Source: Solirubrobacteraceae bacterium (GTDB taxonomy: Bacteria; Actinomycetota; Thermoleophilia; Solirubrobacterales; Solirubrobacteraceae). From it: 45,362 bases of DNA. The stretch's first letter is position 1; each line of letters begins with the position of its first letter. A program made the translations under genes and the position numbers. Location: contig JADGPL010000024.1 in the NCBI GenBank assembly GCA_017882455.1, forward strand, positions 1-45,362. The letters are read 5' to 3'. Shown here one piece after another: positions 1 through 45,362 of the stretch. Under the pieces are notes generated by a model. The model made no database searches, was not told the DNA's origin, and saw only the letters and a list, made by a program, of their open reading frames with translations.

Positions 1-89
1 GCCCAAACGCCTGCGCTTTAGCTCGTCGTCACCGACGCCCACCAAGAACTGTTGCACGATCCCATGCAACGCGCTCCGTGATTTGACAT

Positions 90-707
90 TCATCCGTAGC
101 CGCTGACCGACGCGTCGGCGCAGACAGCCCAGACGCTGAAGCTGTCTGCTGTTTTGCCGGTGTTGTTGACATATCCCTTGACAGCGTTGTCCGTCCCGCT
201 GCCGTTGTTCGTTATGAAGGCCTCGTTGATGGACTGCTCGGTGCCTCCGCCGTCCTCCACGCCTCCGGAGATCGCGTGCATCCCCGACGGACAGACAACT
301 TCTTGACTGTTCTGGTTTTCGGGTTCGTTTTCTTCATTCGGCCCGCGTACGACTTTCACGTTGTTCAACGCGTTTGCCGTCGCCGCCGTTGTCGCGTTGG
401 CGGCGTTGGTCGCATTCGTGGCGTTGGTGGCGTTGGTGGCGTTGGTCGCATTGGCGGCGTTCGTCGCCGACCCTGCCGTCGCAGCGCTCGTAGCCGAGGT
501 GGCTACATTTGCTTTCGCGACGCTGGCGGTCGTAGCGAGCTTGTTGAACAGCGCCGTGTTGGTGGCGGCGAGCGACTTCAGCACCTTCGGGCTGATCTGC
601 TTGGTCGAGCTGAGCAGATAGTGCTTGGCCGCCAGCGCTCCGCCGCTCATCGAGAAGACGAGTGCCATCGTGGCGGCGACGTTTGCGTAGGTGAGACGCT
701 TGCGCAT
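90..707 (-). CDS. secreted Asn-Ala-Thr repeat protein
   Basis: Encodes 205 residues. I chose the ATG at 707 because a GGGGGG run lies a few bases upstream; a TTG one codon earlier is possible. The N-terminus has a basic start, a hydrophobic stretch (residues about 8-26) and a GGALAA cleavage-like site, so the protein is probably exported or membrane anchored. The conserved stretch KHYLLSSTKQISPKVLK follows, and it is nearly the same as in the gene at 1273-1989. The middle (about residues 75-110) is a run of N-A-T/N-A-A triplets, and the C-terminal domain has two cysteines (VVCPSG and AVCADA). The family is common in Solirubrobacterales genomes; its function is unknown, and a surface or matrix role is only a guess. 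Confidence 0.75.
   Translation of the reverse strand: MRKRLTYANVAATMALVFSMSGGALAAKHYLLSSTKQISPKVLKSLAATNTALFNKLATTASVAKANVATSATSAATAGSATNAANATNATNATNATNATNAANATTAATANALNNVKVVRGPNEENEPENQNSQEVVCPSGMHAISGGVEDGGGTEQSINEAFITNNGSGTDNAVKGYVNNTGKTADSFSVWAVCADASVSGYG
395..470. repeat. short tandem repeat coding for Asn-Ala-Thr/Ala triplets
   Basis: On the + strand, 9-bp units resembling gcgttggtg and gcattggcg recur with few changes. On the reverse strand they encode the N-A-T/N-A-A triplets of the secreted protein at 90-707. The unit length keeps the frame, so repeat number can vary without breaking the gene. Confidence 0.7.
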
Positions 708-915
708 CAAAACCCCCCGGTTCGAGTTATGGACGAGCGCACAATACGCCCTCGCTCACACGCTGCGGATAGGTGAGAGCGAATGGGGCCTGCGCCACCC
801 GATCGAGCGAGGGTTTGAGACGAATGCCGCAGCGCCCGCCCGCACGATCCGGTACAACGACCTGGGAGCGCCAGAGCGCGCAACGATCGACCATCCACCG
901 GGAGGAGCCCAGACG

Positions 916-1197
916 ATGCCCACCTACATCATGCTCTCGACCCTCACCCCCGAGGGCGTACAGACGGTCAAGAACAACCCCCAGCGGATCCGGGAGGTCA
1001 ACAAGGAGGTGGAGCAGCTCGGCGCGAAGGTCACGGCGCAGTGGGCCACCCTCGGCCACGTCGACTTCATCTCGGTGGTGGAGGCTCCCGACGAGGGAAC
1101 GATGGCACGCGTGTCGCTCGAGCTCGGCTCGCGCGGCACCGGCCGCTACGAGACGCTGGCGGCGATTCCCGTGGAGGACTTCATCGCGTCGCTGTAG
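916..1197 (+). CDS. GYD domain protein
   Basis: Encodes 93 residues. The ATG at 916 follows a GGAGGAG ribosome binding site at 901-907. The sequence (MPTYIMLSTLTPEGVQTVK... and a C-terminal RYETLAAIPVEDFIASL) fits the GYD family, small proteins with a ferredoxin-like alpha/beta fold that are common in actinobacteria and proteobacteria and lack a settled function. It covers the full family length of about 90-100 residues. It stands alone between two reverse-strand secreted protein genes and ends at a strong hairpin (1221-1251). Confidence 0.8.
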   Translation: MPTYIMLSTLTPEGVQTVKNNPQRIREVNKEVEQLGAKVTAQWATLGHVDFISVVEAPDEGTMARVSLELGSRGTGRYETLAAIPVEDFIASL

Positions 1198-1220
1198 CCG
1201 CTCGCCCGCGGGCAGCCGAC

Positions 1221-1251
1221 GGGGAGTCGCGTGATCGGCCTGCGACTCCCC
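1221..1251. terminator. hairpin between convergent genes
   Basis: A perfect 10-bp stem (GGGGAGTCGC at 1221-1230, GCGACTCCCC at 1242-1251) with an 11-nt loop. It lies between the ends of the GYD gene (+) and the collagen-like gene (-), so it can serve both directions. There is no clear T-run. Confidence 0.6.
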
Positions 1252-1272
1252 CGTAGGACTCGGGGCGTGTGG

Positions 1273-1989
1273 CTACTCCTGGACGAGGTACCCCGAGAAC
1301 GAGCAGGCCGGACCCCCGGCGCCCTGCAGCCATACGCCCTGGTTGGCGAAGCCGTCCACGGCGACCGATCCGTTTGCGGACTCCAGCGCCCATGACCCAT
1401 CGCCTGGTCCCCTGAAGCTCGGCTTGTGTTCGGCCGTGACGCCGCTTGCGGGTGGCCCGAGTTCTTCTTCTTCTCCCGCGGGCAGCGGAGTCGAAAGCGT
1501 GCCTTCATAGCTGTCGCCGTACGCCCCCGCTTCACTGGAGCTGACGTAGGTCGCGGCCTCGGTGTTGGTGGTTGCGGCGAAGCACTTCCCCGTCACCGTG
1601 AACGGACCGACCGTCGCCAGCACCACCGGCGTTGCGGCGGCTTCGCTGACTGCCGCGGTGGCGACCGTGGCGCGCCACCGTTTCATCGCGGCGATGTCGC
1701 CTTCTTTGCCCTGCGGTCCTTCTTTGCCGGCCGGTCCTTCCTTGCCCAGCGGTCCTTCCTTGCCGGCCGGGCCTTCTCTGCCGGCGGGGCCTTCCCTGCC
1801 GGCGGCACCGGTCAGGCCGGTCGCGCCGGTGCTCCCCTTCAGCTTCTTGAGCACGCTGGGGTTGATCTGCTTGGTGGAGCTGATCAGGTAGTGGTTGGCC
1901 GCAAGCGCCCCGCCGCTCATGGCGAAGAGTAGGGCGAGCGTGGCCGTGACGTTCGCGTAGCTGAACGGTCCGCGTCTGAATATGTACAT
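1273..1989 (-). CDS. secreted collagen-like repeat protein
   Basis: Encodes 238 residues from the ATG at 1989. The N-terminus (basic start, hydrophobic stretch, GGALAA) and the following HYLISSTKQINPSVLKKLKG match the protein at 90-707. Here the middle is a collagen-like run of about 14 Gly-X-Y triplets (GSTGATGLTG..., then GREGPAG and GKEGPAG repeats, residues about 52-96). The C-terminal domain of about 140 residues has two cysteines (GKCFAA and PACSFSG). Collagen-like triplets are expected to form extended trimeric stalks. The two genes look like variants of one exported scaffold with different stalks. Function is unknown. Confidence 0.75.
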   Translation of the reverse strand: MYIFRRGPFSYANVTATLALLFAMSGGALAANHYLISSTKQINPSVLKKLKGSTGATGLTGAAGREGPAGREGPAGKEGPLGKEGPAGKEGPQGKEGDIAAMKRWRATVATAAVSEAAATPVVLATVGPFTVTGKCFAATTNTEAATYVSSSEAGAYGDSYEGTLSTPLPAGEEEELGPPASGVTAEHKPSFRGPGDGSWALESANGSVAVDGFANQGVWLQGAGGPACSFSGYLVQE

Positions 1990-2073
1990 AGATGTACGCT
2001 ACGGCATCGCCGACTGTGGGCATGCAGATGGATGGGAGGCTTGAGGCAATGCGGTCCGGACGTCCGCGCGACC

Positions 2074-2102
2074 TCGACTCTGCCCGTACGGCCGCGTATG
2101 CT
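2074..2102 (+). promoter_or_regulatory. predicted promoter of the purE end of the cluster
   Basis: TCGACT (2074-2079), 17 nt, then TATGCT (2097-2102). An ATG lies 6 nt after the -10 (2109), the same spacing as at other leaderless-looking starts in this window. Inferred from consensus only. Confidence 0.45.
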
Positions 2103-2108
2103 GCGGCC

Positions 2109-2174
2109 ATGAGCCGACGCCAGCAGATGCGCCCAGGTTCCGCCAGCGCCGGAGCGGAGGCGCACGCGAAGTGA
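2109..2174 (+). CDS. possible 21-residue leader ORF upstream of purE
   Basis: An ATG lies 6 nt after a TATGCT -10 and opens a 21-codon frame beginning MSRRQQMRPGS. Its TGA overlaps the purE GTG as GTGA (2171-2174). If transcription starts at about 2109, this ORF would be translated from a leaderless mRNA and purE would be translated by coupling. No homologue is recognised. Chance is a real alternative. Confidence 0.3.
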   Translation: MSRRQQMRPGSASAGAEAHAK

Positions 2175-2725
2175 GCGGACGGACGCCCGACGGCAGCGGC
2201 CGTGAGGGAGGCGAGCCCTCGGCCCACGAGGGCCGAGGGGGGGGCGCGCCCGGCATCTCGCTGGTGCCGGATCCGATGCAGGAGGCCGAAGTGCAGGCCC
2301 AGCTGGACGACATCGACGTGGACGCCCCGCGGGTGGGGATCGTGATGGGCTCCAAGAGCGACATGGAGGCCATGGAGAAGGCGGCCAAGGAGCTCGAAGA
2401 GCGCGGCATCCTGCACGAGGTGCGGGTGATGTCGGCCCATCGTGAACCCGACGTGGTGGCCGAATACGCCAAGAACGCCCACATGCGGGGCCTGCGGGTG
2501 ATCATTGCGGGCGCGGGAATCTCGGCGGCTCTGCCGGGCGCGGTGGCGGCGCACACCGACCTGCCCGTGATCGGGGTCCCGCTGTCGGGCCGCCTGACGG
2601 CCGCCGGTGGCCTGGACGCGATCCTCTCGATCGTGCAGATGCCGCCCGGGGTGCCGGTGGCGTGTGTGGGTCTGGACAACCCGCGCAACGCAGCCATCCT
2701 GGCCGCGCAGATCCTGGGCGCCTGA
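2171..2725 (+). CDS. purE: N5-carboxyaminoimidazole ribonucleotide mutase PurE
   Basis: Converts N5-CAIR to CAIR in purine synthesis. The 184 residues include the phosphate-binding GSKSDMEAM loop (about residues 60-68), the catalytic SAHREPD segment (the usual family form is SAHRTPD) and GAGISAALPGAVAAHTDLPVIGVP. PurE is usually about 160-170 residues; this reading carries about 50 extra Gly/Glu-rich residues in front. The start is therefore uncertain: GTG 2171 has GGAGG about 10 nt upstream, and ATG 2276 would give a conventional length. It is the first gene of the purine cluster. The partner purK, which makes N5-CAIR, is not in this window. Confidence 0.92.
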   Translation: MSGRTPDGSGREGGEPSAHEGRGGGAPGISLVPDPMQEAEVQAQLDDIDVDAPRVGIVMGSKSDMEAMEKAAKELEERGILHEVRVMSAHREPDVVAEYAKNAHMRGLRVIIAGAGISAALPGAVAAHTDLPVIGVPLSGRLTAAGGLDAILSIVQMPPGVPVACVGLDNPRNAAILAAQILGA

Positions 2726-2741
2726 GGGCGGGCGCCCGCCC
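2726..2741. terminator. GC-rich palindrome after purE
   Basis: GGGCGGGC followed directly by GCCCGCCC, a perfect 16-nt dyad just after the purE stop. It has no T-run; it may attenuate transcription or only affect mRNA 3' ends. Confidence 0.35.
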
Positions 2742-2769
2742 GCTCTCGCGCCCGCGGGGCGCGGGGCGC

Positions 2770-2782
2770 GATAATCAACGGG

Positions 2783-2785
<3 letters not shown>
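2770..2785 (+). promoter_or_regulatory. -10 element and leaderless-type start of purB
   Basis: GATAAT (2770-2775) lies 7 nt before the GTG at 2783, and there is no Shine-Dalgarno sequence between them. The spacing puts the expected transcription start at the start codon. Confidence 0.45.
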
Positions 2786-4075
<1,290 letters not shown>

Positions 4076-4106
4076 GCGGAGCCTCGCGACCGCCCGATCC
4101 CGCTGG

Positions 4107-4123
4107 TAGCATCGCGCCACGTG
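4107..4123 (+). promoter_or_regulatory. -10 element and leaderless-type start of purC
   Basis: TAGCAT (4107-4112) is followed after 8 nt by the GTG at 4121. No ribosome binding site separates them. Confidence 0.4.
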
Positions 4124-5023
4124 AGCGCTCTCGCCGACCTGCCCCTCCTCGCCAGCGGGAAGGTCCGCGAGATGTACGACCTGAGCGCCGCCCAGGGGGT
4201 GGCCCAGCCGGCGCTGCTGATGGTGGCCAGCGACAGGATCTCGACCTATGACGCGGTCCACCCCACGCCGATCCCGGACAAGGGCAAGGTGCTCACGGGC
4301 CTGTCGGTCTTCTGGTTCGCCAAGACCTCTCAGATCGTGGCCAACCACCTGATCTCGGCCACCGACGGCGTGCCCGAGGAGGCGCGCGGCCGGGCGCTGG
4401 TCGTGCGCAGGCTGCGGATGCTTCCCGTGGAGTGCGTGGTGCGCGGCTACATCACGGGCTCGGGCTGGAAGGACTACCAGGCCACGGGCTCGGTGTCGGG
4501 GATCGCCCTGCCGGCCGGCCTGCGCGAGTCAGAGCAGCTGCCCGAGCCGATCTTCACGCCGAGCACCAAGGCCGAGGAGGGCCACGACGAGGCGATCGAC
4601 TTCGAGGCCGCGGCCGAGCTGGTGGGCGATGCCGCGTTGATGAGGCGTGTCGAGGATGCCTCGATCGAGCTGTACTCCTTCGCGGCCGAGCACGCGCGCG
4701 AGCGCGGGGTGATCCTGGCTGACACCAAGTTCGAGTTCGGCCTCGACGACTCCGACGAGCTCGTCCTGGGAGACGAGGTGCTCACGCCGGACTCCTCGCG
4801 CTACTGGCCGGCGGACGGCTATGAGCCCGGCCGCGGGCAGCCGAGCTTCGACAAGCAGTACGTGCGCGACTGGGCATCGGCGAGCGGCTGGGACAGGAGG
4901 CCGCCGGCGCCGGAGATCCCCGACGACGTGGTGGCCGGGACGAGGGCACGCTATGTGGAGGCCTACGAGCGCATCACGGGCGAGCCGTTCGAGGCGTGGC
5001 TGAAGCGCAGCGGGGCGGCGTGA
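4121..5023 (+). CDS. purC: SAICAR synthase PurC
   Basis: Ligates aspartate to CAIR with ATP to give SAICAR. The 300 residues carry the family blocks ASDRISTYDAVHPTPIPDKG (about 37-56), VRGYITGSGWKDYQ (about 107-120), IFTPSTKAEEGHDE and ILADTKFEFGLD. The length matches the longer class found in actinobacteria and yeast rather than the 240-residue E. coli type. It starts at GTG 4121, and its TGA overlaps the purS GTG (GTGA), so purC and purS are probably translationally coupled. Confidence 0.96.
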   Translation: MSALADLPLLASGKVREMYDLSAAQGVAQPALLMVASDRISTYDAVHPTPIPDKGKVLTGLSVFWFAKTSQIVANHLISATDGVPEEARGRALVVRRLRMLPVECVVRGYITGSGWKDYQATGSVSGIALPAGLRESEQLPEPIFTPSTKAEEGHDEAIDFEAAAELVGDAALMRRVEDASIELYSFAAEHARERGVILADTKFEFGLDDSDELVLGDEVLTPDSSRYWPADGYEPGRGQPSFDKQYVRDWASASGWDRRPPAPEIPDDVVAGTRARYVEAYERITGEPFEAWLKRSGAA

Positions 5024-5253
5024 GGGCGCGCGTGCTGATCCGCCCCAAGGCGGGCATCCTCGACCCGCAGGGCGCGGCCGTGGAGCGGGCGCTGCCGGCG
5101 CTGGGCTTCGCGGGCGTGGGCAACGTGCATGTGGGTCGCCTGGTGGAGCTCGACGTCGAGGACGAGGCCCAGCTGCAGCCCATGTGCGAGCGGCTGCTGG
5201 CCAACCCGCTGGTCGAGGACTACGAGGTCCAGCTGCTCGACGGCGGCGTCTGA
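5020..5253 (+). CDS. purS: FGAM synthase subunit PurS
   Basis: A small structural subunit of the three-part PurLQS formylglycinamidine ribonucleotide synthase. It bridges the small PurL and the glutaminase PurQ. The 77 residues begin MRARVLIRPKAGILDPQG and show the typical family pattern (V.RPK.GILDPQG...V.ERALPALGF...V..GR...LDV, then C.RLLANPLVEDYEV). The GTG start at 5020 overlaps the purC stop (GTGA), and purQ follows 5 nt downstream, as expected for subunits made together. Confidence 0.95.
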   Translation: MRARVLIRPKAGILDPQGAAVERALPALGFAGVGNVHVGRLVELDVEDEAQLQPMCERLLANPLVEDYEVQLLDGGV

Positions 5254-5258
5254 CGCGG

Positions 5259-5948
5259 GTGAAGTTCGGCGTCCTCCAATTCCCGGGCTCCTGCGACGAG
5301 GTGGACGCGCTGGAGGCGGCCAGGCGGGTGGGCGATGCGGAGCTGATCTGGCACGGCGAGCGCGACCTCAAGGGCGCCGATGCGATCGTCGTCCCGGGCG
5401 GCTTCTCGTATGGCGACTACCTGCGGGCGGGCGCCATCGCGCGCTTCTCCCCGGCGATGGAGTCGGTGATCGACTTCGCGGGCGAGGGCGGGCTGGTGCT
5501 GGGTATCTGCAACGGCTTTCAGGTGCTGTGCGAGGCGCACCTGCTCCCAGGGGCGCTGCTTCCGAACGAGAACCTGCATTTCACCTCCCGCCAGGTGGAG
5601 GTCGAGGTGCTCAGCGGCGGCGGCGCCTTCACCCGCGCGTGCGGACCCGTTACCCACCCGCCCCAACGCCTGTCGATTCCGGCCAAGCACGCCTGGGGGC
5701 GCTACTACGCGGAGTCGGAGACGCTGGCGGCGATGGACGGCTCGGGGCAGCTCGTGCTCCGCTATGCGCCCGGAGAGAACTTCAACGGCTCGCTCCATGA
5801 CATCGCGGGCGTGTGCAACGAGCAGGGGAACGTCTTCGGGCTGATGCCCCACCCGGAGCACGCGGTCGACGAGCTGATGGGCGGCTCGGCCGACGGGCTG
5901 AGGATCTTCGAGTCGATGCGGATGACCGTGGAGGGTGCAACTCGATGA
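5259..5948 (+). CDS. purQ: FGAM synthase glutaminase subunit PurQ
   Basis: Class I glutamine amidotransferase that releases ammonia for PurL. The 229 residues start at GTG 5259 (MKFGVLQFPGSCDE), 5 nt after purS. The nucleophile cysteine is in LGICNGFQVL (about residues 84-93), and the catalytic His/Glu pair is in the C-terminal PHPEHAVDELMG. VVPGGFSYGDYLRAGAIA is also typical. Full length. Confidence 0.96.
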   Translation: MKFGVLQFPGSCDEVDALEAARRVGDAELIWHGERDLKGADAIVVPGGFSYGDYLRAGAIARFSPAMESVIDFAGEGGLVLGICNGFQVLCEAHLLPGALLPNENLHFTSRQVEVEVLSGGGAFTRACGPVTHPPQRLSIPAKHAWGRYYAESETLAAMDGSGQLVLRYAPGENFNGSLHDIAGVCNEQGNVFGLMPHPEHAVDELMGGSADGLRIFESMRMTVEGATR

Positions 5949-5983
5949 TGAGCGCTGAGCGGGGCAGGTCATCGTTTGCGTGC

Positions 5984-6007
5984 GGTGTATAACCATGGTG
6001 ATACACC
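5984..6007. promoter_or_regulatory. 24-bp dyad over the purL start
   Basis: Outer arms GGTGTAT (5984-5990) and ATACACC (6001-6007) share a centre with an inner CCATGG (5993-5998); 22 of the 24 positions are symmetric. It contains a TATAAC that could be a -10 and covers the likely purL start codon. It could be an operator or an RNA hairpin masking the start. Confidence 0.45.
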
Positions 6008-8280
6008 ACTCGCAAGGAGACACACTCAGCCCGACGCTCGAGGACGCGCTGGCGCTGGGTCTGACGCGCGCGGAGTACGAGTTGGTGTGCGAGAAGCAGG
6101 GACGGGCGCCCAACCAGGTGGAGCTGGCGATGTACTCGCTGCTGTGGAGCGAGCACTGCGCCTACAAGCACTCGAAGAAGCTCCTGCGCTCGCTGCCGAC
6201 GGAGGGCGAGCACGTGGTGATGGGGCCGGGCGAGAACGCAGGCGCGGTGGACGTGGGCGGCGGCCTGGTGTGTGCGTTCAAGGTGGAGTCGCACAACCAC
6301 CCGAGCGCGGTCGAGCCCTTCCAGGGGGCGGCCACCGGCGTGGGCGGCATCCTGCGCGACATCTTCGCGATCGGCGCGCGCCCGATCGCGGTGCTCGACT
6401 CGCTGCGCTTCGGCGAGCCGACGGCGCCCGACGCCCTGGACGAGCGCGCCGCGCGAGTGCGCTACCTGCTCGAGGGCGCGGTGTCGGGCATCGGCCATTA
6501 CGGCAACTCGATCGGCGTGCCGACGGTGGGCGGCGAGGTCTACTTCGAGGGGCCCTACGAGCAGAACTGCCTGGTCAACGCGATGGCGCTCGGGCTGGCC
6601 GAGCGGGACGGGTTGGTCCGCAGCGCGGCGGAGGGCCCGGGCAACGTGGTGGTCCTGTTCGGCGCCTCGACCGGTCGCGACGGGATCGGCGGCGCCTCGG
6701 TGCTCGCCTCGGCGGAGCTCGGCGGCGAGGGCGCCGAGGACAAGCGCCCAACGGTCCAGGTGGGCGATCCGTTCGAGGAGAAGAAGCTCCTGGAGTGCTC
6801 GCTCGAGCTGCTGTCCCGGGGCCTGTTGGTGTCGCTGCAGGATCTGGGAGCGGCGGGTCTCACCTCCTCGGCTTCGGAGATGGCCTCCAAGGGGGAGGTC
6901 GGCATCGACATAGACGTGGCGCGGGTGCCACTGCGCGAGGCGGACATGGAGCCGTTCGAGGTGATGGTGAGCGAGTCCCAGGAGCGGATGCTGTGCGTGG
7001 TGGAGCCGTCGAACGTGGCGGCCGTGCTGGAGCTGTGTGAGAAGTGGGAGGTGGGCGGCGCGGCGATCGGCACGGTCACGGACACAGGGCGGATGCGTGT
7101 GCTGCGCGAGGGCGAGCTGGTGGGCGACATGCCGGTGCGCGCGCTCGTGGACGACTGCCCGCTGTATGACCTGCAGCCGCGCGAGTCATCCGAGCCGCTC
7201 TACCCGCCCCCGGCGGCGACGCTGGCCGCCGAGGCCACGCCCGGGCAGGCGCTGCTGGCGCTGCTGTCCTCTCCCAACCTCTGCTCGCGCAGGCCGCTGT
7301 TCGAGCGCTACGACTCGATCGTGCAGTCGCGCACCGTGCGCCGCCCCGAGCAGGCGGACGCGGCCGTGCTGGCGCTGCCAGACGGCAGCGCGCTGGCGGT
7401 GAGCATCGACTGCAACGGCCGGCGGGTGGCGGCCGACCCGTATACGGGCACGATCGAGGCGGTGCTCGAGTGCGCCGCGAACCTCGCGTGCGTGGGGGCG
7501 CAGCCGCTGGGCACGACCAACAACCTCAACTTCGGCAACCCGGAGAAGCCCCACATCGCCTGGCAGCTGACAGAGGCGGTGCGGGGGCTGGGCGAGGCCT
7601 GCAGGGCGCTGGAGGCGCCGATCGTGGGCGGAAACGTCTCTCTCTACAACGAGGGCGCGAGCGGCCCGATCTACCCGACGCCGGTGATCGGCATGGTCGG
7701 CCGCCTACCCGACGCACGGATGGCGGGGCGGATGGGATTCGCCCGCGCGGGCGACGCGATCGCCCTGGTGGGAGCGTTCGCGCCGTCGATCGCCGCCAGC
7801 GAGCTGGCCAAGCTGCGCGGCGAGGCGCTTCCGGACGGCCTGCCGGCGATCGACGTGGAGGCCGTCCGTGCGACCCAGGCAGCGGTTCGCGAGGCCGTGG
7901 GCTCGTGCGCCCTCTCGAGCGCGCACGATGTCGCCGAGGGCGGGCTGGCGGTGGCGCTGGCGGAGTGCTGCCTGGTTGGAGGCATCGGCGCGGAGGTGAC
8001 CCTCTCCGCCTCGCCGGCCACGGCCCTCGTTGCCCTCTTCGGCGAGGCCAGCGGCGGCTTTCTCCTCAGCGGCGAGCGGAGCGAGCTGCTCGAGCTCGGC
8101 GGTCGTGTGCCGCTCGAGCTGATCGGGACCGTGGGCTCGGACGCCTTGACGATCTCGCTCACGTCCGACACAGCCGACGGCGGCGGCACCGGCGAGGTGC
8201 TGAGGATAGATCTGGCTGACATGGGAGCGGCCCATGCGGCGCTCGGCAAGCTGTTCGGATCGGGAGGTCGCGATGAGTGA
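5995..8280 (+). CDS. purL: FGAM synthase large subunit PurL
   Basis: ATP-dependent synthesis of FGAM from FGAR, using ammonia from PurQ. About 761 residues, the size of the small PurL that needs PurS and PurQ. Recognisable blocks are WSEHCAYKHSKKLL, VESHNHPSAVEPFQGAATGVGGILRDIFAIGARP (written here in part), the second-half GTTNNLNFGNPEKP and GGNVSLYNE. ATG 5995 is the most reasonable start; GTG 5980 is in frame upstream and GTG 5998 is the next codon. The start sits inside a strong dyad. The end overlaps the start of the next gene by 8 nt. Confidence 0.95.
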   Translation: MVIHHSQGDTLSPTLEDALALGLTRAEYELVCEKQGRAPNQVELAMYSLLWSEHCAYKHSKKLLRSLPTEGEHVVMGPGENAGAVDVGGGLVCAFKVESHNHPSAVEPFQGAATGVGGILRDIFAIGARPIAVLDSLRFGEPTAPDALDERAARVRYLLEGAVSGIGHYGNSIGVPTVGGEVYFEGPYEQNCLVNAMALGLAERDGLVRSAAEGPGNVVVLFGASTGRDGIGGASVLASAELGGEGAEDKRPTVQVGDPFEEKKLLECSLELLSRGLLVSLQDLGAAGLTSSASEMASKGEVGIDIDVARVPLREADMEPFEVMVSESQERMLCVVEPSNVAAVLELCEKWEVGGAAIGTVTDTGRMRVLREGELVGDMPVRALVDDCPLYDLQPRESSEPLYPPPAATLAAEATPGQALLALLSSPNLCSRRPLFERYDSIVQSRTVRRPEQADAAVLALPDGSALAVSIDCNGRRVAADPYTGTIEAVLECAANLACVGAQPLGTTNNLNFGNPEKPHIAWQLTEAVRGLGEACRALEAPIVGGNVSLYNEGASGPIYPTPVIGMVGRLPDARMAGRMGFARAGDAIALVGAFAPSIAASELAKLRGEALPDGLPAIDVEAVRATQAAVREAVGSCALSSAHDVAEGGLAVALAECCLVGGIGAEVTLSASPATALVALFGEASGGFLLSGERSELLELGGRVPLELIGTVGSDALTISLTSDTADGGGTGEVLRIDLADMGAAHAALGKLFGSGGRDE

Positions 8281-8743
8281 CGCACCGGTCAAGACCAGGG
8301 CCCACCTCGGGGTGGTGCTGCACCCGACCCCGCGAATGCTCAAAGAGGCGATGGCTGACGTCGACGGGTTCAATGCGAAGTTCGCCGTCCTCATAACGCG
8401 CCTGGTAGGCACGATGTGGTGTGCCTATCTGTTCACCGTCATCGCCCTGCTGGGCCTGAACGCGGCGCTGAAGGCGGGCGGCGAGGGCATCGTCGCGTGG
8501 ATCGCTCAAACGTTCCTGCAGCTCGTGCTGCTGTCGGTGATCATGGTGGGGCAGAACGTCCAGAGCATCGCCTCGGACAAGCGCGCCGAAGGAACCTATG
8601 AGGACGCGGTCAAGATCCTCGACCGTCTCGACCTGAGCACCAAAGGCGGCATCGCCGACCTCAAGCTCGCGCTGGACGAGCGGCTGAGCGCGATCGAGAC
8701 CCGGCTCGAGGCCGTGTCGACGGATGTGAAGAACCCGAAATGA
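8273..8743 (+). CDS. DUF1003-like membrane protein inside the purine cluster
   Basis: Encodes 156 residues. ATG 8273 overlaps the purL end and follows GGGAGG at about 8261-8266. There are two predicted membrane segments (VGTMWCAYLFTVIALLGL at about residues 44-61, and FLQLVLLSVIMVGQ at about 81-94). After them comes QNVQSIASDKRAEGTYEDAVKIL, which resembles the conserved end of DUF1003 proteins, and then a charged helical tail. The assignment is tentative. It lies between purL and purF and overlaps both, so it is co-expressed with them. It has no known role in purine synthesis. Confidence 0.75.
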   Translation: MSDAPVKTRAHLGVVLHPTPRMLKEAMADVDGFNAKFAVLITRLVGTMWCAYLFTVIALLGLNAALKAGGEGIVAWIAQTFLQLVLLSVIMVGQNVQSIASDKRAEGTYEDAVKILDRLDLSTKGGIADLKLALDERLSAIETRLEAVSTDVKNPK

Positions 8744-8766
8744 ACCGTGCTAGCTTGGGGGGAGTG

Positions 8767-10257
8767 ATGCGTGACGGACCGCGCGACGAGTGCGGAGTTT
8801 TCGGACTGTACGCGCCTGGGCACGAGGTTTCGCGTCTGTCCTACTTCGCGCTGTACGCCCTTCAGCACCGCGGCCAGGAGTCTGCGGGTATCGCGGCGGC
8901 CGACCGCGGCGGGCACATAATCACGCGCCGCGAGCTCGGCCTGGTCAACCAGGTGTTCACCGAGAACGACCTGCGCACGCTGGCGGGCGAGCTGGCGATC
9001 GGCCACGTGCGCTACTCGACCACGGGCTCGAACGCCTGGGAGAACTCCCAGCCGGTGCAGCGCTCGGAGGGCACCAACGGCTCGCGCCGCGAGGTTGCGC
9101 TCGCGCACAACGGCAACCTGATCAACGCGCTCGAGCTCCACGAGGAGCTGCTCGAGCGCGGGGTCAGCTTCAGCTCGACCTCGGACTCGGAGATCATCGC
9201 GGCGATGATCGCCACCCACCAGGCCGATCGGGTGGAGGACGCGATCGCGGACGTGCTGCCGCGCTTGCGCGGGGCCTTCTCGATCGTCGCCATGACCAAG
9301 GATCGCGTGGTCGCCTTCCGCGACCCCCACGGCCTGCGCCCGCTGGCGATCGGCGTGATCGAGCCGGCGGCGGACGCCGAGGAGGATGAGCCGCACTACT
9401 GCGTGTCCAGCGAGTCGTGTGCCTTCGACATCATCGGCGCGAAGTACGTGCGCGACGTGGAGCCGGGCGAGGTCGTGACGCTCGGCCCGGAGGGCCTCGA
9501 GAGCCGGATCGTGGCGGGCGGCGGGCGGCGGGCGTTCTGCGTGTTCGAGTACATCTACTTCGCGCGCCCGGACTCGCGCATGAACGACCAGGTGCTCCAG
9601 GTGGCGCGCGGGCGCATGGGCGAGATCCTCTGGCGCGAGGCTCCCGTGGAGGCGGACCTGGTGATCGCGGTGCCGGACTCCGGAAACCCGGCGGCGCGCG
9701 GCCTTGCGCGCGCGGCGGGCCTCCCCCAGGACGACGGTTTCGTCAAGAACCGCTACGTGGCGCGCACGTTCATCCAGCCCGGCCAGGAGCTGCGCAAGCA
9801 CGGCCTGCGCTTGAAGTTCAACCCGCTGCCCGAGGTGATCGCGGGCAAGCGCCTGGTGGTGGTCGACGACTCGATCGTGCGCGGCAACACAACGCGCCAG
9901 ATCGTGCAGATGCTGCGCGATGCGGGCGCGCGCGAGATCCACATGCGCATCTCGGCGCCGCCGATCAAGCATCCCTGCCACTACGGCATCGACATGTCCA
10001 CGCGCGAGGAGATGATCGCGCACGGGCGCAGCACCGAGGAGGTGGCTGCCGAGCTGGGCTGCGACTCGCTGCACTACCTCTCACTGGACGGGGTCTATGA
10101 GGCGGTTCGCGGGACCAGGGCGACGCACTGCGACGCCTGCTTCACAGGCGAGTACCCGCTGGCGGGCAGCGACGGCGCGGCGGGCAAGTACTCGCTGGAG
10201 GAGGAGCAGCCTGCCCAGCCCGACGAAATGCCGCCGCTGCCGCTGATCTCGGCCTAG
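8767..10257 (+). CDS. purF: amidophosphoribosyltransferase PurF
   Basis: First committed step of purine synthesis: PRPP plus glutamine to phosphoribosylamine. With ATG 8767 the protein is 496 residues. The N-terminal nucleophile cysteine is residue 9 (DECGVFG), so a short propeptide must be removed, as in B. subtilis-type enzymes. The glutaminase domain contains HVRYSTTGSNAWENSQP. The PRTase domain has the PRPP loop VVVDDSIVRGNTTRQIV near residue 367. The C-terminus keeps cysteines (HPCHYGIDM and THCDACF), consistent with the Fe-S-containing class. ATG 8740 (overlapping the previous stop as ATGA) is an alternative start; TAGCTT at 8751-8756 points to GTG 8764 or ATG 8767. Confidence 0.95.
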   Translation: MRDGPRDECGVFGLYAPGHEVSRLSYFALYALQHRGQESAGIAAADRGGHIITRRELGLVNQVFTENDLRTLAGELAIGHVRYSTTGSNAWENSQPVQRSEGTNGSRREVALAHNGNLINALELHEELLERGVSFSSTSDSEIIAAMIATHQADRVEDAIADVLPRLRGAFSIVAMTKDRVVAFRDPHGLRPLAIGVIEPAADAEEDEPHYCVSSESCAFDIIGAKYVRDVEPGEVVTLGPEGLESRIVAGGGRRAFCVFEYIYFARPDSRMNDQVLQVARGRMGEILWREAPVEADLVIAVPDSGNPAARGLARAAGLPQDDGFVKNRYVARTFIQPGQELRKHGLRLKFNPLPEVIAGKRLVVVDDSIVRGNTTRQIVQMLRDAGAREIHMRISAPPIKHPCHYGIDMSTREEMIAHGRSTEEVAAELGCDSLHYLSLDGVYEAVRGTRATHCDACFTGEYPLAGSDGAAGKYSLEEEQPAQPDEMPPLPLISA

Positions 10258-10261
10258 CGGC

Positions 10262-10561
10262 TCAGGCGGGAGTGCTGTAGCCGGCGAGCTCGAGCCACTC
10301 CAGCCGGGCCGGGGGCCCCGCGATCCCGCCCTCCTGGAGCGCCTGACCGAGCCGGTCGTGCATGAAGCGCTCCTGGTCCTCCTTCGAGTCCCACACCTCG
10401 ACGACGACCCAGCCTCCCTGCTTTGCTGCGCCCAGGTGCGAGACCATGCCCGTGGGCCAGTCGCCCTGTCCGCTCACCGGGTCGATCCCCAAGCGCTGGT
10501 TGACGGCCTCGTACTGCTCGCGGCCGACTCCGTCGAACTCCAGGATGATTGCATCCGCCAT
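10262..10561 (-). CDS. small ABM-like alpha/beta-barrel protein
   Basis: Encodes 99 residues from the ATG at 10561, preceded by a G-rich ribosome binding site. The pattern MADAIILEFDGVGREQYEAVNQRLG... GWVVVEVWDSKEDQERFMHDRL fits small dimeric alpha/beta-barrel proteins (antibiotic biosynthesis monooxygenase-like or related). Members are often of unknown substrate. It is on the opposite strand to the purine genes and interrupts them between purF and purN. Confidence 0.7.
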   Translation of the reverse strand: MADAIILEFDGVGREQYEAVNQRLGIDPVSGQGDWPTGMVSHLGAAKQGGWVVVEVWDSKEDQERFMHDRLGQALQEGGIAGPPARLEWLELAGYSTPA

Positions 10562-10679
10562 CTCTCCACCCCCTGATCGGTTTTGTGCTGCTGCGGACCC
10601 AGGCTACTCGCCGAGGGCGGGCGCCCGCAGCCGGCCGGGGGCCGGCTGAGAGGGAATCGGAGCGGCGGCTCGGCGGGGC

Positions 10680-10829
10680 CTAGCCGAAGTGGTCCTCGCG
10701 GGCTCCGGAGGCGTCGTTGTAGCGGTTGTTGTAGGGCGTGCGGCTGATCAGCCGGCCCTTCCTGTCCGTCTGCAACGAGGCGCCGAGCGCCACGACGATG
10801 ATGAGGGTGATGATTATCGCGAGAAGCAT
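10680..10829 (-). CDS. 49-residue single-span membrane protein
   Basis: ATG 10829 with AGGGA upstream opens a 49-residue frame, MLLAIIITLIIVVALGASLQ followed by a polar tail TDRKGRLISRTPYNNRYND.... One N-terminal membrane helix is evident. It reads away from purN, and the intervening DNA contains a CRP-type palindrome. No function is recognised. Confidence 0.6.
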   Translation of the reverse strand: MLLAIIITLIIVVALGASLQTDRKGRLISRTPYNNRYNDASGAREDHFG

Positions 10830-10935
10830 GTGGTGGTCCCTGTGAGTCGTTTGGCTTACAAGCTGTCGTCCGTGACGGATCGACCGACGACTCTCCACCC
10901 TCAGGTGTAGTTAAGCGCGAAACGCCGGCGGGCTC

Positions 10936-10951
10936 TGTGACGTTGCTCACA
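10936..10951. promoter_or_regulatory. CRP-type binding site upstream of purN
   Basis: TGTGACGTTGCTCACA is a perfect TGTGA-N6-TCACA palindrome, the consensus for CRP/FNR-family cAMP-dependent regulators. It ends 2 nt before the TATCGT -10 of purN, so a bound protein would block purN. It could also act on the divergent small gene at 10680-10829. Confidence 0.6.
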
Positions 10952-10953
10952 GC

Positions 10954-10971
10954 TATCGTGCGCCCGGCGTG
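10954..10971 (+). promoter_or_regulatory. -10 element and leaderless-type start of purN
   Basis: TATCGT (10954-10959), 9 nt, then the GTG start at 10969. No Shine-Dalgarno sequence. Confidence 0.4.
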
Positions 10972-11595
10972 GCCGAGCAACTCCCCATCGCCGTGCTGGT
11001 CTCGGGCACGGGCACCAACCTGCAGGCGCTGCTGGACAGCGTCCACGGGCACGAGGCGCGGGTGGCGGCGGTGGCGTCGAGCGTCCCCGACGCTCCGGCC
11101 CTGGCACGTGCCCAGACGGCGGGGGTGCCCACGGCCGTCTTCCCCCGCGCCGACTATCCAAGCCGCGCGGCGCGCGATGAGGCGCTCGCGGACTGGCTGG
11201 CGGCCGAGGGCGCTCGGGCGGTGGTGCTCGCCGGCTACATGGAGCTGCTGGGAGAGGTCTTCCTGGATCGCTTCCCGGGCGCTGTCATCAACGTGCACCC
11301 GTCGCTGCTGCCGGCCTTCCCGGGACTGGCGGCGATCGAGCAGGCGCTGGCCTACGGCGTGAAGGTGTTCGGCGTGACGGTCCACTTCGTGGACGCGGGC
11401 GTGGACTCGGGGCCGGTGATCCTGCAGCGGGCCGTGGAGCTCCCCGACGCGCGCGAGCCGGGAGCGGTGCTCGCGGCGCTGCGCCCGCTCGAGCACGAGC
11501 TGCTGCCCGAGGCGGTGCGCCTGCTGGCGCGCGCTGCGATCGCTCCCGACCCCGAGAACCCGCGTCGCATGGCGATCCGCGCGGGCGAGGGATAG
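10969..11595 (+). CDS. purN: phosphoribosylglycinamide formyltransferase PurN
   Basis: Transfers a formyl group from 10-formyl-tetrahydrofolate to GAR. The 208 residues have the N-terminal phosphate loop VLVSGTGTNLQALLDS (about residues 9-24), the catalytic Asn-His region INVHPSLLPAFPG (about 105-117) and HFVDAGVDSGPVI with the catalytic Asp (about 143-155). The start is GTG 10969. Its stop codon TAG forms part of a TAGGCT motif directly before purH. Confidence 0.95.
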   Translation: MAEQLPIAVLVSGTGTNLQALLDSVHGHEARVAAVASSVPDAPALARAQTAGVPTAVFPRADYPSRAARDEALADWLAAEGARAVVLAGYMELLGEVFLDRFPGAVINVHPSLLPAFPGLAAIEQALAYGVKVFGVTVHFVDAGVDSGPVILQRAVELPDAREPGAVLAALRPLEHELLPEAVRLLARAAIAPDPENPRRMAIRAGEG

Positions 11596-11605
11596 GCTCT
11601 TTCCA

Positions 11606-13225
<1,620 letters not shown>

Positions 13226-13292
13226 GCTGGTCGCGGCCTGGATTCGGAGATCGTTCGCTTCTCGGCGGGGGGGGCTTGAAGAAAGTGATGTA

Positions 13293-13304
13293 ACGATATA
13301 TCGT
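13293..13304. promoter_or_regulatory. PadR-type operator 1
   Basis: ACGATATATCGT, a perfect 12-bp AT-rich palindrome in otherwise GC-rich DNA, 35 bp before the padR start. PadR repressors usually bind such sites in their own promoters. Confidence 0.6.
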
Positions 13305-13329
13305 GATGCTCTCAAGATAGTTCACGATA
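13299..13329. promoter_or_regulatory. PadR-type operator 2, spaced inverted repeat
   Basis: TATCGTGA (13299-13306) and TCACGATA (13322-13329) are exact reverse complements 15 nt apart. The first arm overlaps the 12-bp palindrome, and the second ends just before the padR ribosome binding site. Confidence 0.5.
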
Positions 13330-13338
13330 GGAGTAGAT

Positions 13339-13971
13339 ATGTTTGGCAATGCACATTCAAGAGACGCTGAGGCCCCGCGCTGCGGGCCCTCACGCCACGG
13401 CGGGCACCGCGCCCACCACTTCGCCCACGGTCCCCGGGGCGAGTTCGGAGGGCCGTTCGGCGGTTTCGGTGGAGGCCCCCGCGGTCGCGGCCGCAAGGCC
13501 CGTCGCGGCGACATCCGCACGGCGGCGCTGCTGCTGCTGAGCGAGGAGCCGCGCAACGGCTACCAGATCATGCAGGAGGTCCAGGAGCGCAGCGGCGGCG
13601 TGTGGCGGGCGAGCCCCGGCTCGGTCTACCCCGCCTTGGCACAGCTCGAGGACGAGGGCCTGATCCGCTCGGAGGAGTCCGACGGGCGCAAGCTGTTCGC
13701 ACTCACGGACGCCGGTCGCGCATGGGTGGCCGAGCGTGGCGATGAGGCGCCTGCGCCTTGGGATCAGATGAGCGAGGATGTCAGCGAGAAGGCCCATGAG
13801 CTGGGCAAGCTGATGCGCGAGGTCGCCTTCGCCTTCGCGCAGGTGATGCGCACGGGCAGCGAGGGTCAGATCGGCAGGGCCCGCGGGGTTCTCGCGAGCA
13901 CGCGCCGCGACCTCTACCGGATCCTCGCCGACGGCGAGGAGCAGACCGGTACGGTGGACGAGGACAGTTGA
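13339..13971 (+). CDS. PadR family transcriptional regulator
   Basis: Encodes 210 residues from ATG 13339, preceded by AGGAG. The winged-helix domain (about residues 56-135) is typical: RRGDIRTAALLLLSEEPRNGYQIMQEV ... WRASPGSVYPALAQLEDEGLIR ... RKLFALTDAG. The first about 55 residues are rich in His, Gly and Arg (for example HRAHHFAHGP and GGFGGGPRGRGR), which is unusual and could bind metal or nucleic acid. The stop overlaps the TTG start of the ABC ATPase (TTGA), so regulator and exporter form one operon, probably autorepressed through the operators upstream and induced by an exported compound. Confidence 0.9.
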   Translation: MFGNAHSRDAEAPRCGPSRHGGHRAHHFAHGPRGEFGGPFGGFGGGPRGRGRKARRGDIRTAALLLLSEEPRNGYQIMQEVQERSGGVWRASPGSVYPALAQLEDEGLIRSEESDGRKLFALTDAGRAWVAERGDEAPAPWDQMSEDVSEKAHELGKLMREVAFAFAQVMRTGSEGQIGRARGVLASTRRDLYRILADGEEQTGTVDEDS

Positions 13972-14972
13972 GCCAGCCGAGCGCCCCGATATCGAGTCCC
14001 GCACCCGCCGTGTCGGTCAACGGCCTGGTCAAGCGCTACGACGAGGTCGAGGCGGTGCGGGGCATCGATTTCGAGGTTCGCTCCGGTGAGATCTTCGGCT
14101 TCCTGGGTCCCAACGGGGCTGGCAAGTCGACGACCATCAACATGCTCTGCACGCTCGTGCGACCCAGCGGTGGCTCGGCCCGCGTGGCCGGTCACGACGT
14201 GGTGAGCGAGCGCGACGAGGTCAGGCGCAACATCGGCCTGGTCTTCCAGGACACGACGCTCGACGGCTACCTCACGGCCGAGCAGAACCTGCGCCTGCAC
14301 GCCGAGCTCTACGGAGTGCCGCGCGAGCTGGTGGGCGAGCGGATGCGCCAGGTGATGGAGATGGTCGGGCTGTGGGAGCGACGCTCGAGCTGGGTCAACA
14401 CCTTCTCGGGCGGGATGAAGCGGCGCCTGGAGATCGCGCGCGGCCTCTTGCACTCGCCGCGGGTGCTGTTCCTGGACGAGCCCACGGTGGGCCTGGACCC
14501 GCAGACGCGCAGCTCGATCTGGAGCTACATCCGCGAGCTGAAGGCGCGCGAGGACATCACGATCTTCCTCACCACCCACTACATGGACGAGGCCGAGTAC
14601 TGCGATCGGATAGCGATCATGGACCAGGGGAAGATCATCGTGCTCGACACGCCCGAGGCGCTGAAGGCGAAAGTGGGCAGCGACCGGGTGCAGATCCAGA
14701 CCGACGACGACGAGGCGGCGATCGCGGCGCTGCGGGAGCGCTTCGGGATTGAGGCGACGGTGGCCGAGGGCGAGGTGACCTTCGGGGTGCCCGAGGGCGA
14801 GCACTTCGTGCCGCGCCTGTTCGCCGAGCTCGGCCAGCCGATCCGCTCGGTCAGCGTCTCGCGCCCCTCGCTGGATGACGTGTTCATGTCCTACACGGGC
14901 TCCACGATCCGCGACGCCGAGTCCTCGCAGACCGACACCAGGCGCAACTTCGCGCGCATGATGAGCCGCTGA
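13968..14972 (+). CDS. ABC exporter ATP-binding protein, DrrA type
   Basis: Encodes 334 residues. The TTG start at 13968 overlaps the padR stop. Walker A FLGPNGAGKSTTINML (about residues 44-59), signature NTFSGGMKRRLEIA (about 143-156), Walker B VLFLDEPTVGLDP, H-loop TTHYMDEAEYCDR. The C-terminal extension of about 100 residues (DR.QIQTDDDEAAIAALRERFG... SVSRPSLDDVFMSYTG) is the DrrA/CcmA-type domain of drug exporters. It couples ATP hydrolysis to the permease encoded next. The substrate is unknown. Confidence 0.92.
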   Translation: MSQPSAPISSPAPAVSVNGLVKRYDEVEAVRGIDFEVRSGEIFGFLGPNGAGKSTTINMLCTLVRPSGGSARVAGHDVVSERDEVRRNIGLVFQDTTLDGYLTAEQNLRLHAELYGVPRELVGERMRQVMEMVGLWERRSSWVNTFSGGMKRRLEIARGLLHSPRVLFLDEPTVGLDPQTRSSIWSYIRELKAREDITIFLTTHYMDEAEYCDRIAIMDQGKIIVLDTPEALKAKVGSDRVQIQTDDDEAAIAALRERFGIEATVAEGEVTFGVPEGEHFVPRLFAELGQPIRSVSVSRPSLDDVFMSYTGSTIRDAESSQTDTRRNFARMMSR

Positions 14973-15877
14973 TGGCCAGCGAGACGACAGCCCCGGGATC
15001 CGCCGGCGCGCTCGCGAGCGGCGGCGGGCATCAGGTGGCGGGCGTGCGCGTGCCCGTGCGCAGCGCGGGCAGCGAGCTGCGCGCGATCAAGGTGGTGTGG
15101 AAGCGCGAGCTGATCCGCTTCAGCCGCGACCGGCTGCGGATCCTGACGTCGCTGATGCAGCCCTTCCTGTTCCTGTTCGTGCTCGGCACTGGCCTCTCGC
15201 GCCTGGCCTCGGCTGGCACGCACGGGGTGAACCTGCGCACGTTCGTCTACCCCGGGGTGCTGTGCATGGCGGTGATGTTCACGGCCATGTTCTCGGCCGC
15301 CTCGCTGGTGTGGGACCGCGAGTTCGGCTTCCTGCGCGAGATGATGGTGGCGCCCGTGCGGCGCAGCTCGCTGGTGCTCGGCAAGTGCTTCGGCGGGGCC
15401 ACCGTCGCGGGCTTCCAGGGCGTGATCGTGCTGTGCCTCGCTGGCCTCGTGGGGGTGCCCTACTCGGCGATCCTGATCATCGAGGTGTTCGCCCTGCAGC
15501 TGCTGCTGGCCTTCGCGATCACGGCCTTCGGCGTGATGGTGGCGGCTCGAATCACCCAGATGCAGTCGTTCATGGCGCTGATGCAGATGGCGATCATGCC
15601 GATGTACTTCCTCTCGGGAGCCCTGTTCCCGGTGTCGGGCCTGCCCCAGTGGCTCGAGATCCTCAATCGCCTCGACCCGCTCACCTACGCGGTCGACCCG
15701 ATGCGCAGGGCGGTCTTCGCGCACCTCGACATCAGCGCGGCGGCGCGGCGGGCGCTGGACCCGGGCGTGACCTGGTGGAGCTGGCACGTCCCGGGCCTCG
15801 TCGAGGCCGCCGTGGTCGCGCTGCTCGGCCTCGCGATGCTGGGCATCGCAATCGTGGAGTTCGGCCGCGCGGAGTGA
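14972..15877 (+). CDS. ABC-2 type exporter permease, DrrB type
   Basis: Encodes 301 residues. ATG 14972 overlaps the ATPase stop (TGATG). About six membrane segments follow a soluble N-terminus of about 50 residues. The ABC-2 signature region is WDREFGFLREMMVAPVRRSSLVLGKC and ALFPVSGLPQWLEILNRLDPLTYAVDPMRRA. It forms the membrane channel for the DrrA-like ATPase. The gene ends 10 nt from the convergent SDR gene. Confidence 0.9.
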   Translation: MASETTAPGSAGALASGGGHQVAGVRVPVRSAGSELRAIKVVWKRELIRFSRDRLRILTSLMQPFLFLFVLGTGLSRLASAGTHGVNLRTFVYPGVLCMAVMFTAMFSAASLVWDREFGFLREMMVAPVRRSSLVLGKCFGGATVAGFQGVIVLCLAGLVGVPYSAILIIEVFALQLLLAFAITAFGVMVAARITQMQSFMALMQMAIMPMYFLSGALFPVSGLPQWLEILNRLDPLTYAVDPMRRAVFAHLDISAAARRALDPGVTWWSWHVPGLVEAAVVALLGLAMLGIAIVEFGRAE

Positions 15878-15887
15878 GCGGCCTGCG

Positions 15888-16775
15888 CTAGCGGATCGCC
15901 TGCGTGGCGACCCCGAGCAGCGGGTCCTGGTTGTCTGACTCGTGGGTCTCCTCGGCCACGCGCATGACCTCGGCCAGCTGCGCGTTGTCCTTGGCGGCAC
16001 GCATTTCGGTCAACGGCTGCAGCAGCCCGCGCGCCAGCATCATCGGGCCGACCCAGCGCGGGGCCCACAGTCGCGCGGAGCGCCGTTCGATGCCGCGCTC
16101 GATCGCGTCGATGGCCTTCGACAGCGGAGCGGGATTGCGGATGAAGCCGGGCAGCTGCCCCGTGAGCACCTGCGCGGAGGGCTGGGCGAAGCCGGCTCGC
16201 ACGAGGTCGGTGTCGATGAAGCCGAAGTAGGCGCATCCGACCTGTGTGCCCGACGGCGCCATCTCCATTCGCAGCGCGTCGGTGAGCGCCTCCACCCCGG
16301 CCTTGGCGGCGGTGTAGGGGCCCATCAGCGGCGAGTGGCTGATGGCCGACATCGAGGAGATGTTGAGCAGGTAGCCGCGGCGCTTGGCGATCTCGCCGAT
16401 GACGGCGCGGTCGGTGCGCCACACGCCGAGCAGGTTGACGGCGAGCGTGCGCTCGACCTGTGCCACGGGTGCGGTGGCGAGGGCGCCCGTGTAGGAGATT
16501 CCGGCGTTGGCGATTGCCACGTCGATGGCGCCGAAGCGCTCCACGGTCGCGCTCACCGCGCGTTCGAGCGCGGCCAGGTCGGTGACGTCGGCCTCGAGGA
16601 ACACAGTCCGGTCCCCCAGCGCCGCGGCGTTCTGCTCGAGGCGCTCGGGCTCGAGTCCGACGAGCGCGACGTTTGCTCCCTTGGCGTGCAGTCGCTGGGC
16701 GGTGGCGGCGCCGATTCCGCGGGCGGCCCCGGTGATGAAGACGGTGCGGCCGTTGACGTCATAGGGCGCGTTCAC
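15888..16775 (-). CDS. short-chain dehydrogenase/reductase
   Basis: Encodes 295 residues from GTG 16775, with GGAGG 8 nt upstream. Rossmann cofactor motif TGAARGIG (about residues 14-21), NAG motif ANAGISYTG, catalytic Ser in SSMSAISHSPLMGPYTAAK with the YxxxK pair. The C-terminal 80 residues (LWAPRWVGPMML..., LAEVMRVAEETHESDNQDPLLG) resemble actinobacterial SDRs annotated for steroid or fatty alcohol substrates, but the substrate cannot be read from the sequence. It is divergent from the amidase gene. Confidence 0.88.
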   Translation of the reverse strand: MNAPYDVNGRTVFITGAARGIGAATAQRLHAKGANVALVGLEPERLEQNAAALGDRTVFLEADVTDLAALERAVSATVERFGAIDVAIANAGISYTGALATAPVAQVERTLAVNLLGVWRTDRAVIGEIAKRRGYLLNISSMSAISHSPLMGPYTAAKAGVEALTDALRMEMAPSGTQVGCAYFGFIDTDLVRAGFAQPSAQVLTGQLPGFIRNPAPLSKAIDAIERGIERRSARLWAPRWVGPMMLARGLLQPLTEMRAAKDNAQLAEVMRVAEETHESDNQDPLLGVATQAIR

Positions 16776-16840
16776 GTGAGCAACCTCCGAGTCGTTCTGG
16801 GTGCGCGCAGGATCGCGGGCACGGCCAGAGCCTACCCTGG

Positions 16841-16855
16841 TAGGGTCGGCGCATG
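16841..16855 (+). promoter_or_regulatory. -10 element and leaderless-type start of the amidase
   Basis: TAGGGT (16841-16846), 6 nt, then ATG 16853. An interrupted dyad CTACC-CT-GGTAG overlaps it just upstream (16832-16843). Confidence 0.4.
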
Positions 16856-18271
16856 GCTCCGCTCGGACCGTCCTGTTCGGCTCTCGAGCTCGCCGCGGCC
16901 CTGCGCTCCGGCCAGCTCTCCTCGGTGGAGCTGCTCGACGCATGCCTGGCGGCGGTGGACGCGCTGAACCCGCAGATCAACGCGGTGATCTGGCGCGACG
17001 ACGAGCAGGCGCGCGCGGCGGCGCAGGAGGCCGACCGTCGTCTGGCGGCGGGCGAGCACGCTCCGTTCCTGGGCGTTCCGCTGCCGATCAAGGACCTCAC
17101 GCCGGTGGCGGGCTGGCCCGTGACCTATGGCTCGAATGGCGCTCCCTCGGGGCCGAGCGAGGAGAGCGAGCTGGTCGTGGACGCGCTGGTGCGGGCGGGC
17201 TTTGTCCTGTGCGGGCGCACCAACACCCCGGAGTTCGGCGTGATCACGGTCGCCGAGAACAGCCGCTACGGCATCACCCGCAACCCCTGGGACACGGAGC
17301 GCTCGCCGGGCGGCTCGAGCGGCGGCGCGGCCGCGGCGGTGGCGGCGGGCATGTTCCCGATCGCCCACGCCAACGACGGCGGCGGCTCGATCCGCATCCC
17401 CGCCTCCTACTGCGGCCTGGTCGGGCTGAAGCCGAGCCGCGGCCGCGTGCCGCGCCTGGCCCAGAGCTGGCTCGGCGCTGTGGTGGAGGGTGTGGTGTCG
17501 CGTACGGTGGCCGACTCGGCGGTGGCGCTCGACGCGATCGCCGGTCCGGATCCGCTGGCCTGGTACAACGCACCGGCGCCGCCGCGGCCGTTCGCGGAGG
17601 AGACGAGCACGCCTCCTGGCACGCTGCGCATCGGGCTGATGGCGGAGGCGCCGCTGGGCATTCCCACCGACCCCGCCTGCAGCGAGGCGGCGCGCTCCAC
17701 CGCGGCCGCGCTGGAGGAGCTCGGCCACTCCGTCGAGGAGGTCCAGGTGCCGACGATCTCCGAAGAGATGGTGCCGCCGTTCATCGCCCTCACCCAGGGC
17801 GGCCTGGCCGACTACGAGGGCGTGGACTGGTCGGCGGTCGAGCCCCACATCGCCCACCAGCGCGGTCTCGCGAGCGAGACGGGCGCCTACGAGTACGTCC
17901 TCGCGGCGCGCACGCTCGAGCTGCTCAGCCGCCGCGAGGTGGCACGCTGGGGGCGCGACTTCGACGTGCTCGTGACACCCGTCTCGGCGATCCTGCCGCC
18001 CCCCGCGGGCTCGGTGCTGGCGGCCCAGCACGCCGCGCCGGACCAGCCGCTGTTCGAGGTCGTCGCCAGCGTGTCGTTCACGGCCTTCGGCAATGTCACC
18101 GGACTGCCGGCCGTGAGCCTGCCGCTGCACTGGACCGATGAGGGGGTGCCCGTCGGCGTGCAGCTCGTGGCGGGACCGTGGCAGGAGGCGCGGCTGATCA
18201 GCCTGGCGGCGCAGCTCGAGCAGGCGCGGCCTTGGGTGCAGCGCCAGGCGCCGGTCGCTCAGGCGGCTTAG
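16853..18271 (+). CDS. amidase signature family hydrolase
   Basis: Encodes 472 residues. The Lys-cis-Ser-Ser triad is visible: Lys80 in LPIKDL, Ser155/156 in the GGSSGG motif, and nucleophile Ser179 in [14 protein letters not shown]. Length and order match stand-alone amidases such as those acting on aryl or fatty acid amides. It is not GatA-like in context (no gatB or gatC nearby). The substrate is unknown. Confidence 0.9.
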
Positions 18272-18309
18272 CCTGCCGGAGAAGATGGCGGTCTGAGGGG
18301 TAGGCAGGC

Positions 18310-20976
18310 TCAGGCGGTGGGTGCCGCAAACCATGGCTCGTGGTTGCGCACTCTGGCCAGTGCATCGAGGAGGCTCTCACGGAACTCGCTCTCCTGCCGT
18401 GTGTCGGCGAGCAGCGAGCGACTGACACAGTCCCAAAGCAGGCCGCGGCGTCGGCAGATGTCTTTCACCGTTTTCAGGGGGAGCGGCTCTCCCTTGCTGT
18501 CGAGCCAGATGGGCGATCGGCCGATCTCGTGCAGCGGGGGGACGGGGGTGGCGGTCTCGGTCACGTCGCTGAGGATGTCGAGCTGCCGCGCGATTCGCTT
18601 GCGCTCGACCTTGCTGCCCGGCCCTCCTTTCCGCAGGATCTCATCGTGGCGCTGGAAGCATGTCTCGTCGAACTCGGCGCCGTGATCGGAATGCCATCTA
18701 CGCTGCGTGGAGATCACCTGCACGTGCGTGCGCCAGTCGAGCCCCCGGCCCCGATGCCGGCTGGAGGTCCCCCGCGCGATGCTCTGCACCAAGGGCCAGG
18801 CCTCTGCCTCGGCGCGCCACCATTCTGGCAGCGCAGACCAGTCGAAAGCGCTGTTCAGCTCATGCGAGCGTCGTCGCCAGACGGCGGCCCACCCGGTGGC
18901 GATGTCACGGAGCAACTCGCGCGCGTAGAGAGCTGCCGCGAGACTCTCGACGCCCCGCTCGAGCGCGGGTTTCTGGCTGATGCTCGGGAAGTACATGGAG
19001 ACGAACCGACTGAACTCGGGCCGCATGCGTAGGCCGATGAGGTCGGGATCCTCGCTGGTCAGCCAGTCCCGTCTGCCTGCCAGGTAGCCGCTGTCGGCAA
19101 AGCTCGCGCCGAGCGCGAGACACTCGACTGCGCGTGTGGCCAGCTTGTGCGCCATGCGGGGGTGGGGTTTGTCGAGCAGCGCAAGGGCGTAAAGACAGGC
19201 GGCGTTGTAGTTGCTCTGCCAGCTGCGCAACCCCATCCAGGGAGCGCAGGCTCGTACCCGCGCATCCATTGATTCCAGCCGCTCGGATTCCAGCCGCTCG
19301 GAGTCCTGCCGCTCGCTCGGCCGCTGCACGTCCCGGGCCTCGAGGGCCTCCAGCCGGCCGTCCAGGCAGGCGCCCGTGACGGCGACGGTCGTCGCCATCA
19401 GGTGAACCCGCCGCAATGGATGCATGACGCGCCAGCGGCGCAGCTCCCTGCGCAGGTCCTCGGCGCGGTAGCGAGCGGCGCGCGTCAGCTCGATGGTCAG
19501 CTCGCGGCCGGGGTTGGGGTCACGGATCTGCTTCAGGAGGTAGGCATCTGGAGTCGACGCGACTGCTTCGCGCGTCCGCGCATCCCTGCGGCGCGCCTCG
19601 GCTATCTGCTTCCTGGCTTCCGAACGGGCAAGCGGACTTGACCACCTACGACCGGCGCGGATCGCGACGAGCAGCGCGCGGTGTTCGTCCCGAGCCGTAC
19701 GCTCTCGCGCCTCGCGCTGGCGCCTGATGGGCCCTGTCTCGGCGCATATTCGCAGCAGGTCCTCTTCGGCATCGGCCCGTCGCTTGACGTCTTCAGGCGC
19801 CGTGGAGCGCTGCAGACGCTTCCATTGCGGGACCAGCTCCCTACCCCCGAGAAGCACCACGAGCCGGAACTTGGCGATGTGCTCGATGCGCGTGCGTTCC
19901 ATGCGTGCCGCCCGGCGGTAGAGGCCGCGTGGCAGTGATCGTCCGGCGGGCTTGCCGGCGGTGATGATGCCGTCATAGGTGCCCAGCGCGTCGAGGAAGA
20001 GGCGCAGCTGCTCCTGGACCTTTCCAAGCTCCAGTCGCACGGCGCGGTTGAGCGGGTCGTGCTCGAGGGCTCGGTAGCAGGACTCCAGCGCCGCGTAGTA
20101 GCGCCGTTCGGAGTTGAGGTCCGAGGCCTGCTCGTAGGCGGCGAGCAGCTCCGCTGGCATGACGTAGCCACGCCAGCCTGCCCAGGGTCCGCGGCATAGT
20201 CGTGTGCGTGGAAGGATGGTGGCGATCGCGGCGTCGGCTGCGCGCCGCACGGCGCGGTCCCAGGAGGTGTCCCAGATGTCATCGAGCAGGCTGCCCTGAT
20301 CGGGCAGGCGTGTCACCTGCAGCGATATGCCGTAGCGCTCTGCTGTGCGATGCTCGCGTTTGAGTAGCTGACCGCTGATCTGAAGGGCCGAGGAAGGGAA
20401 CGTCGCACGGACGAAGCCCACGACTTTCCCAACCGAGTCCCCAGACTCATCTGCGCTGAGGACGTCCAGGAAGTTGCTCGCCGGCAGGGGCCCCGGCGCC
20501 AGGGCTGTGGATTGCAGGCGCAGGGTGGAGAGGCGGTTGCGAAAGGCGGTCGTCAGTTGGCTCGCTGAGATGTCCTTCTCGCCGGGGGGAAGAGCGAAGT
20601 CGGGGACGTTGATCGTGCCCGGCCAGGAGGCGAGGTACTCGAGCCACAGTCGACGCACCGACCAGGCGCCAAGCATGACGGAGAGCAGGGCAAGCACGGC
20701 GGCGACCGCTGGGAGCCTGATGGCTTTGAGCTCCGCATCGAGCACGTCGTGAGGGAATCCGCTCCCGGGTATCTTCGGCGCGCTTTTTCCGACGGCATAC
20801 CCGAGAGTCGCCAGCAGCGTGAGCGCGAGCAGGAGGCCCATCGTGAAGCGAAGACGCAACCAGCGCTGGCTTGGGTAGCGGAAGGCGCGCCTGTATTGTG
20901 GCCTGGCGAGCGGCCCGCGAATCCGGCTCCAAATGTCTTGGAGTCGATCGATCGCATTATGCGAATCAGCAGACAT
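18310..20976 (-). CDS. large membrane-anchored TPR-like protein, unknown function
   Basis: Encodes 888 residues from ATG 20976 (AGGGGG upstream). Two membrane helices near the N-terminus (about residues 45-62 and 88-105) are followed by a long Arg/Glu-rich helical cytoplasmic part. Helical repeats are suggested by LLAAYEQASDLNSERRYYAALESCYRALEHDP and NYNAACLYALALL, which look like tetratricopeptide units. A short DSERLESERLESM repeat lies at about residue 560. No catalytic motif is recognised. It stands alone, converging with the amidase gene. The order of segments suggests a membrane-bound scaffold. Confidence 0.75.
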   Translation of the reverse strand: MSADSHNAIDRLQDIWSRIRGPLARPQYRRAFRYPSQRWLRLRFTMGLLLALTLLATLGYAVGKSAPKIPGSGFPHDVLDAELKAIRLPAVAAVLALLSVMLGAWSVRRLWLEYLASWPGTINVPDFALPPGEKDISASQLTTAFRNRLSTLRLQSTALAPGPLPASNFLDVLSADESGDSVGKVVGFVRATFPSSALQISGQLLKREHRTAERYGISLQVTRLPDQGSLLDDIWDTSWDRAVRRAADAAIATILPRTRLCRGPWAGWRGYVMPAELLAAYEQASDLNSERRYYAALESCYRALEHDPLNRAVRLELGKVQEQLRLFLDALGTYDGIITAGKPAGRSLPRGLYRRAARMERTRIEHIAKFRLVVLLGGRELVPQWKRLQRSTAPEDVKRRADAEEDLLRICAETGPIRRQREARERTARDEHRALLVAIRAGRRWSSPLARSEARKQIAEARRRDARTREAVASTPDAYLLKQIRDPNPGRELTIELTRAARYRAEDLRRELRRWRVMHPLRRVHLMATTVAVTGACLDGRLEALEARDVQRPSERQDSERLESERLESMDARVRACAPWMGLRSWQSNYNAACLYALALLDKPHPRMAHKLATRAVECLALGASFADSGYLAGRRDWLTSEDPDLIGLRMRPEFSRFVSMYFPSISQKPALERGVESLAAALYARELLRDIATGWAAVWRRRSHELNSAFDWSALPEWWRAEAEAWPLVQSIARGTSSRHRGRGLDWRTHVQVISTQRRWHSDHGAEFDETCFQRHDEILRKGGPGSKVERKRIARQLDILSDVTETATPVPPLHEIGRSPIWLDSKGEPLPLKTVKDICRRRGLLWDCVSRSLLADTRQESEFRESLLDALARVRNHEPWFAAPTA
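19271..19315. repeat. three 15-bp tandem repeats inside the large protein gene
   Basis: GATTCCAGCCGCTCG twice exactly (19271-19285, 19286-19300) and once with two changes (19301-19315). They encode the SERLE-type repeat in frame. Confidence 0.75.
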
Positions 20977-21210
20977 CCAGCCCCCTGCATGTCGGTCGCG
21001 ATGTGGGCTTCCGAGACGCGCTCGGGTCGAGGCTCGCGCGTACTCTGGCACAGGCGCCGGGGCTCGTCAAACTACCGCGACGATTCGGTTCAGCGGCCAG
21101 AGCCGTGCGGGTCTGGCGCTGAACCGCCCTTCGGGGCGGCTAGGGACCGGCCGGTGCGCCCGTCTCGGCGGCCACTGCCGAGCTGCGCGCGTCGACCTCC
21201 TCGCTGTGAT
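20977..21210. other. non-coding stretch with a UUCG hairpin
   Basis: There is no credible gene between the start of the large protein and the aquaporin remnant. It holds a compact hairpin, CCGCCC-TTCG-GGGCGG at 21124-21139, whose UUCG-type tetraloop suggests a transcript end. Nothing else is recognised. Confidence 0.5.
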
Positions 21211-21480
21211 GCGGTCGGTGGCGGCGAGCACGGTGAAGACGAGGAAGGCCGTCAGCACCACTTCGGCTGCGAAGGCCGAGCCCCACGGATAGCCGCCGGG
21301 CGAGTGGGCTCCGAAGCCGTTGGCGCCGAGGCCTTCGCTGCCGGCGTGGTAGCCGCCTTTGCGCCCGGCCACGATCGCGAGCAGGACCCCTGCGGCGATG
21401 ATCCCGCCGAGGATCTGCGCGACCCAGTAGCGGGCGGCCCCTTTCCGACTGTTGGACGCCGACTGGGATGGGTTCGTCGT
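21211..21480 (-). pseudogene. aquaporin (AqpZ/MIP family) remnant
   Basis: Read on the reverse strand, this gives ...RKGAARYWVAQILGGIIAAG... and then GANGFGAHSPGGYPWGSAFAAEVVLTAFLVFTVLAATDR. It aligns with the central part of aquaporin Z (compare SNGYGEHSPGGYSMLSALVIE...). Only about 90 of the usual 230-250 residues remain. Both NPA loops, the N-terminus and the C-terminal third are missing, and after ATDR the frame runs into unrelated sequence. It is a decayed gene rather than a functional channel. Confidence 0.7.
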
Positions 21481-21516
21481 CGAGGGTCGCGATCCTGCCG
21501 CGCGGCACGCCGAGCC

Positions 21517-22056
21517 TTATTGGCCCGTGGTGGAAGTCATCGCGGGTGTGAGCGGCTCCCCGGGGAAGCGCACGCCGAAGCGCTCGATCAGACCGGGGAT
21601 GCTGGACGGGTCCATCTCGAGCGCGTAGCGCTCGCACAGCTCACCCAGGATCGCTGGGTCGGCCTGCAGGACGCCACCGAGCTCGACGAGCTCGGCGAAG
21701 AAACGCTCGAACCCGGCCGGCGCGATGATCTCGAGGATCCGGCAGGGCTCGTCTCCGGCGTTCCAGAAGGTGTGCCACTCACCGCGGGGCTTGAGCACGA
21801 GGTCCCCCGGGCCTGCCTCGAGCACCTCCTCGCCGAGGATCGCTCCCATGCGGCCTTCCAGCACATAGCTGTACTCATCCTCGCGGGCATGCCGGTGCAG
21901 AGGAGCGGCGAGTGCGCGCGCCGACATCGGGTGCTCGACGAGGGAGAAGCCACCGTCGCTCGCATCGCCATTGAGCATGAAACGGACCCCGATGCTGCCG
22001 AGGAACCCGGCCTTGCCATCCGCGGGTCCGACCACGCGACTCGAAGCGGTCTGCAT
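21517..22056 (-). CDS. cupin domain protein
   Basis: Encodes 179 residues from ATG 22056. Cupin motif 1 is PLHRHAREDEYSYVLEGRMG (His-x-His...Glu...Gly) at about residues 53-72, and motif 2 is PRGEWHTFWNAG (about 90-101), so the metal-binding His/Glu set is complete. The length and single cupin fit quercetin dioxygenase-like small cupins. It is divergent from the TetR gene, whose product probably controls it. Confidence 0.85.
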   Translation of the reverse strand: MQTASSRVVGPADGKAGFLGSIGVRFMLNGDASDGGFSLVEHPMSARALAAPLHRHAREDEYSYVLEGRMGAILGEEVLEAGPGDLVLKPRGEWHTFWNAGDEPCRILEIIAPAGFERFFAELVELGGVLQADPAILGELCERYALEMDPSSIPGLIERFGVRFPGEPLTPAMTSTTGQ

Positions 22057-22071
22057 TGCTCCCTCATTTCA

Positions 22072-22100
22072 TTGGACAGTGATGTCGCGCCAACTATACA
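22072..22100 (+). promoter_or_regulatory. sigma-70 type promoter of the TetR gene
   Basis: TTGGAC (22072-22077), 17 nt, TATACA (22095-22100), in the 80-nt cupin/TetR divergent region. Confidence 0.55.
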
Positions 22101-22136
22101 CGCGCCGAGGCGCCTGCGAGAATTGAGCGGACAGCT

Positions 22137-22778
22137 TTGACCGATCAATCTCGCCCATATCGCATGGAGCGCCGTGCGGAGTCCCAGCAAGAGACCCGTC
22201 GCCGCATCACTGAGAGCGCCGTCGAGCTGCACGGGACGCTGGGGCCTTCACGGACATCGATGAGCGCCGTTGCTGCGCACGCGGGGGTTCGTCGCTCGAC
22301 GCTCTATCGTCATTTCCCGGACGAGGCGGCGCTCTTTGACGCGTGCACGGCACACTGGGCGGCTTCCAACCCGCCGCCCGATCTCGCAGCCTGGTCGAGC
22401 GTCGAGGACCCGGATGAACGCCTGAGGGCGGCGCTCGGCGAGCTCTACGCCTTCTACGGGCGAACTGAGACCATGCTCGGGAACCTCTTTCGAGATGAGG
22501 TCACGGTGCCGATCGTGCGTGAGCGGTTCGCCGCGTTCCGCGGCTACCTCGCCGCGGCGCAAGACACGCTGATGGCGGGCCGCCAACTTCGAGGAACGGC
22601 AAAGCGCCGCACAAGAGCTGCGCTCGGCCACGCGATCGCGTTCTCGACCTGGAAGTCCCTTGTGCGAGATCAGGGGCTCGATGACGGAGAGGTCGTCGAG
22701 CTGATGCTTGCTCTCGTGGGTGCTGCGGCGCGTCGCTGGATGCCCCGTGCGGGACTCGAACCCGCCCCACCGGATTAA
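22137..22778 (+). CDS. TetR family transcriptional regulator
   Basis: Encodes up to 213 residues. TTG 22137 is used here; ATG 22164 is the alternative. The N-terminal HTH is clear: RRRITESAVELHGTLGPSRTSMSAVAAHAGVRRSTLYRHFPDEAALF (here in full only to mark it; about residues 20-67), with the TetR signature STLYRHFPDE. The C-terminal ligand domain is divergent. The last about 12 residues (MPRAGLEPAPPD) are encoded by the antisense of the tRNA-Lys 3' half, so this gene has no stop of its own before the tRNA. It probably represses the divergent cupin gene. Confidence 0.88.
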   Translation: MTDQSRPYRMERRAESQQETRRRITESAVELHGTLGPSRTSMSAVAAHAGVRRSTLYRHFPDEAALFDACTAHWAASNPPPDLAAWSSVEDPDERLRAALGELYAFYGRTETMLGNLFRDEVTVPIVRERFAAFRGYLAAAQDTLMAGRQLRGTAKRRTRAALGHAIAFSTWKSLVRDQGLDDGEVVELMLALVGAAARRWMPRAGLEPAPPD

Positions 22779-22812
22779 AAGTCCGGCGCTCTACCAGATG
22801 AGCTAACGGGGC
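22741..22812 (-). tRNA. tRNA-Lys (anticodon TTT)
   Basis: On the reverse strand the acceptor GCCCCGT pairs with ACGGGGC; D, anticodon and T arms all form (GCGGG-TTCGAGT-CCCGC). The loop CTTTTAA gives anticodon TTT. 72 nt with discriminator A; CCA is not encoded. Confidence 0.95.
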
Positions 22813-22880
22813 CCTGAGCGCGACAGTCTGGCAGACCGGCGGCCAGGTGGGGCGGGATCCGTGCGGCCGGCCGGCTTGGG

Positions 22881-24305
22881 CTATTCGGCGGCGGCCACGC
22901 GCAGCAGCTCCTCGATCCGCGTGAGCTTGACGCGGGGGCGTCCGGCGGGCTCGCCGAGGGCGCGCTCGTGGCGATCGATGGCCTCCCAGCCGGCGTAGGT
23001 GACGAGCTCTGGCTGGCGTGAGCGCAGCAGCGCCTCGACGGCGGCGGCGTCGGGCTCTCTGGGAACGTGCCGCGCGCCGGCGGCGGCCGCGGAGCCGTTG
23101 CTCTCGCCGCCGGCTGCGGAGAGGTCGGCGAGCATCGCATCGACGGTCTCCTGGGCGTCCTTCTTGTTGGTGCCGATCACGCCTGAGGGCCCGCGCTTGA
23201 TCCAGCCGACGACGTACTCGCCGGGCAGGGGCGAGCCGCCGGCTACGTCGGTGACACGCCCGCCCCGGTTTGGGATGACGCCGGCGCGCTCGTCGAAGGG
23301 GACGCCCGGGAGCGGAAGCCCGCGGTAGCCGATGGCGCGGAAGACGAGACCGGCGGGGATCGTCTCGCGCTCCTCGGTGGCCTGCGCGCGCAGGCCACCG
23401 TCAGGGGTGGGCACGAGCTCGTTGCGGGTCAGCTCCACGCTCGCCAGGCGTCCATCGTCACCGGCGAGCAGGGCGGCGGGCGAGAGCAGGAAGCGCAGGA
23501 GGATTCGCTTGGGGTGCCCGACGGGCGGGCGGGCGGCGTATTCGCGCAGGATCTCCACGTTGCGCCGGGAGGTGACGTCGTTCTCGGTGCCGGCGTCCGC
23601 AACGGCCAAGCCGCGCTCGAGCTCGTCCGGGTCGACGATCACGTCGGCGTCGCCGAGCTCGCCGAGCTCGAGCAGCTCGGGGTTGGTGAAGGCGGCTTGG
23701 GCGGGGCCGCGGCGCCCGAGGACGATCACCTCGGAGACGTGGCTGGCGGCGAGCACGGCGAGGGCATGGTCGGCGGTGTCGGTGGGGGCCAGCTCGGAGG
23801 GCGCCAGCACGAGCATGCGGGCGACGTCGATGGCCACGTTGCCGTTGCCCACGACGACAGCGCGCTCTGCGCTCAGCAGGTCGACCTCGAGGTCGGTGTG
23901 GTCGGGGTGGCCGTTGTACCAGCCCACGAACTCGGTGGCGGCATGGGAGCCGGGCAGCTCTTCGCCGGGGATGCCGAGCGGGCGGTCGGATGGCGAGCCG
24001 GTGGCGTAGACGATGGCGTGGTAGTGCTCGAGCAGCTCTTCGCGGGAGACGTGCTGGCCGAAGGTGATGTTTCCGAAGTAGCGGAAACGGGGGTGTGCGG
24101 CGGTCTTCTCGTAGACGCGGGTGACGGACTTGATCTTGGGATGGTCGGGGGCGACGCCCGAGCGCACGAGCCCCCAGGGGGTGGGCAGGCGCTCGAGCAT
24201 GTCCACCTCACAGCTCTCGGAGGCCTTGAGCAGGTGCCCGGCGGCGTAGAAGCCGGCTGGACCGGAGCCGATCACGGCGATGCGGATGGAGGCGGGCTCG
24301 GGCAT
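22881..24305 (-). CDS. fprA: ferredoxin/flavodoxin-NADP+ reductase, FprA type
   Basis: A 474-residue flavoprotein that moves electrons between NADPH and ferredoxin. FAD-binding GxGxxG is VIGSGPAGFYAAGHLL (about residues 11-26), followed by the adrenodoxin reductase signature PTPWGLVRSGVAPDHPKIK. The NADP-binding motif is VVVGNGNVAIDVARML (about 150-165). The C-terminal GWIKRGPSGVIGTNKKDAQETV is typical of mycobacterial FprA. Full length. It may supply electrons to the P450 encoded 0.9 kb away, since such reductases serve ferredoxin-dependent P450s. No ferredoxin gene is nearby. Confidence 0.93.
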   Translation of the reverse strand: MPEPASIRIAVIGSGPAGFYAAGHLLKASESCEVDMLERLPTPWGLVRSGVAPDHPKIKSVTRVYEKTAAHPRFRYFGNITFGQHVSREELLEHYHAIVYATGSPSDRPLGIPGEELPGSHAATEFVGWYNGHPDHTDLEVDLLSAERAVVVGNGNVAIDVARMLVLAPSELAPTDTADHALAVLAASHVSEVIVLGRRGPAQAAFTNPELLELGELGDADVIVDPDELERGLAVADAGTENDVTSRRNVEILREYAARPPVGHPKRILLRFLLSPAALLAGDDGRLASVELTRNELVPTPDGGLRAQATEERETIPAGLVFRAIGYRGLPLPGVPFDERAGVIPNRGGRVTDVAGGSPLPGEYVVGWIKRGPSGVIGTNKKDAQETVDAMLADLSAAGGESNGSAAAAGARHVPREPDAAAVEALLRSRQPELVTYAGWEAIDRHERALGEPAGRPRVKLTRIEELLRVAAAE

Positions 24306-24365
24306 TGGTCTCCAGCGTAGGGAAGCAGTCTCAGAACATCCTGGGAACAGCCTGGGAACGGACTA

Positions 24366-24439
24366 TGGGCGCGGCCCGACTCGAACGGGCGACCCCCTCG
24401 GTGTAAACGAGGTGCTCTAGCCAACTGAGCTACGCGCCC
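24366..24439 (-). tRNA. tRNA-Val (anticodon TAC)
   Basis: On the reverse strand the acceptor GGGCGCG pairs with CGCGCCC. The anticodon stem CCTCG/CGAGG holds loop TTTACAC, giving TAC. 74 nt including discriminator A; CCA is not encoded. Confidence 0.95.
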
Positions 24440-24501
24440 CAGATGATGGGGACACAAGGCTAGCGAGCGGGAGAGCGGCGTTCCCTGCGAAGCTGCGGGG
24501 A

Positions 24502-25191
24502 ATGTGGCGCGACAGCGGTCTCGGGGTCTGGCAGAGGTGGGCCGTGTGGGCGGCTGCGGCGGTGGTGCTCCTGCTGGCGCTGGCGCAGGTGATCCTGCCG
24601 CGGATAGCGGCTAGCGTGATCTCCTCGCGGGTGGGCCGCTACGGCAAGGTGAACAGCGTGAGCGTGTCGGCGTGGCCGGCCGTGAAGCTGCTGTGGGGGA
24701 GCGCTGACTCGGTGAAGGTGCGGGCGCAGAGCCTGACGCTGGAACCGGGGCAGGCGGCGAAGCTCTTGTGGGAAGCGCGGAGCACGACGCGGGTGGACGC
24801 GAGCGTGCAGCGCGTGCGGATGGGCTCGCTGGCGCTGAGCGATGCGCGCCTGGGCAAGCGCGGCTCAGCGCTCAGCGCAAAGGCGCGGGCGAGTGAGGGG
24901 GACGTGGCGGCGGCGCTCCCGCGCGGCTTCTCGCTGGGACTGCTGAGAAGCGAAGGCGGCGAGGTCGAAGTGCAGGCGAGCGGGGGCCTGTTCGGCGTGG
25001 GCGCGTCGGTGAAGGCGGTGGGGCAGGCGAGCGAAGGCAGGCTGGTGGCCCACCCGCTGGGGTTCCTCGTGGAAGGGCTGCGCCTGACGCTGTTCTCGGA
25101 CCCCCATGTCTACGTGGAGGGCGTGGGCGCGAGCGTGCTCTCGAAGCAGCCGCTCACGTATGGGCTTTCGATGAGGGCGAGCCTGCGCTGA
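24502..25191 (+). CDS. DUF2993 (LmeA-like) envelope protein
   Basis: Encodes 229 residues from ATG 24502. A single N-terminal membrane helix (about residues 14-34) is followed by a beta-rich domain with the DUF2993 pattern ILPRIAASVISSRVGRYG.VNSVSVSAWPAVKLLWGSADSVKV. In mycobacteria an LmeA member helps lipomannan maturation in the cell envelope. A role in lipid or glycolipid handling is a family inference only. It lies between tRNA-Val and the convergent P450 gene. Confidence 0.82.
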   Translation: MWRDSGLGVWQRWAVWAAAAVVLLLALAQVILPRIAASVISSRVGRYGKVNSVSVSAWPAVKLLWGSADSVKVRAQSLTLEPGQAAKLLWEARSTTRVDASVQRVRMGSLALSDARLGKRGSALSAKARASEGDVAAALPRGFSLGLLRSEGGEVEVQASGGLFGVGASVKAVGQASEGRLVAHPLGFLVEGLRLTLFSDPHVYVEGVGASVLSKQPLTYGLSMRASLR

Positions 25192-25246
25192 GGCGGCCTT
25201 CCGGGGGGCGGGCCCGCCCGAAACTGGGTGGTGGAGCGGGGCGCTT

Positions 25247-26701
25247 TCAGGCCGCCGCCGAGAGATCGGCGACTGGGGCGGTGGCCCGCGGAGAGACGAG
25301 CATGGGCAGTCCGGCCTTGGGGCTGATGGTGGGCATCTGGCGGATGCTCAGCTGGAAGTCATGGGGAAGGGAGAGGGAGAAGCGCGAGAGGATCAGAGTG
25401 GCGATCGTGCGGACCTCGAGCTGGCCGAAGCGCATCCCGATGCAGGTGCGGGAGCCGCCCCCGAAGGGCACGTAGGCGCCCTTGGGCAGCGCGGCGCGAG
25501 CCTCGGGGGCAAAGCGCTCGGGGCGGAACTCCTCGGGCTTCTCATAGACGTCGGGAAGGTGGTGGGAGGCCCAGGAGCAGTAGTTGACGAAGGCGCGGCC
25601 GGGCACGGTGTGGCCCTGGAACTCGAACGGCCGGATGGAGCGCCGCGGGCCGACCCAGGCGGGCGGGTACTTGCGCAGGGTCTCGTCGAGCACGAGCTCG
25701 AGCTCTGTGAGCTCCCCGGAGGCGAGCTGGGCGGCCGTGGGCAGCGCACCGGGGAAGAGGGCGTCCTGCTCGGCGCGCAGGCGGGCGGCGATGTGGGGGT
25801 TGCGGGCGAGCTCGTAGAACATGAAGGAGACGGTCGAGGTGGTGGTGTCGTGACCGGCGAACAGGAGCGTCATGACCTCGTCGCGGATCTGCAGGTCGCT
25901 GAGGGCGTTTCCGTCCTCGTCGTGGGCATCGAGCAGCAGGCTGAGGATGTCCGAGCCGCGCTGCCCGGTTGCACGGCGGTGGGAGATCTCGGAGTAGATC
26001 AGCGTGTCGAGCTTGCGGGCGGCCGCCTGCAGGCGCGCCCAGGGGGTGAAGGGGCCGCGCAGCACGCGCAGGAAGTAGTCGCTGGCGTAGAAGGCGAGCG
26101 CCTCCTCGAACAGCCCGGCGGCGTCGATGGCCCGCGCCTGCGGACCGTCGGGGTCGAGGCCGAAGAGGGCGCGCATGGCCACGCGCAGGGCGAGGTGACG
26201 CGTCCAGGCGTAGAGGTCCACGGTCTGGCCGGGAGCGAGCTGATCGAGCGCGCGGCCGGTCTCCTCGACGATCGTCTCGGCCGAGGCCAGGATGTGCTCG
26301 CGGTGGAAGGCCGGCAGCATAATCAGCCGCGAGCGGCGGTGGAACTCGCCGTCGATCGTGAGCAGGCCATCGCCCATCAGCCCGATGAGGTCACGGAAGT
26401 GGGACTCGCGCCAGAGGAAGTTGGAGGCGTGGGAGACCGTGATGTAGTGGTTGGCCTCCGGGCCGAGCATGAAGACGACGTTGCCGTGGAACAGCCGCAG
26501 CGTGAAGATCGGCCCGAAGCGCTCGTAGGCCTCGAGCAGCATCGGCAGCGGTTCCTCGGCGAAGCGCCTCGTGCGAGTCAGCGAGAAGCGCGTTTCCCCG
26601 GGCGGGAACGGGACGGTGGCGCCACGCTCGTCGCGAAGGTCTTCCATCAGCGCTGACAGCGGGCTCGAGTTGAGCAATGGAGGAGGACCTACGAGCGCCA
26701 C
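25247..26701 (-). CDS. cytochrome P450
   Basis: Encodes 484 residues from GTG 26701. I chose this start because TACTCT (minus strand, 26713-26708) lies 6 nt upstream, as at other leaderless-looking genes; a longer frame to 26809 adds 36 poor residues. Heme-ligand motif FGGGSRTCIGMRF with the axial Cys, I-helix AGHDTTTS, K-helix ETLRKYPP (ExxR) and PERF are all present, so the enzyme should be active. The nearest relatives by pattern are CYP102/CYP110/CYP4-like bacterial fatty acid or terpene hydroxylases. The substrate is unknown. fprA nearby may provide reducing power. Confidence 0.92.
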   Translation of the reverse strand: MALVGPPPLLNSSPLSALMEDLRDERGATVPFPPGETRFSLTRTRRFAEEPLPMLLEAYERFGPIFTLRLFHGNVVFMLGPEANHYITVSHASNFLWRESHFRDLIGLMGDGLLTIDGEFHRRSRLIMLPAFHREHILASAETIVEETGRALDQLAPGQTVDLYAWTRHLALRVAMRALFGLDPDGPQARAIDAAGLFEEALAFYASDYFLRVLRGPFTPWARLQAAARKLDTLIYSEISHRRATGQRGSDILSLLLDAHDEDGNALSDLQIRDEVMTLLFAGHDTTTSTVSFMFYELARNPHIAARLRAEQDALFPGALPTAAQLASGELTELELVLDETLRKYPPAWVGPRRSIRPFEFQGHTVPGRAFVNYCSWASHHLPDVYEKPEEFRPERFAPEARAALPKGAYVPFGGGSRTCIGMRFGQLEVRTIATLILSRFSLSLPHDFQLSIRQMPTISPKAGLPMLVSPRATAPVADLSAAA

Positions 26702-26757
26702 AGCGCAAGAGTAACCCAAGCCTGGCTGCCTGGCCAGGCCTGAATTCGGACTCTCGC

Positions 26758-28587
26758 TCAGCGGTCGGGGCGGGGCCTCGGGCCGAGCCTTGGCATACTG
26801 GTGGAGCACGGAACCTCACCCCCGATGATCCGTGCATTCGCGGGGGCGTAGCTCAGTCGGTTAGAGCGCTGCCCTGTCACGGCAGAGGTCGCGGGTTCGA
26901 GTCCCGTCGCTCCCGCCATACGACCTATGTACGAACCCCGGCCCCGAATTTCGGGGTCGCGGTCGTCTTGGAGGCTTCCGGTCTTATTCCCAGGCGTCCT
27001 GGGCTTCTGGCTGGTTTTGGGGCGTTCGTTGGTCTCGCGCAGCTCTTGGATGAGTTGCTTGATGGTTTCGTACAGCGGCGTGAGCTCTGCCTGGACGTTG
27101 TCGGGGTCTGAGACGACGATGGCGAGGAACACGGCTTGGTTGACGAGCCGCCGAGCACTCGCTGGCAGTGCCTCGTAGATGATGTTCTCGTTCAGGATCG
27201 CAAGCGCGTCATCGAGTGCTGCCATGACGTCCTCGACCTCGCGTTTGGCGGCGTCCGCCCATTGCTGTGCCTTGGCGCGCTCTGTTTCGATGCGTGCCTG
27301 CTCGGCCTTCAAGACCTCCTCGGAGACGCCGCCTTTGTAGTAGAGCTGCACGAGCTTTTGTTGCTCGCCGGTGAGGTCGTGGAGCCTGCGGGTGTGGCGG
27401 GCTGACTCGCGGCGGGCGATCTCGCCCTTGGCCTGCACATAGGAGTGGAGCGCCTCGCGGACTATGGTTTGCTCGTCGTCTTTGTAGGTCTCGCGCTTGT
27501 AGCGGCGCACGATGGCGCGTTCGGTGCGCTCCACCGGGAAGTAGGGCGCCGCACACTGTTCCTCGCGTTGCACGCGGCTGAGGCAGGAAAAATATTCGTA
27601 CTGCCCGCCGCATTTGCCTCGGTGGCGCCCGTAGCCGAGGCGCTTGCCGCAGACGCAAAAGATCGTGCCCTTCAAGTAGTGGTGGTGTTTGTGGGAGCGG
27701 TCGCCGCTGATGCGGTGGCTATCGAGCACCTTCTGCACCTGATCGAACGTGGCTCGGTCGATCAGGGCCTCGTGGCGCCCCTCGCCCTTGACGCCGTTGT
27801 GGGTGACGATCCCCGTGTAGTAGTCGTCACGCAGCATCCGGTGGACCATGCTGCGCGTCATCGGTTTGCTTGGCCGCTTGTAGCTGCCGCGCGTGCGCAG
27901 TCCGGCGCTCTCGAGAACATTGGTAATCGTTGTGATGGTGTGGTCGCCGGTGGCGGCGAGATCGAAGGCCAGTTGGACATGCACGGCGCGATCATCATCA
28001 ACCGCGATAGCTGCCACCTCACGGCCACGCACGTTTTCACGGACGTTCAGGTAGCCGATGCGAGCGACGCCGCTGGTGCCGCCGTCGAGGAACTTGCGTT
28101 CGAGGCCGACCTTGACCTTCTGTCCATCGTCGCGCGAGCGGAAGGCGTTGACCCCTGCCATGATCGCGAACAGCAGGAGCCCTTGTGGGCTGTCATCGAC
28201 CGGCTCGCGGGTGGAGGTCAGCTTCGCGCCGTAGCTCTTGACCTGAGCCAGCAGCCAGAAGGCGTCGGACTCCTCGCGAGCAACCCGTGAAAGGTCGTAG
28301 AAGATGACATAGGTGGGGCTCACCTCGCCAAGCTCAGAGAGCATCTGCTGGAGCGCCTGGCGGCGGGTGTTGGTCGCCGTGCGGCCCGGCTCGATGTACT
28401 CGCGGACGATACGCGCGCCCAGCGAGGTGGCGTAGCGTTCACACGCCTCTCGCTGCGCCTCAATCGAGTACCCCTCCGGGTTATGGCCGGTGAGCTGTCC
28501 GGTACTTGATACCCGCAGATAGATCACCGCCGTTATGTCTGACTCGGGGGCGGGGGCGTTAGTTGGTCTTATTAGGGTTTGTGTCAT
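26758..28587 (-). CDS. large serine recombinase (integrase)
   Basis: Encodes 609 residues. ATG 28587 is preceded by AAAGGAGGG (28594-28602), which sets the start. Resolvase-type catalytic domain at about residues 18-165 with AVIYLRVSSTGQ (catalytic Ser27, Arg25) and FYDLSRVAREESDAF. The recombinase DNA-binding domain is at about 180-290, and a zinc-ribbon is at about 315-355 (FCVCGKRLGYG...KCGGQYEYFSC). A coiled-coil region at about 395-470 is typical of large serine integrases. The last about 55 residues (from MAGATGLEPATSAV) are the antisense translation of tRNA-Asp and flanking chromosome. It catalyses integration and, with a directionality factor, excision. Confidence 0.93.
   Translation of the reverse strand: MTQTLIRPTNAPAPESDITAVIYLRVSSTGQLTGHNPEGYSIEAQREACERYATSLGARIVREYIEPGRTATNTRRQALQQMLSELGEVSPTYVIFYDLSRVAREESDAFWLLAQVKSYGAKLTSTREPVDDSPQGLLLFAIMAGVNAFRSRDDGQKVKVGLERKFLDGGTSGVARIGYLNVRENVRGREVAAIAVDDDRAVHVQLAFDLAATGDHTITTITNVLESAGLRTRGSYKRPSKPMTRSMVHRMLRDDYYTGIVTHNGVKGEGRHEALIDRATFDQVQKVLDSHRISGDRSHKHHHYLKGTIFCVCGKRLGYGRHRGKCGGQYEYFSCLSRVQREEQCAAPYFPVERTERAIVRRYKRETYKDDEQTIVREALHSYVQAKGEIARRESARHTRRLHDLTGEQQKLVQLYYKGGVSEEVLKAEQARIETERAKAQQWADAAKREVEDVMAALDDALAILNENIIYEALPASARRLVNQAVFLAIVVSDPDNVQAELTPLYETIKQLIQELRETNERPKTSQKPRTPGNKTGSLQDDRDPEIRGRGSYIGRMAGATGLEPATSAVTGQRSNRLSYAPANARIIGGEVPCSTSMPRLGPRPRPDR
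26842..26918 (+). tRNA. tRNA-Asp (anticodon GTC), integration site of the element
   Basis: Acceptor GGGGGCG pairs with CGCTCCC (one G-U), T arm CGGG-TTCGAGT-CCCG, anticodon loop CTGTCAC giving GTC. Discriminator G at 26915; CCA is encoded at 26916-26918, unlike the two other tRNAs here. The serine recombinase gene of the adjoining element runs antisense through the whole tRNA. Confidence 0.96.
26842..26960. other. probable left attachment junction of the mobile element
   Basis: Chromosomal genes and GC content lie to the left of tRNA-Asp; the recombinase and transfer genes begin directly to its right. The crossover is probably in the 3' half of the tRNA or within the next few dozen bases. 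A stem-loop (CCCCGAA-T-TTCGGGG, 26942-26956) sits beside it. The exact core cannot be set without the empty site. Confidence 0.5.
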
Positions 28588-28617
28588 ATGGTGCCCTCCT
28601 TTCTTGGCTAATTTAGG

Positions 28618-28638
28618 CTTAACCATTTTCCCGTTAAG
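28618..28638. promoter_or_regulatory. inverted repeat upstream of the recombinase
   Basis: CTTAAC (28618-28623) and GTTAAG (28633-28638), exact reverse complements 9 nt apart, 31 bp before the start codon. A possible operator. Confidence 0.4.
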
Positions 28639-28670
28639 TCGTGATTTAAGCAACGTGTTAATGGGTAAGT

Positions 28671-28707
28671 GCGGGCCGATCCAGGTGTGTAACCCAGATC
28701 GGCCCGC
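28671..28707. terminator. strong hairpin between HTH gene and recombinase
   Basis: GCGGGCCGATC (28671-28681) and GATCGGCCCGC (28697-28707) form a perfect 11-bp stem with a 15-nt loop just after the stop of the reverse-strand gene at 28714. It separates that gene from the recombinase. Confidence 0.6.
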
Positions 28708-28713
28708 GTTGTC

Positions 28714-29100
28714 TCACTTCAGCGCCTCCAGGCGCTCAGTGATGGTCTTCTTGCGCTCGGCCGCGCTGGCCTTGAGGGCTTTAGCTTCGGCCGCTGCCTC
28801 CGTGGCGCGATTCTCGGCCGCCTCGACCTCCCGGTCGATTGAGCTAATCGCTCGTTCAAGCGCTGCGCGGGCGTCCGCCAGTGCGTCATCCGGTGTTGTC
28901 TCACGACGACGGGTCCGTGACGGTTTGGTGCCGTCGCCACCTTCGATCTTCTTCTTGTGAGAGTAATAACTTCCTCTCACCGAATCGTAAGGCCTGCCCG
29001 CCTCCTCGGCGATCTGCTTAAAGGCGTCCGCCTTCTCGGTGCCGGCGGCGATCATCGCCTCGACCCGGTCGTAAATCTCCTGTGCCTTCGTGACTGCCAT
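28714..29100 (-). CDS. small HTH/coiled-coil protein of the element
   Basis: Encodes 128 residues from ATG 29100 (GGAGA upstream). The first half, YDRVEAMIAAGTEKADAFKQIAEEAGRPYDSVRGSYYSHKKK, looks like a helix-turn-helix DNA-binding domain (A..QIAEE.GR...SVR..YY). The second half is a long charged helix (about residues 68-128) likely to form a coiled coil. It lies between the integrase and the degenerate resolvase-like gene. It could be a regulator or an excision factor; neither is shown. Confidence 0.7.
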   Translation of the reverse strand: MAVTKAQEIYDRVEAMIAAGTEKADAFKQIAEEAGRPYDSVRGSYYSHKKKIEGGDGTKPSRTRRRETTPDDALADARAALERAISSIDREVEAAENRATEAAAEAKALKASAAERKKTITERLEALK

Positions 29101-29273
29101 GAAACGTCTCCTTCGGATTGAATGGCCATGTCGGCGGGCAGAAAGACCGTGGTCCTTCCGCTCGCCGTGGGGCCATCCACGAGCCGCCGGGGGATGCCGA
29201 CGGCGAGCATCACAGCTGCCTGCAACGCTCACCGCGGCCCCCCGGCCGGACTCGCCTGGACCGTCACGAGAGC

Positions 29274-29648
29274 TCAGTCGTCCTCGTAGGCGGGCATCGG
29301 AATCGTGCCCGCGTGACCAAGATGCCAGGCCACCTCAAAGGCGTCCTCATCGAAGTCGGCCAGTAGATCCAGTGACCACACGATCAGATAGTCAAGTCGC
29401 TGCTGCTGAGCAGCCTCCAACGCCTGATACAGCCCCGGCCGCAAAGACCCATACTTGCGAGTGTCCACGAACTCGCCGAGCACCTCGACTCGTAGCAATC
29501 CCGCTGCAGAGCGGCAGAGCCTACGCTGCCGGGCGATCGTCGGTTCGCTCACTCCGTTCTTTGCGTCTGGTTCGCACAGGTAGATGGCTGCTCGCCAGAC
29601 CCGCGGCCCCTGATCGCGCGTGTCAATGTTTTGTCGTTTGAGATACAT
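29274..29648 (-). CDS. catalytically dead resolvase-fold protein
   Basis: Encodes 124 residues from ATG 29648 with AAGGAGGT upstream. It matches the resolvase N-terminal domain over its length: RAAIYLCEPDAKNGVSEPTIARQRRLC ... LGEFVDTRKYGSLRPGLYQALEAAQQQRLDYLIVWSLDLLADFDEDAF (partly quoted). At the positions where the element's integrase has YLRVS, this protein has YLCEP, so the catalytic Ser and Arg are gone. LDRLAR is changed to LDLLAD, removing two more active-site arginines. It has no DNA-binding C-terminal domain. Perhaps it pairs with the integrase as a modulator. Confidence 0.75.
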   Translation of the reverse strand: MYLKRQNIDTRDQGPRVWRAAIYLCEPDAKNGVSEPTIARQRRLCRSAAGLLRVEVLGEFVDTRKYGSLRPGLYQALEAAQQQRLDYLIVWSLDLLADFDEDAFEVAWHLGHAGTIPMPAYEDD

Positions 29649-29653
29649 CGCTG

Positions 29654-29668
29654 TTACCTCCTTTCCAT
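29654..29668 (-). CDS. possible 4-codon upstream ORF (MERR)
   Basis: ATG-GAA-AGG-AGG-TAA, with its own AAAGGAG (29674-29680) 5 nt upstream. The two AGG codons are part of the AAGGAGGT ribosome binding site of the resolvase-like gene. A ribosome on this mini-ORF would cover that site. Confidence 0.35.
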   Translation of the reverse strand: MERR

Positions 29669-29714
29669 AGGCGCTCCTTTCGTTGTTGTTGGTTTCGGGG
29701 AACTGCCAGGGCCT

Positions 29715-30737
29715 TCATGGCAGTACCGCCCGCTGTGCCGCAGACGCGGCCCAGTGTGTTAGCCGAGCGCAAGCGATATCTATGTACTCGCCCTCGCGCT
29801 CGATGCCCAAGAACAGCCGGTCCTCCAACACCGCCGCGATCCCGGTCGTGCCGCTGCCGGCGAAGGGATCGAGCACCACGCCGCCCACGGGCGTGACCAG
29901 TTTCACCAGCCAGCGCATCATCGTGATCGGCTTCACGGTGCGGTGAGTGTTGCGCCGCAGCCGCGCCGGGTGATGGTGGCCGTTATAGAGTTTCACCGAC
30001 TGGGCCGGTAGCGGCTCGCATCCGGCCTCGCGCTCCTGCTTGGATGCCTTGGCGCAGAAGAACAGGCGGCTCGGGCGACGATCGGGCCGCGCGGCATCAA
30101 TCAAGGCCGCTGGACACTCAGATGTGCAGCGAGCCTTGGTGCAGCCGGAGGCGTGCGAGAGCGTGAGGTGCGCGGGCCAGTAGCCGTCCACACGGGCGGC
30201 CTCGGTGTTCATGGCGCCTGTGCCCCAAGCCTGCAGGTTTCGTGTGGTTGCCCCCACCATCGGCGCTCGCGCGAGCAGAATCGGCTCGTAGGCCGGCTTC
30301 AACGTGGTGGCCAGCCCGCCGGGCAACCGCCGGGATTTCGGCAAGCCCTGGGCGTAGAGCCACAGCAGCTGATCACGCACTTCAAGTCCTGCGTCCTCAA
30401 CGCCCGAGACCAGCCGGTGAAACGTCCGAGTCGCGCCGAACGCGAGCAGGTGCCCGCCGGGCTTCAACACGCGCCGGGCTTCGGCCGCCCACACGGCCGT
30501 CCAACGCTCGAACGCCTCACCAGCACTCAGGCGATCTCCACCGGAGCCAGCCACCTGACGGATGTCGGCTCCGTCCCAGGCTTCACCGGCGAAGTCGATG
30601 CCATAGGGAGGGTCGGTGACGATCGCGTCGACCGAGTTGTCGGGGAGCTTGGCAAGGGTCAGCAGCGCTTCGCCCTCGATGAGCCCCCAGGCGTGGGTGT
30701 CGTCTCCGTAGATGGCGACCTTCGCGGTGGTGCTCAT
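29715..30737 (-). CDS. DNA methyltransferase, beta-type motif order
   Basis: Encodes 340 residues. ATG 30737 overlaps the upstream stop as ATGA. The catalytic motif IV TDPPYGIDF is near the N-terminus (Asp42) and the SAM-binding motif DPFAGSGTTGIAA near the C-terminus (about 290-302). This order marks the beta class of N4-cytosine or N6-adenine enzymes. DPPY is common in N6-adenine methyltransferases, so that is more likely. No restriction endonuclease is adjacent. It is the last gene of the transfer operon and could mark element DNA or help it avoid host restriction. Confidence 0.9.
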   Translation of the reverse strand: MSTTAKVAIYGDDTHAWGLIEGEALLTLAKLPDNSVDAIVTDPPYGIDFAGEAWDGADIRQVAGSGGDRLSAGEAFERWTAVWAAEARRVLKPGGHLLAFGATRTFHRLVSGVEDAGLEVRDQLLWLYAQGLPKSRRLPGGLATTLKPAYEPILLARAPMVGATTRNLQAWGTGAMNTEAARVDGYWPAHLTLSHASGCTKARCTSECPAALIDAARPDRRPSRLFFCAKASKQEREAGCEPLPAQSVKLYNGHHHPARLRRNTHRTVKPITMMRWLVKLVTPVGGVVLDPFAGSGTTGIAAVLEDRLFLGIEREGEYIDIACARLTHWAASAAQRAVLP

Positions 30738-31645
30738 GAACGGGCCTCCGTGGCGAGCAGCTGGGTGGCGTCCTCGAACTGGCAGACGGTGAACAGCCGC
30801 TGGGTTGCGCTTGCCTGACGAGCGAGCACTTCGCCTATCTGTTGCTCTCGGCGTTGGTCGCCAACCGTCCACAGGACGCGGGGGTAGACGCCGTGCTCGT
30901 GCTGCTCGCGCCCGGAGCGGTAGTGGTCGGTGTAGAGGGCAAGCTTGCGGGCGATGGTGCGCCCGGACTCCGAGCCGAGGTCCACCTCGACCATCCAGCG
31001 GTCTTCCTGGGCGCCGGCCCCGATACGGATGAACAGGTCGGGCTTCAACACCTTCTGTGCGCCCATTGCCGCTGGGTAGCTGCGCCAGCAGGCCGGCTCT
31101 TGTTGGACCTCGATCAGCTCCAGCTCGCCATCACAGTCGGCTTCGTTCAACCGCAGCGCCAGCTCGGTGGTGGCGAGGGTATGCGCGAGGTGCAGCGTGC
31201 CGGGGATCTCCACGCGCGGCCCGTGGATACCGCGGGCCGCGAGCAGGCGGACTCCGGCGCGGCCGGTGTAGTAAACGAGTCCTGAGCTGCCGCGCATCCC
31301 CGCGATATTGCGTGGCAGGGTCTGGAGCACCCGCGAGTCCGTGAGACGCTTCAAGGCGCGGCGTCCGGCTCGGGCACGAGCGGCCTGCGCGTTGTCGGTC
31401 CGCCAGAACGCCCGGATGAGTTGCTGACCGCTCGCTAGGCGTCCGTCGTGGACGAAGCGGAGGAGCTGCCAGTCTGCCTCGGACATGGTCTGGCTGAGCT
31501 GGTAGAGACGGCTGGCGGTGAGGTAGGGGAGGGACTGCGGGGGAGCAGAACCATTCGCCGTCGAAAATGCGCCAGAAGTCCCACCAACACGGGGATTTGT
31601 GGCCACCCGACTCGCGGGGTCTGGTCGCAGCGCTGGACGCCTCAT
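30734..31645 (-). CDS. replication-relaxation family protein
   Basis: Encodes 303 residues. ATG 31645 overlaps the coupling ATPase stop (ATGA), and its own stop overlaps the methyltransferase start. The core LTASRLYQLSQTMSEADWQLLRFVHDGRLASGQQLIRAFW ... RALKRLTDSRVLQTLPR ... GLVYYTGRAGVRLL is a winged-helix pattern followed by a nuclease-like half (LIEVQQEPACWRSY ... LKPDLFIRIGAG..EDRWMVEVDLGSESGRTI). This is the arrangement of the actinobacterial 'replication-relaxation' family found beside VirD4-like genes. It may act as initiator or relaxase-like factor; the activity is not proven for the family. Confidence 0.8.
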   Translation of the reverse strand: MRRPALRPDPASRVATNPRVGGTSGAFSTANGSAPPQSLPYLTASRLYQLSQTMSEADWQLLRFVHDGRLASGQQLIRAFWRTDNAQAARARAGRRALKRLTDSRVLQTLPRNIAGMRGSSGLVYYTGRAGVRLLAARGIHGPRVEIPGTLHLAHTLATTELALRLNEADCDGELELIEVQQEPACWRSYPAAMGAQKVLKPDLFIRIGAGAQEDRWMVEVDLGSESGRTIARKLALYTDHYRSGREQHEHGVYPRVLWTVGDQRREQQIGEVLARQASATQRLFTVCQFEDATQLLATEARS

Positions 31646-33831
31646 GAGGCCCTCCCGGTGCGTCCCAGAGCAGGCGTGTCTTCGCTCGTGATCGGCGTTG
31701 GCGTGGCATTGGCTGGTGCTGTCTCGACCGGTGTGGTGCCGTAGAGCGCTGCGGAGCGGTCACGGATAGCGCCGGCTTGCCCGGTGGGCGCCGAGAGCGC
31801 CACAGTGCGCCCGGTGACGGTCGAGCTGCCACTCGCGCCAGCGATACGCGCCGCTACGTGGAAGCGGCTGAGGGCCATCACGTCGCCCTCGGTGAGCCCT
31901 GGAAGCTGGCGCGCAATACGCGCCGCCTCGTCGGCTGAGGCAAAGGTGAGGAAGTTCTGGGTGTTGCCGAGCAGTGCTCCACGGGTTGGCTCGGGGATGC
32001 GCCCGAGGGTCTGTACCGCCACTGTCAGTCCCGCACCGAGGCCACGGGCGCGCTCGGCCAGTAGCTCGAACGAGAACGGCACCCCGCCGGTCAAGCTCGC
32101 CAGCTCGTCCAGGTAGACCGAGATGAAGGGGCGCCTCTCGGGCGCCAGCGCCACCTGCCGCTCGATCGCGCTCCACACCAAGTGCGTGACGGCCGCGCCG
32201 ATGATCGACGCGCCGGCCTCTCCGAGCTGGCCGGGGGCGAGAGAAACCAACAAGAACTTGTGCTCGGAAAACAGCCTGGCGATGTCGAGCTTTGGCTCGG
32301 GGTTCGCTAGCACGGCGCGCACGCGGGGCCGAGATAGGAGCGTCATCAGCCGGGCCATCGGGGCCTGCACATGCTCGACTTTGCTGCCAGCAGGTAGCGC
32401 GAGATACTGCTCCCATGCGCCGACGAGGAAGGGGTCGCTGAGGCGCGCGATCATCTGCTGCAAGAACGGCTCGCTCGAAAACAGCCGGCCGATATCGCCG
32501 AGCGTCGCGCCGGGAACCTCGCTCAAGCTGCGGATCGCCAGGCGGAGATACTGCTCAGAGCGCACGCCCCACGCGTCCGAAAAAATTGCCTTCACCGCCC
32601 CCGTCAGCACGTCTGCGCGCAGGTCGGCGTCGCCACCGGAAAGCACCGCCACCCCCGGCGTCGGACGGGCATCATCGCCGGGGTCGAGCACCACTACCCG
32701 CTCGGCGTGCTCGGCCGGTACACGCTCAATGACCGTCTGGATGAGATCGGCCTTCGGATCGACACAGACGCCCGCATGTCCGGCGGCGATGTCATCCAGA
32801 ATGCCGCGCGCGAGGAGCTCGCTCTTGCCCGATCCCGAAGCGCCCACCACAAGCGTATGCAGCCGTGCGGCCCGTGGGTCCAGCGCCACCCATCGCTCAC
32901 CACCGAGATCACGGCCCATGAACAGCCGTCGTCCCTCCTGTGGTAGCCGCGCGGTTGGTGGCACCAACAGCTCACGGGCGGCACCGACCTCTACGCCGGG
33001 AATAGCCACATCAGCTCCGAGCGGCCAGCCGGTGAGCCCAAGCAGCTCCGGCGTTGACAGCCACCCTGACGTGCGAGTCGTGCGGGGCTGAGCGGCCAGG
33101 CTGCGGCTGCCACGCCCACGGGTAACCCGGATGCCACCCACGAGTGCCCTACGGCTGCGCAGCACACTCTCGATGTGCGCGGCCAGCTCCCGCGCCCGGC
33201 TGACCTTGGAGGAGCGGATCAAGACCACGCCCGCTGTAGTGAAACCCGGCGCGCTCACCTTGTGCCGCCATGCGCGGTCGATCTCTCGCTCGTGGGCGTC
33301 GGGGTGCTGCATCTCTCGGCGAGGACGCGCCCTCCCTGGTTGTAGGGCGAGCCGCAGGGCAACGACTTCGCCTGTGCGGAGGTTTGCTATTCCAGAAAGC
33401 AGTGTGCGCGAGACAGCCTCGGCGTTCTCCGCCGATAGCACGCTCGGTGTCGGCACGAAGAGCTTCAACGCGAGCGTCGTCGCTTCCGTCGGCGATGGTG
33501 ACGCTTCTGCTACCCGCAGGCTCGGTATGACGCCCGTCAAGATCGCTTCGGTGGAGCCGCGCACTGACTCGGGCACCCACAAAAAATGCGCGATTGACCC
33601 CTCTCTCGCCACGATCTCCACAACGATCTCGGTCGTGTGTGGCAAGCCCGACAACCCATCAAGAGCGGCGAGCGCTTGCTGTGGTTCAAGACCGATGGGG
33701 AAGCACAGGGAAAGCCTAACCCGCTCCCGCCGCATCGCCTCAGTACGCAGGTGCTCGTGCGTACCTATAGCGGCAAGGAGTGTGCTCCCACCCCCGAGGG
33801 CCACCAGCGCGGGAGTCAAATCCGCGTTCAC
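31642..33831 (-). CDS. VirD4/TraG-like coupling ATPase
   Basis: Encodes 729 residues. ATG 33831 overlaps the stop of the preceding 61-residue gene. Walker A VVGASGSGKSELLARG is at about residue 330, and Walker B-like FISVYLDELASLTGG at about 570 with the TraG/TraD C-terminal (TraM-recognition) region around it. The N-terminal 300 residues are of the type seen in actinobacterial 'type IV secretory system conjugative DNA transfer' proteins, with one weak hydrophobic segment near the start. It would pump DNA or deliver it to a channel at the membrane. No VirB4-like second ATPase is encoded nearby. Confidence 0.88.
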   Translation of the reverse strand: MNADLTPALVALGGGSTLLAAIGTHEHLRTEAMRRERVRLSLCFPIGLEPQQALAALDGLSGLPHTTEIVVEIVAREGSIAHFLWVPESVRGSTEAILTGVIPSLRVAEASPSPTEATTLALKLFVPTPSVLSAENAEAVSRTLLSGIANLRTGEVVALRLALQPGRARPRREMQHPDAHEREIDRAWRHKVSAPGFTTAGVVLIRSSKVSRARELAAHIESVLRSRRALVGGIRVTRGRGSRSLAAQPRTTRTSGWLSTPELLGLTGWPLGADVAIPGVEVGAARELLVPPTARLPQEGRRLFMGRDLGGERWVALDPRAARLHTLVVGASGSGKSELLARGILDDIAAGHAGVCVDPKADLIQTVIERVPAEHAERVVVLDPGDDARPTPGVAVLSGGDADLRADVLTGAVKAIFSDAWGVRSEQYLRLAIRSLSEVPGATLGDIGRLFSSEPFLQQMIARLSDPFLVGAWEQYLALPAGSKVEHVQAPMARLMTLLSRPRVRAVLANPEPKLDIARLFSEHKFLLVSLAPGQLGEAGASIIGAAVTHLVWSAIERQVALAPERRPFISVYLDELASLTGGVPFSFELLAERARGLGAGLTVAVQTLGRIPEPTRGALLGNTQNFLTFASADEAARIARQLPGLTEGDVMALSRFHVAARIAGASGSSTVTGRTVALSAPTGQAGAIRDRSAALYGTTPVETAPANATPTPITSEDTPALGRTGRAS

Positions 33832-34013
33832 CGCTCGTCTCCCTTGCGCTTATCCTTCACGGCCTCGAGCTCGCGGCGCTTCGCCTTCGCTGCGGCTTCA
33901 CGGTCCCGCCGCTGTTGCACAAGGCGCTTTCCCTGCTGGAAATACACATAAGCAAGTAGATCCGTGTCTATCTCGGTCCTTCTAATACCGTTAATCTGAA
34001 TACGACGTGCCAT
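33828..34013 (-). CDS. 61-residue basic protein of the transfer operon
   Basis: MARRIQINGIRRTEIDTDLL... with a C-terminal half rich in Lys, Arg and Glu (RDREAAAKAKRRELEAVKDKRKG), probably one long helix. AAGGAGGT (34025-34032) lies 11 nt before the ATG at 34013. Its stop overlaps the coupling ATPase start (ATGA). The charge suggests DNA or membrane-surface contact. No family recognised. Confidence 0.7.
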   Translation of the reverse strand: MARRIQINGIRRTEIDTDLLAYVYFQQGKRLVQQRRDREAAAKAKRRELEAVKDKRKGDER

Positions 34014-34045
34014 AAAGTAGATGCACCTCCTTCCTCGTTAAGCTG

Positions 34046-34063
34046 TTACATGCTGACCTCCTT
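34046..34063 (-). promoter_or_regulatory. start-stop mini-ORF with a full Shine-Dalgarno
   Basis: AAGGAGGT (34056-34063), CAGC, then ATG directly followed by TAA (34051-34046). It lies in the leader of the 61-residue gene, whose own ribosome binding site is the same octamer. It is a possible ribosome-stalling or spacing element. Confidence 0.4.
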
Positions 34064-34068
34064 GCAGG

Positions 34069-34087
34069 TTTGTTCGCCTTTTGTTCG
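34069..34087. repeat. direct repeat in the transfer operon leader
   Basis: TTTGTTCG at 34069-34076 and again at 34080-34087, an 11-bp period that places both copies on the same face of the helix, between the promoter and the start codon. A possible operator. Confidence 0.4.
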
Positions 34088-34100
34088 GGCAATAACCTCC

Positions 34101-34130
34101 AGTATTGATCGGGAAAACGGAAAGTGTCAA
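34101..34130 (-). promoter_or_regulatory. internal promoter of the transfer operon
   Basis: On the reverse strand, TTGACA (34130-34125), 18 nt, AATACT (34106-34101), about 90 nt before the 61-residue gene. The -35 is a perfect consensus. Confidence 0.55.
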
Positions 34131-34169
34131 CAACTATCTATGCACCAACAGGAGTGAAACCGGCTATGG

Positions 34170-34334
34170 CTAGCGCGTGTAAAACCACAGGACACGCAGC
34201 ACCGCCACCGCCACGGCGGTGACGAGGATCACGGGTACCAGCGCGTCCAAGATGGTGGCGATCCTGGGAGCGACGGCGCCCACCGCCGCCACCCCCAACA
34301 CCACCAGCGTCACCGTCGTGATGAACTTCGTCAT
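34170..34334 (-). CDS. 54-residue membrane protein
   Basis: ATG 34334 overlaps the stop of the upstream 69-residue gene (ATGA). The frame gives MTKFITTVTLVVLGVAAVG, a short loop APRIATILDA, then LVPVILVTAVAVAVLRVLW and FYTR. Two membrane helices are predicted, joined by a tight turn. The size and position are reminiscent of the small pilin or holin-like proteins in DNA transfer systems, but nothing is recognised by sequence. It is the last gene of the upstream half of the operon; a promoter and leader follow. Confidence 0.65.
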   Translation of the reverse strand: MTKFITTVTLVVLGVAAVGAVAPRIATILDALVPVILVTAVAVAVLRVLWFYTR

Positions 34335-34540
34335 TGGATTCCCTTAGCGATCAACATGTTCATCGCCGAGCCAAACAGCTCGTCGGCCGTCGTGACCTCC
34401 AACCGCAAATTGAGGTTGGCGTCTTCGAGCTCGTGGCACTCCCGCTGCACGCGCTCAACCTCTCGGCGGAGGTGTTCGTTTTCGGCGGCAAGATCACGGT
34501 GTTGCCGCCGGGCGAGAACGAACTGCTGGCGCCTATTCAT
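34331..34540 (-). CDS. 69-residue coiled-coil protein
   Basis: MNRRQQFVLARRQHRDLAAE followed by heptad-like NEHLRREVERVQRECHELED and ANLNLRLEV. Mostly one amphipathic helix, with no membrane segment. It overlaps both neighbours by ATGA. Probably a partner of the adjacent membrane proteins. Confidence 0.65.
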   Translation of the reverse strand: MNRRQQFVLARRQHRDLAAENEHLRREVERVQRECHELEDANLNLRLEVTTADELFGSAMNMLIAKGIQ

Positions 34541-34821
34541 CGCTCGCCCCTCCCGTTTGCTATGGCGCGCAGCTCCCGCTCAGAGCGCTGGCGGATCGCC
34601 ACGATCTCCCTGATAGCGGCGGTGCGCTCGATGGCGACACGCCTAAGCTCTTTCTGCGCGGCGGAGTCGAGATGCCGCCGCTGCCCGAGCTCTATAGCCT
34701 TGCGGCCTGTGAACATGAGCCCGCTGTACAGGAGGATCACGGGCAGGATCAGCGTGAGGCCAACGAGCGCCATGATGCTGAGCACGAAGCCCACCACTGG
34801 GTCGGTGTCGGTGCCGCTCAT
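34537..34821 (-). CDS. 94-residue membrane protein with charged tail
   Basis: ATG 34821 overlaps the stop of the upstream gene (ATGA). An N-terminal hydrophobic region PVVGFVLSIMALVGLTLILP and VILLYSGLMF (residues about 8-37) gives one long or two short membrane spans. A basic helical tail follows (GQRRHLDSAAQKELRRVAIE...). I reject a longer upstream reading because it is arginine-rich and overlaps the preceding gene in another frame. No family recognised. Confidence 0.7.
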   Translation of the reverse strand: MSGTDTDPVVGFVLSIMALVGLTLILPVILLYSGLMFTGRKAIELGQRRHLDSAAQKELRRVAIERTAAIREIVAIRQRSERELRAIANGRGER

Positions 34822-35156
34822 GAGCCAAGCCGCCGGTTTAGGGCGTCGATACGGCCGCCGATGGCGCGTATGTCTCGCTCGGCTACATAGTCGATAGCGG
34901 CGATGCCGTCGGGGTGCTGCTCGATGAGAAACCGCCGGTACTCGACCAGGCTGGCGACGGATGACATGGCGACGTGCCCGGTCGCCTCCAACGCGGCGAT
35001 CTTCGCCTGCTCGACTACTTCGGCGGCTTGAACGTGGGCCAGCTCCAAGCTGGTGCTCGCCTGCAGGCCGCGGAGGTTCTTGACCAGGTTTCGATCCTCG
35101 CGGGTTTGGATGGCGCCGTCGAACATGCGGACGGCGGGGAGATGGGGGTTCGTCAC
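34818..35156 (-). CDS. 112-residue helical protein, first gene of the transfer operon
   Basis: GTG 35156 with AAAAGGAG 4 nt upstream. The sequence MTNPHLPAVRMFDGAIQTREDRNLVKNLRGLQ... VEQAKIAALEATGHVAMSSVASLVEYRRFL looks all-helical and soluble. It opens the reverse-strand operon, facing the gene at 35225 across a 68-nt promoter region. Function unknown. Confidence 0.7.
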   Translation of the reverse strand: MTNPHLPAVRMFDGAIQTREDRNLVKNLRGLQASTSLELAHVQAAEVVEQAKIAALEATGHVAMSSVASLVEYRRFLIEQHPDGIAAIDYVAERDIRAIGGRIDALNRRLGS

Positions 35157-35183
35157 GGTGCTCCTTTTCTCGATTCAACAGAA

Positions 35184-35197
35184 GATGTGGCAACATC
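35184..35197. promoter_or_regulatory. 14-bp palindrome in the divergent promoter
   Basis: GATGT-GGCA-ACATC, midway between the starts of the transfer operon (35156, -) and the gene at 35225 (+). A good position for an operator acting on both. Confidence 0.5.
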
Positions 35198-35224
35198 AAT
35201 CAGAGCGCACAATCTGACTCCCGA

Positions 35225-36328
35225 GTGCCAAGAAAAAGCCAAACCGAAACTGCCAAAAAAATGACAAAGACCACAGTCGGCCATGCCGAGGAACTGCGCC
35301 GCGAGCTGGGCTATCTTGCCCGACGCGACGTCCACGACTTCGATCCCAGCGCCACTCCGCGTCTCTGCGAGGCGGTTCTACGGCTAAGCGCGAAGCCGGA
35401 GCCTTGTACCCGCCAAGATGTGCGCCGCGCTATCGAGGCGGGAATCCGAGTCGCAGCAGGCGGGAACGACGACGTGGTGACGCTCGGCGAATGGGTGTTC
35501 GGCATACCCGCGGAGGCTCACCGAGACAAACTGACCGGCCGTCAGGTAACGGTTGGCGGGACGATCGGTCGAAGCATGAGTTCGATCCGCCAGACAGACC
35601 AACCGAAACTCATAGACAAGCTTGTCCGCTTCCTCTTGGAGCAACCCGCCGGGCTTTTCTGTGAGCCAGATCGCACGCCAGCCCGGTTGCGCGATAGCGA
35701 ATCGGACTACAAGGTTCGGCGCGTAGCCTTGACTGTTGACCTCAACCCGATGAACCAGCAATTTAGCCGAGCGACGATCGAGGTTGAAATCGAGGCGCTA
35801 CAGCCGGTCGAGTTCTTCCGGCACTCGACTACGCTGGCGATGTTTGACGGGATAACGGTCCGCTCCGGAGACGGCCGAGTGAAACTACTGCCGGTTGGGC
35901 ACCCCATGCGGCCTACCCGTGATAAGGGCGGCTTCAGGCTCGACCCGCCATGCTCGCCGGGAGAGCGGTACGTCGTCCGCTTGCGGCACCGCAATATTTC
36001 AACGGCTGATTTTCTTGGGCCGTTGCAGCGCGGTGAGGTAGTTGGGCCGAACGTCGAGACGATCGAGCTTCGACTTAGAACACCGGCGCGCTGGGACTAT
36101 CACCCGCTGTGGTATGAGAGCGATGGATTCTCCATCTTGGACCAGGGAAAGTTGCCGCAAGCCCACATTGGGGCGAGAGTGCAGGAGTTTGCTTGCGTTA
36201 TCTCAGACCCGAGTCCGGGTCGGATGTATGGCATACACCTAGATCCACCATCCGTCGAACGATTTGGCGAATACTGCCACGAGTATGCTTCTCGGCGATC
36301 AAAACGGCACAGCTTGACAACCGCCTAG
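35225..36328 (+). CDS. 367-residue protein divergent from the transfer operon, unknown
   Basis: GTG 35225 is used; ATG 35261 removes 12 Lys/Thr-rich residues. Neither has a clear ribosome binding site. The N-terminal third (about 20-140) is helical with WVFGIPAEAHRDKLTGRQ, which may be an HTH-like domain. The rest is beta-rich and contains many aromatic residues (FFRHSTTLAMFDGI, RWDYHPLWYESDGFS). No catalytic motif recognised. GC content is clearly below the chromosomal genes, as for other element genes. Position suggests a regulator of transfer or a cargo gene. Confidence 0.65.
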   Translation: MPRKSQTETAKKMTKTTVGHAEELRRELGYLARRDVHDFDPSATPRLCEAVLRLSAKPEPCTRQDVRRAIEAGIRVAAGGNDDVVTLGEWVFGIPAEAHRDKLTGRQVTVGGTIGRSMSSIRQTDQPKLIDKLVRFLLEQPAGLFCEPDRTPARLRDSESDYKVRRVALTVDLNPMNQQFSRATIEVEIEALQPVEFFRHSTTLAMFDGITVRSGDGRVKLLPVGHPMRPTRDKGGFRLDPPCSPGERYVVRLRHRNISTADFLGPLQRGEVVGPNVETIELRLRTPARWDYHPLWYESDGFSILDQGKLPQAHIGARVQEFACVISDPSPGRMYGIHLDPPSVERFGEYCHEYASRRSKRHSLTTA

Positions 36329-36365
36329 TTTTCGTGGTTTATAGAGGGAGTGACTAGGAGCGCTT

Positions 36366-36425
36366 GACGGTTGCAGTCCTGACTCCGTCTGCTTGCACAG
36401 CAGGCGAGGTCTTTCTGCAACCGTC
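36366..36425. other. 60-nt nested stem-loop upstream of the gene at 36440
   Basis: Outer arms GACGGTTGCAG (36366-36376) and CTGCAACCGTC (36415-36425) are exact reverse complements. Inside is a second hairpin, CTGCT (36389-36393) and AGCAG (36399-36403). The structure ends 1 nt before the AAAGGAG of the next gene. It may be a structured leader, a terminator, or a protein-binding site such as an origin of transfer. Confidence 0.5.
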
Positions 36426-36439
36426 GAAAGGAGCCTCCT

Positions 36440-36808
36440 GTGCAGTCGCCTCTGATGTGGGCCGCTAGGCGGTCAGAATTGATTAGTAACGCGTATCAGG
36501 ATTCGGCCAATTGGATCGAGCGCAAGGGCCGCGAAAGCCCCCGGGCTCAACGCATCCTTATCTCAGTCCGTGAACGCCTCGCCGGATTTACGTCGGAGCG
36601 CTCGTGGAACGAGCTCTACTACTGCGCACAAGCCGTCGCCCGTTACAAGCACGGGCACGCGGCTCTGAACGAGACAGTCGTAAACCCGAAAGGAATCTTT
36701 GCTCGGGGTCACGCCGAAGAACTACTCGCGGCCTTCTCCGACAAGGAGTGGGCAGAGATCGAAAACCAAGCTGACCGCTTCTATCTCGTGCATCCCGACG
36801 GGTACTGA
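36440..36808 (+). CDS. 122-residue protein, unknown
   Basis: GTG 36440 follows AAAGGAG (36427-36433) by 6 nt. The sequence MQSPLMWAARRSELISNAYQ ... RILISVRERLAGFTSERSWNELYYCAQAVARYKHGHAAL is helical and soluble. No family recognised. It ends before a strong bidirectional hairpin. Confidence 0.65.
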   Translation: MQSPLMWAARRSELISNAYQDSANWIERKGRESPRAQRILISVRERLAGFTSERSWNELYYCAQAVARYKHGHAALNETVVNPKGIFARGHAEELLAAFSDKEWAEIENQADRFYLVHPDGY

Positions 36809-36824
36809 CGCCCTGGCGTCCTAA

Positions 36825-36854
36825 CCCCGATGAGCCTTCATTGGCTCATCGGGG
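36825..36854. terminator. bidirectional terminator
   Basis: CCCCGATGAGCC (36825-36836), loop TTCATT, GGCTCATCGGGG (36843-36854). A perfect 12-bp stem with a 6-nt loop between convergent genes. Confidence 0.8.
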
Positions 36855-36881
36855 GCACCCCCCGCAATCATCTCCTCAAAT

Positions 36882-37466
36882 CTAGTTCAGCTGAAGCGTC
36901 TTGTTCAGCGTGCATCTGACGCTCGCGGTATCGGTGCTTTCGGGTACTTCCCACTCGGCGTCATACAGGTGGGGTTCTTCGTAGCCCATCCCGATATGCG
37001 AGCCGGATGAGTCGGGTGCGTTTGAGCCTTCGTCCCAGCCGTCCACGATTGGGACGTTTTTGCGTGCGCCCCCTGGGTTCCATGAGCCGCTGTTTGGCCC
37101 TTTGCATTCGACTTGCACCTCGAAATCAGATGGCGTGGGCGGCGTCCGGTCGCTTGTCTGACTCGCCATGCTCACCCGCACCATCATCTTGTCGAATCCC
37201 GGTGGGGAGCTGCCGGCGCCGGGGAATCCTTCCGGGCTCTTGGTGATGCTGACAAGCTGCGCGGTGAACGGCCAGGGGCCGTCCTTCCAATGCACCACCG
37301 GATACGTTGAGTTCGTGGGTGCTGGCGGTGTGGTCTGTGTCGTCGTGCTGCCGGCCTGCGACGTAGCTCTCGCGTTCGGACTCGGGATCGTCACGGTCTG
37401 CTGGCTGGAGCCGCATCCAGACAGTGCAGCCAAAGTCGCGACCAGAGCAAAGCCTTTCGTTCTCAT
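36882..37466 (-). CDS. lipoprotein
   Basis: Encodes 194 residues. ATG 37466 overlaps the upstream gene's stop (ATGA). The signal sequence MRTKGFALVATLAALSGCGSS contains a lipobox LSGC with Cys18. A Thr/Ser/Pro-rich linker (about 24-52) leads to a beta-rich domain with two cysteines (VQVECKGP and VRCTLNK). It is anchored on the outer face of the membrane. No known family recognised. It is co-transcribed with the secreted protein upstream. Confidence 0.75.
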   Translation of the reverse strand: MRTKGFALVATLAALSGCGSSQQTVTIPSPNARATSQAGSTTTQTTPPAPTNSTYPVVHWKDGPWPFTAQLVSITKSPEGFPGAGSSPPGFDKMMVRVSMASQTSDRTPPTPSDFEVQVECKGPNSGSWNPGGARKNVPIVDGWDEGSNAPDSSGSHIGMGYEEPHLYDAEWEVPESTDTASVRCTLNKTLQLN

Positions 37467-37996
37467 CCGGCTATTCGCGCCGCCGTCAGGACCTCGTGGA
37501 CAACTACCCGGCCGTCGCGTTCTCCACAGATCGGCCCGCAGCGATCCTTGATCGCGACGACGACGTTGCGGCCTCCCCGTGGGTCGTGGGAGTCCAGAAG
37601 CGTTTCGAGCGTCACGGGCTTTTCGAGCACCTTCGTGCCTTCGACCAAGCGGGAGTATTCATCCGTCACCCAGACATGGAACGCGCACATATGCGTCCCG
37701 TTCAGGGCGCGCCATGTGTATGACCGCCGGAGTGGTGTGGTGTGTTCGTTGTTGCCGCGTGGTAGTTCGTGGTGCTTCCAGTAGAAGTAGGAGGTGTCGC
37801 CGAGCAGTCGTTCCCACGGGCTTGTTCGTGGCTGGCCCCAATACGCTTCGTATGGGTGGGCGCAGCTTGAGCCCTTGAGCGTCGACGCCTGGGCGTGGCT
37901 CGTCCGAGCGGCCTGGGCGGAGAGAGCGCCAAGACCGACCGAAGCGGCTACCGCACCAGCGGCAAGTAGACGTCCCCAACGGCGGTGTCTTCCCAT
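37463..37996 (-). CDS. secreted protein, partner of the lipoprotein
   Basis: Encodes 177 residues from ATG 37996 with AAAGGAC upstream. A longer frame reaches 38257 but crosses the XRE promoter and gene start. A signal peptide (MGRHRRWGRLLAAGAVAASVGLGALSAQA) is clear. The mature part has four cysteines (SCAHPYEAYWG, MCAFHVWV, RCGPICGER). No family recognised. It forms a two-gene operon with the lipoprotein and is divergent from the XRE regulator. Confidence 0.72.
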   Translation of the reverse strand: MGRHRRWGRLLAAGAVAASVGLGALSAQAARTSHAQASTLKGSSCAHPYEAYWGQPRTSPWERLLGDTSYFYWKHHELPRGNNEHTTPLRRSYTWRALNGTHMCAFHVWVTDEYSRLVEGTKVLEKPVTLETLLDSHDPRGGRNVVVAIKDRCGPICGERDGRVVVHEVLTAARIAG

Positions 37997-38049
37997 TTGT
38001 CGTCCTTTCCCAGCATCGACGGTGTCCAAAGGCTGGGATTGTGTCATAG

Positions 38050-38076
38050 CACGGCATCCCGTGTTTTGCACAACAC
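38050..38076. promoter_or_regulatory. two overlapping inverted repeats between XRE gene and secreted-protein operon
   Basis: CACGG-CATC-CCGTG (38050-38063) and GTGTT-TTGCAC-AACAC (38061-38076). They lie in the divergent promoter region and are likely operators for the XRE protein. Confidence 0.5.
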
Positions 38077-38114
38077 CACAAGGAAGGTAAGCAGGGGACC
38101 GGTAGACCAAGGGG

Positions 38115-38468
38115 ATGCCTGCTCGACGCCCCGCCTCCCAAGCCCAACGTGCCGTGGCCTTCGGCGAACGCATCCGCTCCCTTCGCCGCGTAAAGAAGCT
38201 CAAGCAGCGAGAGGTCGCAGAGCTTCTCCCGATGAGTGCCGGCCACCTCTCGCGCATCGAGACCGGCGACTACGGCCCGCCCAGCGATGAGGTCATCGAG
38301 CGGCTGGCCGAGGTGCTCGACGCCGACCGGCTCGAGCTGATGCGTATCGCTGGCCGCGAGGCAGGAAGTGGAGCGTTCGAGCGGCGGGTCTTGAGCGAGC
38401 TCGCCGCGATCCGAAGCGGCGTGGAGCGCATCGAGGCATCGGTGGCCGGTCGCCGTAAGCCCCGCTGA
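38115..38468 (+). CDS. XRE-type helix-turn-helix regulator
   Basis: Encodes 117 residues from ATG 38115, with AAGGGG directly upstream. The Cro/C1-type HTH spans about residues 17-72: FGERIRSLRRVKKLKQREVAELLPMSAGHLSRIETGDYGPPSDEVIERLAEVLD (partly quoted as evidence of QREVAELLPMS and HLSRIETG). A short helical tail (VERIEASVAGRRKPR) may dimerise. It is probably autoregulated and controls the divergent secreted-protein operon. Confidence 0.9.
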   Translation: MPARRPASQAQRAVAFGERIRSLRRVKKLKQREVAELLPMSAGHLSRIETGDYGPPSDEVIERLAEVLDADRLELMRIAGREAGSGAFERRVLSELAAIRSGVERIEASVAGRRKPR

Positions 38469-38491
38469 TTCGGGCGGGCTGCCGTCCCGGC

Positions 38492-38528
38492 CCACAGGTT
38501 GACCACGCCGGCGCCTCGCCCCTACGGT
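38492..38528 (+). promoter_or_regulatory. promoter of winged-helix gene 1
   Basis: CCACAGGTTGAC (38492-38503) contains TTGACC as -35. After 18 nt comes TACGGT (38523-38528). The same layout recurs before gene 2. Confidence 0.45.
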
Positions 38529-38608
38529 GGACGGCCCGTCGAACCGTCCCGGTCCTGGGCCTTTGCGCCTATGCCTGAGACACGCACCTGGAGGTGGCCT
38601 GCGCCCTC

Positions 38609-38863
38609 ATGTCAACCGAGATCCCCGTCGAATATGCCGACGTCCCAGAGAACTTCCAGCGCCAGGTGCTGGAGCTGGTGATTTGGGCCGGTGAGAAGTG
38701 GTACACGATCCTTCAGCTTGCCGAACACGTCGGCGACCTGATTGACGCTCTCGACGCTATGCAAGCCCTCTCTGATGCCGGGCTCATCCACCGCCAGGGC
38801 AACTACGTTTTTCCAACCCGCGCCGCCATCCACCTCCACGACCTGTTCGGCGCGACTTGGTAG
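38609..38863 (+). CDS. winged-helix-like protein 1
   Basis: Encodes 84 residues from ATG 38609; GTG 38594 in frame would add 5. The region WYTILQLAEHVGDLIDALDAMQALSDAGLIHRQGNYVFPTRAAI fits a winged helix (helix-turn-helix followed by a beta wing). It is paralogous to the gene at 39013: both end AG[LI]IHR...[VI]F.[TS]RAA. Function unknown; probably DNA binding. Confidence 0.7.
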   Translation: MSTEIPVEYADVPENFQRQVLELVIWAGEKWYTILQLAEHVGDLIDALDAMQALSDAGLIHRQGNYVFPTRAAIHLHDLFGATW

Positions 38864-38898
38864 CCCCACGCCGAGCGAATCCCTCTCGCGTAGCAGCG

Positions 38899-38935
38899 CC
38901 ACAGGTTGACGACTCTCGGCCCTCAGCCCTAGCTT
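38899..38935 (+). promoter_or_regulatory. promoter of winged-helix gene 2
   Basis: CCACAGGTTGAC (38899-38910) with TTGACG as -35, 18 nt, TAGCTT (38930-38935). The -35 region is identical to that of gene 1 over 12 bases. Confidence 0.45.
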
Positions 38936-39012
38936 CGGCGGCTTCATACCAAAGCGGCCTCGGCACGGATTGAGCCCGCACCGAGGCCCGGACACGAGAG
39001 GTCGAAACTCCC

Positions 39013-39279
39013 ATGCCCGATGAGCAGCCTATCCCTGACCCCGCCGATCACTACCGTCAGCACGAACTGGAGATCATCTATCTCCTCACCGACCCCGACG
39101 ACAACCAGCCCCTATGGACGCTCGAGGACCTTGCCCGTGAGATGGACGAGCGCGACATCATGCCGTTCGTCCGTCGCCTGCAAGAGGCCGGGATCATCCA
39201 TCGCACCTCAGACGGCCACATCTTCGCCAGCCGCGCAGCCGTCCGCCAGGTCCAGATCGTCGGACACAACGTCTTCTAA
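39013..39279 (+). CDS. winged-helix-like protein 2
   Basis: Encodes 88 residues from ATG 39013. LWTLEDLAREMDERDIMPFVRRLQEAGIIHRTSDGHIFASRAAV aligns with the gene at 38609 over the whole HTH and wing. The two have diverged to about one third identity by eye, so the duplication is not recent at the protein level although the promoters stay alike. Function unknown. Confidence 0.7.
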   Translation: MPDEQPIPDPADHYRQHELEIIYLLTDPDDNQPLWTLEDLAREMDERDIMPFVRRLQEAGIIHRTSDGHIFASRAAVRQVQIVGHNVF

Positions 39280-39362
39280 GCCAATCGGCCCCACCACCAA
39301 CTGAGCCTCAGCCCGGCCGCGTCCCCAGGGTAGCGGCCGGGTCCACAATCGCGCAACCTGTC

Positions 39363-39383
39363 GCGCACCGGCACTTGTGCGAC
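39363..39383. repeat. hairpin repeat copy 1
   Basis: GCGCAC, 6 nt, then TTGTGCGAC; with the preceding TC it folds as TCGCGCA/TGTGCGA. A near copy lies at 44707-44727, and the right half recurs at 42803-42811. Confidence 0.45.
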
Positions 39384-39552
39384 GTGGCTGCCCGTCATGC
39401 CTGTCTCGCCTTACTCGCAAACTCGGCAGTATTCGCGAGCGCTGAGCCACGCCTCCGCCGCTACACGGGATAGGCTCAATTAGGTGGGCCGCAAGGGCGG
39501 ACTTGTCGGGAGAGATGCACATGTCGCATACTTGGGTTAGTTACACGCGAGG

Positions 39553-40287
39553 ATGACGATCTACGACGGACAATTCCAAATCCAATCGGCCGGGTACGAG
39601 GCTGGCCGACATGCCTATAGTGCCGAGACGATCGGTTGCGTCTCCGGATATCTGCCCAGTGAGGGCGATTTGCTTGATGTAGGTTGCGGAACCGGGCTCG
39701 GAACCAGACAGCTCGCTATATTGCGGCCAAAGTCACAAGTGATTGGGGTCGATGCCGACCTAGATATGTTGTCACGCGCTTTGGCGCATCGCTCACCAGC
39801 GTCCTACGTACTCTCAGACGTATCACGCTTGGCGTGGCCCACAGGGCGATTCGCGGCAGCCACAGCCTTTGGCGCGGCTCACTGGTTCTCGAATTACGCC
39901 TATCTAGAACTCAGTCGTGTCCTTGCGCGCGACGGGGTCTTTGTAGCCGTCACTCGTTCCGGAACCGATCCAGTCAAGACCGCTGTGCTGAGAGCCCTAA
40001 GCGTCCATGCGAGCACCAAGTTTGGTACTCGCACCGCTTCTTGGATTAGCAATGCCTCGCCAGCCAATTTCTCAAGGCTAGCCGAGATCGAACTCACAGA
40101 GGTCCTGTCCTATACGCCCGAATCTTTCGCTTCTTGGGTAACATCACTCGCTGCATGGAGCGAAGTCCCTCCGAACCACAGGTCAACCGCACTACAAGCG
40201 GCCTCCGCATGCTATCGAGCGGACCGCGTGATCAGCGTACACATAGCGGTATTCCGCAACTCGCGGGCTTCTGCTCTAGACATCTAA
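39553..40287 (+). CDS. SAM-dependent methyltransferase (class I)
   Basis: Encodes 244 residues from ATG 39553. SAM-binding motif I LLDVGCGTGLGTRQLA is at residues 40-55, acidic VIGVDADLDML follows, and then YVLSDVSRLAWPTGRFAAATAFGAAHWF, the pattern of small-molecule methyltransferases (ubiE/type 11). GC content and codon use are clearly lower than in the chromosome. First gene of a three-gene set; the sulfotransferase starts 6 nt downstream. Confidence 0.85.
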   Translation: MTIYDGQFQIQSAGYEAGRHAYSAETIGCVSGYLPSEGDLLDVGCGTGLGTRQLAILRPKSQVIGVDADLDMLSRALAHRSPASYVLSDVSRLAWPTGRFAAATAFGAAHWFSNYAYLELSRVLARDGVFVAVTRSGTDPVKTAVLRALSVHASTKFGTRTASWISNASPANFSRLAEIELTEVLSYTPESFASWVTSLAAWSEVPPNHRSTALQAASACYRADRVISVHIAVFRNSRASALDI

Positions 40288-40293
40288 CGCCAT

Positions 40294-41166
40294 ATGGGAC
40301 CTGAGCAGTTGGCTGAGCTAGCCCGGTGGCGGCTCCGCGATTTTGCTCCCGACGCGGCTTACCAAGCCGAATACCGCAGCTCGTCTCGCTTCATTGCCAT
40401 AGGGGGCGCGGGTCGATCAGGAACGACGCTCCTTAGACGAATGCTCGGATCCAGCCGCACTCTCGTTGACGGGCCAGAGTCGTATCTCCTCCTTCCCATT
40501 CCACTCAATCTTGATGAACTCGCCACACGTTACGAACTTCCTGCTGCATGTCTCCATGAGCTCGAAGCCGATAATCGCTGGGCTTCCGTTGACAGGTTTC
40601 AACAAATCATTACGCAACGCCAAGGTGAGGATCTGCGTTGGATCGACAAGACCGCACGCAACGTCCACTGTTTCACACATGTCCAGCAGCGGTTTCCCAA
40701 TGCGACCTACATCCACGTCGTACGCGACCCGCGAGATGTCGTGCTATCTCTGCGAACCCACCCGCGACTCTCCCGTCTCTGGGGTGACCCGAGACAAACG
40801 GGGTGGGAGCAACCTTGGGAGGCGTGCATAGATCGGTGGCGACTAGCGGTGGAGGACGCCGAGTTAGCCTCGAAACGTATTCCGCTCATCACGGTGCGGT
40901 ACGAGGATCTGGTGTATACGCCACGCGAGTCTCTGATATCCCTTGCATCGTCTGCCGACTTTCCCTTTGAGGAGTCGATGCTAAACCCCGCGCAGCGGCA
41001 AGCCAGCCCTAGGGAGGCGCGGTACATTCCAAACAACGGCCGCGCCCTGGAGGAAGTTACTACCACACGCGTGGGTCGCTGGAGGGAGGCCCTACCAATC
41101 GACATCCGGAGACAAATTGAAACCCAATTGGGCAGACAGATGGCCCTCTATGGATACGAGGTGTGA
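40294..41166 (+). CDS. PAPS-dependent sulfotransferase
   Basis: Encodes 290 residues. The 5'-phosphosulfate binding loop GGAGRSGTTLLRRML is at residues 37-51, and the 3'-phosphate binding region HVVRDPRDVVLSLRTHP is at about 142-158. This is the pattern of sulfotransferase family 3 enzymes that sulfate small molecules, carbohydrates or peptides. The end overlaps the next start (GTGA), so it is coupled to the dehydrogenase gene. Low GC like its neighbours. No PAPS synthesis genes are in the window. Confidence 0.85.
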   Translation: MGPEQLAELARWRLRDFAPDAAYQAEYRSSSRFIAIGGAGRSGTTLLRRMLGSSRTLVDGPESYLLLPIPLNLDELATRYELPAACLHELEADNRWASVDRFQQIITQRQGEDLRWIDKTARNVHCFTHVQQRFPNATYIHVVRDPRDVVLSLRTHPRLSRLWGDPRQTGWEQPWEACIDRWRLAVEDAELASKRIPLITVRYEDLVYTPRESLISLASSADFPFEESMLNPAQRQASPREARYIPNNGRALEEVTTTRVGRWREALPIDIRRQIETQLGRQMALYGYEV

Positions 41167-42116
41167 CCACGATGGCGACGATCGTGAATTCATTGCTGGT
41201 GGATGAAGTACTTGATCGCGATAACGGGCTGGGACGAGGCGCTGTCTTGGAGGCGCTGGCGTACTGCCGAGAAGGCAGGGTAATCGCACCGATCAAGCAG
41301 TACCTTCAACTACCGCAGGCGCACACGGCCGACAGAATCATCGCCATGCCCGTGAGAATCACAGGGACCCCGCTAGTTGGAATGAAGTGGATCGGTAGTG
41401 CGCTCGCTAATCGATCCTTGGGCCTCCCTCGCGCCTCTGCCGTAATTATTCTCAATGACCCACGGACTCACGTTGTTGAGACCATCGTCTCTGGAGCGCG
41501 CATCAGTTGCGAGCGGACCGCCTGGGCAGCACTCATCGCATCCGAGCATGCTGTTCCCGACGCACGGCGCATCGGCATTCTCGGGATGGGTCGCCTTGGA
41601 GAAACGATCGTGCATCTTCTCAAGCACGTGTTTCCCAGCGTAGAGCGCGTTAGCTGGTTTAGTCGCGCATCTCCTCAAAACCTCACAGCCGATATCGATA
41701 CACATCGAGGAGCGCATGCAAAGGAGGTGGCACGCGATGCAGATATCGTCTTTGCATGCAGCGCGGCCGGCTCCCCGTATCTCGACTCGGTTGACCTCGG
41801 AGCCACCCGCTGCGTAGTAAGCCTCTCACTGATGGACTTCAGCGTCGACGCGATCAGGCAAAGCGAGGTTGTAGTGGTTGACAACTGGGACGCTTGTGTT
41901 GCCTCTCCCAAGGTATTCCGGGACGCTGTACTCGCAGGTGCTGTCGATCAGGCGACCACGTGGGACCTCCCTACCTACCTGGCGAGGGATAATCTACGCA
42001 ACGTCGCTGGCCGGACGTTTCTGAACCTTGTGGGTATGGCCGTGGAGGACATCGTCATGGCTTCGCACGTTTTGCGGCTTGTCGATAAGGATCGCTGTGT
42101 TGATATTCCGATGTAG
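41163..42116 (+). CDS. ornithine cyclodeaminase/mu-crystallin family dehydrogenase, SbnB-like
   Basis: Encodes 317 residues from GTG 41163, which overlaps the sulfotransferase stop; ATG 41172 is 3 codons on. Conserved family segments are MPVRITGTPLVGMKWIGS, ASAVIILNDPRTHVVETIVSGARIS, and the NAD-binding GILGMGRLGETIV (about residues 138-150). By pattern the closest relatives are SbnB-type enzymes, which release 2,3-diaminopropionate from an amino-acid adduct, rather than true ornithine cyclodeaminase. The usual SbnA-like partner is absent here. Confidence 0.82.
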   Translation: MTTMATIVNSLLVDEVLDRDNGLGRGAVLEALAYCREGRVIAPIKQYLQLPQAHTADRIIAMPVRITGTPLVGMKWIGSALANRSLGLPRASAVIILNDPRTHVVETIVSGARISCERTAWAALIASEHAVPDARRIGILGMGRLGETIVHLLKHVFPSVERVSWFSRASPQNLTADIDTHRGAHAKEVARDADIVFACSAAGSPYLDSVDLGATRCVVSLSLMDFSVDAIRQSEVVVVDNWDACVASPKVFRDAVLAGAVDQATTWDLPTYLARDNLRNVAGRTFLNLVGMAVEDIVMASHVLRLVDKDRCVDIPM

Positions 42117-42282
42117 CATTGCTCGGCCGTGGAAAAGAGCCGCGCACTACCGGCTGTACGATCGGACTGTCTGCGAATGCGTCTGCCTTGCTAGCGACTA
42201 CGTGACTGAGCAGCAGATCGATGCCGGATCGCGCATCGTGACCCGCAGACTGTTTCAGTTAGCCGGGCACCGCCGAGTGTAA
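42117..42282 (+). pseudogene. possible gene remnant after the cassette
   Basis: An open frame running to TAA at 42280-42282 gives ...RAAHYRLYDRTVCECVCLAS and DYVTEQQIDAGSRIVTRRLF. It has no credible start. The end faintly resembles the C-terminus of S1/P1-type nucleases (Q...AG.R...L). It may be a decayed 3' fragment or just non-coding DNA. Confidence 0.2.
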
Positions 42283-42294
42283 ACTAGGGTTATG
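42280..42294 (+). promoter_or_regulatory. -10 element and leaderless-type start
   Basis: TAAACT (42280-42285), 6 nt, ATG 42292. The same spacing as the chromosomal leaderless-type starts. Confidence 0.35.
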
Positions 42295-42756
42295 TTGATC
42301 GTGGCAACTGATCTCGCTGAATGGTGCTTGGTAGCTGCGACGACCGTGGCGGCCGTCGCAGCCGTCGCTGCCTCCTGTGCCGCGTTTATCTCCGACCGAA
42401 CGAGCCGGCGGCTTGAGGCGAGCCGCCGACAGCTCGACTATGCGACATGGGCGATGCGGATCACGCCGCTACTCCATGAGCATCTCGATAGTCCTAACGA
42501 TGGGTTGCCTCCGAGCCTACGCTCGGTGGTGATCGAGTTGCTCGAGCTTGGGGCTGCACACTGGAGAGACGAGCAGAACGGTCTGCTTGGCAGCGACTGG
42601 GGTCACATGCGCATGCTTTTCGTTGAGTGGATCACACATCCAAAGGCGCTCGAGGCTTGGCCAGCGCTGAGGGAGCGAGGATGGCCAGATGGCTTCCGCG
42701 ACTACGTCGACGGTGTAGTACGGTCCCACTCAGCCCGACGCATCGCTGAGAGGTAG
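42292..42756 (+). CDS. 154-residue membrane-anchored protein, unknown
   Basis: One N-terminal membrane helix (WCLVAATTVAAVAAVAASCA, about residues 11-30) followed by a soluble helical part (RLEASRRQLDYATWAMRITPLL...). No motif recognised. It resembles in layout the many small actinobacterial proteins with a single N-terminal anchor and a cytoplasmic helical domain. Confidence 0.65.
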   Translation: MLIVATDLAEWCLVAATTVAAVAAVAASCAAFISDRTSRRLEASRRQLDYATWAMRITPLLHEHLDSPNDGLPPSLRSVVIELLELGAAHWRDEQNGLLGSDWGHMRMLFVEWITHPKALEAWPALRERGWPDGFRDYVDGVVRSHSARRIAER

Positions 42757-42841
42757 CCTGTGGTCCCAGTCTTGCGCTGTAGGGATCGACGCCCAACGCC
42801 GATTGTGCGACACTTATTTCTTGTTCGCCCCGAGGCATCTA

Positions 42842-42870
42842 GGCGGTGGCTATCGCCTCGTACCACCGTC
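42842..42870. terminator. weak hairpin after the gene at 42292
   Basis: GGCGGTGG (42842-42849) pairs with CCACCGTC (42863-42870) with one G-U; 13-nt loop. Confidence 0.35.
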
Positions 42871-42986
42871 TAAATTGCTACCCAAGATTGACCCAGCGCG
42901 GCATCGCAGAAACGACGCCCCGTGGTAGGCACCGCCATTCTCGCATTTATAGCAGCAGAAAGTGTTCCATCCACAACGAAGTCTTA

Positions 42987-44420
42987 CTAACAATTGGGGA
43001 CGTTGAAGTCTGTGTTGTGCGTGTACGGACCGCCATATGGATCGCCGTTCATAAATGTATTGGCGGGTGAGTAGTAGGCGTTGTTCCAAGGCGAGCTTGC
43101 GATGCGATACCAGTACCCGTCGGGATTGACGCTTTGGATGGTCGGGTCGTAGACCTTGCACGACACTTGGACCCATTGACCGGCTGCTATTTGCGGCCCC
43201 ATGCCGGAGGCGTTGTGGTAGTCGGTGAAGGTGTTCACCGGATGGTTCGGCGTCTCCTGCTCTGACCACGTTTGTGGTGGCGGAGGGGGCGATGACGACG
43301 GACAGGCGGGCACGCCGGGGGACGGTTGGTTGATCGACTGGCCGTCGGCGACGAAGTGCTCGTTGATCCACCCGCTTCCGCTCCCCGGCCCGCTGACCCA
43401 GCTTGCCTGCTCCCACATGCTGTCGTCCGAGCCTGGCACGTTGGCTGCACCGGACGCGTAGCACGAGGGCCTGATCACAGTTCCCGGATAGAAACCTACG
43501 CCGGGCGTGGCTACCGCGGTGTTCCAATCTGCTCCCGAGCGCCAGAAGATGCCGCCGTCCGCATTCTGGACGTAGTAGTCACCGGACGGTAGGGGGGCTG
43601 GGGCCGGACTCGGGGTCGGGGCTGGTTTAGGAATCGGAATGGGTGTCGTTGTTTTGGTTGGCGGGCCGAGCGGGATGCCTGTCAGGGCGGGGTATGTCAG
43701 AACGGCGACAACGAGCGGGGTTCCATCGGACGGACCGATCGGCTCCGTGACCCTCTTGCAGTAATCATCCTTGAAGACGAAGATGGGCACTGCCCCGAGG
43801 TTCTGGAACGTCTTCTGGATGTGCTCCGCGCAGGTGGGGCTGATTTGGGCGGCAAGCTCCTCTCCGACTTGGTAAGTGACTGCGGGTGCCGTGGTGGGCT
43901 GCTTCTCCTGGCTGGCGAGGGCAGTCAGGCATGCGAATGTGAAAAATGGATCCACATAGAACTCAGGGTCATCTTGCGCGATATCTATACATCCGTCGCC
44001 TGCGTCCTGTAGGAGATTTGAAGCCCTTGCGTCAGTTCGTCTGTGTGACGACTCCACATAGATTCCGGCCAATGGATGGACCGTCGCGGCGTGGCTATGG
44101 CTATTGACCACTCGAAGGTAAAGATGGCCTCGCCACGAGCTGCCGATCCGAAAAAGCCAAGTGCGATCGTGCCTGTATATCGAGACATCCGCACTTCTGA
44201 GCAGCGTATGACGTGGGATCCAGAGCTGAACGCTCGGCCGAACGCGAACCAACGCGCCACGACTCGCGACGACGCGCACCGTCCTGACTTTGACCGGCCG
44301 TGTCGGGCTCACATGGGACGACGCAGCACTCGGTGCTGTCGTCATGCACCACACAACGAGAGCCAGCGCGGCAGCCCACGAGAATCGCGAAGCCGCTCTG
44401 CGGTGATCTCCCGTGAACAT
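42987..44420 (-). CDS. large secreted protein with SH3-like C-terminal modules
   Basis: Encodes 477 residues from ATG 44420; an in-frame TTG at 44504 would add 28. Signal peptide MFTGDHRRAASRFSWAAALALVVWCMTTAPSA. Residues about 40-240 are a domain with conserved cysteines. A proline linker (PIPIPKPAPTPSPAPAPLP) follows, then two tandem modules of about 90 residues each: GDYYVQNADGGIFWRSGADW...GSGWINEHFV and TFTDYHNASGMGPQI...DGYWYRIASSPWNNAYYSPANTFMN, ending VPNC. The modules have the layout of extracellular SH3-like domains common in streptomycetes. Possibly cell-wall binding. Confidence 0.75.
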   Translation of the reverse strand: MFTGDHRRAASRFSWAAALALVVWCMTTAPSAASSHVSPTRPVKVRTVRVVASRGALVRVRPSVQLWIPRHTLLRSADVSIYRHDRTWLFRIGSSWRGHLYLRVVNSHSHAATVHPLAGIYVESSHRRTDARASNLLQDAGDGCIDIAQDDPEFYVDPFFTFACLTALASQEKQPTTAPAVTYQVGEELAAQISPTCAEHIQKTFQNLGAVPIFVFKDDYCKRVTEPIGPSDGTPLVVAVLTYPALTGIPLGPPTKTTTPIPIPKPAPTPSPAPAPLPSGDYYVQNADGGIFWRSGADWNTAVATPGVGFYPGTVIRPSCYASGAANVPGSDDSMWEQASWVSGPGSGSGWINEHFVADGQSINQPSPGVPACPSSSPPPPPQTWSEQETPNHPVNTFTDYHNASGMGPQIAAGQWVQVSCKVYDPTIQSVNPDGYWYRIASSPWNNAYYSPANTFMNGDPYGGPYTHNTDFNVPNC

Positions 44421-44556
44421 TGGCACGCCGCTCACGATGGGCAGTATACAGTTTGTCAGCAGTCTGGCATGGTTCTTCCAAGTAGAACTAGAAAAGCCCT
44501 GCAAAGCCCACGTTGACGAGAGCCCAAGCCGTGGCGTAGCCTTCCCGATTGATATT

Positions 44557-44583
44557 TAGGACACAGGAGCCCACGGTGTCCTA
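44557..44583. promoter_or_regulatory. inverted repeat
   Basis: TAGGACAC (44557-44564) and GTGTCCTA (44576-44583), perfect, 11-nt spacer. Operator or hairpin. Confidence 0.4.
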
Positions 44584-44706
44584 GATGGAAGGCATGATCG
44601 GCGGATAGCAGCGTCAGCCCAGCGCCTCGCATGTGCGGAATACCGGAGCGACGCTACCGACGAGCTACCCGAGGCGCGTTCGTTCGCATCGAACGGAACG
44701 CAGTTC

Positions 44707-44727
44707 GCGCACTGCCGCTTGTGCGAC
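44707..44727. repeat. hairpin repeat copy 2
   Basis: GCGCAC, 6 nt, TTGTGCGAC; the same arms and spacing as the copy at 39363-39383, with only the loop differing. Confidence 0.45.
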
Positions 44728-44884
44728 GCATTTGCAGCCGCAGTGGACAACGCCGGCCTTCGTATCCTCTCGAGTGAAGCGGGCCGTGAGCAATTCTAAG
44801 GGACGTCAGTTCGTGCAGCAGCAGGCCCGATCGCTTAGGATGTCCCGCGAGTCATCGGCCCGTTGTCGGGAAAGGACACTTGAA

Positions 44885-45295
44885 ATGGCTGACGCGGCTA
44901 TCCGTAAGAAAGCGGAAGAAGGCCAGGAGAAGGCCCGTACCGTCGTCCAGCACGCCAAAGAGGTGGAAGCGCTTAGTCAACTGTGGCTGGACCGGGCGAT
45001 AGCGAACCCTCCGAGGACGAACGAGGAGCGGGCCGAGTTCAGCGAGCGAGCAGCGCAGTTCCGTAGCCTTGCAACCGACCGGCTCGCCTACGTCAGCCAG
45101 GCATGCCTGGCGGCCGCAACCCTTGCGGGGCAGCTGGAGGAACTGGCGCCCGAGGACCAAGCCTTGGCTCTCCGCATCCAGCTCGCACCGATTCTTGAAG
45201 CAGAAGCCGCGACGGCGCGGGCGATTGCGCTCGTTCTTGACGCATATAGCGCAATGGAGGCCGTGAGCTACTGGCATGAAACTGCGTGTGGGTAG
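44885..45295 (+). CDS. 136-residue alanine-rich helical protein, unknown
   Basis: ATG 44885 is preceded by GAAAGGAC, 8 nt upstream; the longer upstream frame is Arg/Ser-rich and unlikely. MADAAIRKKAEEGQEKARTV... is all-helical and Ala/Glu-rich, with no signal or membrane segment. No family recognised. Confidence 0.65.
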   Translation: MADAAIRKKAEEGQEKARTVVQHAKEVEALSQLWLDRAIANPPRTNEERAEFSERAAQFRSLATDRLAYVSQACLAAATLAGQLEELAPEDQALALRIQLAPILEAEAATARAIALVLDAYSAMEAVSYWHETACG

Positions 45296-45362
45296 CCGTC
45301 CGGTCCGGGTCGTAGCTTCGGCTGATCGGGACGGGGGCTTCCCTGGAGCAGATGTGAGGGCA

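What the first reader, a model, noticed from the sequence alone, without database searches (positions are those of the whole stretch)
29715..35156. Compact DNA-transfer operon without VirB4 or a classical relaxase
Seen: eight reverse-strand genes, seven of whose neighbours are joined by ATGA overlaps or short leaders: 112-aa helical, 94-aa membrane, 69-aa coiled coil, 54-aa membrane, 61-aa basic, VirD4/TraG-like ATPase, replication-relaxation protein, DNA methyltransferase. Known: conjugative elements normally also carry a VirB4 ATPase, channel proteins and a relaxase with HUH or MOB motifs. None is visible between the recombinase and 36.8 kb. Inference: the small membrane and coiled-coil proteins may form a minimal channel or docking complex, making this a self-contained transfer system or a mobilizable one of a little-described kind.
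Basis: partly seen in the sequence, partly recalled or inferred. Interest (0 to 1): 0.7.

Follow-up and report, generated by a model that had tools for sequence, protein, structure and literature searches.

The report
Hitch-hiking gene island in tRNA genes
This operon is the transfer kit of a mobile DNA island that sits at tRNA genes; it carries its own DNA-nicking relaxase and docking motor but no export channel, so it most likely travels through other elements' conjugation machines, and the same kit recurs in many actinobacteria.

Summary
The eight genes are real. Six of the seven junctions are 4-bp overlaps; the seventh is a 156-bp gap. No VirB4 or HUH relaxase is visible from the recombinase to the contig end. 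The key inference is wrong, however: the "replication-relaxation" protein is a MOBC-type relaxase (PF13814, 101 bits; winged helix plus PD-(D/E)XK fold; PD and ExD invariant in 36 homologues). The ATPase is a VirD4-class coupling protein. [quoted passage not shown]

The module recurs in 29 loci across Actinomycetota, always without VirB4 in the stretch held. Their VirD4s form one clan (98/98) apart from VirD4s next to VirB4. The integrase ends beside a convergent tRNA gene in 22 of 29 loci. Three relatives with both ends located (18.6, 19.1, 38.9 kb; one end by composition only) hold no channel genes. Four small genes (61, 54, 94, 112 aa) mark this clade. The gap holds a CGAACA-N5-CGAACA repeat found only twice in the 3.3-Mb genome, in the same gap of both elements: an oriT candidate. 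Transfer itself is unshown; VirB4-free self-transfer is unlikely but not excluded.

The parts
26842..26918 (+). tRNA-Asp(gtc), presumed insertion site; left host/element junction at its 3' end (about 26916)
   Evidence: ARAGORN; similarity to the same locus in several relatives ends at window 26915-26919; in the relatives inspected the tRNA lacks the encoded CCA and the downstream DNA differs
26758..28587 (-). large serine integrase; its ORF runs on through the tRNA gene in antisense
   Evidence: Pfam Resolvase, Recombinase and Zn_ribbon_recom matches; found in all but one of the 31 related loci examined
28714..29106 (-). 130-aa HTH-like/coiled-coil protein, conserved module member; possible relaxosome accessory factor (inference)
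   Evidence: 84% identical in the co-resident C7 element although the integrases there share only 33%; in 12 of 15 elements clustered
29274..29648 (-). 124-aa resolvase N-terminal domain only (remnant or short accessory recombinase)
   Evidence: Pfam Resolvase E 2.5e-8
29715..30737 (-). DNA methyltransferase (N6/N4), 340 aa
   Evidence: PF01555 112 bits; type II/orphan MTase profiles; in 10 of 15 elements clustered; replaced by a Dam-family MTase in G194a and by a same-size related gene in G194b
30734..31645 (-). Replic_Relax = MOBC-type relaxase: winged helix + PD-(D/E)XK nuclease domain
   Evidence: PF13814 101 bits vs cut-off 25.3; model pLDDT 84.6; EcoO109I Z 8.6, rmsd 2.9, 107 aligned; PHROG 'replication initiation by nicking' E 1.3e-18; P202, D203, E220, D222 invariant in 36/36
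31642..33831 (-). VirD4-class type IV coupling protein, 729 aa
   Evidence: TrwB Z 30.0, rmsd 3.8, 362 aligned; full-length profile match to a VirD4 that has a separate VirB4-type gene just upstream, E 2.3e-71
33828..34013 (-). b61: small basic protein (net charge +8), family motif RRIxVxGVxxxEIDxxxLAxxxWLxAK
   Evidence: present upstream of VirD4 in 27 of 29 loci, absent in the loci with VirB4
34014..34169 (.). the only long gap in the operon; holds direct repeats CGAACA-N5-CGAACA (34071-34087, minus strand): candidate oriT/relaxase-binding site or operator (inference)
   Evidence: pattern occurs exactly twice in the 3.3-Mb genome, both in this gap of the two elements; also in the gap of the G155 C6 and C10 and G151 elements
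34170..34334 (-). m54: very hydrophobic 54-aa protein (probably two membrane helices), possible membrane partner of VirD4 (inference)
   Evidence: hydropathy; family recovered in most elements of the order
34331..34540 (-). cc69: coiled-coil 69-aa protein, poorly conserved
   Evidence: tblastn recovers it in only two other elements, G000:C7 and G155:C6
34537..34821 (-). m94: N-terminal membrane segment plus charged cytoplasmic helix
   Evidence: hydropathy; homologues in order in most elements, weaker outside the order
34818..35156 (-). h112: helical protein, first gene of the operon
   Evidence: homologues at the same place up to other classes of the phylum, e.g. L132 E 8e-7
35225..45362 (.). 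variable cargo of the element up to the contig end; no transfer gene recognised
   Evidence: Pfam (a few small ORFs not scanned); except the small HTH-type genes (38115, 38594, 39013) not shared between elements

Best explanation
The region is the mobilization and integration module of an integrative mobilizable element inserted at the 3' end of a tRNA-Asp gene. Proposed steps: (1) the serine integrase excises a circle (inferred). (2) The MOBC-type relaxase, perhaps helped by the 130-aa protein and b61, binds direct repeats in the 156-bp gap and nicks a nearby oriT (inferred from family, fold and repeats). (3) The VirD4-class ATPase, with the small membrane proteins m54/m94 perhaps as membrane partners, receives the relaxase-DNA complex and docks on the mating channel of a co-resident conjugative element (inferred from family and from the absence of VirB4). 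(4) In the recipient the strand is closed and the integrase inserts the circle at a tRNA gene; the methyltransferase may shield the DNA from restriction (inferred). Shown here: gene identities, folds, conserved order, absence of channel genes in related elements with both ends located, the tRNA insertion site, and VirD4 relationships that cross host orders.
For: Replic_Relax 101 bits; PF13814 = MobC relaxase and IME_Class_8 = VirD4 + MobC + serine integrase in the same compact order (PMC5357655, PMC5704250); MOBC is a PD-(D/E)XK relaxase and TraX has an N-terminal winged HTH (PMC12857230). Model: MarR-like winged helix at about 45-140 and a PD-(D/E)XK domain; catalytic-type residues invariant in 36 homologues. 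VirD4: TrwB Z 30.0; full-length match to a VirD4 beside a separate VirB4 (E 2.3e-71) but only E about 1e-4 to VirB4s. 29 loci share the module, none with VirB4 in the stretch held; six other loci have VirB4 + VirD4 + Replic_Relax without integrase or b61. IME-like VirD4s are one clan, 98/98. Relatives with both ends located lack T4SS genes: G194a 38.9 kb, G755 19.1 kb between ~130-bp repeats, G194b ~18.6 kb with its right end by composition. tRNA convergent with the integrase in 22/29. A possible helper, TcpE + VirB4 + TrbL + VirD4-like, lies on contig C31 of the same genome.
Against: Transfer, nicking and excision are not shown. The right end of this element is off the contig. In 16 of 30 element-bearing genomes no VirB4 was found at E 1e-10, including single-contig G755, so a helper is often not resident. 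The relaxase has D where the PD-(D/E)XK lysine is expected (ExD); a nearby K234 is kept in 33/36. No direct comparison with TraX or CloDF13 MobC was possible.
Confidence: 0.8

Rival explanations
1. Self-sufficient, VirB4-free transfer: the VirD4-like motor with m54/m94/h112 forms its own conduit, in the manner of the actinomycete TraB/Spd dsDNA system, so no helper is needed.
For: The small membrane and helical genes mark exactly the VirB4-less clade; 16/30 host genomes show no VirB4; TraB with Spd membrane proteins is a precedent for a T4CP working without other T4SS subunits (PMC12857230).
Against: The motor is closest to TrwB/VirB4/HerA (Z 23-30), not to FtsK (17-18) or TcpA (17); it is paired with an ssDNA-type relaxase; the small proteins have no resemblance to known channel parts; 14/30 hosts do carry a VirB4 elsewhere; published VirD4 + MobC elements are read as mobilizable.
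Confidence: 0.1
2. It is a full ICE whose VirB4/pore block lies beyond the contig end, or was lost only in this copy.
For: The right end is off the contig; the genome has VirB4 genes on contigs C31 and C44; actinobacterial systems with VirB4-VirD4-Replic_Relax exist.
Against: Related elements with both ends located (G194a, G194b, G755) have no pore genes; in all 29 loci VirB4 is absent near the module; in full systems VirB4 lies upstream of VirD4, the place taken here by the small genes; the IME-like VirD4s form a separate clan; the closest case, a VirB4-like gene 24 kb from VirD4 in G330, lies past the G+C step.
Confidence: 0.06
3. Replic_Relax here is a plasmid-type replication initiator, and the element is an integrating plasmid or degenerate island that no longer transfers.
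For: Pfam's name for the family; the PHROG annotation 'replication initiation by nicking'.
Against: Strict co-occurrence with a VirD4 coupling protein in 29 loci; intact reading frames with 4-bp overlaps; VirD4 relationships cut across host orders, e.g. G086 groups with G427/G393 and G162 with G311/G385/G249, which points to ongoing transfer.
Confidence: 0.04

Closest known systems
IME_Class_8 of Streptococcus (VirD4 CP + Rel_PF13814/MobC relaxase + serine integrase; PMC5357655, PMC5704250)
   Same: same three functional genes in the same compact order, no mating-pore genes
   Different: different phylum; methyltransferase and 130-aa gene between relaxase and integrase; conserved set of small genes upstream of VirD4; integration at tRNA genes; no direct sequence comparison made
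MOBC1 mobilizable plasmids, prototype CloDF13 (PMC7434980)
   Same: mobilizable element that encodes its own T4CP together with a MOBC relaxase
   Different: replicating plasmid of proteobacteria, no integrase; sequences not compared here
pAD1 TraX, experimentally studied MOBC relaxase (Francia et al. 2013, via PMC12857230)
   Same: N-terminal winged helix and restriction-endonuclease-like catalytic domain; TraX binds direct repeats in oriT
   Different: here ExD replaces the canonical ExK; oriT repeats only inferred
Actinobacterial T4SS with VirB4-VirD4-Replic_Relax, e.g. Embleya sp. NBC_00896 plasmid NZ_CP108778.1
   Same: full-length homologous VirD4 (29% identity) followed by a Replic_Relax gene
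   Different: has PrgI, VirB4 and NlpC/P60 genes; lacks integrase, MTase and the small genes
pIP501 TraJ (T4CP without own TM domain) with small membrane protein TraI (PMC7434980, PMC12857230)
   Same: small protein with two hydrophobic segments encoded near a T4CP with a weak membrane anchor
   Different: pIP501 is conjugative with a full MPF; homology of m54 to TraI not shown
Streptomyces TraB/Spd (AICE) dsDNA transfer (PMC12857230)
   Same: one motor plus small membrane proteins
   Different: motor fold here is VirD4/TrwB-like, paired with a relaxase

Membership tests
MOBC relaxase | matches the MobC/PF13814 profile | tested here: met
   101.2 bits vs curated cut-off 25.3, profile 1-191/191; PF13814 = CONJscan MobC in PMC5357655
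MOBC relaxase | restriction-endonuclease-like PD-(D/E)XK catalytic fold | tested here: met
   AF2 model pLDDT 84.6; EcoO109I Z 8.6 over 107 residues, rmsd 2.9, other PD-(D/E)XK enzymes in the Foldseek list; P-D and E-x-D invariant in 36/36
MOBC relaxase | canonical catalytic lysine at ExK | tested here: inconclusive
   position is D222 in 36/36; K234 in the next helix kept in 33/36
MOBC relaxase | N-terminal winged HTH as in TraX | tested here: met
   MarR-like domain, residues about 45-140, Z up to 9.4; the TraX feature from PMC12857230
MOBC relaxase | site-specific nicking of oriT | not testable with these tools
   needs biochemistry; a candidate repeat site was found
VirD4-class type IV coupling protein | RecA-like motor with all-alpha domain (TrwB fold) | tested here: met
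   TrwB Z 30.0, rmsd 3.8, 362 aligned; profile hit to TrwB E 1.8e-11
VirD4-class type IV coupling protein | distinct from VirB4 | tested here: met
   full-length E 2.3e-71 to a VirD4 that has a separate VirB4; E about 1e-4 to VirB4s. The VirB4 motor fold is nearly as close (Z 28.3), so this rests on sequence
VirD4-class type IV coupling protein | N-terminal transmembrane helices | tested here: inconclusive
   one N-terminal helix 5-35, hydropathy 1.55; varies in relatives
Integrative mobilizable element | own integrase and defined att ends | tested here: inconclusive
   integrase and left junction met; right end off the contig, but both ends seen in relatives G194a and G755
Integrative mobilizable element | relaxase present, no mating-pore genes | tested here: met
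   none found in the held part nor in three relatives with both ends located
Integrative mobilizable element | transferred in trans by a helper | not testable with these tools
   possible resident helper on contig C31
IME_Class_8 (VirD4 + MobC + serine integrase) | order VirD4 - MobC relaxase - small gene - serine integrase | tested here: met
   MTase additionally inserted
IME_Class_8 (VirD4 + MobC + serine integrase) | sequence relationship to the streptococcal elements | not tested
   no streptococcal sequence was fetched
ICE with own T4SS | VirB4 on the element | tested here: not met
   not in the element part of the window or near any of 29 modules; sensitive profile finds VirB4 only elsewhere
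AICE / TraB system | FtsK-type TraB dsDNA translocase | tested here: not met
   FtsK Z 16.7-17.7 versus TrwB Z 30.0

The most novel reading that the evidence does not exclude
An old, widespread actinobacterial clade of elements that transfers without any VirB4: the VirD4-like motor plus the clade-specific small membrane proteins act as a minimal conduit for relaxase-bound DNA, a third mode beside T4SS conjugation and TraB transfer.
Probability: 0.1. Interest if true: 0.88.

Novelty: new variant of a known kind. Interest (0 to 1): 0.5.

Why it matters
MOBC + VirD4 mobilizable elements are described as few: two putative streptococcal IMEs and the CloDF13-type plasmids; a 2017 review lists only one canonical IME for actinobacteria. 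Here a coherent clade spans orders and classes of Actinomycetota, is inserted at many different tRNA genes by serine integrases (tRNA targeting is usually by tyrosine integrases, Islander abstract), and in two members carries anti-phage cargo (Gabija plus a DpnII/MboI-like nuclease; a type I restriction system). Its clade-specific small membrane proteins make a testable case of how a hitch-hiking coupling protein docks on foreign channels, and about half of its hosts lack a detectable VirB4, which makes the helper question sharp.

Tried and rejected
- Close-relative scans of genome contigs and viral contigs with the VirD4 protein gave one distant Patescibacteria hit and none; plasmid tblastn with the relaxase gave none.
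- The first VirB4 scan with AAA_10 suggested that complete genome G194 has none; the more sensitive profile A4 found one at C1:1266046, so that claim was dropped. The second AAA_10 scan used too strict a cut-off and is not relied on.
- Foldseek's top VirB4 (TrwK) hits for the ATPase raised the idea of a VirB4/VirD4 hybrid; profile comparison rejected it.
- Finding the right end of this element through empty sites in relatives failed: no displaced tRNA end and no collinear contig. The G194b right end rests on the G+C/codon step only.
- Stem-loops in the 156-bp gap: none in the window copy, so the oriT proposal rests on the direct repeats.
- In the tree, row B_G000C7b was labelled 'withVirB4' without a check; it is only an outgroup.
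- Family membership of the small proteins: nothing above cut-off in Pfam, NCBIfam or PHROGs.
- A pIP501-style anchor role for m54 is an analogy only.
Full report
What is there. The window is a whole contig (C45, 45362 bp) of a 3.3-Mb draft genome. Bases 1 to about 26.9 kb are host DNA of about 70% G+C; from 27 kb the G+C falls to about 58-68% up to the contig end. The step lies at a tRNA-Asp gene (26842-26918).

Gene check. All eight reverse-strand genes exist. Six of seven junctions are 4-bp overlaps and one is a 156-bp gap between m54 and b61. Downstream of the methyltransferase follow a 124-aa resolvase fragment, a 130-aa HTH-like/coiled-coil gene and a large serine integrase. The window copy of this unit therefore runs from 26758 to 35156.

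The missing relaxase is not missing. The 303-aa protein matches PF13814 Replic_Relax over the whole profile with 101 bits against a cut-off of 25.3. PF13814 is the domain that CONJscan calls MobC, and streptococcal IME_Class_8 is defined by a VirD4 coupling protein, this relaxase and a serine integrase in the same compact order (PMC5357655). MOBC relaxases belong to the PD-(D/E)XK superfamily, and pAD1 TraX has an N-terminal winged HTH (PMC12857230). The AlphaFold2 model (pLDDT 84.6) shows a MarR-like winged helix (about 45-140) and an alpha-beta nuclease domain that matches EcoO109I (Z 8.6, rmsd 2.9, 107 residues) and other PD-(D/E)XK enzymes. E183, P202, D203, E220 and D222 are invariant in 36 homologues, K234 in 33. 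The lysine of ExK is a D, so catalysis should be tested.

The ATPase. Sub-threshold Pfam hits become clear by fold: TrwB Z 30.0 over 362 residues, FtsK and TcpA about 17. The motor of VirB4 is almost as close (Z 28.3) and Foldseek ranks R388 VirB4 first, so I tested sequence profiles: the alignment of 14 relatives matches the Embleya plasmid VirD4 over its full length (E 2.3e-71), while VirB4s match only weakly (E about 1e-4). In the Embleya plasmid a separate VirB4-type ATPase and a PrgI gene lie upstream of the VirD4, and Replic_Relax and NlpC/P60 genes follow it.

A conserved module. tblastn and profile searches found the module in 29 loci: two in this genome, the rest in the same order, other orders of the class and beyond the class. 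The order is b61 - VirD4 - Replic_Relax - (MTase) - (130-aa gene) - serine integrase. None has a VirB4 in the stretch held, mostly about 10 kb on each side. Six other loci (Embleya, G478, G607, G709, G641, G765) have VirB4 - VirD4 - Replic_Relax but neither integrase nor b61. A maximum-likelihood tree puts the 29 VirD4s in one clan (98/98); one outgroup row there was not checked for VirB4. Within the clan the branching crosses host orders (G086 with G427/G393; G162 with G311/G385/G249), as expected for moving elements. Clustering of 283 ORFs from 15 elements shows that almost only the module genes and a few small HTH genes are shared; the rest is private cargo.

Element ends. The integrase 3' end lies within 400 bp of a tRNA gene in 22 of 29 loci with room, always convergent with it; the tRNAs are Asp, Leu, Glu, Val, Ala, Lys, Arg, Ser and Met. 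With roughly 50 tRNA genes in 3 Mb about 1% would be expected (my estimate). In the window, similarity to the same locus in several relatives ends at 26915-26919, and in the relatives inspected the tRNA lacks the CCA that the window copy has. Three relatives have both ends located: G194a, 38.9 kb between near-identical repeats; G755, 19,115 bp between ~130-bp repeats that include the tRNA-Ala 3' end; G194b, about 18.6 kb with the right end from composition only. The ORFs scanned in them include no T4SS gene; two carry defence genes: Gabija plus a DpnII/MboI-like nuclease in G194b, and type I restriction in G755.

Helpers. With a sensitive VirB4 profile, 14 of 30 element-bearing genomes have a VirB4 elsewhere and 16 have none. 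The closest case, G330, lies 24 kb from the VirD4 gene in DNA past the G+C step. The window genome has TcpE, VirB4, TrbL/VirB6 and VirD4-like genes on contig C31 and a second VirB4 on C44.

Small genes. b61 is found in 27 of 29 modules and in none of the loci with VirB4; m54, m94 and h112 families keep their place in most elements of the order and h112 far beyond; cc69 is not conserved. None has a database match above cut-off. T4CPs with weak or no membrane anchor are known to use a small membrane partner (pIP501 TraJ/TraI; PMC7434980, PMC12857230); m54 could do this here (inference).

A candidate cis site. The 156-bp gap holds CGAACA-N5-CGAACA, one helical turn apart. The pattern occurs exactly twice in the 3.3-Mb genome, both times in this gap of its two elements; it is also in the gap of the G155 C6 and C10 and G151 elements, with five hits elsewhere in those two genomes. 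The gap of G155 C7 and of more distant elements lacks it; G194a has a 13-bp inverted repeat there. TraX also binds direct repeats in its oriT. It could equally be an operator.

Verdict. An integrative mobilizable element with a MOBC-type relaxase and its own VirD4, a new actinobacterial variant of a known kind. The absence of VirB4 is real in the relatives examined and probable here. A self-sufficient channel made of the small proteins has no positive support but is not excluded.

Noticed in passing
window 29274-29648 (-): Resolvase N-terminal domain without the rest, between MTase and 130-aa gene; a similar piece lies in G155 C7 (L045:5767-6108). Possibly a remnant of an earlier integrase.
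   Followed up: partly
window 39553-42116 (+): Cargo block of a SAM methyltransferase, a sulfotransferase (PF13469) and an ornithine-cyclodeaminase-family protein (PF02423): perhaps a small-molecule pathway.
   Followed up: partly
L064:14579-18832 (G194b element): Gabija GajA/GajB pair next to a DpnII/MboI-like nuclease as element cargo.
   Followed up: partly
L132:1799-7675 (G755 element): Complete type I restriction-modification system as element cargo.
   Followed up: partly
L012 (G000:C7:97000-111806): Second element of the family in the same genome: its integrase is only 33% identical but its 130-aa protein 84%, suggesting integrase swapping; its VirD4 frame ends early at a TAG.
   Followed up: partly
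L011 (G000:C31:133000-152000): T4SS locus with TcpE, VirB4 (split in two frames), TrbL, VirD4-like, a weak Replic_Relax match and an MTase: possible helper.
   Followed up: partly
window 39013-39279 (+), 38594-38863 (+), 38115-38468 (+): Small, probably regulatory genes shared by several elements (one HTH_31 Cro/C1-type; the 88-aa one without a Pfam family above cut-off), possibly the element's control region.
   Followed up: partly
L044:2352-2368: A second CGAACA-N5-CGAACA repeat near the integrase 3' end of the G151 element.
   Followed up: no
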